45,376 nucleotides of DNA, taken from assembly GCA_944372355.1 (NCBI GenBank), contig CALVYS010000005.1:1-45376 (forward strand). The letters run 5' to 3'. The notes under the pieces were generated by a model. The model was not told where the DNA came from, searched no databases, and saw only the letters and a program-made list of their open reading frames with translations. The number at the start of each line of letters is the position of its first letter. The first letter of the stretch is position 1. Shown here in pieces: positions 1 to 45,376 of the stretch. Source of the DNA: an uncultured Clostridia bacterium (lineage in GTDB: Bacteria > Bacillota > Clostridia > Christensenellales > UBA1242). Position numbers and translations under genes: made by a program.

Positions 1-52
1 TTCCAGTGGCCACTGGAACAAAAGTTAAAAATTTTTTGTAAATTTTTAACTT
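1..52. repeat. Two adjacent perfect inverted repeats at the left edge
   Basis: Bases 1-18 (TTCCAGTGGCCACTGGAA) form a perfect 18-nt palindrome. Directly after it, 22-34 and 40-52 are 13-nt perfect inverted arms (AAGTTAAAAATTT and its complement) around a 5-nt loop. The second could be a terminator stem for a gene to the left of the window, but there is no clear run of T after it. The palindrome may be a protein-binding site. The rest of 53-214 shows nothing convincing. Confidence 0.5.
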
Positions 53-214
53 GCGCGGCAGAGCCGCTAAAATCCGTGCGTCTGTCGTTAAAAGCGAAAG
101 TTACGCAGCAAGTGACAGCTTTTTTCAGCAACTTGATTTTAGCATAAAAGTTTTCAATTTGCAAGTTTTTATAAGCCCTTGCAAAAAGATGTCATGCGGG
201 CAAGGTGAAAATTA

Positions 215-220
215 TATAAT
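215..220 (+). promoter_or_regulatory. -10 box just upstream of the aminopropyltransferase start
   Basis: A consensus TATAAT lies 5 nt before the ATG at 226. No Shine-Dalgarno sequence lies between them, so transcription would start at or next to the start codon. A good -35 box at 17-18 nt spacing is not visible, so this is weaker than the other leaderless promoters in the window. Confidence 0.5.
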
Positions 221-225
221 ATTGT

Positions 226-1008
226 ATGAAAATTCGCAGAAAGCTTTTGAGACTTGCTAAAAAGATTTCAAGAAACAGAAAGCTGGCTCTTCACGAGGTG
301 TCACAGTGGTATATGCGTGCCAAAGATATGGCTCTTCAAATCGAGGAGATCGCGCCTTTTTTTGCAGGTAAAAAAGTGGTGTTTTTAGGTGATGGCGATG
401 GAATTTCAATTTTGCTTGCCATAGCTGCTTCAAAAGGGTTGGTTGAGGGGCCGACGCAAATCTGCGTGCTTGACATTGATGAGCGTGAACTCGATTTTTA
501 TTCGCATTTTGCAAGCAAATTTAAAGTAAATTTAGCTTTTTCGACGCAACTTTACAATGTTTTCGACAAGCTGCCAGAGCAGTTAAGACAAAGTTTTGAA
601 GCATTCTACATTAATCCGCCTTACAGCAGCGCAACAAACCCAAAAGGGCTGGGGTTCACATTGTGGCTTGAAAGATGCTTGGAGCTGTGTTCGGCAAAGC
701 CGATTGGTTGTGTGGTTCACCCAATTTATGACAATCAAACCCATTGGATAGGTGAGGTGGAGCAAGCGATCTTGGATTTTGCGAAAAAAGGTGGCTACAA
801 AAAAGGTGAATGCGTGCACTATTATCACGGCACACAGGCCATTTCCGCCAACTTGTTTATAACTTCCTTTGCACGCAAGCGGTCGAAATATCATGCGGCG
901 CTTATTCCAAGAGATATCGCCGACAATCTTTATCACAACTCATTGCCACTTCCGCATTACATTTTTAACGATGGTTCAAAATATGGAAAATTTGACTATA
1001 ATTGGTAA
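226..1008 (+). CDS. BpsA-type branched-polyamine aminopropyltransferase (short form)
   Basis: A 260-residue protein with a Rossmann-type methyltransferase/aminopropyltransferase fold. It shows an acidic glycine loop GDGDGIS (residues 55-61), DIDERELDF (83-91) that would hold the ribose/adenine part of the decarboxylated S-adenosylmethionine, and a catalytic NPPYS (130-134). These are the marks of the N4-bis(aminopropyl)spermidine synthase (BpsA) family, which adds aminopropyl groups to spermidine to make branched polyamines. Known archaeal BpsA is about 350 residues with an N-terminal winged-helix part; here only a short basic helix (residues 1-30) precedes the catalytic domain. It stands alone, convergent with the next gene. 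Polyamine synthesis is inferred from the family; a related methyltransferase-like role cannot be excluded. Confidence 0.72.
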   Translation: MKIRRKLLRLAKKISRNRKLALHEVSQWYMRAKDMALQIEEIAPFFAGKKVVFLGDGDGISILLAIAASKGLVEGPTQICVLDIDERELDFYSHFASKFKVNLAFSTQLYNVFDKLPEQLRQSFEAFYINPPYSSATNPKGLGFTLWLERCLELCSAKPIGCVVHPIYDNQTHWIGEVEQAILDFAKKGGYKKGECVHYYHGTQAISANLFITSFARKRSKYHAALIPRDIADNLYHNSLPLPHYIFNDGSKYGKFDYNW

Positions 1009-1035
1009 AAAAATCGCAAATTTTGCGATTTTTTT
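1007..1035. terminator. Bidirectional terminator between convergent genes
   Basis: Arms of 14 nt, A7-TCGCAAA at 1007-1020 and its complement at 1022-1035, form an A/T-tailed hairpin with a run of T on both strands. It lies exactly between the stop codons of the aminopropyltransferase and the flavin reductase. Confidence 0.8.
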
Positions 1036-1038
1036 CAT

Positions 1039-1635
1039 TTATTTTATATAATTTGTTTTAATTTTTTGTGGAATGCGAGGTGGAAGAATTTTGTTGTTTT
1101 TCCCACATTCGATGCATTTTAAAATCCAAGCCATATTTCTTCCAAGCACTTGCATGGTTTGAACACCTTCTTCGTCTTTTAAAATTTCTTCTGGGGTGTT
1201 GCCATGAATCATGTTCCAGTAGTTTGAAGAGATCATTGGCATAGAGTAAAATTGTGGATATTTTTCCAAAACCTCCAAACTGCTGGCAGCGCCGCCTCTT
1301 CTGCATGAAACAATGCATGCAGCAGGTTTTTGAGCAAAGTCATTGCAGCAGGCAAACAAACGATCCAAAAAGCTGATGAAAGTGCCGTTTGGCGAAGCGT
1401 AATAAACAGGCGAACCGAACACGAAGCCATCATATTTTTTTATTTCGGCGGCGATTTTTTGAACAAAATTTTGGCTTGCATCGGAAGTCGCTCCAACCCC
1501 CGAAATGTTTTCCTTGCCAACGCAGATTATTTTGCTTTTAATTCCATCTCTTTCAAGTTCGTCGGCAATAATTTTTAATGCCGCATTTGTGCAACCATTT
1601 TCACGTGGACTTCCATTGAATAACAAAACTTTCAT
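1039..1635 (-). CDS. NAD(P)H-dependent FMN reductase (flavodoxin-like fold)
   Basis: A 198-residue cytosolic protein of the NADPH-dependent FMN reductase / iron-sulfur flavoprotein superfamily. The phosphate-binding loop GSPRENGCTN is at residues 8-17, and the second FMN loop GSPVYYASPNG at 74-84 sits before the dimer helix FISFLDRLFAC. The CX2CX2C iron-sulfur cluster found after the first strand in Isf-type members is absent, so it is more likely a plain quinone/flavin reductase. An AAGGAG Shine-Dalgarno precedes the ATG, and a TATAAT box lies at 1659-1654 on this strand. The physiological substrate cannot be told from sequence. Confidence 0.82.
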   Translation of the reverse strand: MKVLLFNGSPRENGCTNAALKIIADELERDGIKSKIICVGKENISGVGATSDASQNFVQKIAAEIKKYDGFVFGSPVYYASPNGTFISFLDRLFACCNDFAQKPAACIVSCRRGGAASSLEVLEKYPQFYSMPMISSNYWNMIHGNTPEEILKDEEGVQTMQVLGRNMAWILKCIECGKNNKILPPRIPQKIKTNYIK

Positions 1636-1681
1636 ATTTTTCTCCTTTTGATAATTATATCAAAACTCAGATGTTTGCAAA

Positions 1682-1713
1682 AGAAAAAAGCTTTCATTTG
1701 AGAGCTTTTTTCT
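1682..1713 (-). terminator. Terminator downstream of cysS
   Basis: The arms at 1682-1695 and 1700-1713 (outer 11 bp perfect, one wobble pair further in, ATTT loop) give a hairpin with an A6/T6 base. On the minus strand it follows the end of cysS, so it should end the marR-cysS transcript before the reductase gene. Confidence 0.7.
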
Positions 1714-1755
1714 AACAATTTGTCTAAATCTTGATGGACTGTTTAATTGAGTCTG

Positions 1756-3114
1756 TCAGTTCTTCAAAATTTCATAGCCATCTTTGGTGTCTTTGATGGT
1801 GAATCCTTTTTTAAGGATTTGAGCGCGCAATTCGTCGGCTTTTGCGAAATCGCGAACTTGTTTGGCGTCCCATCGCTCTTTTGCAAGCTGTTGCACGGCG
1901 GTTGGAATAATTCCATCTGTGAAATCGAAACCTAAAACGGCATTAAATTTCATAAGCAAATCATAGATTCTTCGGTCTCTTGGCAGCTTCAACATTGTCC
2001 AAATCACGCCCAGTGCTTTTGGCAAGTTGAGATCGTCATTTATCGCTTCCAAAAAGGCCTCTTCAACTTTTTGTGGCTTGATTTTTGTGGTTTCGCCTGC
2101 AATTTTATGCTCATTTGCAATCGCTTTCATGGATTTGAGGGCGTTTTTTGCAGCTTCCAAGCCGTCCCATGTGAAATTCTGTTGTTTTGCATAGTGAGCG
2201 GTGAAGAAGAAGTAGCGGTAATCCTCAGGGCTGAAACCTTTCTTTTCAAGGTCGGCAAGTTTGTAAACATTTCCAAGTGACTTGCTCATTTTTTTGGAAT
2301 CGATGAGCAAATGTTCAAGGTGCATCCAAATTTTGACAACTTTATGTCCAGCATAGCAGTCGTCTTGTGCGATTTCATTTTCATGATGCACTGGCCTGTG
2401 TTCGACACCGCCGGTGTGAATGTCGATGTGTTCGCCCAAAAATTTCATGCCAATCGTGCTGCATTCGATGTGCCAACCAGGATAACCTTTGCCCCAAGGG
2501 CTATCCCATTTCATGATATGGTTTTTTGGGGCCTTGATCCAAAGTGCGAAATCCGCTGGGTGGCGTTTTTCATCGTCGATTTCAATTCTCGCACCAGCCA
2601 GTTTGTCGTCAAGGCCTGAGCCACCAAGTTTTCCATATTCAGGGAAGGTGGCGATGTCGAAATAGATGCCCTTTGAGGTTTCGTAAGCATGGCCTTTTTC
2701 AAGCAGAGTTTTGACAAAAACTATGATTTCTGGGATAACGCTGGTTGCTGGGCAAATATGTTCTGGCATGTCGATGTTGAGTTTTTTCATTTCGCCCATA
2801 AAAACGTCGGTGTAATATTTTGCAATTTCTTCCGGTGTTTTATGTTCGCGCTGGCTTGCAACGAGCATTTTGTCCTCGCCCTCATCTTCATCGCTCGTCA
2901 TATGACCAACATCGGTGATGTTCATGACGCCGTCGATTTTCAGGCCGTTATATTTCAACACCCTTCGAAGAGCGTCCATAAAAAGATAGGCCCTCATGTT
3001 TCCAATGTGAGGATAGCTGTAAACAGTTGGGCCACAAGAATACATTCTTACAACGCCGTCTGAAAGCAAAAGCTCTTCTTTGGCTCTGGTTAAAGAATTG
3101 TAAAGTTTTATCAT
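1756..3114 (-). CDS. cysS: Cysteinyl-tRNA synthetase
   Basis: A 452-residue class Ia synthetase that charges tRNA-Cys. Zinc ligand C27 lies in SCGPTVY, with further ligands in the ECSTIGM and GGVEHRPVHHENE segments. The HIGH-type signature is PHIGN (35-39) and the KMSKS loop is at about 275-279. The length is close to the usual 460-470. It starts 3 nt after the marR-like stop, so the two form an operon; no separate promoter is visible. The usual neighbours of cysS (cysE, mrnC) are not here. Confidence 0.96.
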   Translation of the reverse strand: MIKLYNSLTRAKEELLLSDGVVRMYSCGPTVYSYPHIGNMRAYLFMDALRRVLKYNGLKIDGVMNITDVGHMTSDEDEGEDKMLVASQREHKTPEEIAKYYTDVFMGEMKKLNIDMPEHICPATSVIPEIIVFVKTLLEKGHAYETSKGIYFDIATFPEYGKLGGSGLDDKLAGARIEIDDEKRHPADFALWIKAPKNHIMKWDSPWGKGYPGWHIECSTIGMKFLGEHIDIHTGGVEHRPVHHENEIAQDDCYAGHKVVKIWMHLEHLLIDSKKMSKSLGNVYKLADLEKKGFSPEDYRYFFFTAHYAKQQNFTWDGLEAAKNALKSMKAIANEHKIAGETTKIKPQKVEEAFLEAINDDLNLPKALGVIWTMLKLPRDRRIYDLLMKFNAVLGFDFTDGIIPTAVQQLAKERWDAKQVRDFAKADELRAQILKKGFTIKDTKDGYEILKN

Positions 3115-3117
3115 ATT

Positions 3118-3501
3118 TTAAATCCTTTTATTTAGATAATTAATTAATATGTCAAGCGAGCGTTCAGTGTCAATGTCGTGGCCTGTGAGCTCGGCGTCTA
3201 TTTTTTCGTAAAAGTCAGAAAGCTCTTTTTCGCCTTTTTCAGTGAGTTTGAGTATTCGACATCGTCTGTCGATTTCTGCATGTTCGATCGTCAAAAGCCC
3301 CTCTCTTTCAAGTTCTGCGGTCAGGAGCGCGAAGTTGGATTTTTTGATTCCAAGCTTTTCGATGATCATGCTGACTGAAAGATTTGAGTAGAGTTTCGCG
3401 AATGCGAGGACTTTAAATTTCAGCAAGCCGCCGTCAGTGTTTCTTTTGAGAAGGTTTTCGCACAACGCTTCTATTTCTAAAATTTTTTGTGCTATTTTCA
3501 T
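3118..3501 (-). CDS. MarR-family winged-helix transcription regulator
   Basis: A 127-residue protein with the MarR layout: an N-terminal dimer helix, a helix-turn-helix at about residues 39-62, a wing with the DRR/CRI pattern (78-83) and TEKG (87-90), and a C-terminal dimer helix. The recognition region KSNFALLTAELEREGLL is typical. It is the first gene of an operon with cysS and lies back to back with recD2. An inverted repeat in the 84-nt space between them covers the -35 boxes of both, so it may regulate itself and recD2. The inducer is unknown. Confidence 0.85.
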   Translation of the reverse strand: MKIAQKILEIEALCENLLKRNTDGGLLKFKVLAFAKLYSNLSVSMIIEKLGIKKSNFALLTAELEREGLLTIEHAEIDRRCRILKLTEKGEKELSDFYEKIDAELTGHDIDTERSLDILINYLNKRI

Positions 3502-3512
3502 AACTATATTTT

Positions 3513-3540
3513 ATTATAAACATTTTTTTAAATATCGCAA
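3513..3540 (-). promoter_or_regulatory. Promoter of the marR-cysS operon
   Basis: On the minus strand, TTGCGA (3540-3535), a 16-nt spacer and TATAAT (3518-3513) precede the ATG at 3501. The predicted RNA start leaves a leader of about 5 nt with no Shine-Dalgarno site, so the transcript is nearly leaderless. Confidence 0.6.
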
Positions 3541-3553
3541 GTGTTTTCGCTTG
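3538..3553. promoter_or_regulatory. Candidate MarR operator
   Basis: CAAGTG-TTTT-CGCTTG is an imperfect 16-nt inverted repeat (6-nt arms, one mismatch). It overlaps the -35 region of the marR promoter on one side and of the recD2 promoter on the other. MarR proteins commonly bind such palindromes in the space between divergent genes. The assignment is by position only. Confidence 0.45.
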
Positions 3554-3579
3554 TTTTTCTCATCTTTCGATGTTAAAAT
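3551..3579 (+). promoter_or_regulatory. Leaderless promoter of recD2
   Basis: TTGTTT (3551-3556), a 17-nt spacer and TAAAAT (3574-3579) are followed by 6 nt and then the ATG at 3586. RNA should start on the A of the start codon. Confidence 0.7.
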
Positions 3580-3585
3580 TTATAT

Positions 3586-5820
3586 ATGCAAATTGAGGGC
3601 ACTCTTGAAGAGGTGATTTTTAGAAATGACGAAAACGGCTACACGGTGGCCGTGCTTTCACACAACAAAACACCTGTCACTATCGTTGGAAAGATGATAG
3701 CTGCAAATGTTGGCGAGAATTTGACCTTGGAAGGCGAATTTGTGCACAACAAAAAGTTTGGCTATCAGTTTGCCTTTTCAAACTATGAAATCACGCTGCC
3801 TCAAACTCTTTCTGGAATCGAAAAATATTTGGCCTCTGGTCTCATCAAGGGGGTGGGACCTGTGACAGCCAAAAATATCGTCAAAACCTTTAAAGCGGAC
3901 ACCTTTTCGATAATCGAAATGGCCCCTGAAAGGCTGACAGAAGTCAAGGGCATCAGCAAAAATAAAGCATATGACATCGCAGCAAAATTTTCAGAACTCA
4001 AATCCATACAAAATGCCATCATGTTTTTGCAAGGATACAACATCACGGTGGGTATGGCGCTAAAAATTTTTGACGTTTATGGCTCAAAGACGGTTGAAAT
4101 CGTCAAGAGAAATCCTTACAGGCTTGTGGAAGATGTGGACGGCATTGGTTTTTTGACTGCCGACCGGATTGCAAAAAGCATTGGAATCCCAGCGGACAGT
4201 GCTTTTAGAGCGAGGGCCGGCATTGTGCATTGCTTGACAAATTCCACGGAAAAAAATGGCAACACCTATTTGCCAAAAGCGATGTTGATCTCAAATGCTG
4301 CCGAGCTTTTGGGTTTGCATGAACTCGAAGACGAACAGCTTTTTGAGCAAGTGTTAGATGAACTTGTGGAAGATAAAACGTGCATGGATTTTTGGCATGA
4401 AAAAGTTGAAATCATCATGCTTACAAAATTTTACAGGTATGAATATTCCATCGCTCAAAAATTGTGCCTGCTCGCCAACGCTTCCAACATGACAAAGTTT
4501 GATGTTTCAAGCGAGATAGCAGATTTTGAGCTTAGAAACAAGGTGGAGTTTCACGCCGATCAAAAGCGCGCCATAGAAAGCGCGGTGAACAACGGCGTTT
4601 CAATCATCACGGGAGGCCCAGGCACAGGAAAAACCACGATTGTCAAATGCATCATAGAGATTTTAAACAATCACAAAGAAAGCGTGTTGCTGCTTGCGCC
4701 AACAGGCCGAGCCGCAAAAAGACTTTCTGACAGCACCGGTCAAGAGGCAAAAACCATTCATCGTGCACTTGAAGTCAATGGTGAAATCGAAAAGGGAAGC
4801 AGGTTTGTTCACAACGAAAACAATCCTTTGGAGGTCAGCGCCGTCATAGTTGACGAAGTCAGCATGGTCGACGTTATGCTTATGAGCTCGCTTTTAAAAG
4901 CGCTTCCGCGAGATGCGAGGTTGGTGCTGGTGGGCGACAAAGACCAACTGCCAAGTGTTGGAGCGGGCAATGTGCTTGGTGACATGCTCAAAAGTGAAGT
5001 CTTTCCAGTTGCAATGCTAACCAAAATTTATCGTCAAACTGATGACAGTTTGATAATTTCCAACGCCCATCTTATCAACAATGGTGTGATGCCTGTCATC
5101 GACAACTCCTCAAAAGATTTCTTCTTTGAACAAAAAACCGAGTTGAACGAGATCCATTCCACGATCATCGACATGGTGACAAAACGCATTCCGGCTTACT
5201 TAAAAATCGAGCCGTCACAAATCCAGGTGCTCGCACCTCTCAAAGCAGGGGTTTGCGGCATTGACAATTTGAACCGCACTTTGCAGGAAATTCTCAATCC
5301 GCCATCACGTTTTAAAACCGAACTGACAGTTGGCACCACGATCTTCCGCGAGGGTGACAAAGTTATGCAAACCTCAAATGATTACAACTTGGTTTGGCAA
5401 AAACGAAATGGCTTTGTGATGGAAGAAGGCGAGGGAATTTTCAATGGCGACATCGGCCAAATTGAGCGTATAGACTATCAAACCGGCGAAACCACTGTCG
5501 TGTTTGAAGATGGCAGAGCTTGCAATTATGCGCGCACCGATCTTGGTGAGCTTTCTCTTGCATATGCGATCACGATTCACAAGTCGCAGGGCTCTGAATT
5601 TGATGTGGTGGTGATTCCGATCATCGCTGGCACCAGCATGATTTTGACCAGAAACTTGATCTACACGGCCGTCACTCGTGCAAAAAAAATGGTGGTGCTT
5701 GTTGGAGAGAAGAAAAATTTGCGTCGCATGGTGGCAAACGCCTACACAGTCAAACGCTTTACAATGCTCACAAGTTTGATTAAGGAGCAAGAAAAGAAAA
5801 TTAAAGAACTTTTTAATTAA
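3586..5820 (+). CDS. recD2: RecD2-type ATP-dependent 5'-3' DNA helicase
   Basis: A 744-residue SF1B helicase. The N-terminal part (about 1-90) is an OB-like domain, followed by helix-hairpin-helix segments (about 85-210) typical of RecD2. The Walker A motif GGPGTGKTT is near residue 342, the Walker B-type VDEVSMVD near 421, and motifs V/VI (HKSQGSEFD near 664, YTAVTRAKK near 690) close the motor. The length matches stand-alone RecD2, which works without RecBC in replication-fork repair and mismatch-related processing. The start is fixed by the promoter 6 nt upstream and the lack of a Shine-Dalgarno site. It is divergent from the marR-like gene. Confidence 0.95.
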   Translation: MQIEGTLEEVIFRNDENGYTVAVLSHNKTPVTIVGKMIAANVGENLTLEGEFVHNKKFGYQFAFSNYEITLPQTLSGIEKYLASGLIKGVGPVTAKNIVKTFKADTFSIIEMAPERLTEVKGISKNKAYDIAAKFSELKSIQNAIMFLQGYNITVGMALKIFDVYGSKTVEIVKRNPYRLVEDVDGIGFLTADRIAKSIGIPADSAFRARAGIVHCLTNSTEKNGNTYLPKAMLISNAAELLGLHELEDEQLFEQVLDELVEDKTCMDFWHEKVEIIMLTKFYRYEYSIAQKLCLLANASNMTKFDVSSEIADFELRNKVEFHADQKRAIESAVNNGVSIITGGPGTGKTTIVKCIIEILNNHKESVLLLAPTGRAAKRLSDSTGQEAKTIHRALEVNGEIEKGSRFVHNENNPLEVSAVIVDEVSMVDVMLMSSLLKALPRDARLVLVGDKDQLPSVGAGNVLGDMLKSEVFPVAMLTKIYRQTDDSLIISNAHLINNGVMPVIDNSSKDFFFEQKTELNEIHSTIIDMVTKRIPAYLKIEPSQIQVLAPLKAGVCGIDNLNRTLQEILNPPSRFKTELTVGTTIFREGDKVMQTSNDYNLVWQKRNGFVMEEGEGIFNGDIGQIERIDYQTGETTVVFEDGRACNYARTDLGELSLAYAITIHKSQGSEFDVVVIPIIAGTSMILTRNLIYTAVTRAKKMVVLVGEKKNLRRMVANAYTVKRFTMLTSLIKEQEKKIKELFN

Positions 5821-5828
5821 AACCGGTA

Positions 5829-5857
5829 TTGACATCTCAAATCAACCGTGTTAAAAT
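5829..5857 (+). promoter_or_regulatory. Promoter of the tandem 130-residue paralogue pair
   Basis: A consensus TTGACA (5829-5834), a 17-nt spacer and TAAAAT (5852-5857). The predicted RNA start near 5864 leaves a short leader that contains AAAGGAGA before the ATG at 5876, so this is an ordinary leadered promoter. Confidence 0.75.
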
Positions 5858-5875
5858 AACTTAAAGGAGATTGAT

Positions 5876-6268
5876 ATGGTAAATTTTTTAACTAACGAAG
5901 AGGTGATAGCATTTTTGGAAGACGAAGGATTAAAAGCTCATTTTGCAGACAAGTTGGATCCAAAAGGCTGCGCATTTGATTACACAGGATTCAGATATTC
6001 AAAGGGAGAGCTTCTGGTTATAGTAAGCTATGCGAGGTGCGGTTTGAGCAGAACCACACAAGTGCGTTTGAGCGATGATAATATAACTTTTGACAGCGAG
6101 CTTTTCAAGCGGGATTATTTTGAAAAGCTTCAAAAAACTCAGCAAGATCTTTATTACGATTGGATGAATTATCTCGATCAGCTCGAACCTTTTGTTGAAG
6201 AGAGAAGAGGTGCTATGTTTGAGGAATATCACAAAGCTGTAAACGGCGAAAATGGTATAACTTTGTAA
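5876..6268 (+). CDS. Protein of unknown function, paralogue A of a tandem pair
   Basis: A 130-residue, probably cytosolic protein with no signal peptide or membrane segment; I do not recognise the family. It shares its whole layout with the next gene: MVNFLTNEEVIAFL at the N-terminus, GCAF-x5-GF-x-Y near residues 31-41, LSDDNITF in the middle, and DLYYDWMNYLD near residues 91-101. A good Shine-Dalgarno (AAAGGAGA) and its own promoter precede it, and it forms a two-gene operon with its paralogue 11 nt downstream. The conserved Trp/Asp-rich C-terminal helix suggests a small folded domain with a binding role, but no catalytic motif is visible. Confidence 0.75.
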   Translation: MVNFLTNEEVIAFLEDEGLKAHFADKLDPKGCAFDYTGFRYSKGELLVIVSYARCGLSRTTQVRLSDDNITFDSELFKRDYFEKLQKTQQDLYYDWMNYLDQLEPFVEERRGAMFEEYHKAVNGENGITL

Positions 6269-6279
6269 AGGAGAGCGAG

Positions 6280-6672
6280 ATGATAAATTTTTTAAAAAAT
6301 AGAGAGATTATAGATTTTTTGAACAGTGAAAAATTGCGGGTTGTTTCATTTTCAACTTGGACAGAGGACGGCCGTGTGCAGGATTTTGACTTAAATGGTT
6401 GTGCTTATGAAGAAAACGGATTTGATTATGCCGACGGCATGCTGACCATTCCAGTTGAGCTTGTGCAGGACAAGATCAGAAGATATTTCACATATGTCAA
6501 ACTCAGCGATTCTGACATCGCATTTGAAAATCCAGCTTTTGAAAAAGCCTTCATCAAAATAACAGGTAAAACCCCGATTGATTTATATGTGGATTGGACA
6601 GATTTTTTGGATAGGAAATCGGAGGTTTTGCAACAACGCCAAGACGAGGCAATTTCAACAATATCAAAATAA
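6280..6672 (+). CDS. Protein of unknown function, paralogue B of a tandem pair
   Basis: Also 130 residues, with the same landmarks as the preceding gene: MINFLKNREIIDFL, GCAYEENGFDYADG, VKLSDSDIAF and DLYVDWTDFLD. Between the N-terminal helix and GCAY it has about ten extra residues, and it is correspondingly shorter at the C-terminus. AAAGGAGAG precedes the ATG. Sequence identity with its partner is low overall, so the duplication is old and the copies have probably diverged in role. Transcription ends at a 12-bp hairpin directly after the stop. The function is unknown. Confidence 0.75.
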   Translation: MINFLKNREIIDFLNSEKLRVVSFSTWTEDGRVQDFDLNGCAYEENGFDYADGMLTIPVELVQDKIRRYFTYVKLSDSDIAFENPAFEKAFIKITGKTPIDLYVDWTDFLDRKSEVLQQRQDEAISTISK

Positions 6673-6699
6673 AAAACAGCGATCACTTCGCTGTTTTTT
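6671..6699. terminator. Bidirectional terminator, overlapping the end of mscL
   Basis: Perfect 12-nt arms AAAAAACAGCGA (6671-6682) and its complement (6688-6699) with a 5-nt loop and T6 on both strands. The right arm is part of the last codons of mscL, so the mscL mRNA end is compact. Confidence 0.85.
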
Positions 6700-7231
6700 C
6701 TTCACTTTTTTCAGCAATTTCCACGTTGGTTTCATTTTGCTTTTTGAGTTCTGTCAAAATCTGTGCCAAAAGCTCCTCACTTGTTGGTTTCGGCGGAACT
6801 GGCGCAGGTTTTTTGGATTCTCTTAAAGCTCTTGTGGCTTCAATCATTTCGCGATGATTTTTTAAGTTCACGCCTTGAGCTTTAAGCTCTTTGCGTTCAG
6901 CTCTGGTTGGCAAGGCTTTAAAAGCTTTTTCGGTGAAACCTTTTGCACTCATCACAGCCTTCATGATGAGGAAAAGGATAAATGCGATAAGCAAGAAATC
7001 AATCACGGCTTGTAAGAAAACGCCATACTGTATTGCAGTGCCGTTTATGTAAAAGGCCAAGCTTTCAACGGTTTCCGCGCCAAAGATAGAGCAGATAAGC
7101 GGCATTAAAATGTTGTTGACAAGTGCGGTCACGATTGCACTGAATGCTGAGCCGATAATGATACCAATGGCCATATCTAAAACATTGCCACGAGAGATAA
7201 AAGCTTTAAAATCTTTAAAAAACTTTTTCAT
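6683..7231 (-). CDS. mscL: Large-conductance mechanosensitive channel
   Basis: A 182-residue MscL. The N-terminal amphipathic helix and first membrane helix carry the signature FISRGNVLDMAIGIIIGSAF (residues 12-31). The second membrane helix is at about residues 72-93. MscL pentamers open under membrane stretch to release solutes in osmotic downshock. The usual length is 125-150; the extra here is a charged C-terminal tail with a Pro/Lys-rich linker (about 140-150) and an acidic coiled end. A GGAGGAAA site precedes the ATG. Confidence 0.95.
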   Translation of the reverse strand: MKKFFKDFKAFISRGNVLDMAIGIIIGSAFSAIVTALVNNILMPLICSIFGAETVESLAFYINGTAIQYGVFLQAVIDFLLIAFILFLIMKAVMSAKGFTEKAFKALPTRAERKELKAQGVNLKNHREMIEATRALRESKKPAPVPPKPTSEELLAQILTELKKQNETNVEIAEKSEEKTAK

Positions 7232-7298
7232 ACAAATTTCCTCCGCACAAATAATAGCAAAAAAAACAAAAAAAGCAAAAGAAATTTGCTTTCAATTT

Positions 7299-7775
7299 TC
7301 AATTTTGAGGAAAAATTAAACTTGCACGCGTTTTTGCAGGAGTAAAAGGTGGGGCAAAGGACTTTAACATAAAGTGCTTTTGTGGGGCGGAGCTTTTGAG
7401 CAGCAGTTTGTTATACAAAATGATGTGCCTTTCTGCCAAAACTGAAATAAAGTTTGTAAGGCTTGGCTTTTCGTATGGGGAAAGATAACAAAACCCCTGC
7501 AGGTCATTGACTTTTTTCAAGGTGTTTTTAAAGTAGGCCGCCTCCAAGCTGTGGCGCATGGCACGCTCGACGTTTTCGCTTTTTGTGGAGTAGATTGAGG
7601 CCACTTTGGGCACTATGTTGGCCTTTATTGATTTGAGCAGTTTTGGGTTTTGTACTGCAAAAAATATGGCTTGGCAAAGATAGGAAAATCCTTTTTGTGA
7701 AGTGGAAATTCCAAGAAAGGCCAAATCTGAATAGATGTTTTCACTGCATTTTATTTCTGCGCTTAGCTCCGGCAT
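7299..7775 (-). CDS. Stand-alone Spo0A C-terminal DNA-binding-domain protein (no receiver domain)
   Basis: A 158-residue protein. Residues 13-122 follow the DNA-binding (sigma-A activator) domain of Spo0A closely: LAFLGISTSQKGFSYLCQAI resembles the IGVPAHIKGY region, VERAMRHSLEAAY (69-81) matches the recognition helix VERAIRHAIEVAW, and KPSLTNFISVLAERHIIL (103-120) matches the last helices. There is no N-terminal phospho-receiver domain; only about 12 residues precede the domain, with a good GAGGAGAA ribosome site fixing the start. It therefore cannot be switched by phosphorelay in the normal way. A basic, Ser/Pro-rich tail of about 35 residues follows. It may bind 0A-box-like DNA constitutively or antagonise full-length Spo0A; this is inference. 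Confidence 0.82.
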   Translation of the reverse strand: MPELSAEIKCSENIYSDLAFLGISTSQKGFSYLCQAIFFAVQNPKLLKSIKANIVPKVASIYSTKSENVERAMRHSLEAAYFKNTLKKVNDLQGFCYLSPYEKPSLTNFISVLAERHIILYNKLLLKSSAPQKHFMLKSFAPPFTPAKTRASLIFPQN

Positions 7776-7887
7776 AGTTTTTTCTCCTCTTGAGAATTGG
7801 TGACATATGTAATTTTAAATGATTTTGAATTTTTTACAAAACACATTTATGAGCACTTTTTGTCGAATTTTTTCACTTTAAAAAAAG

Positions 7888-7916
7888 TTGTCACAAAAGC
7901 GAAAAAATGTTATTAT
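7888..7916 (+). promoter_or_regulatory. Leaderless promoter of engB
   Basis: TTGTCA (7888-7893), a 17-nt spacer and TATTAT (7911-7916), then 6 nt to the ATG at 7923. The predicted RNA start is the A of the ATG. This decides the start codon: the reading frame is open further upstream, but those codons would lie before the promoter. Confidence 0.72.
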
Positions 7917-7922
7917 AAAAAT

Positions 7923-8498
7923 ATGAAAATAGTGTCGGCAAAATACCTGACGAGCGTTGTGGAGGCAAGCAAACTTTTAAGTGATGGAGTTTGTGAGTTT
8001 GCTTTTGTCGGAAGAAGCAATGTTGGCAAATCAAGCCTGATAAACAACCTGTGCTCATCAAAATCGCTTGCAAAAACCTCTTCCACGCCAGGCGCGACTC
8101 GAATGATCAACTATTTCGACATCAACAATGGCCAGGCGCGGTTTGTAGATCTGCCAGGCTATGGCTATCACAAAGCAGGCAAGCAAAATGAAAAGATGTG
8201 GGCGGGGCTGATTGAAGACTATTTGTTAAACTCGCAGAATTTGAAGCTTGTGCTGTTTTTGCTTGATATACGCCACGAACCAAGCCAGCTTGACAAAATG
8301 ATGTTTGACTTTTTGTTGCAAACTGGAAGAAATTTTGTGATCGTTGCAACCAAGGCAGACAAGCTGTCCAAAGCGCAGCAATATCTTTCCAAGCGTAAAA
8401 TCGCGGCCAGCTTGAAGGTGAGAGAGGAGCTCATCTTTCTCCACAGCAGCCTGAATTCGCAGGGCAAGAGCGAGCTTCTTGATTATCTTGACGCTTAA
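7923..8498 (+). CDS. engB: Ribosome-assembly GTPase YsxC/EngB
   Basis: A 191-residue Era/Obg-class GTPase needed for late 50S subunit assembly. G1 is GRSNVGKS (30-37), the switch-I threonine lies in TPGATR (55-60), G3 is DLPGYGY (76-82) and G4 is TKADK (143-147); the length is normal for YsxC. The frame is open upstream to 7797, but the family length, the MKIVSAKYL start and the leaderless promoter all point to 7923. In many Bacillota it follows lonA/clpX; here it follows the divergently oriented Spo0A-C gene and precedes a membrane-protein gene. Confidence 0.96.
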   Translation: MKIVSAKYLTSVVEASKLLSDGVCEFAFVGRSNVGKSSLINNLCSSKSLAKTSSTPGATRMINYFDINNGQARFVDLPGYGYHKAGKQNEKMWAGLIEDYLLNSQNLKLVLFLLDIRHEPSQLDKMMFDFLLQTGRNFVIVATKADKLSKAQQYLSKRKIAASLKVREELIFLHSSLNSQGKSELLDYLDA

Positions 8499-8536
8499 AA
8501 GTTTTAAATTGCAAGTTTTGTTTCATACTTATATAT

Positions 8537-9259
8537 GTGAGTGAAGAAAACTGGTCGTTTTGGAAAAAGATTTTAAGGTCACTGCTCGTGCTTTTTGTGC
8601 TGGCAGCTTTTTTAACGTTGGTCTATTTTATCCTGGTCTGGACAAATCTGTGGGAAAAATTCAACTCGGTGGAAAAGCTGCGAGTTTTCATCTTGGACCT
8701 GGGCTTTTGGGGCAGGATAACGTTTGTGTTTTTGCAATTTTTGCAAGTGACTTTTGTGCCAATCCCTTCCACGATTTTGACGATAGCCGGTTCGATCATA
8801 TATGGCCCTTTGCAGGGAGGGTTGTTAAGCCTTTCAGGCATATTGCTTGGCAGCGTGCTTGCGTTCACTCTTGGCAGAGCATTTGGCAGAAAGCTTGTCA
8901 CTTTTATGGTTGGAAAAGAAACCTGTGAAAAATGGGTGAAGTTTCTGTCCAAAGCGCGCTACACCTTCTTTTTTATGATGCTGCTTCCAATGTTTCCAGA
9001 TGACATTTTGTGCCTGGTGGCAGGCGTCACCAGCATGAGCTGGGCATTTTTTGTGACAACAAATCTTGTTACAAGGCCGATAGGCATCTTCATCACCAGC
9101 TATCTTGGCAGTGGCGAAATAATCCCATATCATGGTTGGGGCCTCGTGGTTTGGGCGATTATTTTGGTTGCTGCCATCGTGCTTATGTGGCTTGTGACCA
9201 AATATGACAAACAAATCGAGCAGTTTTTTTTGAAATTATTTAAGAAAAAGAAATCTTGA
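8537..9259 (+). CDS. TVP38/TMEM64-family (DedA-like, VTT domain) membrane protein
   Basis: A 240-residue protein with about five to six membrane segments (near 12-34, 62-86, 92-112, 143-165, 168-190, 203-223). The family marks are the glycine-rich AGSIIYGPLQGG (84-95), AFTLGRAFGRK (109-119) and LLPMFPDDILCLVAG (149-163), where the paired acidic residues after the proline are typical. VTT/DedA proteins are linked to lipid flipping or scrambling and proton-driven envelope homeostasis. The start is GTG; a CATACT box lies 7 nt upstream and there is no Shine-Dalgarno site, so this may be another leaderless gene, though its -35 is unclear. Confidence 0.85.
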   Translation: MSEENWSFWKKILRSLLVLFVLAAFLTLVYFILVWTNLWEKFNSVEKLRVFILDLGFWGRITFVFLQFLQVTFVPIPSTILTIAGSIIYGPLQGGLLSLSGILLGSVLAFTLGRAFGRKLVTFMVGKETCEKWVKFLSKARYTFFFMMLLPMFPDDILCLVAGVTSMSWAFFVTTNLVTRPIGIFITSYLGSGEIIPYHGWGLVVWAIILVAAIVLMWLVTKYDKQIEQFFLKLFKKKKS

Positions 9260-9266
9260 TAATCGT

Positions 9267-9296
9267 TTGACTAATTTTGTAACATTTTGGTAAAAT
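9267..9296 (+). promoter_or_regulatory. Leaderless promoter of the poly-G surface-protein gene
   Basis: TTGACT (9267-9272), an 18-nt spacer and TAAAAT (9291-9296), then 6 nt to the GTG at 9303. It supports GTG 9303 as the true start, in the frame that encodes the signal sequence rather than the frame of the long open body. Confidence 0.72.
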
Positions 9297-9302
9297 AGAA
9301 CT

Positions 9303-11928
9303 GTGAAAAGGAAAACACAAACTTTTAAATTGTTTTTTGGTATGTTATTTGCATGTTGTGGGGCAGTGGCAGGGGGCGTTTTGTTCCCTCGGGGGGGGGG
9401 GCAATTTAGCGATTTACAATGCCGAGCCCACAGTCACCGAAAGAAATCAACTTGCAATCGACCTTGCAAATCAAGCGGTTTCTGATGTTGAATCGCAACT
9501 TGAAGAGCAAGCTTTAATATATCAGGAAGATGTGGCATTGAGGGTCTCGCTCAGCGAGGCTTATTCTTCCGACCTTGCGACATGGTGCACGGAAGGTGGT
9601 GTCGCACCATTAAACAGTGATTCCGACATTTCCGGGCAAGGCCTGCAAAACGACCCTTACTTAATCAAAACGGTGAGGGGTTGGGTTTGGTTTGTTTGTA
9701 AATCCACACACATCGTTGAAAGTCAGAGTTATGTTTATGCAAAGCTTGCGGCAGACTTGGATTTTGATGGCTATGTTTACGATTTGATCACAACCAATTT
9801 TCGCGGATTCTATGGCTCTCTTGATGGAGATGGCTTTGCATTAAAAAATCTTGCGATATCTTGTCCAGGCTTGTTTATGGGCCTTGGGAGTTTGTTGGAT
9901 TTGCAAACAATGGAATTGGCTTTGTATGAACAGCGCACCACTGAAATTTTAAATTTAAATGTAGAAACCATAATTTGTGAATATACAGGCACGCAGGACA
10001 CAGACATTCCTCCATTTGTTTTTGGTATGACAGCCTACAACACAAATTTTGAAAATGTTGAGGTCAAAACTTTTGCTCTTGGCGGGTTTAACGCTGTTGC
10101 AGGTTACACATTTGGTGGAATCAATGTTCAAAATTGCAATTTTGATATGAGTGCAGGCGGATCTTCCAGCCAATCGGTTTTGACAAGCGCATTTATGTAT
10201 GCACTAAGCGGCGAGGGGGTTTCGGCGTTTATGGGGTTGAATGTGACGCCGTTAAAAGACTTTACAAATTTTGAAAACTGCACTGTGAATGTGAGCAGCA
10301 TTTCAAAAAGCAGCATCGGCGACACGGCGTTTGGCTGTTTTGTTGGTGTTTTATGCGGAGGCTCGGCCGACCTTACAAATTGCACCACGCAAGGGCTTCA
10401 TTACGCTTTTGGCGGAATGGGCGGAGCTGGTTTTATTGGGAATGTGATTGACAGCAAAGTTAAGATTGCAAATTGTAAAAATTTTGCAACCATCGTCTCC
10501 TCGCGAAATCTGTCTGGGTTTGTGGCAAGCTTTCAGGTTGGACAACTTTCCACAGTGGGATCTCTTCTCGTGCAAAATTGCAAAAACTATGGTGATTTGT
10601 ATTGCATAGGTTCATCTGCTGAAAACATGGCAGCAGGTGGAATTGTGGGAAGGGTGGATCAAGAAAATGGTTCAGAAAGCCTTGTCACTGTTTCAAATTG
10701 CCAAAACTTTGGCTCAATTTATTCTGGTAATTGCCAGGGCGGCATAATTGGCAGACTTGCAGGCTCCGCCACGATATCTGACAGCGAAAATTATGGAGAT
10801 TTGAAGTTCGTGCTTGTAGAAATTAATCAGGCGGGCATATTGGAAATGGCAATGTTTGGGGCGGCAGCTGGCATTGTGACATCACCATTTTGGTCAAGTG
10901 CAACCACGTTTGTGCTCAACATAGAAAATTGCAACAATTTTGGAAATATAGAAACCAATCCAAGAACTTACGACTATGTTTACGAAACTTCAAACGGACA
11001 ATACCGCCATAGTGAAGGCACCGTTGCCGCAGGAATTTATGCTGGCACAAGCTCATATTTTGGACATGGCACTGGCACTGGTACAAATCCGTCAGGCATC
11101 GACGTTGTCAACATCACAGACAGCAAAAATTTTGGAGATATCAGCGCAAGTTGCAATTTTGTGGCGGGAATAATGTTTGAGTATGGCTATCAATGCACCG
11201 CACGTCTGCTTGAAAATTGTGGAAGTTTTGGCGACATTTTTGTCATCAGCAACAACAGTTATGTCAGCCCACTTGTCTTAACTCAGATGCTAGCACTTGG
11301 GAATGTTATCATTTCAAACTGTTATGTGGAAGCAAGTGCCATTTTGCAAGAACAGCAAGATTCAGATGGAGATATTGTCTCATCAGATAGTTCGTTGGTT
11401 GGCGCGCTCTTGCTCAATCCGCTGGCCGGTGGAATGAGAAACCTGGAAATTTCAAATGTGCAAATTTCTTTTTCTATCAACCTAGAAAATTTGACCGCGT
11501 TGTCAGCCGATGCAAATGTTTTGAACAATTCAGTAGGAGCCTCCACGCCAATTGATTTTGGCTATGTCGAGGGGCAAACTGTTGGGTCAGTGAGCAATGT
11601 TTTGGTGGATTTGAATTACATCTTTCCGGACTATTTTCAACCAGAAGAGAAAAACTATTCCAGGGAATGGACCGACATTTCAATAGGTCAAAGCATCTTG
11701 ATTGATGTGGAGTTTTGCAAAAATCAAACGCGTGAAGATGTTTGCAAAAACTATGTTCACACAAACGATCAGACCCAGCCTTTTTCAACAAGCGATTGGT
11801 TTTTTGATGAGAAACTCAACAATGGCATGCCAATGCTGAGAAGTTTCTATTTTCTTGCAAACAATCTGACCGATCAGCAAGACGTGCTTGCACGGCTTTT
11901 AGAACTAGGTTTCACACCACAAGCCTAG
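9303..11928 (+). CDS. GLUG-type repeat surface protein, frame-disrupted at a G11 tract
   Basis: Translation from GTG 9303 gives a basic start (MKRKTQTFK) and a hydrophobic export segment (LFFGMLFACCGAVAGG). The frame then enters an 11-G run and soon stops (at 9485). The long body (stop at 11928) is in the +1 frame. With one G fewer the two join into a protein of about 874 residues. The body has a start-of-module pattern GLQNDPYLI, then FYGSLDGDGFALKNL, then many beta-helix turns of the type NC-x-NFG-x-I with GGIVG/GGIIG, as in GLUG-repeat adhesins. Cysteines recur in the NC turns. A TTG at 9337 could start the body frame directly, but it would give no credible signal peptide. Phase variation or an assembly error would both explain this. 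Confidence 0.75.
9391..9401 (+). repeat. Homopolymer G11 tract, possible contingency switch
   Basis: Eleven consecutive G sit right after the export-segment codons of the surface-protein gene. The upstream frame reads CGG-GGG-GGG-GGG-CAA, while the body needs GGC-AAT after the tract. G10 (or G13) would be ON; G11 is OFF. No other G run of this length was noticed in the window. Confidence 0.85.
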
Positions 11929-12086
11929 TTTTTGGTTATGGAAAGGATCACGCCTTCCTTGATTGCGCTTGGGGTGATGTAGTTTTCCACTAAAATTTGA
12001 GTTGGATTGACATCAAACTTTTTGGCGATGGAGTTGAGGCTGTCGCCTTTTTTTACAACATAAAACGGAACATAATTTTTTTGCAT
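11925..12086 (-). CDS. 53-residue single LysM-domain protein
   Basis: A small protein that is almost wholly one LysM module: VVKKGDSLNSIAKKFDV (residues 10-26), NPTQILVENYI, then EGVILSI near the end. LysM binds N-acetylglucosamine chains in peptidoglycan or spore cortex. There is no signal peptide, so it would act inside the cell, for example on or in the developing spore, or leave by an unusual route. AGAGGTG lies upstream of the ATG at 12086. Its stop codon overlaps the stop of the convergent surface-protein gene, and it is divergent from the SpoVB-like gene. Single-LysM microproteins of this kind are seen in spore-forming Bacillota; the role is inferred. Confidence 0.85.
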   Translation of the reverse strand: MQKNYVPFYVVKKGDSLNSIAKKFDVNPTQILVENYITPSAIKEGVILSITKN

Positions 12087-12153
12087 TTTTCACCTCTTTT
12101 GTCTTTATTGTATTATTTGGAAAAGCTTTTTAATACATTAAAGTGGAGGAAAA

Positions 12154-13686
12154 ATGAAGTCTCTTGTCAAAACAGTTGTGCTTATTACTGGGTTTTCTGT
12201 GCTCACCAGAGTGGCGGGCTTTTTGTTTCGAATCTATCTTTCACGTGCAATAGGGGCGGAGGCTCTGGGACTTTATCAAGTGGCTTTTTCGGTTTTTACA
12301 GTGCTCATGACAATCATCAGCAGTGGACTGCCTTTTATCATATCTCGAATGAGCGCGTCTTATCGAATCGGTGGAGACAAAAAGCGCTCTGGCAAGCTTG
12401 TCAGCTCTGCATTGATTTTGGGGTTGGTGATAAGCTTGACAATTTGCGGTTTGGTTTTGCTTATGCGCAATGTTTTTGCCGGATTGTTCACCGATGAGGC
12501 CTGCATTTTGATTTTGATAGCACTGTTGCCAGCACTCGTCTTTTCAGCAGTTTACAGCGTTTTTCGTGGTGCGCTTTGGGGTCAGGACAACTATTTTGCC
12601 CTGTGCGTCAGCGAATTTTTTGAGCAAGTGGTGCGAATTTTTGTTTGTATCTTGCTGATTGCCCCGGCTGCAAGCGTCATCACAAAAGCGGTTGATGTGG
12701 CCTGGTCGCTGACAATAGCGTGTGGCCTTTCGGCTCTGTTCGTCGTTTTGCTGTATTTCATCTATGGCGGAAAAATGTCAAAGCCTGGGAGGGAATACAA
12801 GGAGCTTATTCGAAGGTCGGCACCAATCACAGGGGTCAGGGTGGCGGGCAGCCTTGCTCAACCTTTGATTGCACTCATCATTCCATTGCGTTTGACCGCG
12901 ATCGGCTATTCATCTTCGCAGGCGATGAGTTTGTTCGGCGTGGCGGTTGGAATGACGATGCCTCTTCTGTTTGTGCCAACAACCCTGATTGGTTCGCTTT
13001 CCACCGCTCTGGTTCCTGACATTTCCATGGCGGTTGCAAAAGATGATGCCGCGCACATAGCTTCGCGCGTTCGATCCTCGGTGGTTTTTACCCTTTTTGT
13101 TTCGGCCATGGTGGTGCCACTTTTTGCTGGCGCAGGTGAAATGATCGGTGAATTTTTGTTCGGAAACACTTTGAGTGGGGTGATTTTGGCCTCATCTGCT
13201 TGGATAATGATTCCAATGGGGATCACGAACATCACTTCATCTCTTCTCAACTCGTTGGGATATGAAATTCGCTCGTGTGTGAACTATTTTGTTGGAGCGA
13301 TTGTGATGTTTGTTGCCATGTGGTTTCTTCCAACCCTTTGCGGAATCAATGCACTATTTTGGGGAATGGGGCTTTGCATGTGCACAACGGCAGTGTTAAA
13401 CTTTTTTATGTTAAAGCGCAAAACCAAGGTGAAGTTGAAAATTTTGAAGCCGCTTTTGATTTTGATTGCAATCACGCTTCCTTGCGCAGCAATCACCTCG
13501 TTTGTTGGTGAGCTGTGTGCGATGATCTTGCCACAATTTTTGTCAATCATCATCTCTTGTGGAGTGGGAGGATTGTTCTATCTCTTGCTTTGCATGATTT
13601 TCAATGTGGTGGACGTGAAAGGCTATTTTGTGCAGGTTGCAAGCAAATTAAAGTTTAAAAAGAAAGAAAAAGTCGCAAAAGTTTGA
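12154..13686 (+). CDS. SpoVB/MurJ-like lipid-linked oligosaccharide flippase
   Basis: A 510-residue MOP-superfamily (polysaccharide biosynthesis / MviN-like) membrane protein with about 14 predicted membrane helices. The N-terminus TGFSVLTRVAGFLFRIYLSR and GAEALGLYQVAFSVF are characteristic of SpoVB-type members, which flip lipid-linked cell-wall precursors and in Bacillus are needed for spore cortex. The C-terminus is basic (KFKKKEKVAKV). A strong GTGGAGG site precedes the ATG, so it is leadered. Whether it serves the spore cortex (SpoVB) or vegetative wall (MurJ/YtgP role) cannot be decided from sequence; its neighbours include sporulation-type genes. Confidence 0.87.
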   Translation: MKSLVKTVVLITGFSVLTRVAGFLFRIYLSRAIGAEALGLYQVAFSVFTVLMTIISSGLPFIISRMSASYRIGGDKKRSGKLVSSALILGLVISLTICGLVLLMRNVFAGLFTDEACILILIALLPALVFSAVYSVFRGALWGQDNYFALCVSEFFEQVVRIFVCILLIAPAASVITKAVDVAWSLTIACGLSALFVVLLYFIYGGKMSKPGREYKELIRRSAPITGVRVAGSLAQPLIALIIPLRLTAIGYSSSQAMSLFGVAVGMTMPLLFVPTTLIGSLSTALVPDISMAVAKDDAAHIASRVRSSVVFTLFVSAMVVPLFAGAGEMIGEFLFGNTLSGVILASSAWIMIPMGITNITSSLLNSLGYEIRSCVNYFVGAIVMFVAMWFLPTLCGINALFWGMGLCMCTTAVLNFFMLKRKTKVKLKILKPLLILIAITLPCAAITSFVGELCAMILPQFLSIIISCGVGGLFYLLLCMIFNVVDVKGYFVQVASKLKFKKKEKVAKV

Positions 13687-13711
13687 TAAGAATTCAATTT
13701 TTAAGCATACT
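13683..13711 (+). promoter_or_regulatory. Leaderless promoter of yetF-like gene
   Basis: TTGATA (13683-13688), a 17-nt spacer and CATACT (13706-13711), then 6 nt to the ATG at 13718. The -35 box overlaps the stop region of the preceding flippase gene. Confidence 0.6.
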
Positions 13712-13717
13712 AACGCC

Positions 13718-14434
13718 ATGTTGACGATAGTTTTGCGAGCGATAATCATTTATTTGGTGGTGCTTTTTGTGTTCAGAGTCATGGGCAAGCGTCAGCTTGG
13801 TCAAATGCAGCCTTTCGAACTTGTCCTAACTTTGATTATTGCGGACCTGGCCACAATTCCGATGGCAGAAATAGGCGTGCCAGTTTTGCATGGCATAATC
13901 CCGCTGCTCACACTCGTCATATTGCATTTTTTGCTTACATTGCTTTCCAGGCTCAGCACAAAATTTTCTATGATAATCAGCGGCAAACCGGTGATTGTGA
14001 TCAATCCAAAAGGCATTGATTACAAAGCGCTGAAAAAACTCAACATCACCATCGATGATGTTTTTGAAGCTATGCGTGGGCTTGGATATTTTTCCCTCGA
14101 TCAAGTTGAATATGCAATCATGGAAACCAATGGCAAGCTCAGTGTTATGCCAAAAGCTGAGGCCGCCCCAGCAACCAATGGAGCGCTAAAAATCAAAACC
14201 GAACCGGCTGCGATCCCTGTCACCATTGTCAGCGAGGGCAAGCTGATGAAGGACAATCTCGTATTTGCCAAGGTGGACGAGGAGTTTATTCAAAATTTTT
14301 TAAAAGAAAAATTGGGCGACAAGGCAAAGATAAAGAATGTGCTTGTCATGACCATCGACAAAAATGGATTGGTTTATCTTCAAATGAAAAATGGCTCAAA
14401 GCAGGTTTTTGAAAATGTGAGGGAAGCGGCATGA
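13718..14434 (+). CDS. YetF-like DUF421 membrane protein
   Basis: A 238-residue protein with three N-terminal membrane helices (about 3-20, 35-52, 57-76) and a cytosolic C-terminal domain. The family mark is MGKRQLGQMQPFELVLTL (22-39). The soluble part shows the paired DUF421 beta units, including GKPVIVINPKGIDY and YAIMETNGKLSVMPK. YetF/DUF421 proteins are common in spore formers, and some sit in the spore or inner membrane; the biochemical role is unresolved. Translation overlaps the next gene by 4 nt (ATGA), a typical operon fusion with DUF4363. Confidence 0.88.
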   Translation: MLTIVLRAIIIYLVVLFVFRVMGKRQLGQMQPFELVLTLIIADLATIPMAEIGVPVLHGIIPLLTLVILHFLLTLLSRLSTKFSMIISGKPVIVINPKGIDYKALKKLNITIDDVFEAMRGLGYFSLDQVEYAIMETNGKLSVMPKAEAAPATNGALKIKTEPAAIPVTIVSEGKLMKDNLVFAKVDEEFIQNFLKEKLGDKAKIKNVLVMTIDKNGLVYLQMKNGSKQVFENVREAA

Positions 14435-14826
14435 AAATATTTTCAAAGGTCTGTTTGGTTTTGATTTTTCTGTTTTTGGTGGCGATGTGCATAGTTGAGG
14501 ATTATGTCGCATCAACAGCTCTTGCAACTGTGGAAGATGATTGTTTAAGGCTAGAGGAGATGACTGCAAATCTTGACAACATTGTGACGATGGAAGTCGC
14601 ACTCGCTGTTGACACTTTGGAATATAACTGGACTGGGAACGAAAGCAAGCTTTGCTATCTTGTAAATCACAAAAGCATTCAAGAAATAGGCATGGAAATT
14701 GCAAAGCTCAAAGTCTATCAACAAGAAAATGACGTCAAAGAGTTTAGAGCCTCGCTTGAAGCCGTCAAGTTTTACTCGCACAGTTATCTGCACTTTATGG
14801 GTGCAAGTTTGCACAACGTTATTTAA
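14431..14826 (+). CDS. DUF4363-like membrane-anchored protein
   Basis: A 131-residue protein with one N-terminal membrane helix (about residues 6-23) and an extracytoplasmic helical domain rich in charged heptads (coiled-coil-like, 30-120). In Bacillota a DUF4363 gene very often follows a DUF421 gene, and the ATGA overlap here fits this pairing, so the two proteins probably act together in the membrane. The assignment rests on size, topology and context more than on a strong motif. Confidence 0.65.
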   Translation: MKIFSKVCLVLIFLFLVAMCIVEDYVASTALATVEDDCLRLEEMTANLDNIVTMEVALAVDTLEYNWTGNESKLCYLVNHKSIQEIGMEIAKLKVYQQENDVKEFRASLEAVKFYSHSYLHFMGASLHNVI

Positions 14827-14827
14827 A

Positions 14828-14849
14828 AAAAGCACCATTCGGTGCTTTT
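14828..14849. terminator. Bidirectional terminator
   Basis: AAAAGCACC (14828-14836), the loop ATTC, and GGTGCTTTT (14841-14849), with T/A runs on both strands, between the convergent DUF4363-like gene and the exported-protein gene. Confidence 0.8.
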
Positions 14850-14853
14850 AATT

Positions 14854-15963
14854 TTAATAAACTTTTTCCTTTTTGATTGAAACAACAATCACAACTGCAA
14901 CCACAATCGCTGCAACCACAGCAGCGGCCACAACAATCCAGATGATGGTTTGAGGTGACATTCCACTTTCTGTCGAAATGGCATCGCTCATCACGGTGTA
15001 AATCGGCGACGAACCTGCGGTTGGTGTTTGAGAGTAAATTCTGCAAGTTGCAATCCAGGTTCCCTCAACGCGAGTGTCAAAATTGAAGGTGTAGCCTGTT
15101 CTGTAATAAGATCCAGAAGCAAACAGGGCGTTGTCGGTTGCAGGATCCACAATGTCGTCTTCGGTCAGCACATATCGAAGCCCATCTCTTCCTGTTCCTT
15201 CAACGGACCAAACCAAAAGGCTGCGATCGACAAACCTATATTCTTCACTCAAACTAAACAGATATGCGCTTTGCATTCCAAGGCTGGAAGGTTGTTCCGC
15301 AACGGTGACTGTCGGCTCTGAAAGAGTGTTCACGTCGGTTGGCAAAACTTCAAAAACTGCGCTTGTGACCTCTGCTCCATTGCAAACAAAACTGAAAATG
15401 TAAAGGCCCCAGCCGCCATGGGTTTGATAAAGGTTGTCGTCGCTGACAAGCACTTGTGAGGCGCTGTAAGTGTTGCTTGCGTCCATGGTCAAATCATCGA
15501 TCGTCAGGTTGATAGCGCTGATAATTTGGCTTTTTTCAGTGGCTTGTGCAGAAAAAATGGTGCCGTTTACAGTGTGTGCAGTGTTGAAATCTGCGGTGCC
15601 CTCAGAAACCCTTGCAGGCGTCCAAGAAACGGTGTAGGAATAGTTGTAGGTTGAGGAATCTGGAAGGTTTGAAATGTTGAAGCCTATTGAAAAGTTGCGA
15701 AGCTCCGACCAGTTTGTAGTGTAATAATTGTAGTCCTGATAAGTGGTTCCGTTGTATTGAATGGAAGAAAGCGTTCCCTGAGGTGCCGACAGAGTTTCGC
15801 CATCATAGTTTTGGGCGCTGACGCTGATGTTTTCTGAGTAAGACAAAGAGCTTGCTGCATTCGCAGTCAAAATCGTTGAAGAAAAACTTGCTGCAAGCAT
15901 GGCAACAAGGCAAGCCCCTGCTATTAAAAAATAAGATTTGTTTAATGATTTTGCTTTTTTCAT
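14854..15963 (-). CDS. Exported protein with C-terminal membrane anchor, function unknown
   Basis: 369 residues from the ATG at 15963, which has an AGAGGTGG site; an upstream in-frame start would lie before this site. It has a signal peptide (about 1-37: basic start, hydrophobic core, ending TANAASS), a beta-rich ectodomain rich in Ser/Thr/Tyr/Asn, and one C-terminal membrane helix made almost only of Ala/Val/Ile (about 335-362) with a short basic tail KKEKVY. This is a type I membrane protein with a large surface part. There is no LPXTG motif. The ectodomain looks like two or three immunoglobulin-like beta sandwiches (VTVAEQPSSLG and YTFNFDTRVEGTW resemble strand pairs). I do not recognise the family. 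Confidence 0.8.
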   Translation of the reverse strand: MKKAKSLNKSYFLIAGACLVAMLAASFSSTILTANAASSLSYSENISVSAQNYDGETLSAPQGTLSSIQYNGTTYQDYNYYTTNWSELRNFSIGFNISNLPDSSTYNYSYTVSWTPARVSEGTADFNTAHTVNGTIFSAQATEKSQIISAINLTIDDLTMDASNTYSASQVLVSDDNLYQTHGGWGLYIFSFVCNGAEVTSAVFEVLPTDVNTLSEPTVTVAEQPSSLGMQSAYLFSLSEEYRFVDRSLLVWSVEGTGRDGLRYVLTEDDIVDPATDNALFASGSYYRTGYTFNFDTRVEGTWIATCRIYSQTPTAGSSPIYTVMSDAISTESGMSPQTIIWIVVAAAVVAAIVVAVVIVVSIKKEKVY

Positions 15964-16072
15964 TTCCACCTCTCTTTGTTTTTGACAATTCAGGTTAATA
16001 AATAATAGCATAAAAACAAAAAACTTAAAAATATTTTTGACACATTGTAAAAAAATGTTGCTAAAAATTCGT

Positions 16073-16102
16073 TTGACTTTTGCAGGGAATTGGCATTATA
16101 AT
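16073..16102 (+). promoter_or_regulatory. Leaderless promoter of the glmU-like/pth/mfd operon
   Basis: TTGACT (16073-16078), an 18-nt spacer and a perfect TATAAT (16097-16102), then 6 nt to the ATG at 16109. It sets the start of the GlmU-like gene; the frame is open upstream but would begin before the promoter. Confidence 0.75.
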
Positions 16103-16108
16103 GAAACT

Positions 16109-16870
16109 ATGATTGAAGAACTAACTATTGAAGAAACCAAGATTGAAGAAGAGGAAAGCTCAATTCTTTCAAAGGCGATAGTCACGGCCAAAAGTTATGA
16201 TTGGGTGGAGGAAGAAAGCCTTGCAATCATTTTAAGGCGGCCGCTTGCAAATTTGCAACTTTGTGGCAAAAGTCAGTTGGATTGGGTGAAGCTCGCATGC
16301 GGAAAAATGCAAAAAGTTGTGCTTGACGAAGTTAAGGAAGAGGACTTTTTGCAGGCCTTGCGTCCGTATGCTGAAAGCAAAAAGTATATCATCGTGCTTT
16401 ACAGCGACACTCCGCTGCTGGAAAAACAAACCATAGCAGAGGCGTTGGATTATTTTGCGAGCAAAAACTTGAATGCCATGGTGCTTCCTCGCGGATATGT
16501 TTTTGCCGCAGATTATCTGCTTTCAACCGATGTAATCTTCTCTCCGGTTCGCAAGAGTTTTGCACCAGAGCAGTTTGTTTGCGTTTCAACTCCTGACCAA
16601 ATCAGTCGCGCTTTTGAAGTTTTGAGTCAGAGGATAAGAAACTATCACAAATCAAACGGTGTGGTTTTGCTTGGAGAGGCAAGCATTTATATCGACGCCG
16701 ATGTGGAAATTGGACCGGGCGTGATCATTGAGCCTTTCAATGTTTTGAAGGGCAACACACTAATTGAAGAGCAGTGCCATTTAAAAAGTGGTAATGTGAT
16801 CATAGACACGATTGTCAAAAAGGGCAGTATTGTTGCAGGCAAACGCCTTGTTGGGGGAAAGGAAGAATGA
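16109..16870 (+). CDS. GlmU-like protein lacking the nucleotide-binding loop and most of the acyltransferase domain
   Basis: A 253-residue protein that resembles GlmU in parts. PLANLQLCGKSQLDWV (45-60) corresponds to the substrate-loop region, YSDTPLL (98-104) to the GDxPLL motif, and RIRNYHKSNGVVLLGE (175-190) to the linker into the left-handed beta-helix. Only two or three hexapeptide turns follow (IDADVEIGPGVIIEPF, KGNTLIEEQ). The N-terminal glycine-rich loop with the catalytic Arg/Lys is missing, replaced by an acidic EEL/EET/EEE segment. GlmU is normally about 450 residues. In Bacillus, glmU lies a few genes before pth-mfd, so this seems to be the same locus with a reduced, probably non-catalytic or repurposed copy. 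It overlaps pth by ATGA. Confidence 0.65.
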   Translation: MIEELTIEETKIEEEESSILSKAIVTAKSYDWVEEESLAIILRRPLANLQLCGKSQLDWVKLACGKMQKVVLDEVKEEDFLQALRPYAESKKYIIVLYSDTPLLEKQTIAEALDYFASKNLNAMVLPRGYVFAADYLLSTDVIFSPVRKSFAPEQFVCVSTPDQISRAFEVLSQRIRNYHKSNGVVLLGEASIYIDADVEIGPGVIIEPFNVLKGNTLIEEQCHLKSGNVIIDTIVKKGSIVAGKRLVGGKEE

Positions 16871-17361
16871 CAATTTTTATCGGGCTTGGAAATCCTGGCA
16901 AAGAATATCAAAACACCTATCACAATGTTGGATTTAAAGTGATTGACGAGCTTTCACGCCGCTTTGACATAAAACTTTCAAAAAAGGGTTGTAAAGCGGT
17001 TTATGGAGAGGGAAAAATTAACGGTAAAAAAATCATGCTTGTCAAACCTCAAACATATATGAACCTTTCTGGTGAGTGCGTTGTCATGCTGAAAAACAAG
17101 TTTAAGGATGCAAATTTGATTGTGATTGCCGATGACATCGACCTTGAAAAGGGCAAGCTGCGCTTTCGTTTGCATGGAAGCGGTGGAACTCACAATGGGC
17201 TGAGAAACATCGTGTCTTTTATTGGAGAGGATTTTGCTAGATTGCGTGTGGGAATCGGCAGGCCGCAAGGAGACTTAAAAGATTTTGTGCTTTCAAACAT
17301 GGAGCCGGATTTTGAAGAAATCATAATTGCCGCGGCCGATGACCTTGAAAAAAGGATCTGA
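16867..17361 (+). CDS. pth: Peptidyl-tRNA hydrolase
   Basis: A 164-residue Pth that frees tRNA from dropped-off peptidyl-tRNA. The active-site pieces are present: GLGNPGKEY (6-14), catalytic His19 in TYHNVGF, PQTYMNLSG with Asn66, ADDIDL (88-93) holding the catalytic Asp, and SGGTHNGLRN (105-114) with Asn110. It is about 20 residues shorter than usual, at the C-terminal helix. It is coupled by overlaps to the genes on both sides (ATGA with the GlmU-like gene, TGATG with mfd). Confidence 0.95.
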   Translation: MTIFIGLGNPGKEYQNTYHNVGFKVIDELSRRFDIKLSKKGCKAVYGEGKINGKKIMLVKPQTYMNLSGECVVMLKNKFKDANLIVIADDIDLEKGKLRFRLHGSGGTHNGLRNIVSFIGEDFARLRVGIGRPQGDLKDFVLSNMEPDFEEIIIAAADDLEKRI

Positions 17362-20300
17362 TGGAACGAATTTTAAATTTGCTTAAAACCTCGCCTTTGA
17401 GCAAGGAGGCAGAACTTAGCGGGGCAAAATTGGGCGAGAAGGTTTTGTTTATCGCTCTAAAAAAGCGGGGAGTTGTGCTTGTCGCAGATTTTGTCGAGGC
17501 TGTAAAACTCAAAAGGGCGTTGATTGCTCTCGGCAGACGCGCAGAAATTGTTTCCTGTGGTCGAGAGGTGGGCACTGAAAAGGACGAAAATCTTGTGCCG
17601 TATGCCGAAACGCTGGCAAAGTTTTTTGCTGGCGAGCTTGATTTTGTGCTGTGTTTGCCAAATGCGATCGTCACAAAATTTGACACCAGTCTCTTTTTAA
17701 ATCCCATCAAAGTTGCGCCTGGTTTAAAGTGGGAGCTTTCAGAGCTTGCCGCCAAACTGATAGACTATGGCTATCAGCGCACTAGCCTGGTTTCCCAGCC
17801 TGGTGAATTTGCCGTGAGAGGTGACATTTTTGATATTTTTCCAATCGCAAGTGAAAGCCCTTTGCGATGCGATTTTTTTGACAATGAAATCGAAAGCATC
17901 GCATATTTTAATGTAAATGACATGAAAACTGGCGAAAAACTTGAAAATTATCGCATTTTTCCTGCTTTTTTGCCAAAAGGCAAGGCTGATGTCGGCTGCC
18001 TTGATGCAAATTTAGTCATCGATCAAAAAGAAAGGCTTTCACAAGCTATAACTGTGCTGCTTGAAAGTTTTAGGGTTATGCAAGGCTTTGAGGAAAGCGA
18101 TTATGCAAAGTTTGAAGACTTCAAGGCCGATCTGACTTTTTCATTGTCCGGAGGAGTGGAACTGGCAACCGGATCAGAGATCAGCTATGTTCACTCGTTT
18201 AACGAGCTTGCCTCAGACATAAAGGCTTTTAATCCACACAAAAACAGGATTTTGCTTTTTGCAGGTGACGAGCCGGCAAAGAAAAGATTAAAAAACTTCT
18301 TGCTTGGGCAAGAGCTTTCTTTTTTTGATTATGAAGACTCCGCTTTCATAGAAAATGGAATCTATGTGAGTGAGAAATACTTTCCAAACTCTTTCGAATT
18401 GCAAGACTTGGCGATCATCGCGGTGGGCTCTGACAACCTTTCCAAACAAAAGCAGTCGATTTTGGCGACAGCGAAGAAGGAGGCCTTCTATCAACCACAA
18501 ATAGGCGAATATGTCGTGCATGAATTTCATGGCATAGGCAAATGCATCGGAATTGAGAGAATGAGCCTTGCCGACTATGAAAAGGATTATTTTGTCATTG
18601 AATATCGCAATGGTGGCATGCTTTATCTTCCAAGTGAGCAGGCAAGTTCGCTTTCAGCATATGTCGGAGGAGAAGCCGAGCCAAAAATGAACGTGCTTGG
18701 TGGGCGTGAGTTTGAGCAGCTCAAAAAAAAGGTGAAAGAAAAGCTTGAAGGTTTTGCTTTGGAACTTATGCAACTTTATAAGCAGCGTGAAGAGAGCAAG
18801 GGTTTTGCGTTTAAAAAGGAAGAATTTTTGGAAGATGAATTTGCAAATGCGTTTGAATTTGAAGAGACTCCTGATCAAACCCAAGCGATTGGAGATGTGC
18901 TCAGCGATATGGCCTCTTCCAAAATCATGGACAGACTGCTTTGTGGCGACGTTGGTTTTGGAAAAACCGAGGTGGCATATCGTGCGGCATTCAGGGCGGT
19001 TGTCAACGACAAACAAGTTGCGCTGCTGTGTCCGACCACGGTTTTAAGCGAACAGCACTTTTTAAACGCAAAAAAGAGATTTGCAAACTTTGGAGTGAGG
19101 ATTGAGGTTTTAAACAGGTTTAAGACTGTTTCGCAAGAAAGGGAAGTGCTGTCAAAACTCAAAGCTGGTGAGATCGATCTTTTGATTGGCACGCACAAGA
19201 TGCTTTCAAAAAACGTGGAGTTTAAGGATCTTGGACTGCTCATCATAGATGAAGAGCAGCGTTTTGGAGTTGCGGCCAAAGAAAAAATCAAAAATTTAAG
19301 AAAAAACGTCGATGTTCTTGCGCTTTCGGCCACACCGATTCCAAGAACGCTTCATATGTCGCTGACAGGGATCCGTGACATTTCAGTCATCGCCACACCT
19401 CCAAGGGACAGATTGCCGATTCAAACATATGTCACGGCGGAGGACGAAGAGATTGTCAAAAGCGTGTTAAAGCGAGAGCTCGCTCGTGGAGGCAGGGCGT
19501 TTGTGATTTACAATCGCGTGCAATCTATTTTTAACATAGCTTCTCACATCGCTAAAATCGTGCCAGAAGCAAAGGTTGGCGTTGCACACGGACAGATGAG
19601 TGAAAGAGAGCTGCAAAATGCCATAGACAAGCTGTTTAAAGGCGAATTTAATGTGTTTGTTTCAACCACGCTCATTGAAAACGGCATAGACTTGCCGTCA
19701 GCAAACACTATGATAATATTTGACGCTGATTTGCTTGGCCTAAGCCAACTCTATCAACTGAGGGGCAGGATCGGCCGCAGCGACAAGTTAAGCTATGCCT
19801 ACCTGTTTTATAAAGGCGACAAGCTTTTGACCCAGGAGTCTTACAAAAGGCTGGAGGCGATCAAAGAGTTTCGTGAGCTTGGCAGCGGCTTTAAAATTTC
19901 GATGCGCGATTTGGAAATCAGAGGGGCTGGAAACATCTTTGGCAAGCAGCAGCATGGCCACATTGAAAAGGTTGGCTACGACATGTTTATCAAACTTTTG
20001 AATGAAACCGTCAGAGAACTTTCTGGCAGCAAAACTGTGCAAGAGCGGCCGATTCGCATAGATCTACCTGTTGACGCCTTTATTCCAGAAACCTACATTT
20101 CAACCAGTGAGCAAAGAATCAACATTTACATGAGAATAAGTGAAATCGCATCAAGCGAGCAAATGCAAAGCCTTTTTGAAAGTTTGAAAGACGGTTATGG
20201 CGATCTGCCTCCTGAAACCGAAAATCTGGCCAAGATTGCCTATATCAAAAATCTGGCATCAAATTTCGGCGTGAAAGAGGTTAAAGCGGCTGCTGGCGAA

Positions 20301-20489
20301 ATCCAGATCGTGCTTTACAAAGATGAAGAGGTTGTGGACAAGAGACTGCTTGATGTGCTTCCAAAACATGGGGCAAGTTTAAGATTTGAAAATTTGCCTA
20401 TAATCAAATTGCCACGAGCAAAAACCATGTCCAAAACCTTAAATCAAATAATAGAGTTTTTTGAAGATGCCAAAAATACAAATTCTTAA
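17361..20489 (+). CDS. mfd: Transcription-repair coupling factor Mfd
   Basis: A 1042-residue DNA translocase that removes stalled RNA polymerase and recruits UvrA. The N-terminal UvrB-like part spans about 1-330. The RNA-polymerase-interacting (CarD-like) domain starts near residue 378 (IGEYVVHEFHGIGKCIGI). The motor has Walker A GDVGFGKTE near 529, DEEQRFG near 630 and ALSATPIPRTLH just after. The C-terminal TRCF domain runs from about 900. It is roughly 100 residues shorter than typical Mfd, mostly in the N-terminal third. The ATG overlaps the pth stop. The following gene is a foldase, as in many Clostridia. Confidence 0.96.
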   Translation: MERILNLLKTSPLSKEAELSGAKLGEKVLFIALKKRGVVLVADFVEAVKLKRALIALGRRAEIVSCGREVGTEKDENLVPYAETLAKFFAGELDFVLCLPNAIVTKFDTSLFLNPIKVAPGLKWELSELAAKLIDYGYQRTSLVSQPGEFAVRGDIFDIFPIASESPLRCDFFDNEIESIAYFNVNDMKTGEKLENYRIFPAFLPKGKADVGCLDANLVIDQKERLSQAITVLLESFRVMQGFEESDYAKFEDFKADLTFSLSGGVELATGSEISYVHSFNELASDIKAFNPHKNRILLFAGDEPAKKRLKNFLLGQELSFFDYEDSAFIENGIYVSEKYFPNSFELQDLAIIAVGSDNLSKQKQSILATAKKEAFYQPQIGEYVVHEFHGIGKCIGIERMSLADYEKDYFVIEYRNGGMLYLPSEQASSLSAYVGGEAEPKMNVLGGREFEQLKKKVKEKLEGFALELMQLYKQREESKGFAFKKEEFLEDEFANAFEFEETPDQTQAIGDVLSDMASSKIMDRLLCGDVGFGKTEVAYRAAFRAVVNDKQVALLCPTTVLSEQHFLNAKKRFANFGVRIEVLNRFKTVSQEREVLSKLKAGEIDLLIGTHKMLSKNVEFKDLGLLIIDEEQRFGVAAKEKIKNLRKNVDVLALSATPIPRTLHMSLTGIRDISVIATPPRDRLPIQTYVTAEDEEIVKSVLKRELARGGRAFVIYNRVQSIFNIASHIAKIVPEAKVGVAHGQMSERELQNAIDKLFKGEFNVFVSTTLIENGIDLPSANTMIIFDADLLGLSQLYQLRGRIGRSDKLSYAYLFYKGDKLLTQESYKRLEAIKEFRELGSGFKISMRDLEIRGAGNIFGKQQHGHIEKVGYDMFIKLLNETVRELSGSKTVQERPIRIDLPVDAFIPETYISTSEQRINIYMRISEIASSEQMQSLFESLKDGYGDLPPETENLAKIAYIKNLASNFGVKEVKAAAGEIQIVLYKDEEVVDKRLLDVLPKHGASLRFENLPIIKLPRAKTMSKTLNQIIEFFEDAKNTNS

Positions 20490-20507
20490 AAAACAGCCTA
20501 AAATCAC

Positions 20508-20536
20508 TTGAAAAACTTATAAACTTTTTGTATACT
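20508..20536 (+). promoter_or_regulatory. Promoter of the PpiC-like lipoprotein gene
   Basis: TTGAAA (20508-20513), a 17-nt spacer and TATACT (20531-20536). The RNA start near 20543 leaves a 20-nt leader with ACGGAGA before the ATG at 20564. This shows leadered transcripts exist beside leaderless ones. Confidence 0.75.
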
Positions 20537-20563
20537 ATCAAGGAACTATTTTTACGGAGAACT

Positions 20564-22327
20564 ATGAAAAAAACCAAACTTACAAGCTTAATACTTTCAC
20601 TGTCGCTGTGTCTGATCATGTGCGTCTCGGTTTTTGCTGGCTGCACATTGGTGACAACAGACATGTCAAGATATTATTCCGAAGTGGTGGCCACGCTTGA
20701 CTATGAAGATGGCGAGCGCATTGAAATAACAAAAAAAGATCTTTCCATCGCAGTTGCAAATTATGGCTCCTACTATATGCAAAACTATGGAATGAGCGGA
20801 GAAGAAACCGTTAGTCAACTGCTGGAAATGGTGATAAATGAAAAGCTTATCATACGCGACGCAGAAAAGTTGGCAAGCGAGCAAAATGGTGGAGATGTGT
20901 TGACAACCAAGGAAAAAACCTATCTTTGGGAAACGACTTACGAAACCATTGAAGACAACATCATAAGCTACTATAATGAAATCAATGGCATCACTGAGGA
21001 GGATCAAGAAGAGGATTCCACCGACGGGGTTGTGAGCCAAACGATTTATGAAATCCCAGTTTCACTGCAAATGGACAGTCAAGGAAAGTATTCACTCGTT
21101 TTAGAAACCACACCAACAACAGAGGTTGAAGATCACGTTTACTGGAATGGCCAAGACAGAGATTTGAGCACGGGAAACGACCTTGATGCGCTTTATGAAT
21201 GCGTGAGGCGCTTCTTAACCGACAGGCCTGAGTATGCACAAGGTTACAGCCGCTATCTTTCTGAGGCCAAAAGCTCAGAACAGGGAATGGGGCTTTCAAC
21301 CGACAACGAATCAGTGTTCAAGCGCGAAATTCAAAGGGTTTATGGCGTGCTTTACGATTCATTTATGATTGAAAAGTATGCTGAAATCAATCAAACCAAC
21401 AATTCTTCTGTGACCATCGAAAACATCTTAAATCTCTATGAAAGCAAAGTGACAAGCGACTACAACAAATATATGGTTGAAGGCGCAACAACCTATGAAT
21501 CAGACATTTTGGAAGATGCAGGCAATGTTTATTACTTTAAGGAAACCGGATCTCAATTCTTCTATGTTTCGCATGTTTTGGCAAAATTTTCAGATAAAGA
21601 GCAAGCGATTTATGACGAATGTCAAAATGTTTTAAACGGCACCAGCACAAAATACACGATTCAAGAAGCTCAAAGCAAGATTGAAGACCTTTATGCAAAT
21701 CTCGCTTTCCCAGTCAGAGAAAAAAATGAAGATGGCGATTGGGTGGAAACTGGTGAAACCAAATCTGTGAGCGCAGTTTTGCAGGAAATCCAACTCAAAC
21801 TTGCCACAGCTGGCGACAACGAGCAACTTAAAGCAGAATACTTTGACGAGTTTGTTTACAAATATAACGAAGATGAAGGCATTATGAATGCCGAAAGAAA
21901 CTATGTGATTGGTGTGGATTACACAACTCCTGACACCGAAAATGACAGGAATTACACAGTTTACTCCAACATGGTTGACTCTTTCACAAATGCTGCGATC
22001 GAGCTTTACAATTACGGAAACGCCAAGGTTGGGGAATTGTATGCTGAGCCAATTCGCTCGGATTACGGCATTCACATCATGGTTTTTGAAGGCAAAGTGC
22101 AAAACGTGTTCACAAACATCGATTCAAACTTCAACCTTTCAACTTCTGACATCGCTGCGTTGAGCAACACACGAATTAAAGCGGGCGAAGAAAAAACACT
22201 GCTGCATGAACTTTTCGATGAACTCAACTCGGACAGATATTCACTTTTTGAAAATATGAACATTCAGTTCTTGCGCGATGAAGTGCAAATAACCCGTTAT
22301 CCGGATGCTTACAAAGATTTATATTAA
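20564..22327 (+). CDS. SurA/PrsA-type lipoprotein foldase (PpiC-like)
   Basis: 587 residues from the ATG that follows an ACGGAGA site. A lipoprotein signal ends at FAGC (Cys27). The N-terminal helical chaperone part contains MVINEKLIIRDAEKLA (about 90-110), as in SurA_N domains. A parvulin-like segment begins near residue 331 (VSHVLAKFSDKEQA) and ends near 499 (YAEPIRSDYGIHIMVFEG), matching the first and last strands of PpiC but with a long insertion between them. Such proteins fold exported proteins at the outer face of the membrane, so the giant surface proteins in this window are plausible clients. The catalytic residues are not clear, so isomerase activity is uncertain. A gene for such a foldase next to mfd is common in Clostridia. 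Confidence 0.78.
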   Translation: MKKTKLTSLILSLSLCLIMCVSVFAGCTLVTTDMSRYYSEVVATLDYEDGERIEITKKDLSIAVANYGSYYMQNYGMSGEETVSQLLEMVINEKLIIRDAEKLASEQNGGDVLTTKEKTYLWETTYETIEDNIISYYNEINGITEEDQEEDSTDGVVSQTIYEIPVSLQMDSQGKYSLVLETTPTTEVEDHVYWNGQDRDLSTGNDLDALYECVRRFLTDRPEYAQGYSRYLSEAKSSEQGMGLSTDNESVFKREIQRVYGVLYDSFMIEKYAEINQTNNSSVTIENILNLYESKVTSDYNKYMVEGATTYESDILEDAGNVYYFKETGSQFFYVSHVLAKFSDKEQAIYDECQNVLNGTSTKYTIQEAQSKIEDLYANLAFPVREKNEDGDWVETGETKSVSAVLQEIQLKLATAGDNEQLKAEYFDEFVYKYNEDEGIMNAERNYVIGVDYTTPDTENDRNYTVYSNMVDSFTNAAIELYNYGNAKVGELYAEPIRSDYGIHIMVFEGKVQNVFTNIDSNFNLSTSDIAALSNTRIKAGEEKTLLHELFDELNSDRYSLFENMNIQFLRDEVQITRYPDAYKDLY

Positions 22328-22337
22328 TAATAAAAAT

Positions 22338-22368
22338 AACTCTTGTTTAATTTGACAAGAGTTTTTTT
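22338..22368 (+). terminator. Terminator of the foldase gene
   Basis: AACTCTTGT (22338-22346) and ACAAGAGTT (22355-22363) form a 9-bp stem followed by T7. The right arm also contains the -35 box of the next promoter. Confidence 0.8.
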
Positions 22369-22380
22369 ATTTGATAGAAT
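22352..22380 (+). promoter_or_regulatory. Promoter of the LPG-synthase-TM gene, nested in the terminator
   Basis: Perfect TTGACA (22352-22357), a 17-nt spacer and TAGAAT (22375-22380). The RNA start near 22387 leaves about 3 nt before the ATG at 22390, so the mRNA is almost leaderless. Confidence 0.7.
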
Positions 22381-22389
22381 TATCAAGAT

Positions 22390-23682
22390 ATGAACGACGA
22401 GCAAAGCAAGTTACAACCAGCAGAGGAAGAGAAAAAAGAAGGGCAGCCTTCTAATTTTTCACAACTGGAAATGGAAGTTAAACCCATGACAAGTGAAGAA
22501 AAGGCGAAACTTGACGAGGCTCAACAGGCTGTTGCAAAGCGTAGCGGAAAAAACAAGCGTGCATGGAACATTTCAATGTTTTTTCTCAACGTTGGAATCA
22601 TCGCCGGCATTTTGTTGTATACGCTGTTTACGAATGAGTTCACTCCGCTCAGTGAGATAGATGTCAACGTTGAATGGTTTTTTGTTGCTTGTTTGTTGTA
22701 TGGTGTTGCGTTTTTGTTTGATTCTGCCTCAGTGTCTTACTTGTTAAAGAAAAATTGTGGCAAGCCTCGGTTTGTTCTTTCTATGAAGGCGACGATGTGT
22801 GGAAGATATTATGACGCCGTCACGCCGCTGGCAACTGGTGGGCAGCCATTTCAAATGACATACTTGTCTTCTCGCGATGTGCCTTCTGCTGCAGCACTAT
22901 CTGTGCCTATGGCGAGAATGTTTTTTCAGCAGCTGACATGGCTGTTGTTGTCGGGTGTGTGTCTGATCGTTTCAGCTGTTACAAACATGTACAACATGGT
23001 GGTGTTTGTTGCAGCTATTATCGGTTTCGTGCTTGCATTTTTAATGATGTCAACAACGCTATTTCTTTCTATAAGCAAAAAAACTGGAAAGGTGCTGGTT
23101 GTCAAAACTTTGAAACTGCTTCACAAAATGAAGATAGTGAAAAACTATGAAAAGCAGTATCAACGTGTGGCAAAATATGTTGAAGATTATCAAAACATCA
23201 TGACAAATTATGTAAAATCTCCAAAGGATTTTATATTTATGACAATTTCCTGTTTGGCGAGAGATATTGTCACTTATATGATACCTTTCTTTGTTTTTTG
23301 CATGTTCAGTGATTTTGATCCGTCGTTGTTCGGGTACATGATGGTGATGGGCGTCATAATAGACCTGGCTTCAAGCTACACGCCTCTTCCTGGTGGATCT
23401 GGAGCCATGGAACTTTCATTCAGCATGATGTTTGGTGCATATTTCCAGGGCGGGCAGTTGTTCTGGGCTTTGATTATTTGGAGATTTTTCTCTTATTACA
23501 GCTATTTAATCTTTGGATTTGGAATGGTGACCTACGACTTTTTGTATGGCAACAGAAAATATCGCTGGCAAAAAGTGGAACGCAGTTTGCAACTTGAAAG
23601 CAAACAGTTCAAGGAAAATCAGATCGCTCAGTTTAGAACCCAAAGGGCTTACAGACGCAAAAGACAATTAAAGAAAAGTTAG
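22390..23682 (+). CDS. Lysylphosphatidylglycerol-synthase-TM-like (UPF0104) membrane protein
   Basis: A 430-residue protein with an acidic, charged N-terminal cytosolic stretch (1-55) and about seven to eight membrane helices. The family marks are GRYYDAVTPLATGGQPFQ (about 138-155), which resembles the MprF flippase-domain signature, and TPLPGGSGAMELSF near 335. The C-terminal tail is strongly basic. UPF0104/LPG_synthase_TM proteins without the synthase domain are thought to be lipid translocases, often for glycolipids or aminoacyl-lipids. No synthase domain is present here. The substrate is unknown. Confidence 0.85.
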   Translation: MNDEQSKLQPAEEEKKEGQPSNFSQLEMEVKPMTSEEKAKLDEAQQAVAKRSGKNKRAWNISMFFLNVGIIAGILLYTLFTNEFTPLSEIDVNVEWFFVACLLYGVAFLFDSASVSYLLKKNCGKPRFVLSMKATMCGRYYDAVTPLATGGQPFQMTYLSSRDVPSAAALSVPMARMFFQQLTWLLLSGVCLIVSAVTNMYNMVVFVAAIIGFVLAFLMMSTTLFLSISKKTGKVLVVKTLKLLHKMKIVKNYEKQYQRVAKYVEDYQNIMTNYVKSPKDFIFMTISCLARDIVTYMIPFFVFCMFSDFDPSLFGYMMVMGVIIDLASSYTPLPGGSGAMELSFSMMFGAYFQGGQLFWALIIWRFFSYYSYLIFGFGMVTYDFLYGNRKYRWQKVERSLQLESKQFKENQIAQFRTQRAYRRKRQLKKS

Positions 23683-23715
23683 AATAATAAAGTTTAAAAA
23701 GATAAGAATAAAACC

Positions 23716-24249
23716 ATGAGAAAGCTTAAAAAAAGCACTTATGGTTTTATTTTTGCAATTATTGTGCTCGTGATAGCTCTTGGAATTACGCTGTATTTGG
23801 GGCTGTCTGGCTGGTTTTATTCAAACGTGACAAAGCTTGAATCTGACATGCAGCTTGGACAGACCGTCAATTTAAGTTTGACTGGAAATGAAACCGAGGC
23901 GGTGTCCTTTACTGTCAGCGGAGCCTATCTTCCAGGGCACAATTTGCAGCAATATGTCAATGTGACGAATGAGTCTGACAAGCCGTTGTATGTTCGAGCC
24001 AAGGCATTCATTTTTTCCTATTCTCTTGGTGACACAAAGGTTGAGCTTGGCATAAGTGAGCATTGGACGGAAAATGGAGAATACTACTATTTTGATGAAC
24101 CGGTGGAAGTTTCAAACAAAATTGCCGTCTCTTCATATGTGAAACTTTTGGAAGATGAGTTTTATGATTCTCAAAAAAGCTATGTTTTGACGATCGTTGT
24201 CGAAGGCTTGGACGCGAGTTTAAACAGGGCTGAAATTTGGGGTTATTAA
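23716..24249 (+). CDS. Exported single-pass protein, TasA/camelysin-like features
   Basis: 177 residues: a basic start (MRKLKKSTYG), one hydrophobic helix (10-32) and a beta-rich ectodomain. YVNVTNESDKPLYVRAKAFI and the NGEYYYFDEPVE stretch resemble the pattern in SipW-processed TasA/camelysin-like proteins, where a tensional 'N-S/T-x-x-P-x-Y-V-R' strand and a W-x-x-Y-Y-Y strand occur. There is no cleavage site clear enough to decide between anchor and signal peptide. There is no good Shine-Dalgarno site; AAGAAT ends 6 nt before the ATG, so it may be leaderless. The function is unknown. Confidence 0.6.
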   Translation: MRKLKKSTYGFIFAIIVLVIALGITLYLGLSGWFYSNVTKLESDMQLGQTVNLSLTGNETEAVSFTVSGAYLPGHNLQQYVNVTNESDKPLYVRAKAFIFSYSLGDTKVELGISEHWTENGEYYYFDEPVEVSNKIAVSSYVKLLEDEFYDSQKSYVLTIVVEGLDASLNRAEIWGY

Positions 24250-24252
24250 GAA

Positions 24253-24300
24253 AAAAACTGTCAATAATTTCGGTATGAAAAAATTGGCAGTTTTTATTTT
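24253..24300 (+). terminator. Hairpin spanning the start codon of the next gene
   Basis: AAAAACTGTCAAT (24253-24265) and ATTGGCAGTTTTT (24283-24295) pair over 13 positions with one wobble pair, followed by a T-rich run to 24300. It looks like the terminator of the preceding gene, but the ATG at 24275 lies in its loop and the right arm encodes residues 3-7. In read-through RNA the start codon would be trapped. Confidence 0.6.
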
Positions 24301-24727
24301 TGTGGGATTGATTTTAGCTGGGCTCATGTTTGTTCCCAAACAATTTTCAGTTCAAGAGGAACTGATTCAAAAGGCTTTGGTTGTGACGGATTTGGCATCA
24401 GCGACTGGCAGCGGTGAAAAGTTTGTGGTCAATGGAAATGATGCAATAATTTGTTTAAACGCTGAAAAATTGCAAGAATTTCAAAAAAATTTTCCGGTTA
24501 AAGCGCTGATTTTTACAATCAACAAGCAAGATTTTGCCAAATTTACGCGAAATCTTCAATTACAAACCATCACTCAAACTCAGATTGAAGGCATGCAAGT
24601 CACCTATGCCTACACGCCGATGTTTAGCCAAAGCCATATTGCTGACGGCAGAAAATGCAACATTGAAATTGCCGAGAGAGAGGAAGATGTTGTAATAGGC
24701 TTTCCAAGCATTGTTACGGGTTACTAA
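24275..24727 (+). CDS. Small exported protein, possibly YwmB-like
   Basis: 150 residues with an N-terminal signal or anchor helix (MKKLAVFIFVGLILAGLMF). The C-terminal third has the run VTYAYTP, ADGRKCNIEIAERE and VVIGFPSIVTGY. This ending, and its place just before a SpoIIQ-like gene, recalls YwmB, which lies in the ywmB-murA-spoIID-spoIIQ order of Bacillus, but this protein is shorter and the match is by eye. AATAAT ends 6 nt before the ATG and there is no Shine-Dalgarno site. The function is otherwise unknown. Confidence 0.6.
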   Translation: MKKLAVFIFVGLILAGLMFVPKQFSVQEELIQKALVVTDLASATGSGEKFVVNGNDAIICLNAEKLQEFQKNFPVKALIFTINKQDFAKFTRNLQLQTITQTQIEGMQVTYAYTPMFSQSHIADGRKCNIEIAEREEDVVIGFPSIVTGY

Positions 24728-24781
24728 AAAAAATGTATACAAAAATTTTTTGTGTCAATAATCGTAGGCGAGGAGGGAAAA

Positions 24782-25357
24782 ATGGAAATTAGAAAGGATA
24801 ACAAATTATTCACATTCATGAAAAGGTTTGGGTTTTACATCTTAGGGGGAGTGATCATTTTGGCTGTGATTATTACTGCGATCGTGGCCGGCGTGCTTGG
24901 CAGCAGAGGCGATAATGCTGTCGATGTCACAACTGAGCCTATCAGTTTCACATTGCCAATGAATGAGGCCAGCTTGATCAAGGATTATTCCGACACCGAT
25001 TTGCAGTACAACGAAACCTTGGGCAAGTATCATGCGCATCTTTCGGTTGATCTGACAAGTGAAGATCCAACCGTCATGGCGATTGCCGATGGAACTGTCA
25101 CTGATGTAAGCTACAAATATCTCACTGGTTACACCGTCACCATAGAGCACACGGACGGCTTTGTAAGTGTTTATTCTTCACTTGATGAGGCTGTTGATGT
25201 GAAAGAGGGTGATACGGTTAAAAAGGGAGACAAGATCGGCTCCATCTCAACGTCCGCGGCAGGCGAGGCCACATATGGCGCTCATCTTGACTTAAAGCTT
25301 TATCAAAATAATGAAGCAGTAGATCCAAACAACTATCTTTCCTTGCAAGAAAAATAG
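24782..25357 (+). CDS. SpoIIQ-like LytM (M23) domain membrane protein
   Basis: 191 residues from the ATG after GAGGAGGG; the frame continues upstream but has no ribosome site there. One membrane helix (about 18-40) is followed by a LytM domain: HLSVD (86-90) is the first zinc motif, MAIADGTVTDV and GDTVKKGDKIG are typical strands, AHLDLKLYQ (167-175) is the second motif and VDPNNYL the usual end. In active M23 enzymes the second motif is HxH; here it is His168-Leu-Asp170, so one zinc ligand is changed. SpoIIQ sits in the forespore membrane and binds SpoIIIAH from the mother cell. Its place two genes before spoIIID resembles the Bacillus spoIIQ-spoIIID neighbourhood. Confidence 0.78.
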   Translation: MEIRKDNKLFTFMKRFGFYILGGVIILAVIITAIVAGVLGSRGDNAVDVTTEPISFTLPMNEASLIKDYSDTDLQYNETLGKYHAHLSVDLTSEDPTVMAIADGTVTDVSYKYLTGYTVTIEHTDGFVSVYSSLDEAVDVKEGDTVKKGDKIGSISTSAAGEATYGAHLDLKLYQNNEAVDPNNYLSLQEK

Positions 25358-25376
25358 TTAAATTCGTTCAAAACAT

Positions 25377-25405
25377 TTGTCTTCCGCAAACAATTATGAT
25401 ATAAT
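25377..25405 (+). promoter_or_regulatory. Promoter of acpP
   Basis: TTGTCT (25377-25382), a 17-nt spacer and a perfect TATAAT (25400-25405). The RNA start near 25412 leaves a short leader with TGGAGGAA before the ATG at 25430. Confidence 0.75.
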
Positions 25406-25429
25406 CGTTTTTGTTAATGGAGGAAGACG

Positions 25430-25651
25430 ATGAAAGAGAAGGTTAAAACATTGATTGCTGATCAGCTTTGCATTTCACCGGAAGACATTGCGGACGATGC
25501 AGACATTGTCAATGACTTGGGCGCGGATTCTCTTGATGTTGTAGAAATGCTTATGACACTTGAAGATGAATTTTCAATCAAGATTCCAGATGACCAAGTT
25601 GACAAAATCAGAACGGTCAATGCCATCTGCGAAATTATAGAAAAAAATTGA
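25430..25651 (+). CDS. acpP: Acyl carrier protein
   Basis: A 73-residue acidic four-helix protein that carries acyl chains in fatty-acid synthesis. Ser34 in GADSLDVVEM is the 4'-phosphopantetheine attachment site. The helix II-III pattern MTLEDEFSIKIPDD is classical. It has its own promoter and terminator, and no other fab gene is adjacent, so it is a single-gene unit inside a sporulation-type neighbourhood. Confidence 0.95.
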   Translation: MKEKVKTLIADQLCISPEDIADDADIVNDLGADSLDVVEMLMTLEDEFSIKIPDDQVDKIRTVNAICEIIEKN

Positions 25652-25654
25652 ATC

Positions 25655-25686
25655 AAACGAGGCAGCAACAAAGCCTCGTTTTTTTA
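25655..25686 (+). terminator. Terminator of acpP
   Basis: AAACGAGGC (25655-25663) and GCCTCGTTT (25673-25681) with a 9-nt loop, followed by a run of T. Confidence 0.88.
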
Positions 25687-25750
25687 TTGCAAAATTTGAC
25701 ATATCTCGACAAAAAGCGGAATAGACATAATGCAAGGAGGTTGTTCTGCC

Positions 25751-25999
25751 GTGAGAGAAGAGATATGTAAAAGAGTGCTTTTGGAAGCTGAATACATCAC
25801 TGGCACTCGCAGCACACTCAGACAAACGGCCGCTCTGTTTGGCGTAAGCAAAAGCACGGTCCATGTTGATATGTCCAAGAGATTAAAAAAACTAAGCGAA
25901 AAAAAATATAAAAAAATAGAAAAAATATTAAATATAAATTTTTCAGAAAAACATTTAAGAGGAGGTCAAGCGACAAAAAATAAATATTTATTAAAATAA
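25751..25999 (+). CDS. spoIIID: Sporulation transcription regulator SpoIIID
   Basis: 82 residues from the GTG at 25751, chosen because AAGGAGGT (25734-25741) lies at the right distance; an in-frame ATG at 25730 lies before this site. The helix-turn-helix STLRQTAALFGVSKSTVHVD matches SpoIIID, and the C-terminal RGGQATKNKY matches the RGGEATKxKY basic end that contacts DNA. SpoIIID is the mother-cell regulator that tunes the sigma-E regulon. TTGACA at 25696-25701 lacks a good -10 partner; a sigma-E-type promoter is possible but not clear. It ends at a strong hairpin. Confidence 0.92.
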   Translation: MREEICKRVLLEAEYITGTRSTLRQTAALFGVSKSTVHVDMSKRLKKLSEKKYKKIEKILNINFSEKHLRGGQATKNKYLLK

Positions 26000-26027
26000 T
26001 TTTTTGCGAAAAAATAATTAAAAAAAT

Positions 26028-26077
26028 AAAAAAATAATAAAAAATGGCCATTTTTTTGCATTTTTTATTATTTTTTT
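26028..26077. terminator. Strong A/T-rich bidirectional terminator
   Basis: Perfect 19-nt arms at 26028-26046 and 26059-26077 (A7-T-AA-T-A6-TG and its complement) with a 12-nt loop, between the convergent spoIIID and ttcA-like genes. Both strands end in T7. Confidence 0.8.
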
Positions 26078-26078
26078 G

Positions 26079-26792
26079 TTAATTTTCAATTTTCCATAAA
26101 TTATATCTTTCTGGATTTGTCAATGCATTTAACATGGATTTTTTCGTCCCTGACATTTTGTCTTCAAGGGATGAAAGAAAGTTTTTGACGTCTTGTCTGA
26201 GCGTGTAATGATCTGCCGGGCAGATGTTTTTGACAACGGGAAGCGATTGTGCTTCTGCGATGATTTCGCTTTCAAAGGTCAAAAGCAGGGGGCGAATAAC
26301 TGTCAAATCGGTGCGGCTTAAATAGCTTTTTGGTGGCAAAAGAAAAAGCCGCTCTTCTTGTTTTATGCTCATCAGAAAAGTTTCCAAAAGGTCGTCAGCA
26401 TGATGGGCCAAAGCAACTTTGTTGCAACCTGCTTTTTTGGCCGCACTGTTAAGGATTCCTCGTCTTAAATTGGCACATAAAGAACACGGATTTTTTTCCT
26501 TTCTTATTTCAAAAACAACCTCGAAAACATTTGAGTTTATCACTTGAAATTCAACCCCAAGTTTTTTGCAAAACTCTTCAATTGGCTGAAAGTTCATCTG
26601 GCCGTTTGACAGATCCACGCATATCGCCATCAACGAAAAACTGTTTTTGAATGCGGTTTTCAAATTGGCCAGCGCTTTAAGCAGCACCAGACTGTCCTTT
26701 CCGCCAGAAACGCCAACAGCGATTTTGTCTCCTGCTGAAATTAAATTGAATTTTTTGCACATTTTTTTGATTTGAGAAAGTATATTTTTCAT
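26079..26792 (-). CDS. TtcA-family tRNA 2-thiolation protein
   Basis: A 237-residue PP-loop ATPase. SGGKDS (29-34) binds ATP, CSLC (Cys103, Cys106) is the conserved pair that with a third cysteine (in NICPADH) holds an iron-sulfur cluster in TtcA/TtuA proteins, and AHHADD (129-134) and VIRPLL are further family marks. It probably transfers sulfur to a tRNA base; TtcA makes 2-thiocytidine-32. The length is near that of short Bacillota members. It has a leaderless promoter of its own, and no Shine-Dalgarno site. Confidence 0.87.
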   Translation of the reverse strand: MKNILSQIKKMCKKFNLISAGDKIAVGVSGGKDSLVLLKALANLKTAFKNSFSLMAICVDLSNGQMNFQPIEEFCKKLGVEFQVINSNVFEVVFEIRKEKNPCSLCANLRRGILNSAAKKAGCNKVALAHHADDLLETFLMSIKQEERLFLLPPKSYLSRTDLTVIRPLLLTFESEIIAEAQSLPVVKNICPADHYTLRQDVKNFLSSLEDKMSGTKKSMLNALTNPERYNLWKIEN

Positions 26793-26798
26793 GCCATA

Positions 26799-26827
26799 AT
26801 TTTAATTTATTTTTGCCGAATTTGCAA
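26799..26827 (-). promoter_or_regulatory. Leaderless promoter of the ttcA-like gene
   Basis: On the minus strand, TTGCAA (26827-26822), a 17-nt spacer and TAAAAT (26804-26799), then 6 nt to the ATG at 26792. It is back to back with the promoter of the giant gene. Confidence 0.72.
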
Positions 26828-26836
26828 GCTTTTTAT

Positions 26837-26866
26837 TTGACATTTTTTCGTAGAATGTTTTATAAT
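26837..26866 (+). promoter_or_regulatory. Strong promoter of the giant surface protein gene
   Basis: Perfect TTGACA (26837-26842), an 18-nt spacer and perfect TATAAT (26861-26866). The predicted RNA start near 26873 leaves a leader of about 79 nt that ends in GGGAGG, 5 nt before the TTG at 26952. This is the best promoter match in the window. Confidence 0.8.
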
Positions 26867-26951
26867 TTTATATATCTAGATTTATTTTACTTTTTTGCGA
26901 CAAAATTTGATAAAAAGCGTTTATTTAAAAATAATAAAATGGGAGGCAAAT

Positions 26952-29900
26952 TTGAAGAAATATTTATTGGCAGTTTTAAGCGTTTTTCTTCTCGTGGGTG
27001 GCGTGTTTATTTCTGCATGCTCAAACAGTGCTCCACAAGCTGTAATCAACGTTTCTTCTTCTGACTTTGTTTCCGAAGATTACATCGAAATCGATTTAAA
27101 CTCTGACAGGCCTTATGCGCAAGTAACCGCAAGTGTTGAAAATGTTTCCTCAGGCAGGGTGAGCGCCAACAACAACTCAGAAAGCATATTGCAAGCAAGC
27201 GCTGCCTACAATTCAGACGCAAACAACACATTGATCACCATCACTGGTGTGAGTGAAGGATTGGGTTATGTTGAATTGCGCAGTGAGGAGGGCGATGGCA
27301 CAAGGCTTATCACGGTTTATGTTTACAGCGACATATTGGGCATGAGCCAGAAGGCCGATGAAGTTGGCCAAGCCAGCGACCAATATGTTGTCAGAAGTCA
27401 GCAGGGTGAAAACCTTGTCAACATTTTGGATTCTGAAAGATATCTGACCTTTCTTTCACGTGAAAATGGTGAAAGCAATCGAAAAGATGTGACATGGGCA
27501 TTTTCACAAAACCAGCAAAACAATTTGACCGGATTGATTTTGGAAGCAAACAGCCTTGTGGTTCAAAACGGCTACATTGGTGACACGGTTGAATTGGTGG
27601 CAAGCTCGGTTTACACAGATTACTCTGCAACCGTTCAGCTGCATGTGCTCTCTCAACTTTCAGAGCCAACTTTGCAGTTTAGCAGAAGTGCAAACTCCAA
27701 CTTTGGCGACTACAACTCATCGTTTGAAACCCTGGTAAAAAATGACCAGTCAAAAGCAGAATCCGCTCTTTATGTCAGCCTTTCGGTTGAAGCTTCTGAG
27801 GACATCGAGGTTTTGCCTGTTGTGCTTGACAGGTTTGGAAACAATGTGACAAATGCACTCACCATCAGGCGCATCAATGAAAGCTCGTCAGGTGGATTGA
27901 TTCAACGAACCTATGTCGTTGAAGCGGCAAGTGCAGGGTTGGATCCTCAAACATTGACGGTTTACTTTGAAGTTTCTTATCAAGACTACAATTACACTCA
28001 AAACAGCCAGCAGTTCCAAGTTTCCTTGGTCGACGTGGTGGATTCCATCAACATCACAACAGATGGACAAACCGTGACCAATGGCGACACATTTGATGTT
28101 TACAACAACTACAACAACACCGATGGCTCCGGCAACTATGGCAGGCCTTTCGTTGTTAACCTTGGCCCTGACACTGTGGCAAATGATCAAGCAACCTTTG
28201 CAATCAGAATGCGAGAAAATCCAAACGGCAGATTTTTGATATATGTTTCAAATTCAAACAGCAGCTATTACATTCAAGAAAATTTCACACCAGTGCTGAT
28301 TGATGGAATCACTTACTATCAAAGCCAGCCGATCGCCAATGGTTCAGTGGTGTATTTCAGAGCATCTGGAACCTTTGGAAGTGGTGATGAAACCGATGTT
28401 GCATTCTATTCAACTCAATCTGAAAATGTGGCCTTAAATTTCAAATTGCGCAGCTATTTTGCTCCAAGTGCCAATTTTAATTTCAGCAACAATGTCACTT
28501 TGGATTATCACATCTCAACACAAACTTTAAATTCTGTCACAATCTCTTTCACACTTGATGAAGTGCAGCTTGCAGACATTGCCTCTGGGTTATACTTGGA
28601 TCCGACAGATGGAGCAGGCAATCCAAACACCGATTTTGAAGTCAGTGAACTGACAATTGTTGGAGAAACCGGCACTTTCACTGTGTCAAACCTTGAAACC
28701 AACTTGACAGGTTCATCACTCACAATCGCTTTGAGGCACAGAAATGGCTTCTATGCTACGGCAAATTTCACTGTTCAGGCTTTTGTGCCTTTGTCAGATG
28801 CCGTGCTCAGCTATCAAGGCAACAGCACCAACGCGGTGGCTGCGTCGGGAAACGCTTATCAAACGAGTGGAGGCATTGAGTCGTTCACATTGAACAGGCT
28901 TGTGATGACCTCTACAAATTCTTTGGTGTTGAACGTTCGCACCAACACAAATGCAACATTGAGCAGCCCTTACGCTTTTGCGTTTTACAAAACAGACGAA
29001 GAGCTTGACGGTTCGATTCTTGATCAGCTTCAAGAAAGCATGCGTGACAATGCTTCCGTAACATTTGATGCGACAACGGGCAGAATGACGGTGAACAATG
29101 ATGTCAAAGGGTATGTGGTTTTCACCTTTGATGGCTTTGATCAAAAACACAATCAAATCACCGTGCAAAGATGGTTTTATTTGGAAGGCTTCACATCGCC
29201 AACCAGTCTGAGGCCAAACCCTCAAAGCCTTTCTCTCATTGCAAGAGATTCGATTTCCACGCAAGATGCATCACTGGCGCAGGGATCGGTGAGAGTGACA
29301 TTCAGAACCGATGGAAATGCAATCACTTACTATGACGAGAGCAATTTTAGTTTCACTTCCTCCACAGGGGCAAGCGTAAATTTGCTGGAAAAAGGCTATA
29401 ATTATCAAATAACAAAAATCAGCACAACAGATCAGGTTTTGAGCTTTGACGTCGTTGCAAACACCACAAATGGGTTCAAAACTTTTGTCGATACGCTGGT
29501 TGTGGAATACACTGTTTTTGGAAGAACTTATTACGCTACAATTGAAATCAACATAACAAATGCCACAAGAGTTGAGCAGGTTGTTTGGGAAAATCAAACC
29601 TCAGATGGTGAAATTTACATAGATCTTTATGCAACAAACTCCACAGACAGGCAGTTCACAATCATAACCTCAACCTTGCCTTTAAGTGCATATAACGACG
29701 AATTGACTTACATCTTTGTTCCAGACAGTGGCACAAGCGCGAACCTTGTTTCCATCAACGAGCTTGGCATTGTCACTCCAAATTCGCAAACAGTGGGTGG
29801 AACAGGAACCATCTTTGTGCTGCCTAGCGATGCCATAAGGGTTGTCGGCGGCGTGGCTCAAATCGTTTATCTTTCAGAAGTTGATGGAGAGGTTACATCA

Positions 29901-32900
29901 AATTCAGTCCCTCTTTCAGAGCTTTCCAATCGCTATGATGAAATCATAAACGGCTACTTTGTTTCAGACAGAACAGCCGAAGATGTTACTAATGTTTATT
30001 ATAGAGATATTATTCTTAGAATAAGATTAACTGTTGCAGATGGCAGAAGCGAAGAGACTGCAACAAGGATTTATAATGCCGCTCAGTTTGCAGAAATAGA
30101 TCCAAACATGCACTACATTCTCATGTCCTCAATCGAACTTGCAGATTGGGAGTCTTTTGGCGCGCCACTTACAGGATCACTGAAAGGCTATGACAACAAC
30201 ATTTCAATAAGTTTAACGGGCCAGCCAATTTTCAATCAAATTGCCTCAACTGGAAAATTTGAAAACTTCACTTTGTCTGGCGAAGTCAATGGCGGAGGCT
30301 TTGTTGCAAATCTCAACCAAGGGTCAATCAAAAATGTGACCATCACCGTGCAGTCATCTACTTCTTCACCAAGTTTGCTCAACGGCGGATATGAATTTGA
30401 TGGAAATCTTTATGCAGGTGCAATCGTCGGAATCAACGAGGGAAGCATAGGTGCAGAAGATGGCGAAGTCAGAATCGAAGGTGTGACAGTAGACATTGCA
30501 ACCGGCGACGACCTTTCTTATGCCGGTATGTTTGCCGGAAGCAACTCAGGAGCGATCTCTTACACTTACGGCGAATTCTATATTTTTGATCAAACAGAAA
30601 GTGGAGACGATGTCATCAACACCATCACAGCTGCATATGTTGGAGGCTTTGTTGGCAGCCTCACTGGCGGATCAATCACTCACAGCTATGTGTTTAACTA
30701 CACTTTTGATGGAAACGGCACATTCACTGCCAATGCATTGAATGCCGAAGTATATAGTGGGGCTTTTGCAGGGGCTTACAGTTCAGGCGAGATTTCAAAC
30801 TCTTTTGCAATGGTCCAAGATAATATTAATTCAGGAATACTAACAAACATTTCAAATTCTTACTGGGGTGTAAGCGACGACACAGGTGACACCAACTCAG
30901 AGTATTGGATCGATGCTGGCGAAGAAGGCTTTAATTCATATGTAAGAAACGGCCAGCCTCATCTTCGTTTCTATCAGTCAGAGGCGCTGCTGGATTTAAG
31001 CGTGATAGCAGTTCAAACCACTTCAAAATTTTTGCCAGTCAATAATGGAGAAGAGGGTATCTTGTTCTTGCACAGGGTGCAAAACAGTTTGGGCATGTCG
31101 GATTCAGCTTCCACAGCGCTGACGCAGCTCAACACCATCTCTTTTGTTGAATTGTTTGGCAACGCAAGCATCGTGGCAACCTCGCTCAACAACAACATTG
31201 CAGAGGTTGTTGGCAACAACGTCCTCATCAAAGAAACCGGCGATTTGACATTGCAAATCACAGGCAAACAAGACTACACTCAAAGCAGAGAAATCAACTT
31301 TAAAGTCGTTTATGTGGTGGAAGATTTCCAGGCAACCTATGGCGGCATTCAATCCACAGGTTTTGACTTGCAGGAAGGCCAAACCGCAAACATCATCTTC
31401 AAAATCAAAAACAGCGTCTATCTTGCAAACGAAACCCAGCCGAGAACGCTGCGTTTGGAAGAAATGAGCCTGACAAACGAGGTTGGCATAGAAGACGACA
31501 ATGGCGAGACTATCAACTTCGATAGTGAGTTTGTCAACTACACTGTCAACGGCATGGTTGGAACGGTGAGCTTTGGGCTTGGTTTGACTGATGAACTTGA
31601 AAACAGAACAAGCGTTATATTGACTTCAAAAATAAATCTGACCGATTTTGCAGATAACGATGCCTACCAAACGGCAATTGAGCAGGCTTTCTCGCAAAGC
31701 TTGACCGTGAGACCTTTCCAAGGTGCAAATGAGATTTTGACAAATGTTGACAGCATGACTATAAACCCTTCTGTCACATCAAAAATCACCGTTGTGCTTG
31801 CCACAGATTCGAGTGCAGACAGCATCAGTTTGCAACTGTTGAGAAATGGCTCTCCGCTCACTTTTGGCGGAGCAAACAACGGCCAAACATCATTTGTTTA
31901 CAGTGACGATGGCACCAGCGCAAGCATCTTCTATTCGCAGGCGATTTTAGATATGTCGATTTCAAGGTCAGCCTATGATGAAACCACACAAACTTACACC
32001 TATGAAATCACATTTAAGGTGGCGGAAGATTATCGCTCACAGATTGCGGCCAACGAGGATTACACTTTGGTGATTAGCTCGGTTTCTGGCACAGCAAGAA
32101 ATGAGGGCAGAGAAGTTGACATCACTTTGACAAGACAAGACATCAACTACATCGACATTGCAAACTATGAAGCTTCAAATGTTTCCAACATCAATGGAAA
32201 CATTGTCTACACTTACCAAACCAATCAAGTTTCGGTGCTTTCACCAGGACGCAGCTCATTTATGGTTGTAAATGTGGATCCAAGTTTTGCTTATTACAAC
32301 TATATGACTCTCACTTACAGCGCAGTCGACACAACAACCAATCAGCCATCTTCTTCAATCTTGACCATGGCAAAATTGAACGAGTTTTCGGGCGGCGGCG
32401 TCAACAACGGCTATGTTGTGGATTATTCATCAAATGTTTCAAATGATGTCATCAATGGTTTGAGGGTGAACAGAGATGACTCTGGCATCTATGTTTTCAG
32501 ACTGTATCCATCTCCAAACATTGGATCCGACACAACTTTTGTCATCACAGCAGCCTTCTACGATGCAAACGGCAATCAAATTGCACAGTCGGTTTACGAA
32601 TTGTTTGTTTCCTATCTGCCACAGGCTGAAATTTTGGTTGACGGTCAAAACTCCACAATTCTCGCCAAAGGCGGCACGGCAGAACTTTCCATCTTGTTGC
32701 AGCAGGGGCAAGAACTCGACTATTTGACGGCCACGGGAGCAACAGGTGTGACCATCTCTCCAAAAGAGGCTTGGCAGGTTGAAGAATTGAGCAATGGAAC
32801 CGTGCTTTACACAGCTCAGCTTCGTGCATCGCTGAATGCTTCTGTCAACGGCACAAATGGAACCTTTGAGGTTACTGCACAAGTTTCAAGATATCTCAAT

Positions 32901-35900
32901 GGTGAGACCGACCGCAAAACCTCCACGGCATATGTCACACTTGTGAACTTCAAACCAACCTCAGCAAGCTTGGAGGGAGCTACTTACAACTCATCAAACA
33001 ACACCTATATGTTTGACACTTATGTTGGCATCACAAATGGACTGACTTTTGATTACAGTTTCAATCCAGAGAGCTATGCTTATGACGCTTCAAATCAAGA
33101 CGAGGTCGAGCTTGCAAACAGTCTGTATGAAGCAAGAGAGCAGTTTATTCAAGCAGGTTATTATCAAGACGACGAAACCGGCTTTTCAATCAATTATTAT
33201 AACGGCAACGCCATTCCAATTTATCAGAGATTGGAAATGAATGGCACGCGTCTCAATTTCACGCAGTCTGGCGATGGCGTTTATACTTATTCAAACACAA
33301 GGTTCAGATTGACCTACACCGAAGAGCGCAATGATGACAACGAAATCACGAGTGCGTATCTCACCGTGACAGGATTGACAACAACAGCTTCGCCTGTTTA
33401 TCTGACCCTTGTTGACGAAATCAGATTGGACAGCGACGGCTCAGATGTGCTTTATGAAATAGAAACCAACTTTGCAATCTCAGTTGGAATTTATTCGGAT
33501 CAAGACAGGGCGTTGCCTATTCGCACAGCAGAAGAATTTTTGAGCGTGGCAGATGAAGGACAGGCAGCGGATTACATCTTGCTAAGCGACATCACCTTGA
33601 CAAACTACACTCCAATTTCTTCTTCAAACTTCCGCTCTCTTGATGGAAACGGCTACACAATCAACATTGAAAGCTTCAATCTTGAAGGGTCTGGAACGCT
33701 GAATTTGGCACTCTTCACAACGATTTCAGCAGATTCTGTCATCAAAAACGTTAGAGTCAATTATTATCAAAGCCAGCCTATAACCATTGATGTAACCTCA
33801 ACTGGCTATTCAAACATCAACATCGCGGGCTTGGCGATCACAAACAACGGAACGGTGACAAACACCCAAGTTGTTGCTTACAAAACGGCATCGACAAGCT
33901 TTACAAATTCTGGTGACATAGGAATCATCGTGAATTATGTTCGCGGTTCAACACCGGTTTACATCGATGCAAATTCCTCCATCAGCAGCCAGGTTGCAGG
34001 TTTTGTCATCACCAACTCAGGCTCCATCACCAACTCAAAAGTGGGAGGAGAGGAGATTATCATCATAGGCGAGCAGGTGGCAGACAGCGACAGATTTGAA
34101 TACACCACCGAATCGCTTTCCACCTTCACAATTTCGGCGCAGGGCACTGTGTCTGGGTTTGTCATCACCAACTCAGGCGACATTGCGTCAAGCAGCGCAT
34201 CACAGGTTCAAATAACAAACCTTGCTTCTTCCAACCAAACTCAAACCGCAGGCTTTGTCATCACCAACTCCGGTGACATTCGCGCCTCGGCAGTGCAAGG
34301 CGTCAAGAGGCAGGGCACGGGCAATGATGCTGACACCTATCATCGCACTGGCAGCAACATATCAGCAAACGGCACGGTTTCTGGATTTGCCATTCGCAAC
34401 ACCACAACAGGTGTGATCAGTGATGGCTACTCCAATATTCTCATCTCCGACAGATCCACTCAAAACAGTTTGACAAGTGCCGGATTCATCTATCAAAATG
34501 AGGGCTACATTGAAACCTCTTATGCAGCTTCGTATGTTGAAAAAGCCAACATTCGTCAACTCAGCTTCTCAGGTGTGGATTCCACCGGTCACTCGTTGAA
34601 CACCGGAACCATTGAGCTTTCTTACTACTATATCGCCGATTACGATGATGACACGGCAAGCGATGTGGAAGGCACTTTGGATTCTGCAAACCTTATAAGC
34701 AGAGAAGAGGTTGAAAATCAAAACGCCTACTATGGCTTCATCTTCAATTCAACCTCCTCAGCAGGTGACGGAATTTGGACGTTGATTGAAGGCGAGGGCG
34801 TGGAACCGGTTTCGCTTTCAACCTTGACAATCTCTCACAGATATTATGTTGCCGGGCAAGATGGAGAATACTTCCTTCCATATTCAATTCTGACAAACTC
34901 TGGCAACTCTTTCGCGCCGGATTACGACACAACATATGGCGAAGACATCAACCCAATTTTGATCACTTCGGCACAGGATTTCCAAGAGGCGATGGGTGCT
35001 TCAACCTCCACCTCAGTTGGCGGACAGTTCAATGACACAGAAATTTTTGGTTCCTATCGATTCGCTGCCGATATCGATCTTTCAGAGCTGAACAACGACA
35101 TTGGAAATGCCGAAGTTGGTTCGGTTGACAGAATTTTCAGCGGCCAAATTGACGGAAATGGCTTTACAATCAACAACATATCTCTTTCCAGCAGCAACAA
35201 CGCAGTTGGTCTGTTTGCAGAAACTCGAAATGCTTTGATTCAAAATCTCAACATTGAAATCAACTCGATCACTGCCGGCAACTCGGTTGTGGTTGGCGGG
35301 CTCGTTGGCGTGGCAAAAGATTCCAGAATCATCAACATTCAAATGAGCCAACGCACCACCACTTCGGGAGATTCCGAGGAGCGTGGCGTGCACGGCCGCA
35401 ATGTCACCGGAGGCATCGTGGGCGCGGCCTTTGGTCAAAGCGTGCTGGTGGGCCTTTCAGCCACAGACGCCATCGTTCAAAGCGGTTATTACAACAATTC
35501 AACAGCAAACAATTTTAATCAGGCAATCTACTCACGAGGCGATTGGTCCTTCAACGCGCAAGCAGTGCGAACTTACGCGGAGGCAAATTCGTCGCAGCTT
35601 TATGCGGCCGACGGCCTTGGTCAAACCTCGTTTGCAGGTGGGCTTGTGGGTTATCTAGACATTTACACAGCTTCACAAGTTTTGCAATCCAACTATATTT
35701 ATGTCACAAATCTCAGCAACTCTGATTACAGCGTAAGCAATTTCAGGGTCAACAATTCAATTGACGTGCGTGCAGAAATCGTGGGCGGTTTGATAGGCTA
35801 CACCGGTCCTCAAACCAGAGTGCAAGATGCTGGAATTTACTTCACAAATCAAGCCAACACCTATGCCAACCTGCTTTCTTACAACTTTGCAGCAGGCGGC

Positions 35901-38900
35901 CTTGTTGGCCTTGCAAACGGCGATTTCTATCAAGTTTTTGCACAATATGAGCAAACCTTGCAAGATGAAATTGAAAGCAGCACCAGCCAGTATTATGGCG
36001 GAGCTTCAACCACCGAGCGTGGCTTGACCGACATATTTGAAGGCACGGCAAGTGAAGTTGGCGCTCAAAGCTATCAACCAAAGTTTGTTGGTGGTCTGTT
36101 CGGCGTGATTGGCACGGGCAGGGTTTACATTGCTTACAGCAAAATCAATGCAATCAATCCTCAAAATGGCGGCTATGCAGGTGGCATTGCCGGAGGGGTT
36201 TATAATGCCTCCGAATTCTTGATAGACGATCCTGCATCAAGCAGCAGTCAAGCAACGATTGCAACCACACTTTTGCTCAATGAAGTTTACGCTTCTGGCG
36301 ATGTTTATGCCGAAGGTGTCTTCAACAATGTTGCAACGCATTTCGGCGGGCTGTTTGGCAGATTCCTGAACGTTGGCAGCACCAATGTCAAACTTTCAAT
36401 GGCCGCAGTCAATGCAGTCAACGAATATGGCATCTTGGGTGAGGGTTATTATTCCGAATCCAACCCAACTGGAATTAATCAGATAAACGCCTTAGTGGGA
36501 ACGATGGACGCCGGCGCTTCTGTGTTTGTCTATGCAGTTTCTGCAAGCGGACAAAATTTGCCAGATGTGTCCGACATCAAATCGTATGGCTACATGAGCT
36601 CCTACACCTCTGGCTCTGTCACCGTCAACGTGAAGAGCGGCGTATATAAAGAAACTGAGTCAAGTGGAGATGAAGAAACTGGGTCAGATGATGGAAGCAG
36701 CCCTAATGAAGTAGATGCTGACTATGTGTTCAGAATCGAGTCAGTCAGCTCGTTCACCTCGCCAGAAGATGGCTTCACTGACACAAACGGAGCCTTCATC
36801 AATTCAAACGCTTGGAGCAGCGACAACTGGATTCATGAAACCACCAAGCTCTATCCAGACATCAACCTTGTCAACACCATTTCTTACATTTATCTTGATC
36901 AAGATAATGTTGACAGCGTGGTGGCAAGAATGCAAAATTCGTCCATCGAAGTTCGTGTGCGCGGCAAAAGAGTAGACGAAAATGGCAATGTCTCATATGG
37001 ATATGTGGATTTGAGAGATTACACAATTGAAAACTTCACTGGCCGTTTGGTTGGTGCGGTTGACAACAGCTGGTTTGTAAACTCCAATTTCGGAGCATAT
37101 ACAAATGGCGATGAGAATTCTACGGACATCTTCAGCAACAACTATCCAGGTATAATCTTGAATGGCACATTGTTTGAAACCCCGCTCTCAGGTGCAACTT
37201 TCCAAAATTTGAACATAGTTTTTGACTCAGAACCAGAAGGAGCATCTATTGGCAGCTCGTTTATTTCAGGAACAAACTTGCAGGATCTCACATTCTCTGA
37301 TATAAACGCTTGGTTTGTTGATGGAGTAAGCATCACTGCCGAAGAAAGCGGCGGCAACGCCTATGGCGGCTTGTTTGTTTCCTCTGCAACCAACACAAGT
37401 TTCAGAAACATCTTGTTGCAATTCTCTGCAACTAACACTGATAGCGGTAATATAGTCAAATTCACAACCAGTACCAACAATAATAATGATGAGGTTCAAT
37501 ATACTGATGCTGCTTTTGGCTTGCTGGCAGGTCAGCTTGTGCAGGGCTCGCCATTTGACGCATTGCGTGTTCAAAACATTACAATCAAACACAAAGAAAT
37601 AGACAATCTTGATGCCGACCATGCATTGATGAGGGTTGAAATTGGAAATAATGTTGCAAACCTCTATGCAGGCTTGTATGTTGGAAACATTAGAAACTCA
37701 GAGGGAGGACAATATGCAGGAGTCAACATCACAGCCAGAGCACCTCAATCGGCAAATGATGATTATAGTGAAGATACCTTTACATCAGCTTTGAGCCTTG
37801 GTGGCGGATTCAGCGTGACAGGCACGGCTTATATTGGCGGATTTGTTGGTCAAATATCCACATCAAACACGGCCTTCACATTCATAAAGGATCAAACTTA
37901 TCAGCAAAGCATAAACATCTATGCCGATTTCGCGGCTGCGGATATGAACATTGGTGGACTTTTTGGTGATGCCACTCTGACAAGTTTTTCAACAGACATA
38001 ACGGTGGAAGGCACACAGCAATTATTTGATTCGAACATTCGCCTGACGAAAAACATTGGAACTGATAACGGAAATGACAAAAAAGGAAATCTTAATGCTG
38101 GTCTGCTTGCGGGTAGTATCTCCTCTGGGGCGAACATAAGCCTTAATCCTACTTCACGCTACACGATTTCTGGCTCCATCAGTGCGGCCATTACATCAAG
38201 CACGACTGAAACTGACACCACAGGAATAAGCGGCAACGCACATTTGGGCGGCTTGGTTGGACGCAATAATGCCAACATCACTGTCACAAACCTTGATCTT
38301 TCCTTTGAAATTTATGGAACAGGCAATGACGAAAGTGCAGATGAAAATGCCTTTGAGTTGACAAACGATGCAATGGGAAAAGCCTTCCAAGCAAACGCAA
38401 TCGATGCTGGTGGCCTTGTTGGAACCAATGCTGGCGATCTGATCATTGGCGAAGAGCAAGAGGTGGGCCCAGGCACTGGTGTCAGCGTAAATGCAGATCG
38501 AGAAAACCTCAGGCTTCAAGCCACTGGTGGAGAGCTCAATGCTGGCGGTCTTGTTGGAAATATGACCGGAGGCAGCGCCACAATTCAGGCTTTAAGCGAC
38601 AATGCTTCAATAATTTGGGCTCTTGGCAACACAAGTGGAACAACAAATGTTGGCGGCATAATCGGCGATGTGACAAGCGGCGTTTCTGAATTGAGCATCA
38701 GTAAGGCACAAAGTGATGTCAACTTCTTTGTAAGCGCAAAAGATGTCAACGCAGGTGGAATCATAGGCCATTTAAATTCAGCTGCAACAATCGACAGCAC
38801 TGAAATCGACAGCACTGAATTTTCTGGCTCCTTCAAGGTGTTTGGCGGCACAAGCAATTCCGGCGATCATAAGATGGGCGGTGTTGTTGGATATGTCGGT

Positions 38901-41900
38901 GAGGGGTCTCAAATCGATATAATTTCAAACAAAACCTATGGTGATGTAATTTACACCTACGGCTCTGACTTCACGGGATTAGGTAGTTATCACTTTGGCG
39001 GCGTTGTTGGTGACGTGGATTCAGGTTCGGTATCACTTGGTGCAAACATTGTGGCGTTCACAAACAACAATCAAGCGCGCGCAAGTGGAACGCATTTCGC
39101 TGATGCAATGGTGGGGAATGGTGGCTTTACTCAGTATACAGGAATTTCGGATATCACCAACTATTATTCTTCGCAGCTTGTTTTGGCAACCAGCGACAAC
39201 GCTGTGGATTTGAACTACAACATAGAAAAAGGCACAACACCAGTCACAGGTTATTCTCCAAATGGTGAAAATTATCAGGCTCTAGCTCAATCCATCATTA
39301 CAAAGCTTTTTGGCAAAGATGTTTATGGCGACAGTGGCACAAAATTCAACCCTGTAACAGATGGCACAACAGCCGTTACCACTGAGGGTGAGGTAAAAAC
39401 AGTCAACACCACTCATGGCATTCAGTATTACACAACCAAATATCCAAACTACATTCAAGGCACCACTGAGTCAACCACTGAGACAACCACAACCTCGCCA
39501 AATGCCTACGCCTTTATCGGTGATTGGGTTCAGCAAACATCGGCACTTGAAACGCTTTCACAACACAGCTTCGTCTCCGGCGTTTACACCAATCTTGACA
39601 TTCAAGACGCAAATAATACGACTCGTTATGGCAAAAACAGCGGCGGAATTGTCAACACAATGACTGGCGGCATAATCTATGCCAGCCTATCCTCTGGCAC
39701 GCTTTCAGTGGGTGGAGGTGAAGATAAACAAATAAACCTTGGTGGCATCGTTGGCCTCATGACAGGCGGCTACATCAACGAATGCTCTTCCTCACTTGAA
39801 ATCGTCTATCGCGCAGCAACAGGTGGCACAGCTTCTGGCATTGCAACGTCGTTAGAAACAGACAACACAACAAACACACCGCTCAACAGAATTTACATCA
39901 ACAACACTTATTCAACTGGCACAATCACCTCTTACATTGATGCCAACCTCTTTTCCTTCACAAATGGCACAGCAGCGGGCACAGGCACCGATGGAAGAAC
40001 CCATTTCTACATTACAAACAGCTACACAATCTCTCGCGTAAATTGGAATGATTACACAAGTGATAAAACATCACATGCTAATACTATATATTTGGGCGTT
40101 ACTGGTTCTGCGCAAACAAATACTTTTGCCTATGATCCTAACGCTTTAGGAGATGCTTATAATAAAGAAAATAAAAGCACAGAAGCAATAGATAATTCCG
40201 ACGACTCACAAGATACAAATAAATGGATTTATCCAGCGTCATTTAATTCTAACGATTCAGGCTCTGTTCCAGGGGGTGGTATTCTGATTGGGACAGACAA
40301 AGGTTGGTCGAAAACTAACACGATCAACTATGGCTATCCTGTGCGCAACTTTGCACAATTCAAAGATTTTACAACTCAAACAACAATTGGCACCATAATT
40401 TATCAACAAATCCCAAATGTCACCAAGTTTGTTCAAGCATCTGACACAGACAAAAACTACATTCTCACAAACGACATTGATTTCAACGAAACGACTTATG
40501 CTGATTCTTGGACCAGCCTTATCTTTACAAACGTCGCATACTTCGATGGTGACGGGCACACGATCAGCAACCTTACGGCTAGGACATTGATTGACACGGT
40601 TCAAAACATTTCCAACCTCCGCGTGACAGATGCTGCGCTGAACGCCCAAGCAGTGGTTGCCCTTCATGTCACAGGAAACGCAACCAATGTGATCGCAACA
40701 GGAACGTTGAATGGCTCAGGCTCCAATGTTGGAGGGCTGTTCGCACAAGCAGAAGGGGAAATAGAAAATTGTAAAAACTATGTGGCAATATTAAGTTGTT
40801 CAACCCCAGGAGCGCGTGTTGGAGGAATTGTAGGGTATTCAACCGCTTCAATTTCCAACTCGTTCAACTATTCTCCAATTGATGCGAATGTAACAGGTGG
40901 TTATGTCGGAGGTATTGTGGGTTATTTATATGGATCCACCGGAAATGAAATTACTGATTGTGGCAATGAAAACACGGTGTTTAATGGTTACACCACTACA
41001 ACCAATAATGGCGACTATTATGCTGCCGGCATTGCAGGTTATTCAAATGTCAACATTTCCAACTGCTACAACACCTCGATGGTCAAAGCTGGCAACAAGG
41101 GCATCAATGCGGATGGATCTGGTGCAGCCTATGCCGCAGGTATAGTGGCAACAGCAAATAATAATATTTCAGTTTCCTCCTGCACAAACACCGGCTTCAT
41201 TGAGGCACTTGGAAGCAACACACCAAATACTAAAACAGCGTTCAGTTTTGGGGAAGATATATACTCAGACGGAAGCGAAGATGAAAATGAAAACAAACAA
41301 TTAACCGGCACGACAAAAAATGACGAATATTTTACTACAACGGAATACATTTCATACTTAATAAATTGCAATAATATAATAAACGTTCAGGTCGATCCTA
41401 TTGGAATTGACATGAGTAGTCAAAGTGACAACTTAAACGAAGGCTCGATTTACAAAAACGGAGCATTTGGCTCTCGGTCAGGAAGTGTGTTGGTGACAAT
41501 CCCAACCTACGAACCTGGCTGGAATGGTTCAAGCGTGAACATATCAGTTAATGATATAACAATTTCATTAACTTCTGCTCCAACAGCAGTTGTCGCAGAA
41601 ACCGATGAACTTGGTGCAATGACCAAATTCTATGTCAAGACCCAAAGAACGATTAATTATGCGTGGTCAGTTCAAAGATATCAACAACGATATTGGGAAG
41701 TTGTTGATATTAACCAAAATGGAAACCAACAAGTAGATTTTAGTCAAAATAAATATTATGCGCAACGAGCAAAAATGGGAACCTCTTATAATGGAGGTGG
41801 CGCAAGCATTAACACAAATCAAGGTTCAGGGGAATACGAACTAGTATCAATTAATGGAGCTAAATATTATTTTGTAGACAGTGCTTCTGCATTTATGACG

Positions 41901-44900
41901 GTGGTTCAGGCGGGCATTTCAACAGCCACGACAACATATAGTGGAACAATTGGTGAAAAGTCCATTGCAGCTTTGCAAGCCGCAGGTTACACTTTCTCTA
42001 TAACACCAACGACTGATCCTGAGAACTCAAATGTATCTGTTTCGTATTATTATCAAGATGAGAAGTTGTTTATCTCTTTCACAACACAAGATACGGGTGA
42101 TCCAGGTGTAACAATCACTGGTTATACAATTTTAGCAAATAAAGCTGATGAAACAGAAAGTTTCTCACTTTCAAGCAGTAATATAAAATTTGAAAAAGGT
42201 ACTATTACGATATATACAGATTTTGATGCAGATGTTCTGGCAAATTTACAAAATGGAAAAACATACAATGTTTCAGCTGGCAATGCAACATATAAATTCG
42301 TTTGGAATCAAGAAGAGGAAATATTAACATTCTCTGGTACCACTAAAAGTGATTACAATAATATTCTCGGAAGAGGTGTTGTGACCTTAACATTTCTTGA
42401 TGAGAACTCAATTCTTGAACAAACTGTTTCAACAGAGATAGGCCTGACTCCAACCAACATTGAGACATCTTATGATGGAAGCACAACAGAAACAATAAGG
42501 CATGTGAGAAGTATAGACTTTGTGATGTTTCGGGATGTTGTGGGAGATGAGACCGAAACGTTCACATTGTCAGGAAGCAATGATGTTCAGTTCTCAAATG
42601 ATGAAATAACGATTTATACAAACTTTAACTCAAACATAACTTCATCACTCATTAATGGCTGGGAGTATAATGTCAAGATAGATAATACAACTTACGAATT
42701 TATGTGGAATTCAACAAGCCAAACCTTAACAATGGCTGGTGATGAGGAGACATTTAACAAGATTAGAAATTCTAGCGCGACATTATATTATCTCAAATAT
42801 GTTGACAACGAAAACGAATTGATCATTTATGACGATGATTCGTTAACACTGACTCAAACTGTCACAGTCCAAGGCAGGGCAACAAGATTTTCTTTTGGCA
42901 ATTATGTTTATGAAATACCTGAATCAGGAGAAACTGACAATACTTTGGATTTGACTCCAAACGGTGGAACGAATGTGATGAACTTTAAAACGCGCTATGA
43001 TGGACAAATGACCATCTTAACAGTTGAAGCCGAAAGCTCTGATGGTATGTTGTCTGTTGCATTTTTAGGCGGGCGATATAAGTTCGAATTTGCAGATCCA
43101 ACTGGCGACAGCACGATGTTTGCAGAAACAAAAACAGTTGAAGACGTGGAGACATTCTCGGGAGATTTTGTAACGGCAACTTACACAAGATCAAATGAAG
43201 AAGGAGCATTTTCAAGCGTCGGCAAAACTTTGTATTTGGGAGAAGATACACTTGCGGGTCAGCAAGCCATAGTTGAGGTGTATGACTACACACAAACCTA
43301 TGATCTGTCACAAATCGAAATCGCCGTTCAAGAAGGCGAAGCAAGAGAATATCTTGCGGTATACAACACAACCGAAGAAACACAGAAAGTGAACAGTGGC
43401 GATGAAATCCGAACGATAACCTTTAACAATTTAAATGGAGCAAATATTTTATTAGTTTTAAAGAAGAGAAACGTTAACCTTTCTTTGGAGGCTTCAGAAG
43501 AGTTTATACAAGAGGGCTCTCTTAGTTTGACATTAAAAACTCAAGATGTTATTTTAACTGCAGAGGATGCGAACACTATAATAGGTGCATATAACACTGA
43601 TGAAACGCAGGCTACTTTCACCATAAACTCACAAGTATACTCTGTGCTGTTCGATGAAGATGGTAATATCACAAATATTTTAAACAGCAGTGGCATAGAA
43701 TCCGGTAATATAAATGATTATTACATAACAATCGATGGAATGAATTTTATGTTTATCAGTAATGATGATTCTGCTCCAATGCTGGTTGAATGTTTGGTCG
43801 GTTCTAATGGAACTGTTAATATTGAAAGCTTAAATATTTCATATGAAGCTAACACAGCAGAAAATGCAGAGCAGCCTTTTGTTTTCAAAGATGGAGACTC
43901 AATTATACCTATCACTCCTGCGACAGAAGATAGAGAGGCCTATATAACCATTAATGGAACAAATTATACATTCCAGCCTATCACAACTGTTATTGAAAAT
44001 ATTACTGATTACACGCAGGGTACTGATGAAGATGGAAATGTTGTTTTGGACATCATATATTCAATCGATAGTCTTAACGCTCCAAATGCCTATATTGAAG
44101 CAACCTTTGATCAATTATCCACCGGAACTCAAAATATAAGTATCGCTTACAATACCTACACTTTGGATTTTTCTACAACTGGATTAAAAAACATAACGTT
44201 TGTAGATGCAGAAAGTGAAGAGACCTCGAGTACAAATACAACATTTGGCCCAATATTTAATGGTGATTTAAGTGTGATAGGAAGTTATACTGCGACCGCT
44301 ACATATGATGATTACCAAGAGAAGAACATACCATTTGATAATCCTACTGATGATTCAGATGATGATCCTGAAACGGAAACTGTTGACCCTGCACCTATCG
44401 TGGTAACAGCTGATATCGATTTGGGAAATATTAATAGTGCTTTGCCTACAAAAGTTGCAATGATCACAAGCACAAATTCAAACATTGTAACTTTCCGCAC
44501 TCAAACAGCTACAGGTTTATTGGATCAGCAATCGTCAGGTAATTCAGAACAACCGGAATATAGCCCACTTATGATGAAAAATATCGCTTTTGCCGGTTCA
44601 GTGAAGATGGAGAATGGGAACAACTCATATGGTTTGATCGCCGCCAGTCTAAACAGCACCACGGCAATTAATGTTTCAACTTATGGGACGATTTACAATC
44701 TTGGTGCTGCAGGTGCGACAGGTGGAGGCGTGGCAGGGAGCTTTACTGGAATATTAAACAACGTGAAGTCTTTCACTTCCTTCTCACACGACACAAGCAA
44801 CACCTCTCGTGAAGACAGCGATTTCACCGGCTCGATGGCGGGAATTGCTTGGAAGATTACTCCTGAAAGCACTGAAAGCACTGAAAAGATTAGAGTTTTC

Positions 44901-45376
44901 AACTACGGCACGATAATTGGAACCAATGGCTCGCACGGCACTTCTTATGGAACAGGAGACACAAATAATACTAGAAATGGTGGCAACGGGCAAAGTGTTT
45001 ACGCGATTGCTTCTACCATTACTAACTCTGCGTCAAATGTGACTTTTACGGAGAGTTACAACTATGGCATAGTCAAAGCAGGCGACGCCGGCAGCGGCGC
45101 AAGAGGCCGCGACGGCGTTGGCGGCTCAGACACAAGCAACAATTCTTCCCCAGGCAATGGAACAAGTGGTGGCCTCGCAGGCACAGCCGGCAGTCCTGGA
45201 ATAGCTTACTTGCACGGGCAACTTAACGAGGAAGAAGATACAGAAATAGAATTGTTTGATGGAAGGCAAGAAAATCAAACACAAGAAAATCAAACAGCAA
45301 ACTCTGATAAAGTTTTTGGTAATATAGACCCAGTTGCAGGAAGCCGAGGCAACGACGGCTATGGTGGCTTGAATTT
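26952..45376 (+). CDS. Giant lipoprotein-anchored GLUG/beta-sandwich surface protein (partial, open at right edge)
   Basis: One frame with no stop over 18,425 nt, so more than 6,141 residues; I read all codons. The start is TTG after GGGAGG. The N-terminus MKKYLLAVLSVFLLVGGVF ends in the lipobox ISAC (Cys23), so the protein should be lipid-anchored outside the membrane. Residues about 24-1055 and 1350-2190 look like repeated beta sandwiches. GLUG-type beta-helix blocks lie at about 1057-1347 (YVGGFVGSLTGGSI), 2200-2680, 2690-3200, 3450-4000 and 4160-4790 (for example LNAGGLVGNMTGGS, INLGGIVGLMTGG). DGNGxTI start motifs occur near 2229 and 2738. A different, AT-richer beta region spans about 4797-5817. 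From about 5984 the sequence becomes Gly/Asn-rich. Acidic Ser/Thr linkers separate blocks. A role as an adhesin is inferred. Confidence 0.9.
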   Translation, partial: MKKYLLAVLSVFLLVGGVFISACSNSAPQAVINVSSSDFVSEDYIEIDLNSDRPYAQVTASVENVSSGRVSANNNSESILQASAAYNSDANNTLITITGVSEGLGYVELRSEEGDGTRLITVYVYSDILGMSQKADEVGQASDQYVVRSQQGENLVNILDSERYLTFLSRENGESNRKDVTWAFSQNQQNNLTGLILEANSLVVQNGYIGDTVELVASSVYTDYSATVQLHVLSQLSEPTLQFSRSANSNFGDYNSSFETLVKNDQSKAESALYVSLSVEASEDIEVLPVVLDRFGNNVTNALTIRRINESSSGGLIQRTYVVEAASAGLDPQTLTVYFEVSYQDYNYTQNSQQFQVSLVDVVDSINITTDGQTVTNGDTFDVYNNYNNTDGSGNYGRPFVVNLGPDTVANDQATFAIRMRENPNGRFLIYVSNSNSSYYIQENFTPVLIDGITYYQSQPIANGSVVYFRASGTFGSGDETDVAFYSTQSENVALNFKLRSYFAPSANFNFSNNVTLDYHISTQTLNSVTISFTLDEVQLADIASGLYLDPTDGAGNPNTDFEVSELTIVGETGTFTVSNLETNLTGSSLTIALRHRNGFYATANFTVQAFVPLSDAVLSYQGNSTNAVAASGNAYQTSGGIESFTLNRLVMTSTNSLVLNVRTNTNATLSSPYAFAFYKTDEELDGSILDQLQESMRDNASVTFDATTGRMTVNNDVKGYVVFTFDGFDQKHNQITVQRWFYLEGFTSPTSLRPNPQSLSLIARDSISTQDASLAQGSVRVTFRTDGNAITYYDESNFSFTSSTGASVNLLEKGYNYQITKISTTDQVLSFDVVANTTNGFKTFVDTLVVEYTVFGRTYYATIEINITNATRVEQVVWENQTSDGEIYIDLYATNSTDRQFTIITSTLPLSAYNDELTYIFVPDSGTSANLVSINELGIVTPNSQTVGGTGTIFVLPSDAIRVVGGVAQIVYLSEVDGEVTSNSVPLSELSNRYDEIINGYFVSDRTAEDVTNVYYRDIILRIRLTVADGRSEETATRIYNAAQFAEIDPNMHYILMSSIELADWESFGAPLTGSLKGYDNNISISLTGQPIFNQIASTGKFENFTLSGEVNGGGFVANLNQGSIKNVTITVQSSTSSPSLLNGGYEFDGNLYAGAIVGINEGSIGAEDGEVRIEGVTVDIATGDDLSYAGMFAGSNSGAISYTYGEFYIFDQTESGDDVINTITAAYVGGFVGSLTGGSITHSYVFNYTFDGNGTFTANALNAEVYSGAFAGAYSSGEISNSFAMVQDNINSGILTNISNSYWGVSDDTGDTNSEYWIDAGEEGFNSYVRNGQPHLRFYQSEALLDLSVIAVQTTSKFLPVNNGEEGILFLHRVQNSLGMSDSASTALTQLNTISFVELFGNASIVATSLNNNIAEVVGNNVLIKETGDLTLQITGKQDYTQSREINFKVVYVVEDFQATYGGIQSTGFDLQEGQTANIIFKIKNSVYLANETQPRTLRLEEMSLTNEVGIEDDNGETINFDSEFVNYTVNGMVGTVSFGLGLTDELENRTSVILTSKINLTDFADNDAYQTAIEQAFSQSLTVRPFQGANEILTNVDSMTINPSVTSKITVVLATDSSADSISLQLLRNGSPLTFGGANNGQTSFVYSDDGTSASIFYSQAILDMSISRSAYDETTQTYTYEITFKVAEDYRSQIAANEDYTLVISSVSGTARNEGREVDITLTRQDINYIDIANYEASNVSNINGNIVYTYQTNQVSVLSPGRSSFMVVNVDPSFAYYNYMTLTYSAVDTTTNQPSSSILTMAKLNEFSGGGVNNGYVVDYSSNVSNDVINGLRVNRDDSGIYVFRLYPSPNIGSDTTFVITAAFYDANGNQIAQSVYELFVSYLPQAEILVDGQNSTILAKGGTAELSILLQQGQELDYLTATGATGVTISPKEAWQVEELSNGTVLYTAQLRASLNASVNGTNGTFEVTAQVSRYLNGETDRKTSTAYVTLVNFKPTSASLEGATYNSSNNTYMFDTYVGITNGLTFDYSFNPESYAYDASNQDEVELANSLYEAREQFIQAGYYQDDETGFSINYYNGNAIPIYQRLEMNGTRLNFTQSGDGVYTYSNTRFRLTYTEERNDDNEITSAYLTVTGLTTTASPVYLTLVDEIRLDSDGSDVLYEIETNFAISVGIYSDQDRALPIRTAEEFLSVADEGQAADYILLSDITLTNYTPISSSNFRSLDGNGYTINIESFNLEGSGTLNLALFTTISADSVIKNVRVNYYQSQPITIDVTSTGYSNINIAGLAITNNGTVTNTQVVAYKTASTSFTNSGDIGIIVNYVRGSTPVYIDANSSISSQVAGFVITNSGSITNSKVGGEEIIIIGEQVADSDRFEYTTESLSTFTISAQGTVSGFVITNSGDIASSSASQVQITNLASSNQTQTAGFVITNSGDIRASAVQGVKRQGTGNDADTYHRTGSNISANGTVSGFAIRNTTTGVISDGYSNILISDRSTQNSLTSAGFIYQNEGYIETSYAASYVEKANIRQLSFSGVDSTGHSLNTGTIELSYYYIADYDDDTASDVEGTLDSANLISREEVENQNAYYGFIFNSTSSAGDGIWTLIEGEGVEPVSLSTLTISHRYYVAGQDGEYFLPYSILTNSGNSFAPDYDTTYGEDINPILITSAQDFQEAMGASTSTSVGGQFNDTEIFGSYRFAADIDLSELNNDIGNAEVGSVDRIFSGQIDGNGFTINNISLSSSNNAVGLFAETRNALIQNLNIEINSITAGNSVVVGGLVGVAKDSRIINIQMSQRTTTSGDSEERGVHGRNVTGGIVGAAFGQSVLVGLSATDAIVQSGYYNNSTANNFNQAIYSRGDWSFNAQAVRTYAEANSSQLYAADGLGQTSFAGGLVGYLDIYTASQVLQSNYIYVTNLSNSDYSVSNFRVNNSIDVRAEIVGGLIGYTGPQTRVQDAGIYFTNQANTYANLLSYNFAAGGLVGLANGDFYQVFAQYEQTLQDEIESSTSQYYGGASTTERGLTDIFEGTASEVGAQSYQPKFVGGLFGVIGTGRVYIAYSKINAINPQNGGYAGGIAGGVYNASEFLIDDPASSSSQATIATTLLLNEVYASGDVYAEGVFNNVATHFGGLFGRFLNVGSTNVKLSMAAVNAVNEYGILGEGYYSESNPTGINQINALVGTMDAGASVFVYAVSASGQNLPDVSDIKSYGYMSSYTSGSVTVNVKSGVYKETESSGDEETGSDDGSSPNEVDADYVFRIESVSSFTSPEDGFTDTNGAFINSNAWSSDNWIHETTKLYPDINLVNTISYIYLDQDNVDSVVARMQNSSIEVRVRGKRVDENGNVSYGYVDLRDYTIENFTGRLVGAVDNSWFVNSNFGAYTNGDENSTDIFSNNYPGIILNGTLFETPLSGATFQNLNIVFDSEPEGASIGSSFISGTNLQDLTFSDINAWFVDGVSITAEESGGNAYGGLFVSSATNTSFRNILLQFSATNTDSGNIVKFTTSTNNNNDEVQYTDAAFGLLAGQLVQGSPFDALRVQNITIKHKEIDNLDADHALMRVEIGNNVANLYAGLYVGNIRNSEGGQYAGVNITARAPQSANDDYSEDTFTSALSLGGGFSVTGTAYIGGFVGQISTSNTAFTFIKDQTYQQSINIYADFAAADMNIGGLFGDATLTSFSTDITVEGTQQLFDSNIRLTKNIGTDNGNDKKGNLNAGLLAGSISSGANISLNPTSRYTISGSISAAITSSTTETDTTGISGNAHLGGLVGRNNANITVTNLDLSFEIYGTGNDESADENAFELTNDAMGKAFQANAIDAGGLVGTNAGDLIIGEEQEVGPGTGVSVNADRENLRLQATGGELNAGGLVGNMTGGSATIQALSDNASIIWALGNTSGTTNVGGIIGDVTSGVSELSISKAQSDVNFFVSAKDVNAGGIIGHLNSAATIDSTEIDSTEFSGSFKVFGGTSNSGDHKMGGVVGYVGEGSQIDIISNKTYGDVIYTYGSDFTGLGSYHFGGVVGDVDSGSVSLGANIVAFTNNNQARASGTHFADAMVGNGGFTQYTGISDITNYYSSQLVLATSDNAVDLNYNIEKGTTPVTGYSPNGENYQALAQSIITKLFGKDVYGDSGTKFNPVTDGTTAVTTEGEVKTVNTTHGIQYYTTKYPNYIQGTTESTTETTTTSPNAYAFIGDWVQQTSALETLSQHSFVSGVYTNLDIQDANNTTRYGKNSGGIVNTMTGGIIYASLSSGTLSVGGGEDKQINLGGIVGLMTGGYINECSSSLEIVYRAATGGTASGIATSLETDNTTNTPLNRIYINNTYSTGTITSYIDANLFSFTNGTAAGTGTDGRTHFYITNSYTISRVNWNDYTSDKTSHANTIYLGVTGSAQTNTFAYDPNALGDAYNKENKSTEAIDNSDDSQDTNKWIYPASFNSNDSGSVPGGGILIGTDKGWSKTNTINYGYPVRNFAQFKDFTTQTTIGTIIYQQIPNVTKFVQASDTDKNYILTNDIDFNETTYADSWTSLIFTNVAYFDGDGHTISNLTARTLIDTVQNISNLRVTDAALNAQAVVALHVTGNATNVIATGTLNGSGSNVGGLFAQAEGEIENCKNYVAILSCSTPGARVGGIVGYSTASISNSFNYSPIDANVTGGYVGGIVGYLYGSTGNEITDCGNENTVFNGYTTTTNNGDYYAAGIAGYSNVNISNCYNTSMVKAGNKGINADGSGAAYAAGIVATANNNISVSSCTNTGFIEALGSNTPNTKTAFSFGEDIYSDGSEDENENKQLTGTTKNDEYFTTTEYISYLINCNNIINVQVDPIGIDMSSQSDNLNEGSIYKNGAFGSRSGSVLVTIPTYEPGWNGSSVNISVNDITISLTSAPTAVVAETDELGAMTKFYVKTQRTINYAWSVQRYQQRYWEVVDINQNGNQQVDFSQNKYYAQRAKMGTSYNGGGASINTNQGSGEYELVSINGAKYYFVDSASAFMTVVQAGISTATTTYSGTIGEKSIAALQAAGYTFSITPTTDPENSNVSVSYYYQDEKLFISFTTQDTGDPGVTITGYTILANKADETESFSLSSSNIKFEKGTITIYTDFDADVLANLQNGKTYNVSAGNATYKFVWNQEEEILTFSGTTKSDYNNILGRGVVTLTFLDENSILEQTVSTEIGLTPTNIETSYDGSTTETIRHVRSIDFVMFRDVVGDETETFTLSGSNDVQFSNDEITIYTNFNSNITSSLINGWEYNVKIDNTTYEFMWNSTSQTLTMAGDEETFNKIRNSSATLYYLKYVDNENELIIYDDDSLTLTQTVTVQGRATRFSFGNYVYEIPESGETDNTLDLTPNGGTNVMNFKTRYDGQMTILTVEAESSDGMLSVAFLGGRYKFEFADPTGDSTMFAETKTVEDVETFSGDFVTATYTRSNEEGAFSSVGKTLYLGEDTLAGQQAIVEVYDYTQTYDLSQIEIAVQEGEAREYLAVYNTTEETQKVNSGDEIRTITFNNLNGANILLVLKKRNVNLSLEASEEFIQEGSLSLTLKTQDVILTAEDANTIIGAYNTDETQATFTINSQVYSVLFDEDGNITNILNSSGIESGNINDYYITIDGMNFMFISNDDSAPMLVECLVGSNGTVNIESLNISYEANTAENAEQPFVFKDGDSIIPITPATEDREAYITINGTNYTFQPITTVIENITDYTQGTDEDGNVVLDIIYSIDSLNAPNAYIEATFDQLSTGTQNISIAYNTYTLDFSTTGLKNITFVDAESEETSSTNTTFGPIFNGDLSVIGSYTATATYDDYQEKNIPFDNPTDDSDDDPETETVDPAPIVVTADIDLGNINSALPTKVAMITSTNSNIVTFRTQTATGLLDQQSSGNSEQPEYSPLMMKNIAFAGSVKMENGNNSYGLIAASLNSTTAINVSTYGTIYNLGAAGATGGGVAGSFTGILNNVKSFTSFSHDTSNTSREDSDFTGSMAGIAWKITPESTESTEKIRVFNYGTIIGTNGSHGTSYGTGDTNNTRNGGNGQSVYAIASTITNSASNVTFTESYNYGIVKAGDAGSGARGRDGVGGSDTSNNSSPGNGTSGGLAGTAGSPGIAYLHGQLNEEEDTEIELFDGRQENQTQENQTANSDKVFGNIDPVAGSRGNDGYGGLN
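34002..34273 (+). repeat. Direct DNA repeats coding for GFVITNSG units
   Basis: TTTGTCATCACCAACTC occurs three times, beginning at 34002, 34158 and 34254, each coding FVITNS within (A/S)GFVITNSG(S/D)I. A related GFAIRN unit follows at about 34383. The identical bases within a diverged protein suggest recent copying or gene conversion. Confidence 0.75.
38790..38819 (+). repeat. Two tandem copies of a 15-nt unit
   Basis: ATCGACAGCACTGAA is repeated exactly twice, coding IDSTE twice in the giant protein. It keeps the frame. A similar 9-nt duplication (GAAAGCACT) is at 44865-44882. Confidence 0.85.
42159..42855 (+). repeat. Diverged tandem repeat of about 130 residues in the giant protein
   Basis: Two units, about 42159-42430 and 42555-42855, share the pattern F-x-LS-x-SN, ITIYT(D/N)F, L-x-NG-x-x-YNV, TY-x-F-x-WN, LT-x-x-G and (Y/F)N-x-I at the same spacing. 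They probably are two copies of one beta domain in the AT-richer part of the protein. Confidence 0.7.

Follow-up and report, generated by a model that had tools for sequence, protein, structure and literature searches.

A poly-G tract between the export segment and the body of a Clostridia gene as a candidate phase-variation locus

The tract gene and its genomic site

The window analysed here, a stretch of 45,376 nt, corresponds to contig 5 of an assembly (G000) of 874,025 bases in 32 contigs, which is 98% complete. The features of interest are collected in Table 1. The promoter and its 6-nt spacing to GTG 9303, which the first-pass annotation had pointed out, were recovered by reading the sequence as well as by a scan, and the basic and hydrophobic, export-type character given to the segment behind the GTG holds over 30 codons, with a best 15-residue hydropathy mean of 2.18. 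The 11-G run is likewise present. It begins 95 nt past the -10 element, i.e. downstream of the promoter, and the frame from the GTG stops only after passing it, so that two frames are separated by a long homopolymer near the 5' end of the coding region. The start codon lies only 6 nt after the -10 element, which suggests that the message of this gene is probably leaderless.

Table 1. Features of the tract gene in the window
Feature	Position	Strand	Basis
Promoter: -35 TTGACT (9267-9272), 18-nt spacer, -10 TAAAAT (9291-9296)	9267..9296	+	sequence reading and scan
GTG start and basic/hydrophobic segment, likely export signal	9303..9390	+	start 6 nt past -10
G11 tract, proposed slippage site	9391..9401	+	sequence, run statistics
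60-codon frame through the tract as assembled (OFF product)	9303..9485	+	frame reading
Body, 841 codons and stop, as assembled in another frame than the export segment	9403..11928	+	frame reading

The body had been described as a GLUG-repeat protein read in another frame. The frame break and the open codons behind it stand; the repeat label, however, is not supported at the cut-off, as the single GLUG (PF07581) stretch of the body scores 12.9 bits and thus falls below the Pfam value of 20.5. A Pfam search of the body returned no family at E 0.01, and its structure, predicted for the body alone, has a mean pLDDT of 32.7, too low to be informative. The translation, read to its C-terminal end (...DVLARLLELGFTPQA), shows no LPxTG-type sorting signal, i.e. 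not the end that would be expected of a sortase-dependent pilus switch. Homologues of the body occur in 23 others of the 112 genus genomes, the best relative being found in G071 (33%, E 2.6e-32).

The neighbouring gene at 12154-13686, which we take to be MurJ-like, served as the anchor for a synteny comparison with 11 lineage relatives (L102-L112), and no tract of G8 or longer was found in the fetched stretches, that of L103 covering only 363 bases upstream. In L102 the MurJ-like neighbour is 84% identical, and the flanking genes adjoin each other with no tract gene between them. At this site L104 has a different ORF of 1590 codons, which has an export-type start, carries no tract and shows a weak partial similarity to the window body (E about 1e-4 to 4e-5). 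Since the tract gene is absent in the first relative and another ORF stands in the second, it is, on this comparison, accessory. Those relatives that have names are metagenome-derived, uncultured Clostridia or Firmicutes.

At the end of the window an open frame of at least 6160 codons (26895-45374, + strand) runs off the contig. Reading of the sequence gives it a lipoprotein-like start from TTG 26953; two pieces of the frame matched no Pfam family at E 0.001, and the genome search placed one GLUG stretch above the cut-off in it.

Recurrence of the tract in leaders of putatively exported proteins

The G11 run of the window is not a product of chance, because the longest other G or C run of the window is 5, the longest run in 200 Markov-1 simulated windows is at most 10, and the runs of the whole assembly are outliers of the same kind. 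Only four G runs of at least 7 exist in the assembly, with lengths of 11 (window), 10, 13 and 12 and none of 7 to 9, so that searches for runs of at least 7 and of at least 9 give the same four places; the composition of the window would lead one to expect about 22-27 runs of at least 7 and about 0.25 of at least 10.

The three sister tracts (C6:37231, C11:19094 and C30:54) belong to genes built like that of the window. All four genes have the -35 element TTGACT, an 18-nt spacer, the -10 element TAAAAT or TAAACT and a start codon 6 nt past it. The three sisters share a common leader, with AACAAAATGTCACCTC 5' of the tract and CAACAGTTT or CGACAGTTT 3' of it, and these nearly identical flanks enclose 10, 12 and 13 Gs, the 10-G copy having an additional A before the run. 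In C6 and C11 the tract is followed by long bodies with a hydrophobic segment 3' of the tract and with GLUG stretches above the Pfam cut-off, and the C30 gene is interrupted by the contig end. As assembled, the window gene, C6 and C11 are all out of register (0 in, 3 out). Other GLUG-bearing frames of the assembly, e.g. on C23 and C10, have no tract, since the assembly holds only the four runs.

The comparison of tract length and frame across related genomes, which the first-pass annotation had proposed as a check, favours a switch: the lengths differ and the registers are mixed. In G023, G071 and G077 and, less clearly, in G076, genes with an export or membrane segment likewise carry a G tract near the 5' end of their coding region. 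In G023, where 14 of 14 tracts were fetched, 13 lie in a common leader with G10 (5), G11 (6) or G12 (2), and an identical 22-nt segment, ATGCAACATTTTGTTACCCACC, precedes 10, 11 and 12 Gs. Twelve of these 13 leaders are followed by an open body of at least 391 codons and the remaining one meets a contig end; the one body tested carries DUF6273. Five of the 12 scorable G023 genes are in register and seven out.

The order of elements in G071 is the same in the best homologue of the window body and in a second gene: -10, 6 nt, ATG, export-type segment, GTCAC(C/A)TC, G9, CAGTTTTA, body. The tract of the homologues thus stands at the equivalent place after the export segment, between GTTTTGT..C-Gn-CA flanks like those of the window. 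Both G9 genes have the body out of register and a third gene, with G10, has it in register (1 in, 2 out). In G077, from which 26 of 28 tracts were fetched, two families have the tract straight after a signal-type segment; eight G9 copies are out of register and one G13 copy is in (1 of 9).

Pooled over the four species (G000, G023, G071 and G077), 7 of 27 genes are in register and 20 out, with starts that were assigned by hand (for L146 and L116, further ATGs occur in different frames), and this share is near the expectation from random lengths. The count leaves out C30 of G000 and L153 of G023, which lie at contig ends, L121 of G023, which lacks a leader, L174 of G077, where a stop precedes the tract, the two G076 tracts, whose start is ambiguous or whose body is short, and four of the seven G071 tracts (sequence not fetched). 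Three genes of three other species (L016, L034 and L142; 1 in, 2 out) stand outside the 27. In-register versions of the design thus exist in other species only, with 0 of 3 in the window's own assembly, and the variation seen is variation between paralogues, as each species is represented by one genome and each tract by one consensus length.

The 6-nt spacing between the -10 element and the start codon holds in four of four genes of G000, three of three of G071 and four of four of one G077 family; it is absent from two genes of the other G077 family and from the two G023 genes checked. A leader-motif search of the 112 genus genomes, with a pattern unable to match the G023 form, gave six places in three genomes (G000, G071 and G076) and none with the reversed pattern, and a scan of viral contigs for the motif gave no match. 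A search pattern of 14 Gs was dropped as too strict; it also matched G-rich contig ends, which are probably artefacts.

Three further observations concern long G runs in these genomes. All 14 G9+ tracts of G023 lie on the minus strand of their contigs, although contig orientation should be arbitrary. In G075 (L159, L160 and L161) tracts of 9, 10 and 12 Gs precede similar short frames (HNRSEE or HNRSKE), which form a further family whose tracts differ in length. In L125, L173, L025 and L023 runs of G9-G10 lie, by reading of the sequence, in frame inside apparently ordinary enzyme or sigma-factor genes, where slippage would break the gene.

A candidate slippage switch and its alternatives

The window locus is very probably a translational phase-variation (contingency) locus, in which replication slippage on the G run would set the frame between export segment and body. 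The proposal of a phase-variable switch, made from the window alone, thereby gains support from the recurrence of the design, from the differing lengths and from the mixed registers in sister genes and relatives. In the proposed mechanism the replication machinery would slip on the run and leave cells of one population with different run lengths. Lengths that join the export segment and the body in one frame would give an exported protein, and the remaining lengths a short peptide that terminates soon after the tract. We infer from the comparative pattern that run lengths probably do differ between cells of one population, a difference that was not itself observed at 9391-9401, and the best explanation of the frame break is, with high likelihood, that the assembly records the OFF state of the gene. 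The product would most likely be a secreted or surface protein, and its intermittent display could help against host, phage or neighbours.

Some facts count against a switch, namely that all three scorable tracts of the assembly are OFF, that the eight OFF copies of G077 all have the length 9 and that the bodies of two of the nine G077 copies scored are short (58 and 93 codons). Additionally, the C6, C11 and G023 genes have a membrane segment 3' of the tract, so that an internal start might still yield a membrane protein there. Whether slippage is due to lost mismatch repair was considered, and this cause was rejected for MutL: the protein is present in the assembly, as it is above the cut-off in 109 of the 112 genus genomes, and slippage would therefore not be helped by its loss.

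Three other explanations were weighed, and the comparative evidence speaks against each, though for this single locus against none firmly. One would argue that the true tract length differs from the assembled one through an assembly or sequencing error, in which case the gene would be intact and constitutive and the G run would encode glycines. Long G runs are hard to count, the assembly gives a single consensus, and runs of G9 do occur in frame within ordinary genes of some relatives. However, the assembly is devoid of G runs of 7 to 9, which makes the four long ones extreme outliers, and homologous tracts elsewhere are also mixed in register, a pattern that a local error cannot yield. A miscount at the window locus alone is possible; as an account of the frame break, error is nevertheless unlikely.

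Still less probable is slippage by RNA polymerase or the ribosome, which long homopolymers can cause. It would give every cell a fixed share of full-length product with the DNA unchanged, and it would explain why bodies stay open despite being out of register. Against it, the DNA length itself differs among near-identical leaders, and relatives have tracts in promoter spacers, which lie upstream of the transcript and so beyond the reach of either process.

The least credible of the three is gene decay, with the frame break as a step toward permanent loss: three of three scorable copies in the assembly are out of register, L102 has no such gene and further stops occur in two of the nine G077 copies scored, yet the window body keeps 841 open codons, out-of-register copies in relatives keep 300-500 open codons at a dN/dS near 0.25, and in-register copies exist in G023, G071 and G077. 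The dN/dS values come from pairs that have 60 or more codons and a pS below 0.7, and dS is near saturation in most of them; the out-of-register G077 copies gave 0.23-0.32 in nine of nine pairs passing this filter, G023 pairs gave 0.22 to 0.86, and the in-register L176 of G077 had no passing pair.

Most documented cases of slippage-driven phase variation come from cultured pathogens. For the genes described here, the best explanation is a switch of this known kind, in which slippage would control the translation of exported proteins, in a lineage for which we found no such report. The closest precedent appears to be the sortase-dependent pilus clusters of Bifidobacterium breve, for which an intragenic G-tract switch with measured length mixtures is described (PMC9187656). 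There, too, a gut bacterium has a G10/G11 tract within the reading frame of a surface gene (a probable one in the window), the tract length decides, as it would here, whether two frames are joined, and the reference is out of register (PMC9187656). In contrast to the window, the B. breve report concerns an actinomycetote and pilus clusters, with mixtures measured in a population, whereas the window body has no LPxTG at its end and the lengths given here are consensus lengths (PMC9187656). The contingency genes of Campylobacter jejuni resemble the present set in having long G/C tracts in frames with on/off switching; the phylum is another one, and 29 polyG/C loci are reported for strain NCTC11168 against four tracts here (PMC4965091). 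A general homopolymer study had Clostridia in its sample (PMC2831843), and in passages of a 2025 review Clostridia are represented only by C. difficile, with switches by recombination or related regulation (PMC11868660). None of the matches listed from the open-licence literature deals with this lineage or with G-tract switching in Clostridia. Should poly-G slippage indeed switch surface proteins in these lineages, shifting surface coats would be displayed by many uncultured bacteria, and metagenome annotation would label switchable genes as broken.

Promoter-spacer tracts in the wider lineage

At least one G9 run is present in 51 of 61 genus genomes. When one tract per genome was taken from 29 of these 51, 12 lay wholly within a promoter spacer (reversed sequence 0 of 29). 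A gapped promoter pattern matched in 63 of the 112 genus genomes, 383 times in all (a total in which nested ends on the reverse strand count more than once), and its reversed form matched 4 times. Across the order the pattern occurs in 83 of 297 genomes, the table giving no match for the reversed form; in a sample of the phylum it occurs in 30 of 398 genomes, where its 39 matches are only about fourfold over the 10 of the reversed form. Among 164 tracts examined, 83 are promoter tracts, in a set whose loci were partly chosen by the promoter pattern (the pattern-free set being the 12 of 29), and 72 of these 83 have spacers of 15-17.

The genome G066 has tracts of G8 (2), G9 (13), G10 (1) and G11 (1) at 17 of 17 fetched promoter places. 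At 13 of these an ORF longer than 400 codons follows, and several of the ORFs begin with a hydrophobic stretch. Five promoter flanks occur with more than one tract length: three vary within one genome and two groups mix genomes, one of the latter having both lengths within G028 and within G095. Contrastingly, 18 of 18 fetched promoter tracts of G032 are exactly G8, in near-identical and apparently dispersed promoters, as counted with a pattern blind to G7 or less. The promoter tracts are, to judge from these counts, a real feature of the lineage, and only part of them looks variable.

The relatives' runs within the -35/-10 spacer have the anatomy described for Neisseria porA and fetA (PMC5320596). 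The window differs from that type, with its tract outside the spacer and 0 matches to the promoter-spacer pattern in its own assembly. We would give even chances to the wider reading that the order runs a large slippage switching system of promoter-spacer tracts together with tracts just behind the start or export signal of paralogous exported proteins, of which the window genome would have a minimal set of four. The spacer tracts would then change the -35/-10 distance, and some small genomes would hold dozens of independently switching genes.

The promoter-spacer runs also show some peculiarities of their own. The genome of G032 has about twenty near-identical promoters at scattered places (L208-L225), of the form TTGACAAAAAATGC-G8-TAAAAT or TAGAAT, and such promoters are found in G088 too; some of those in G032 have no long ORF close behind and are possibly a mobile promoter element. 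The spacer tracts of G068 (L117, L122, L127, L132 and L137) are poly-C on the strand of the gene in four of five distinct tracts checked. At the level of the order, promoter-spacer poly-G is absent from many families and frequent in f15, f20 and f32, where it reaches up to 20 matches per genome.
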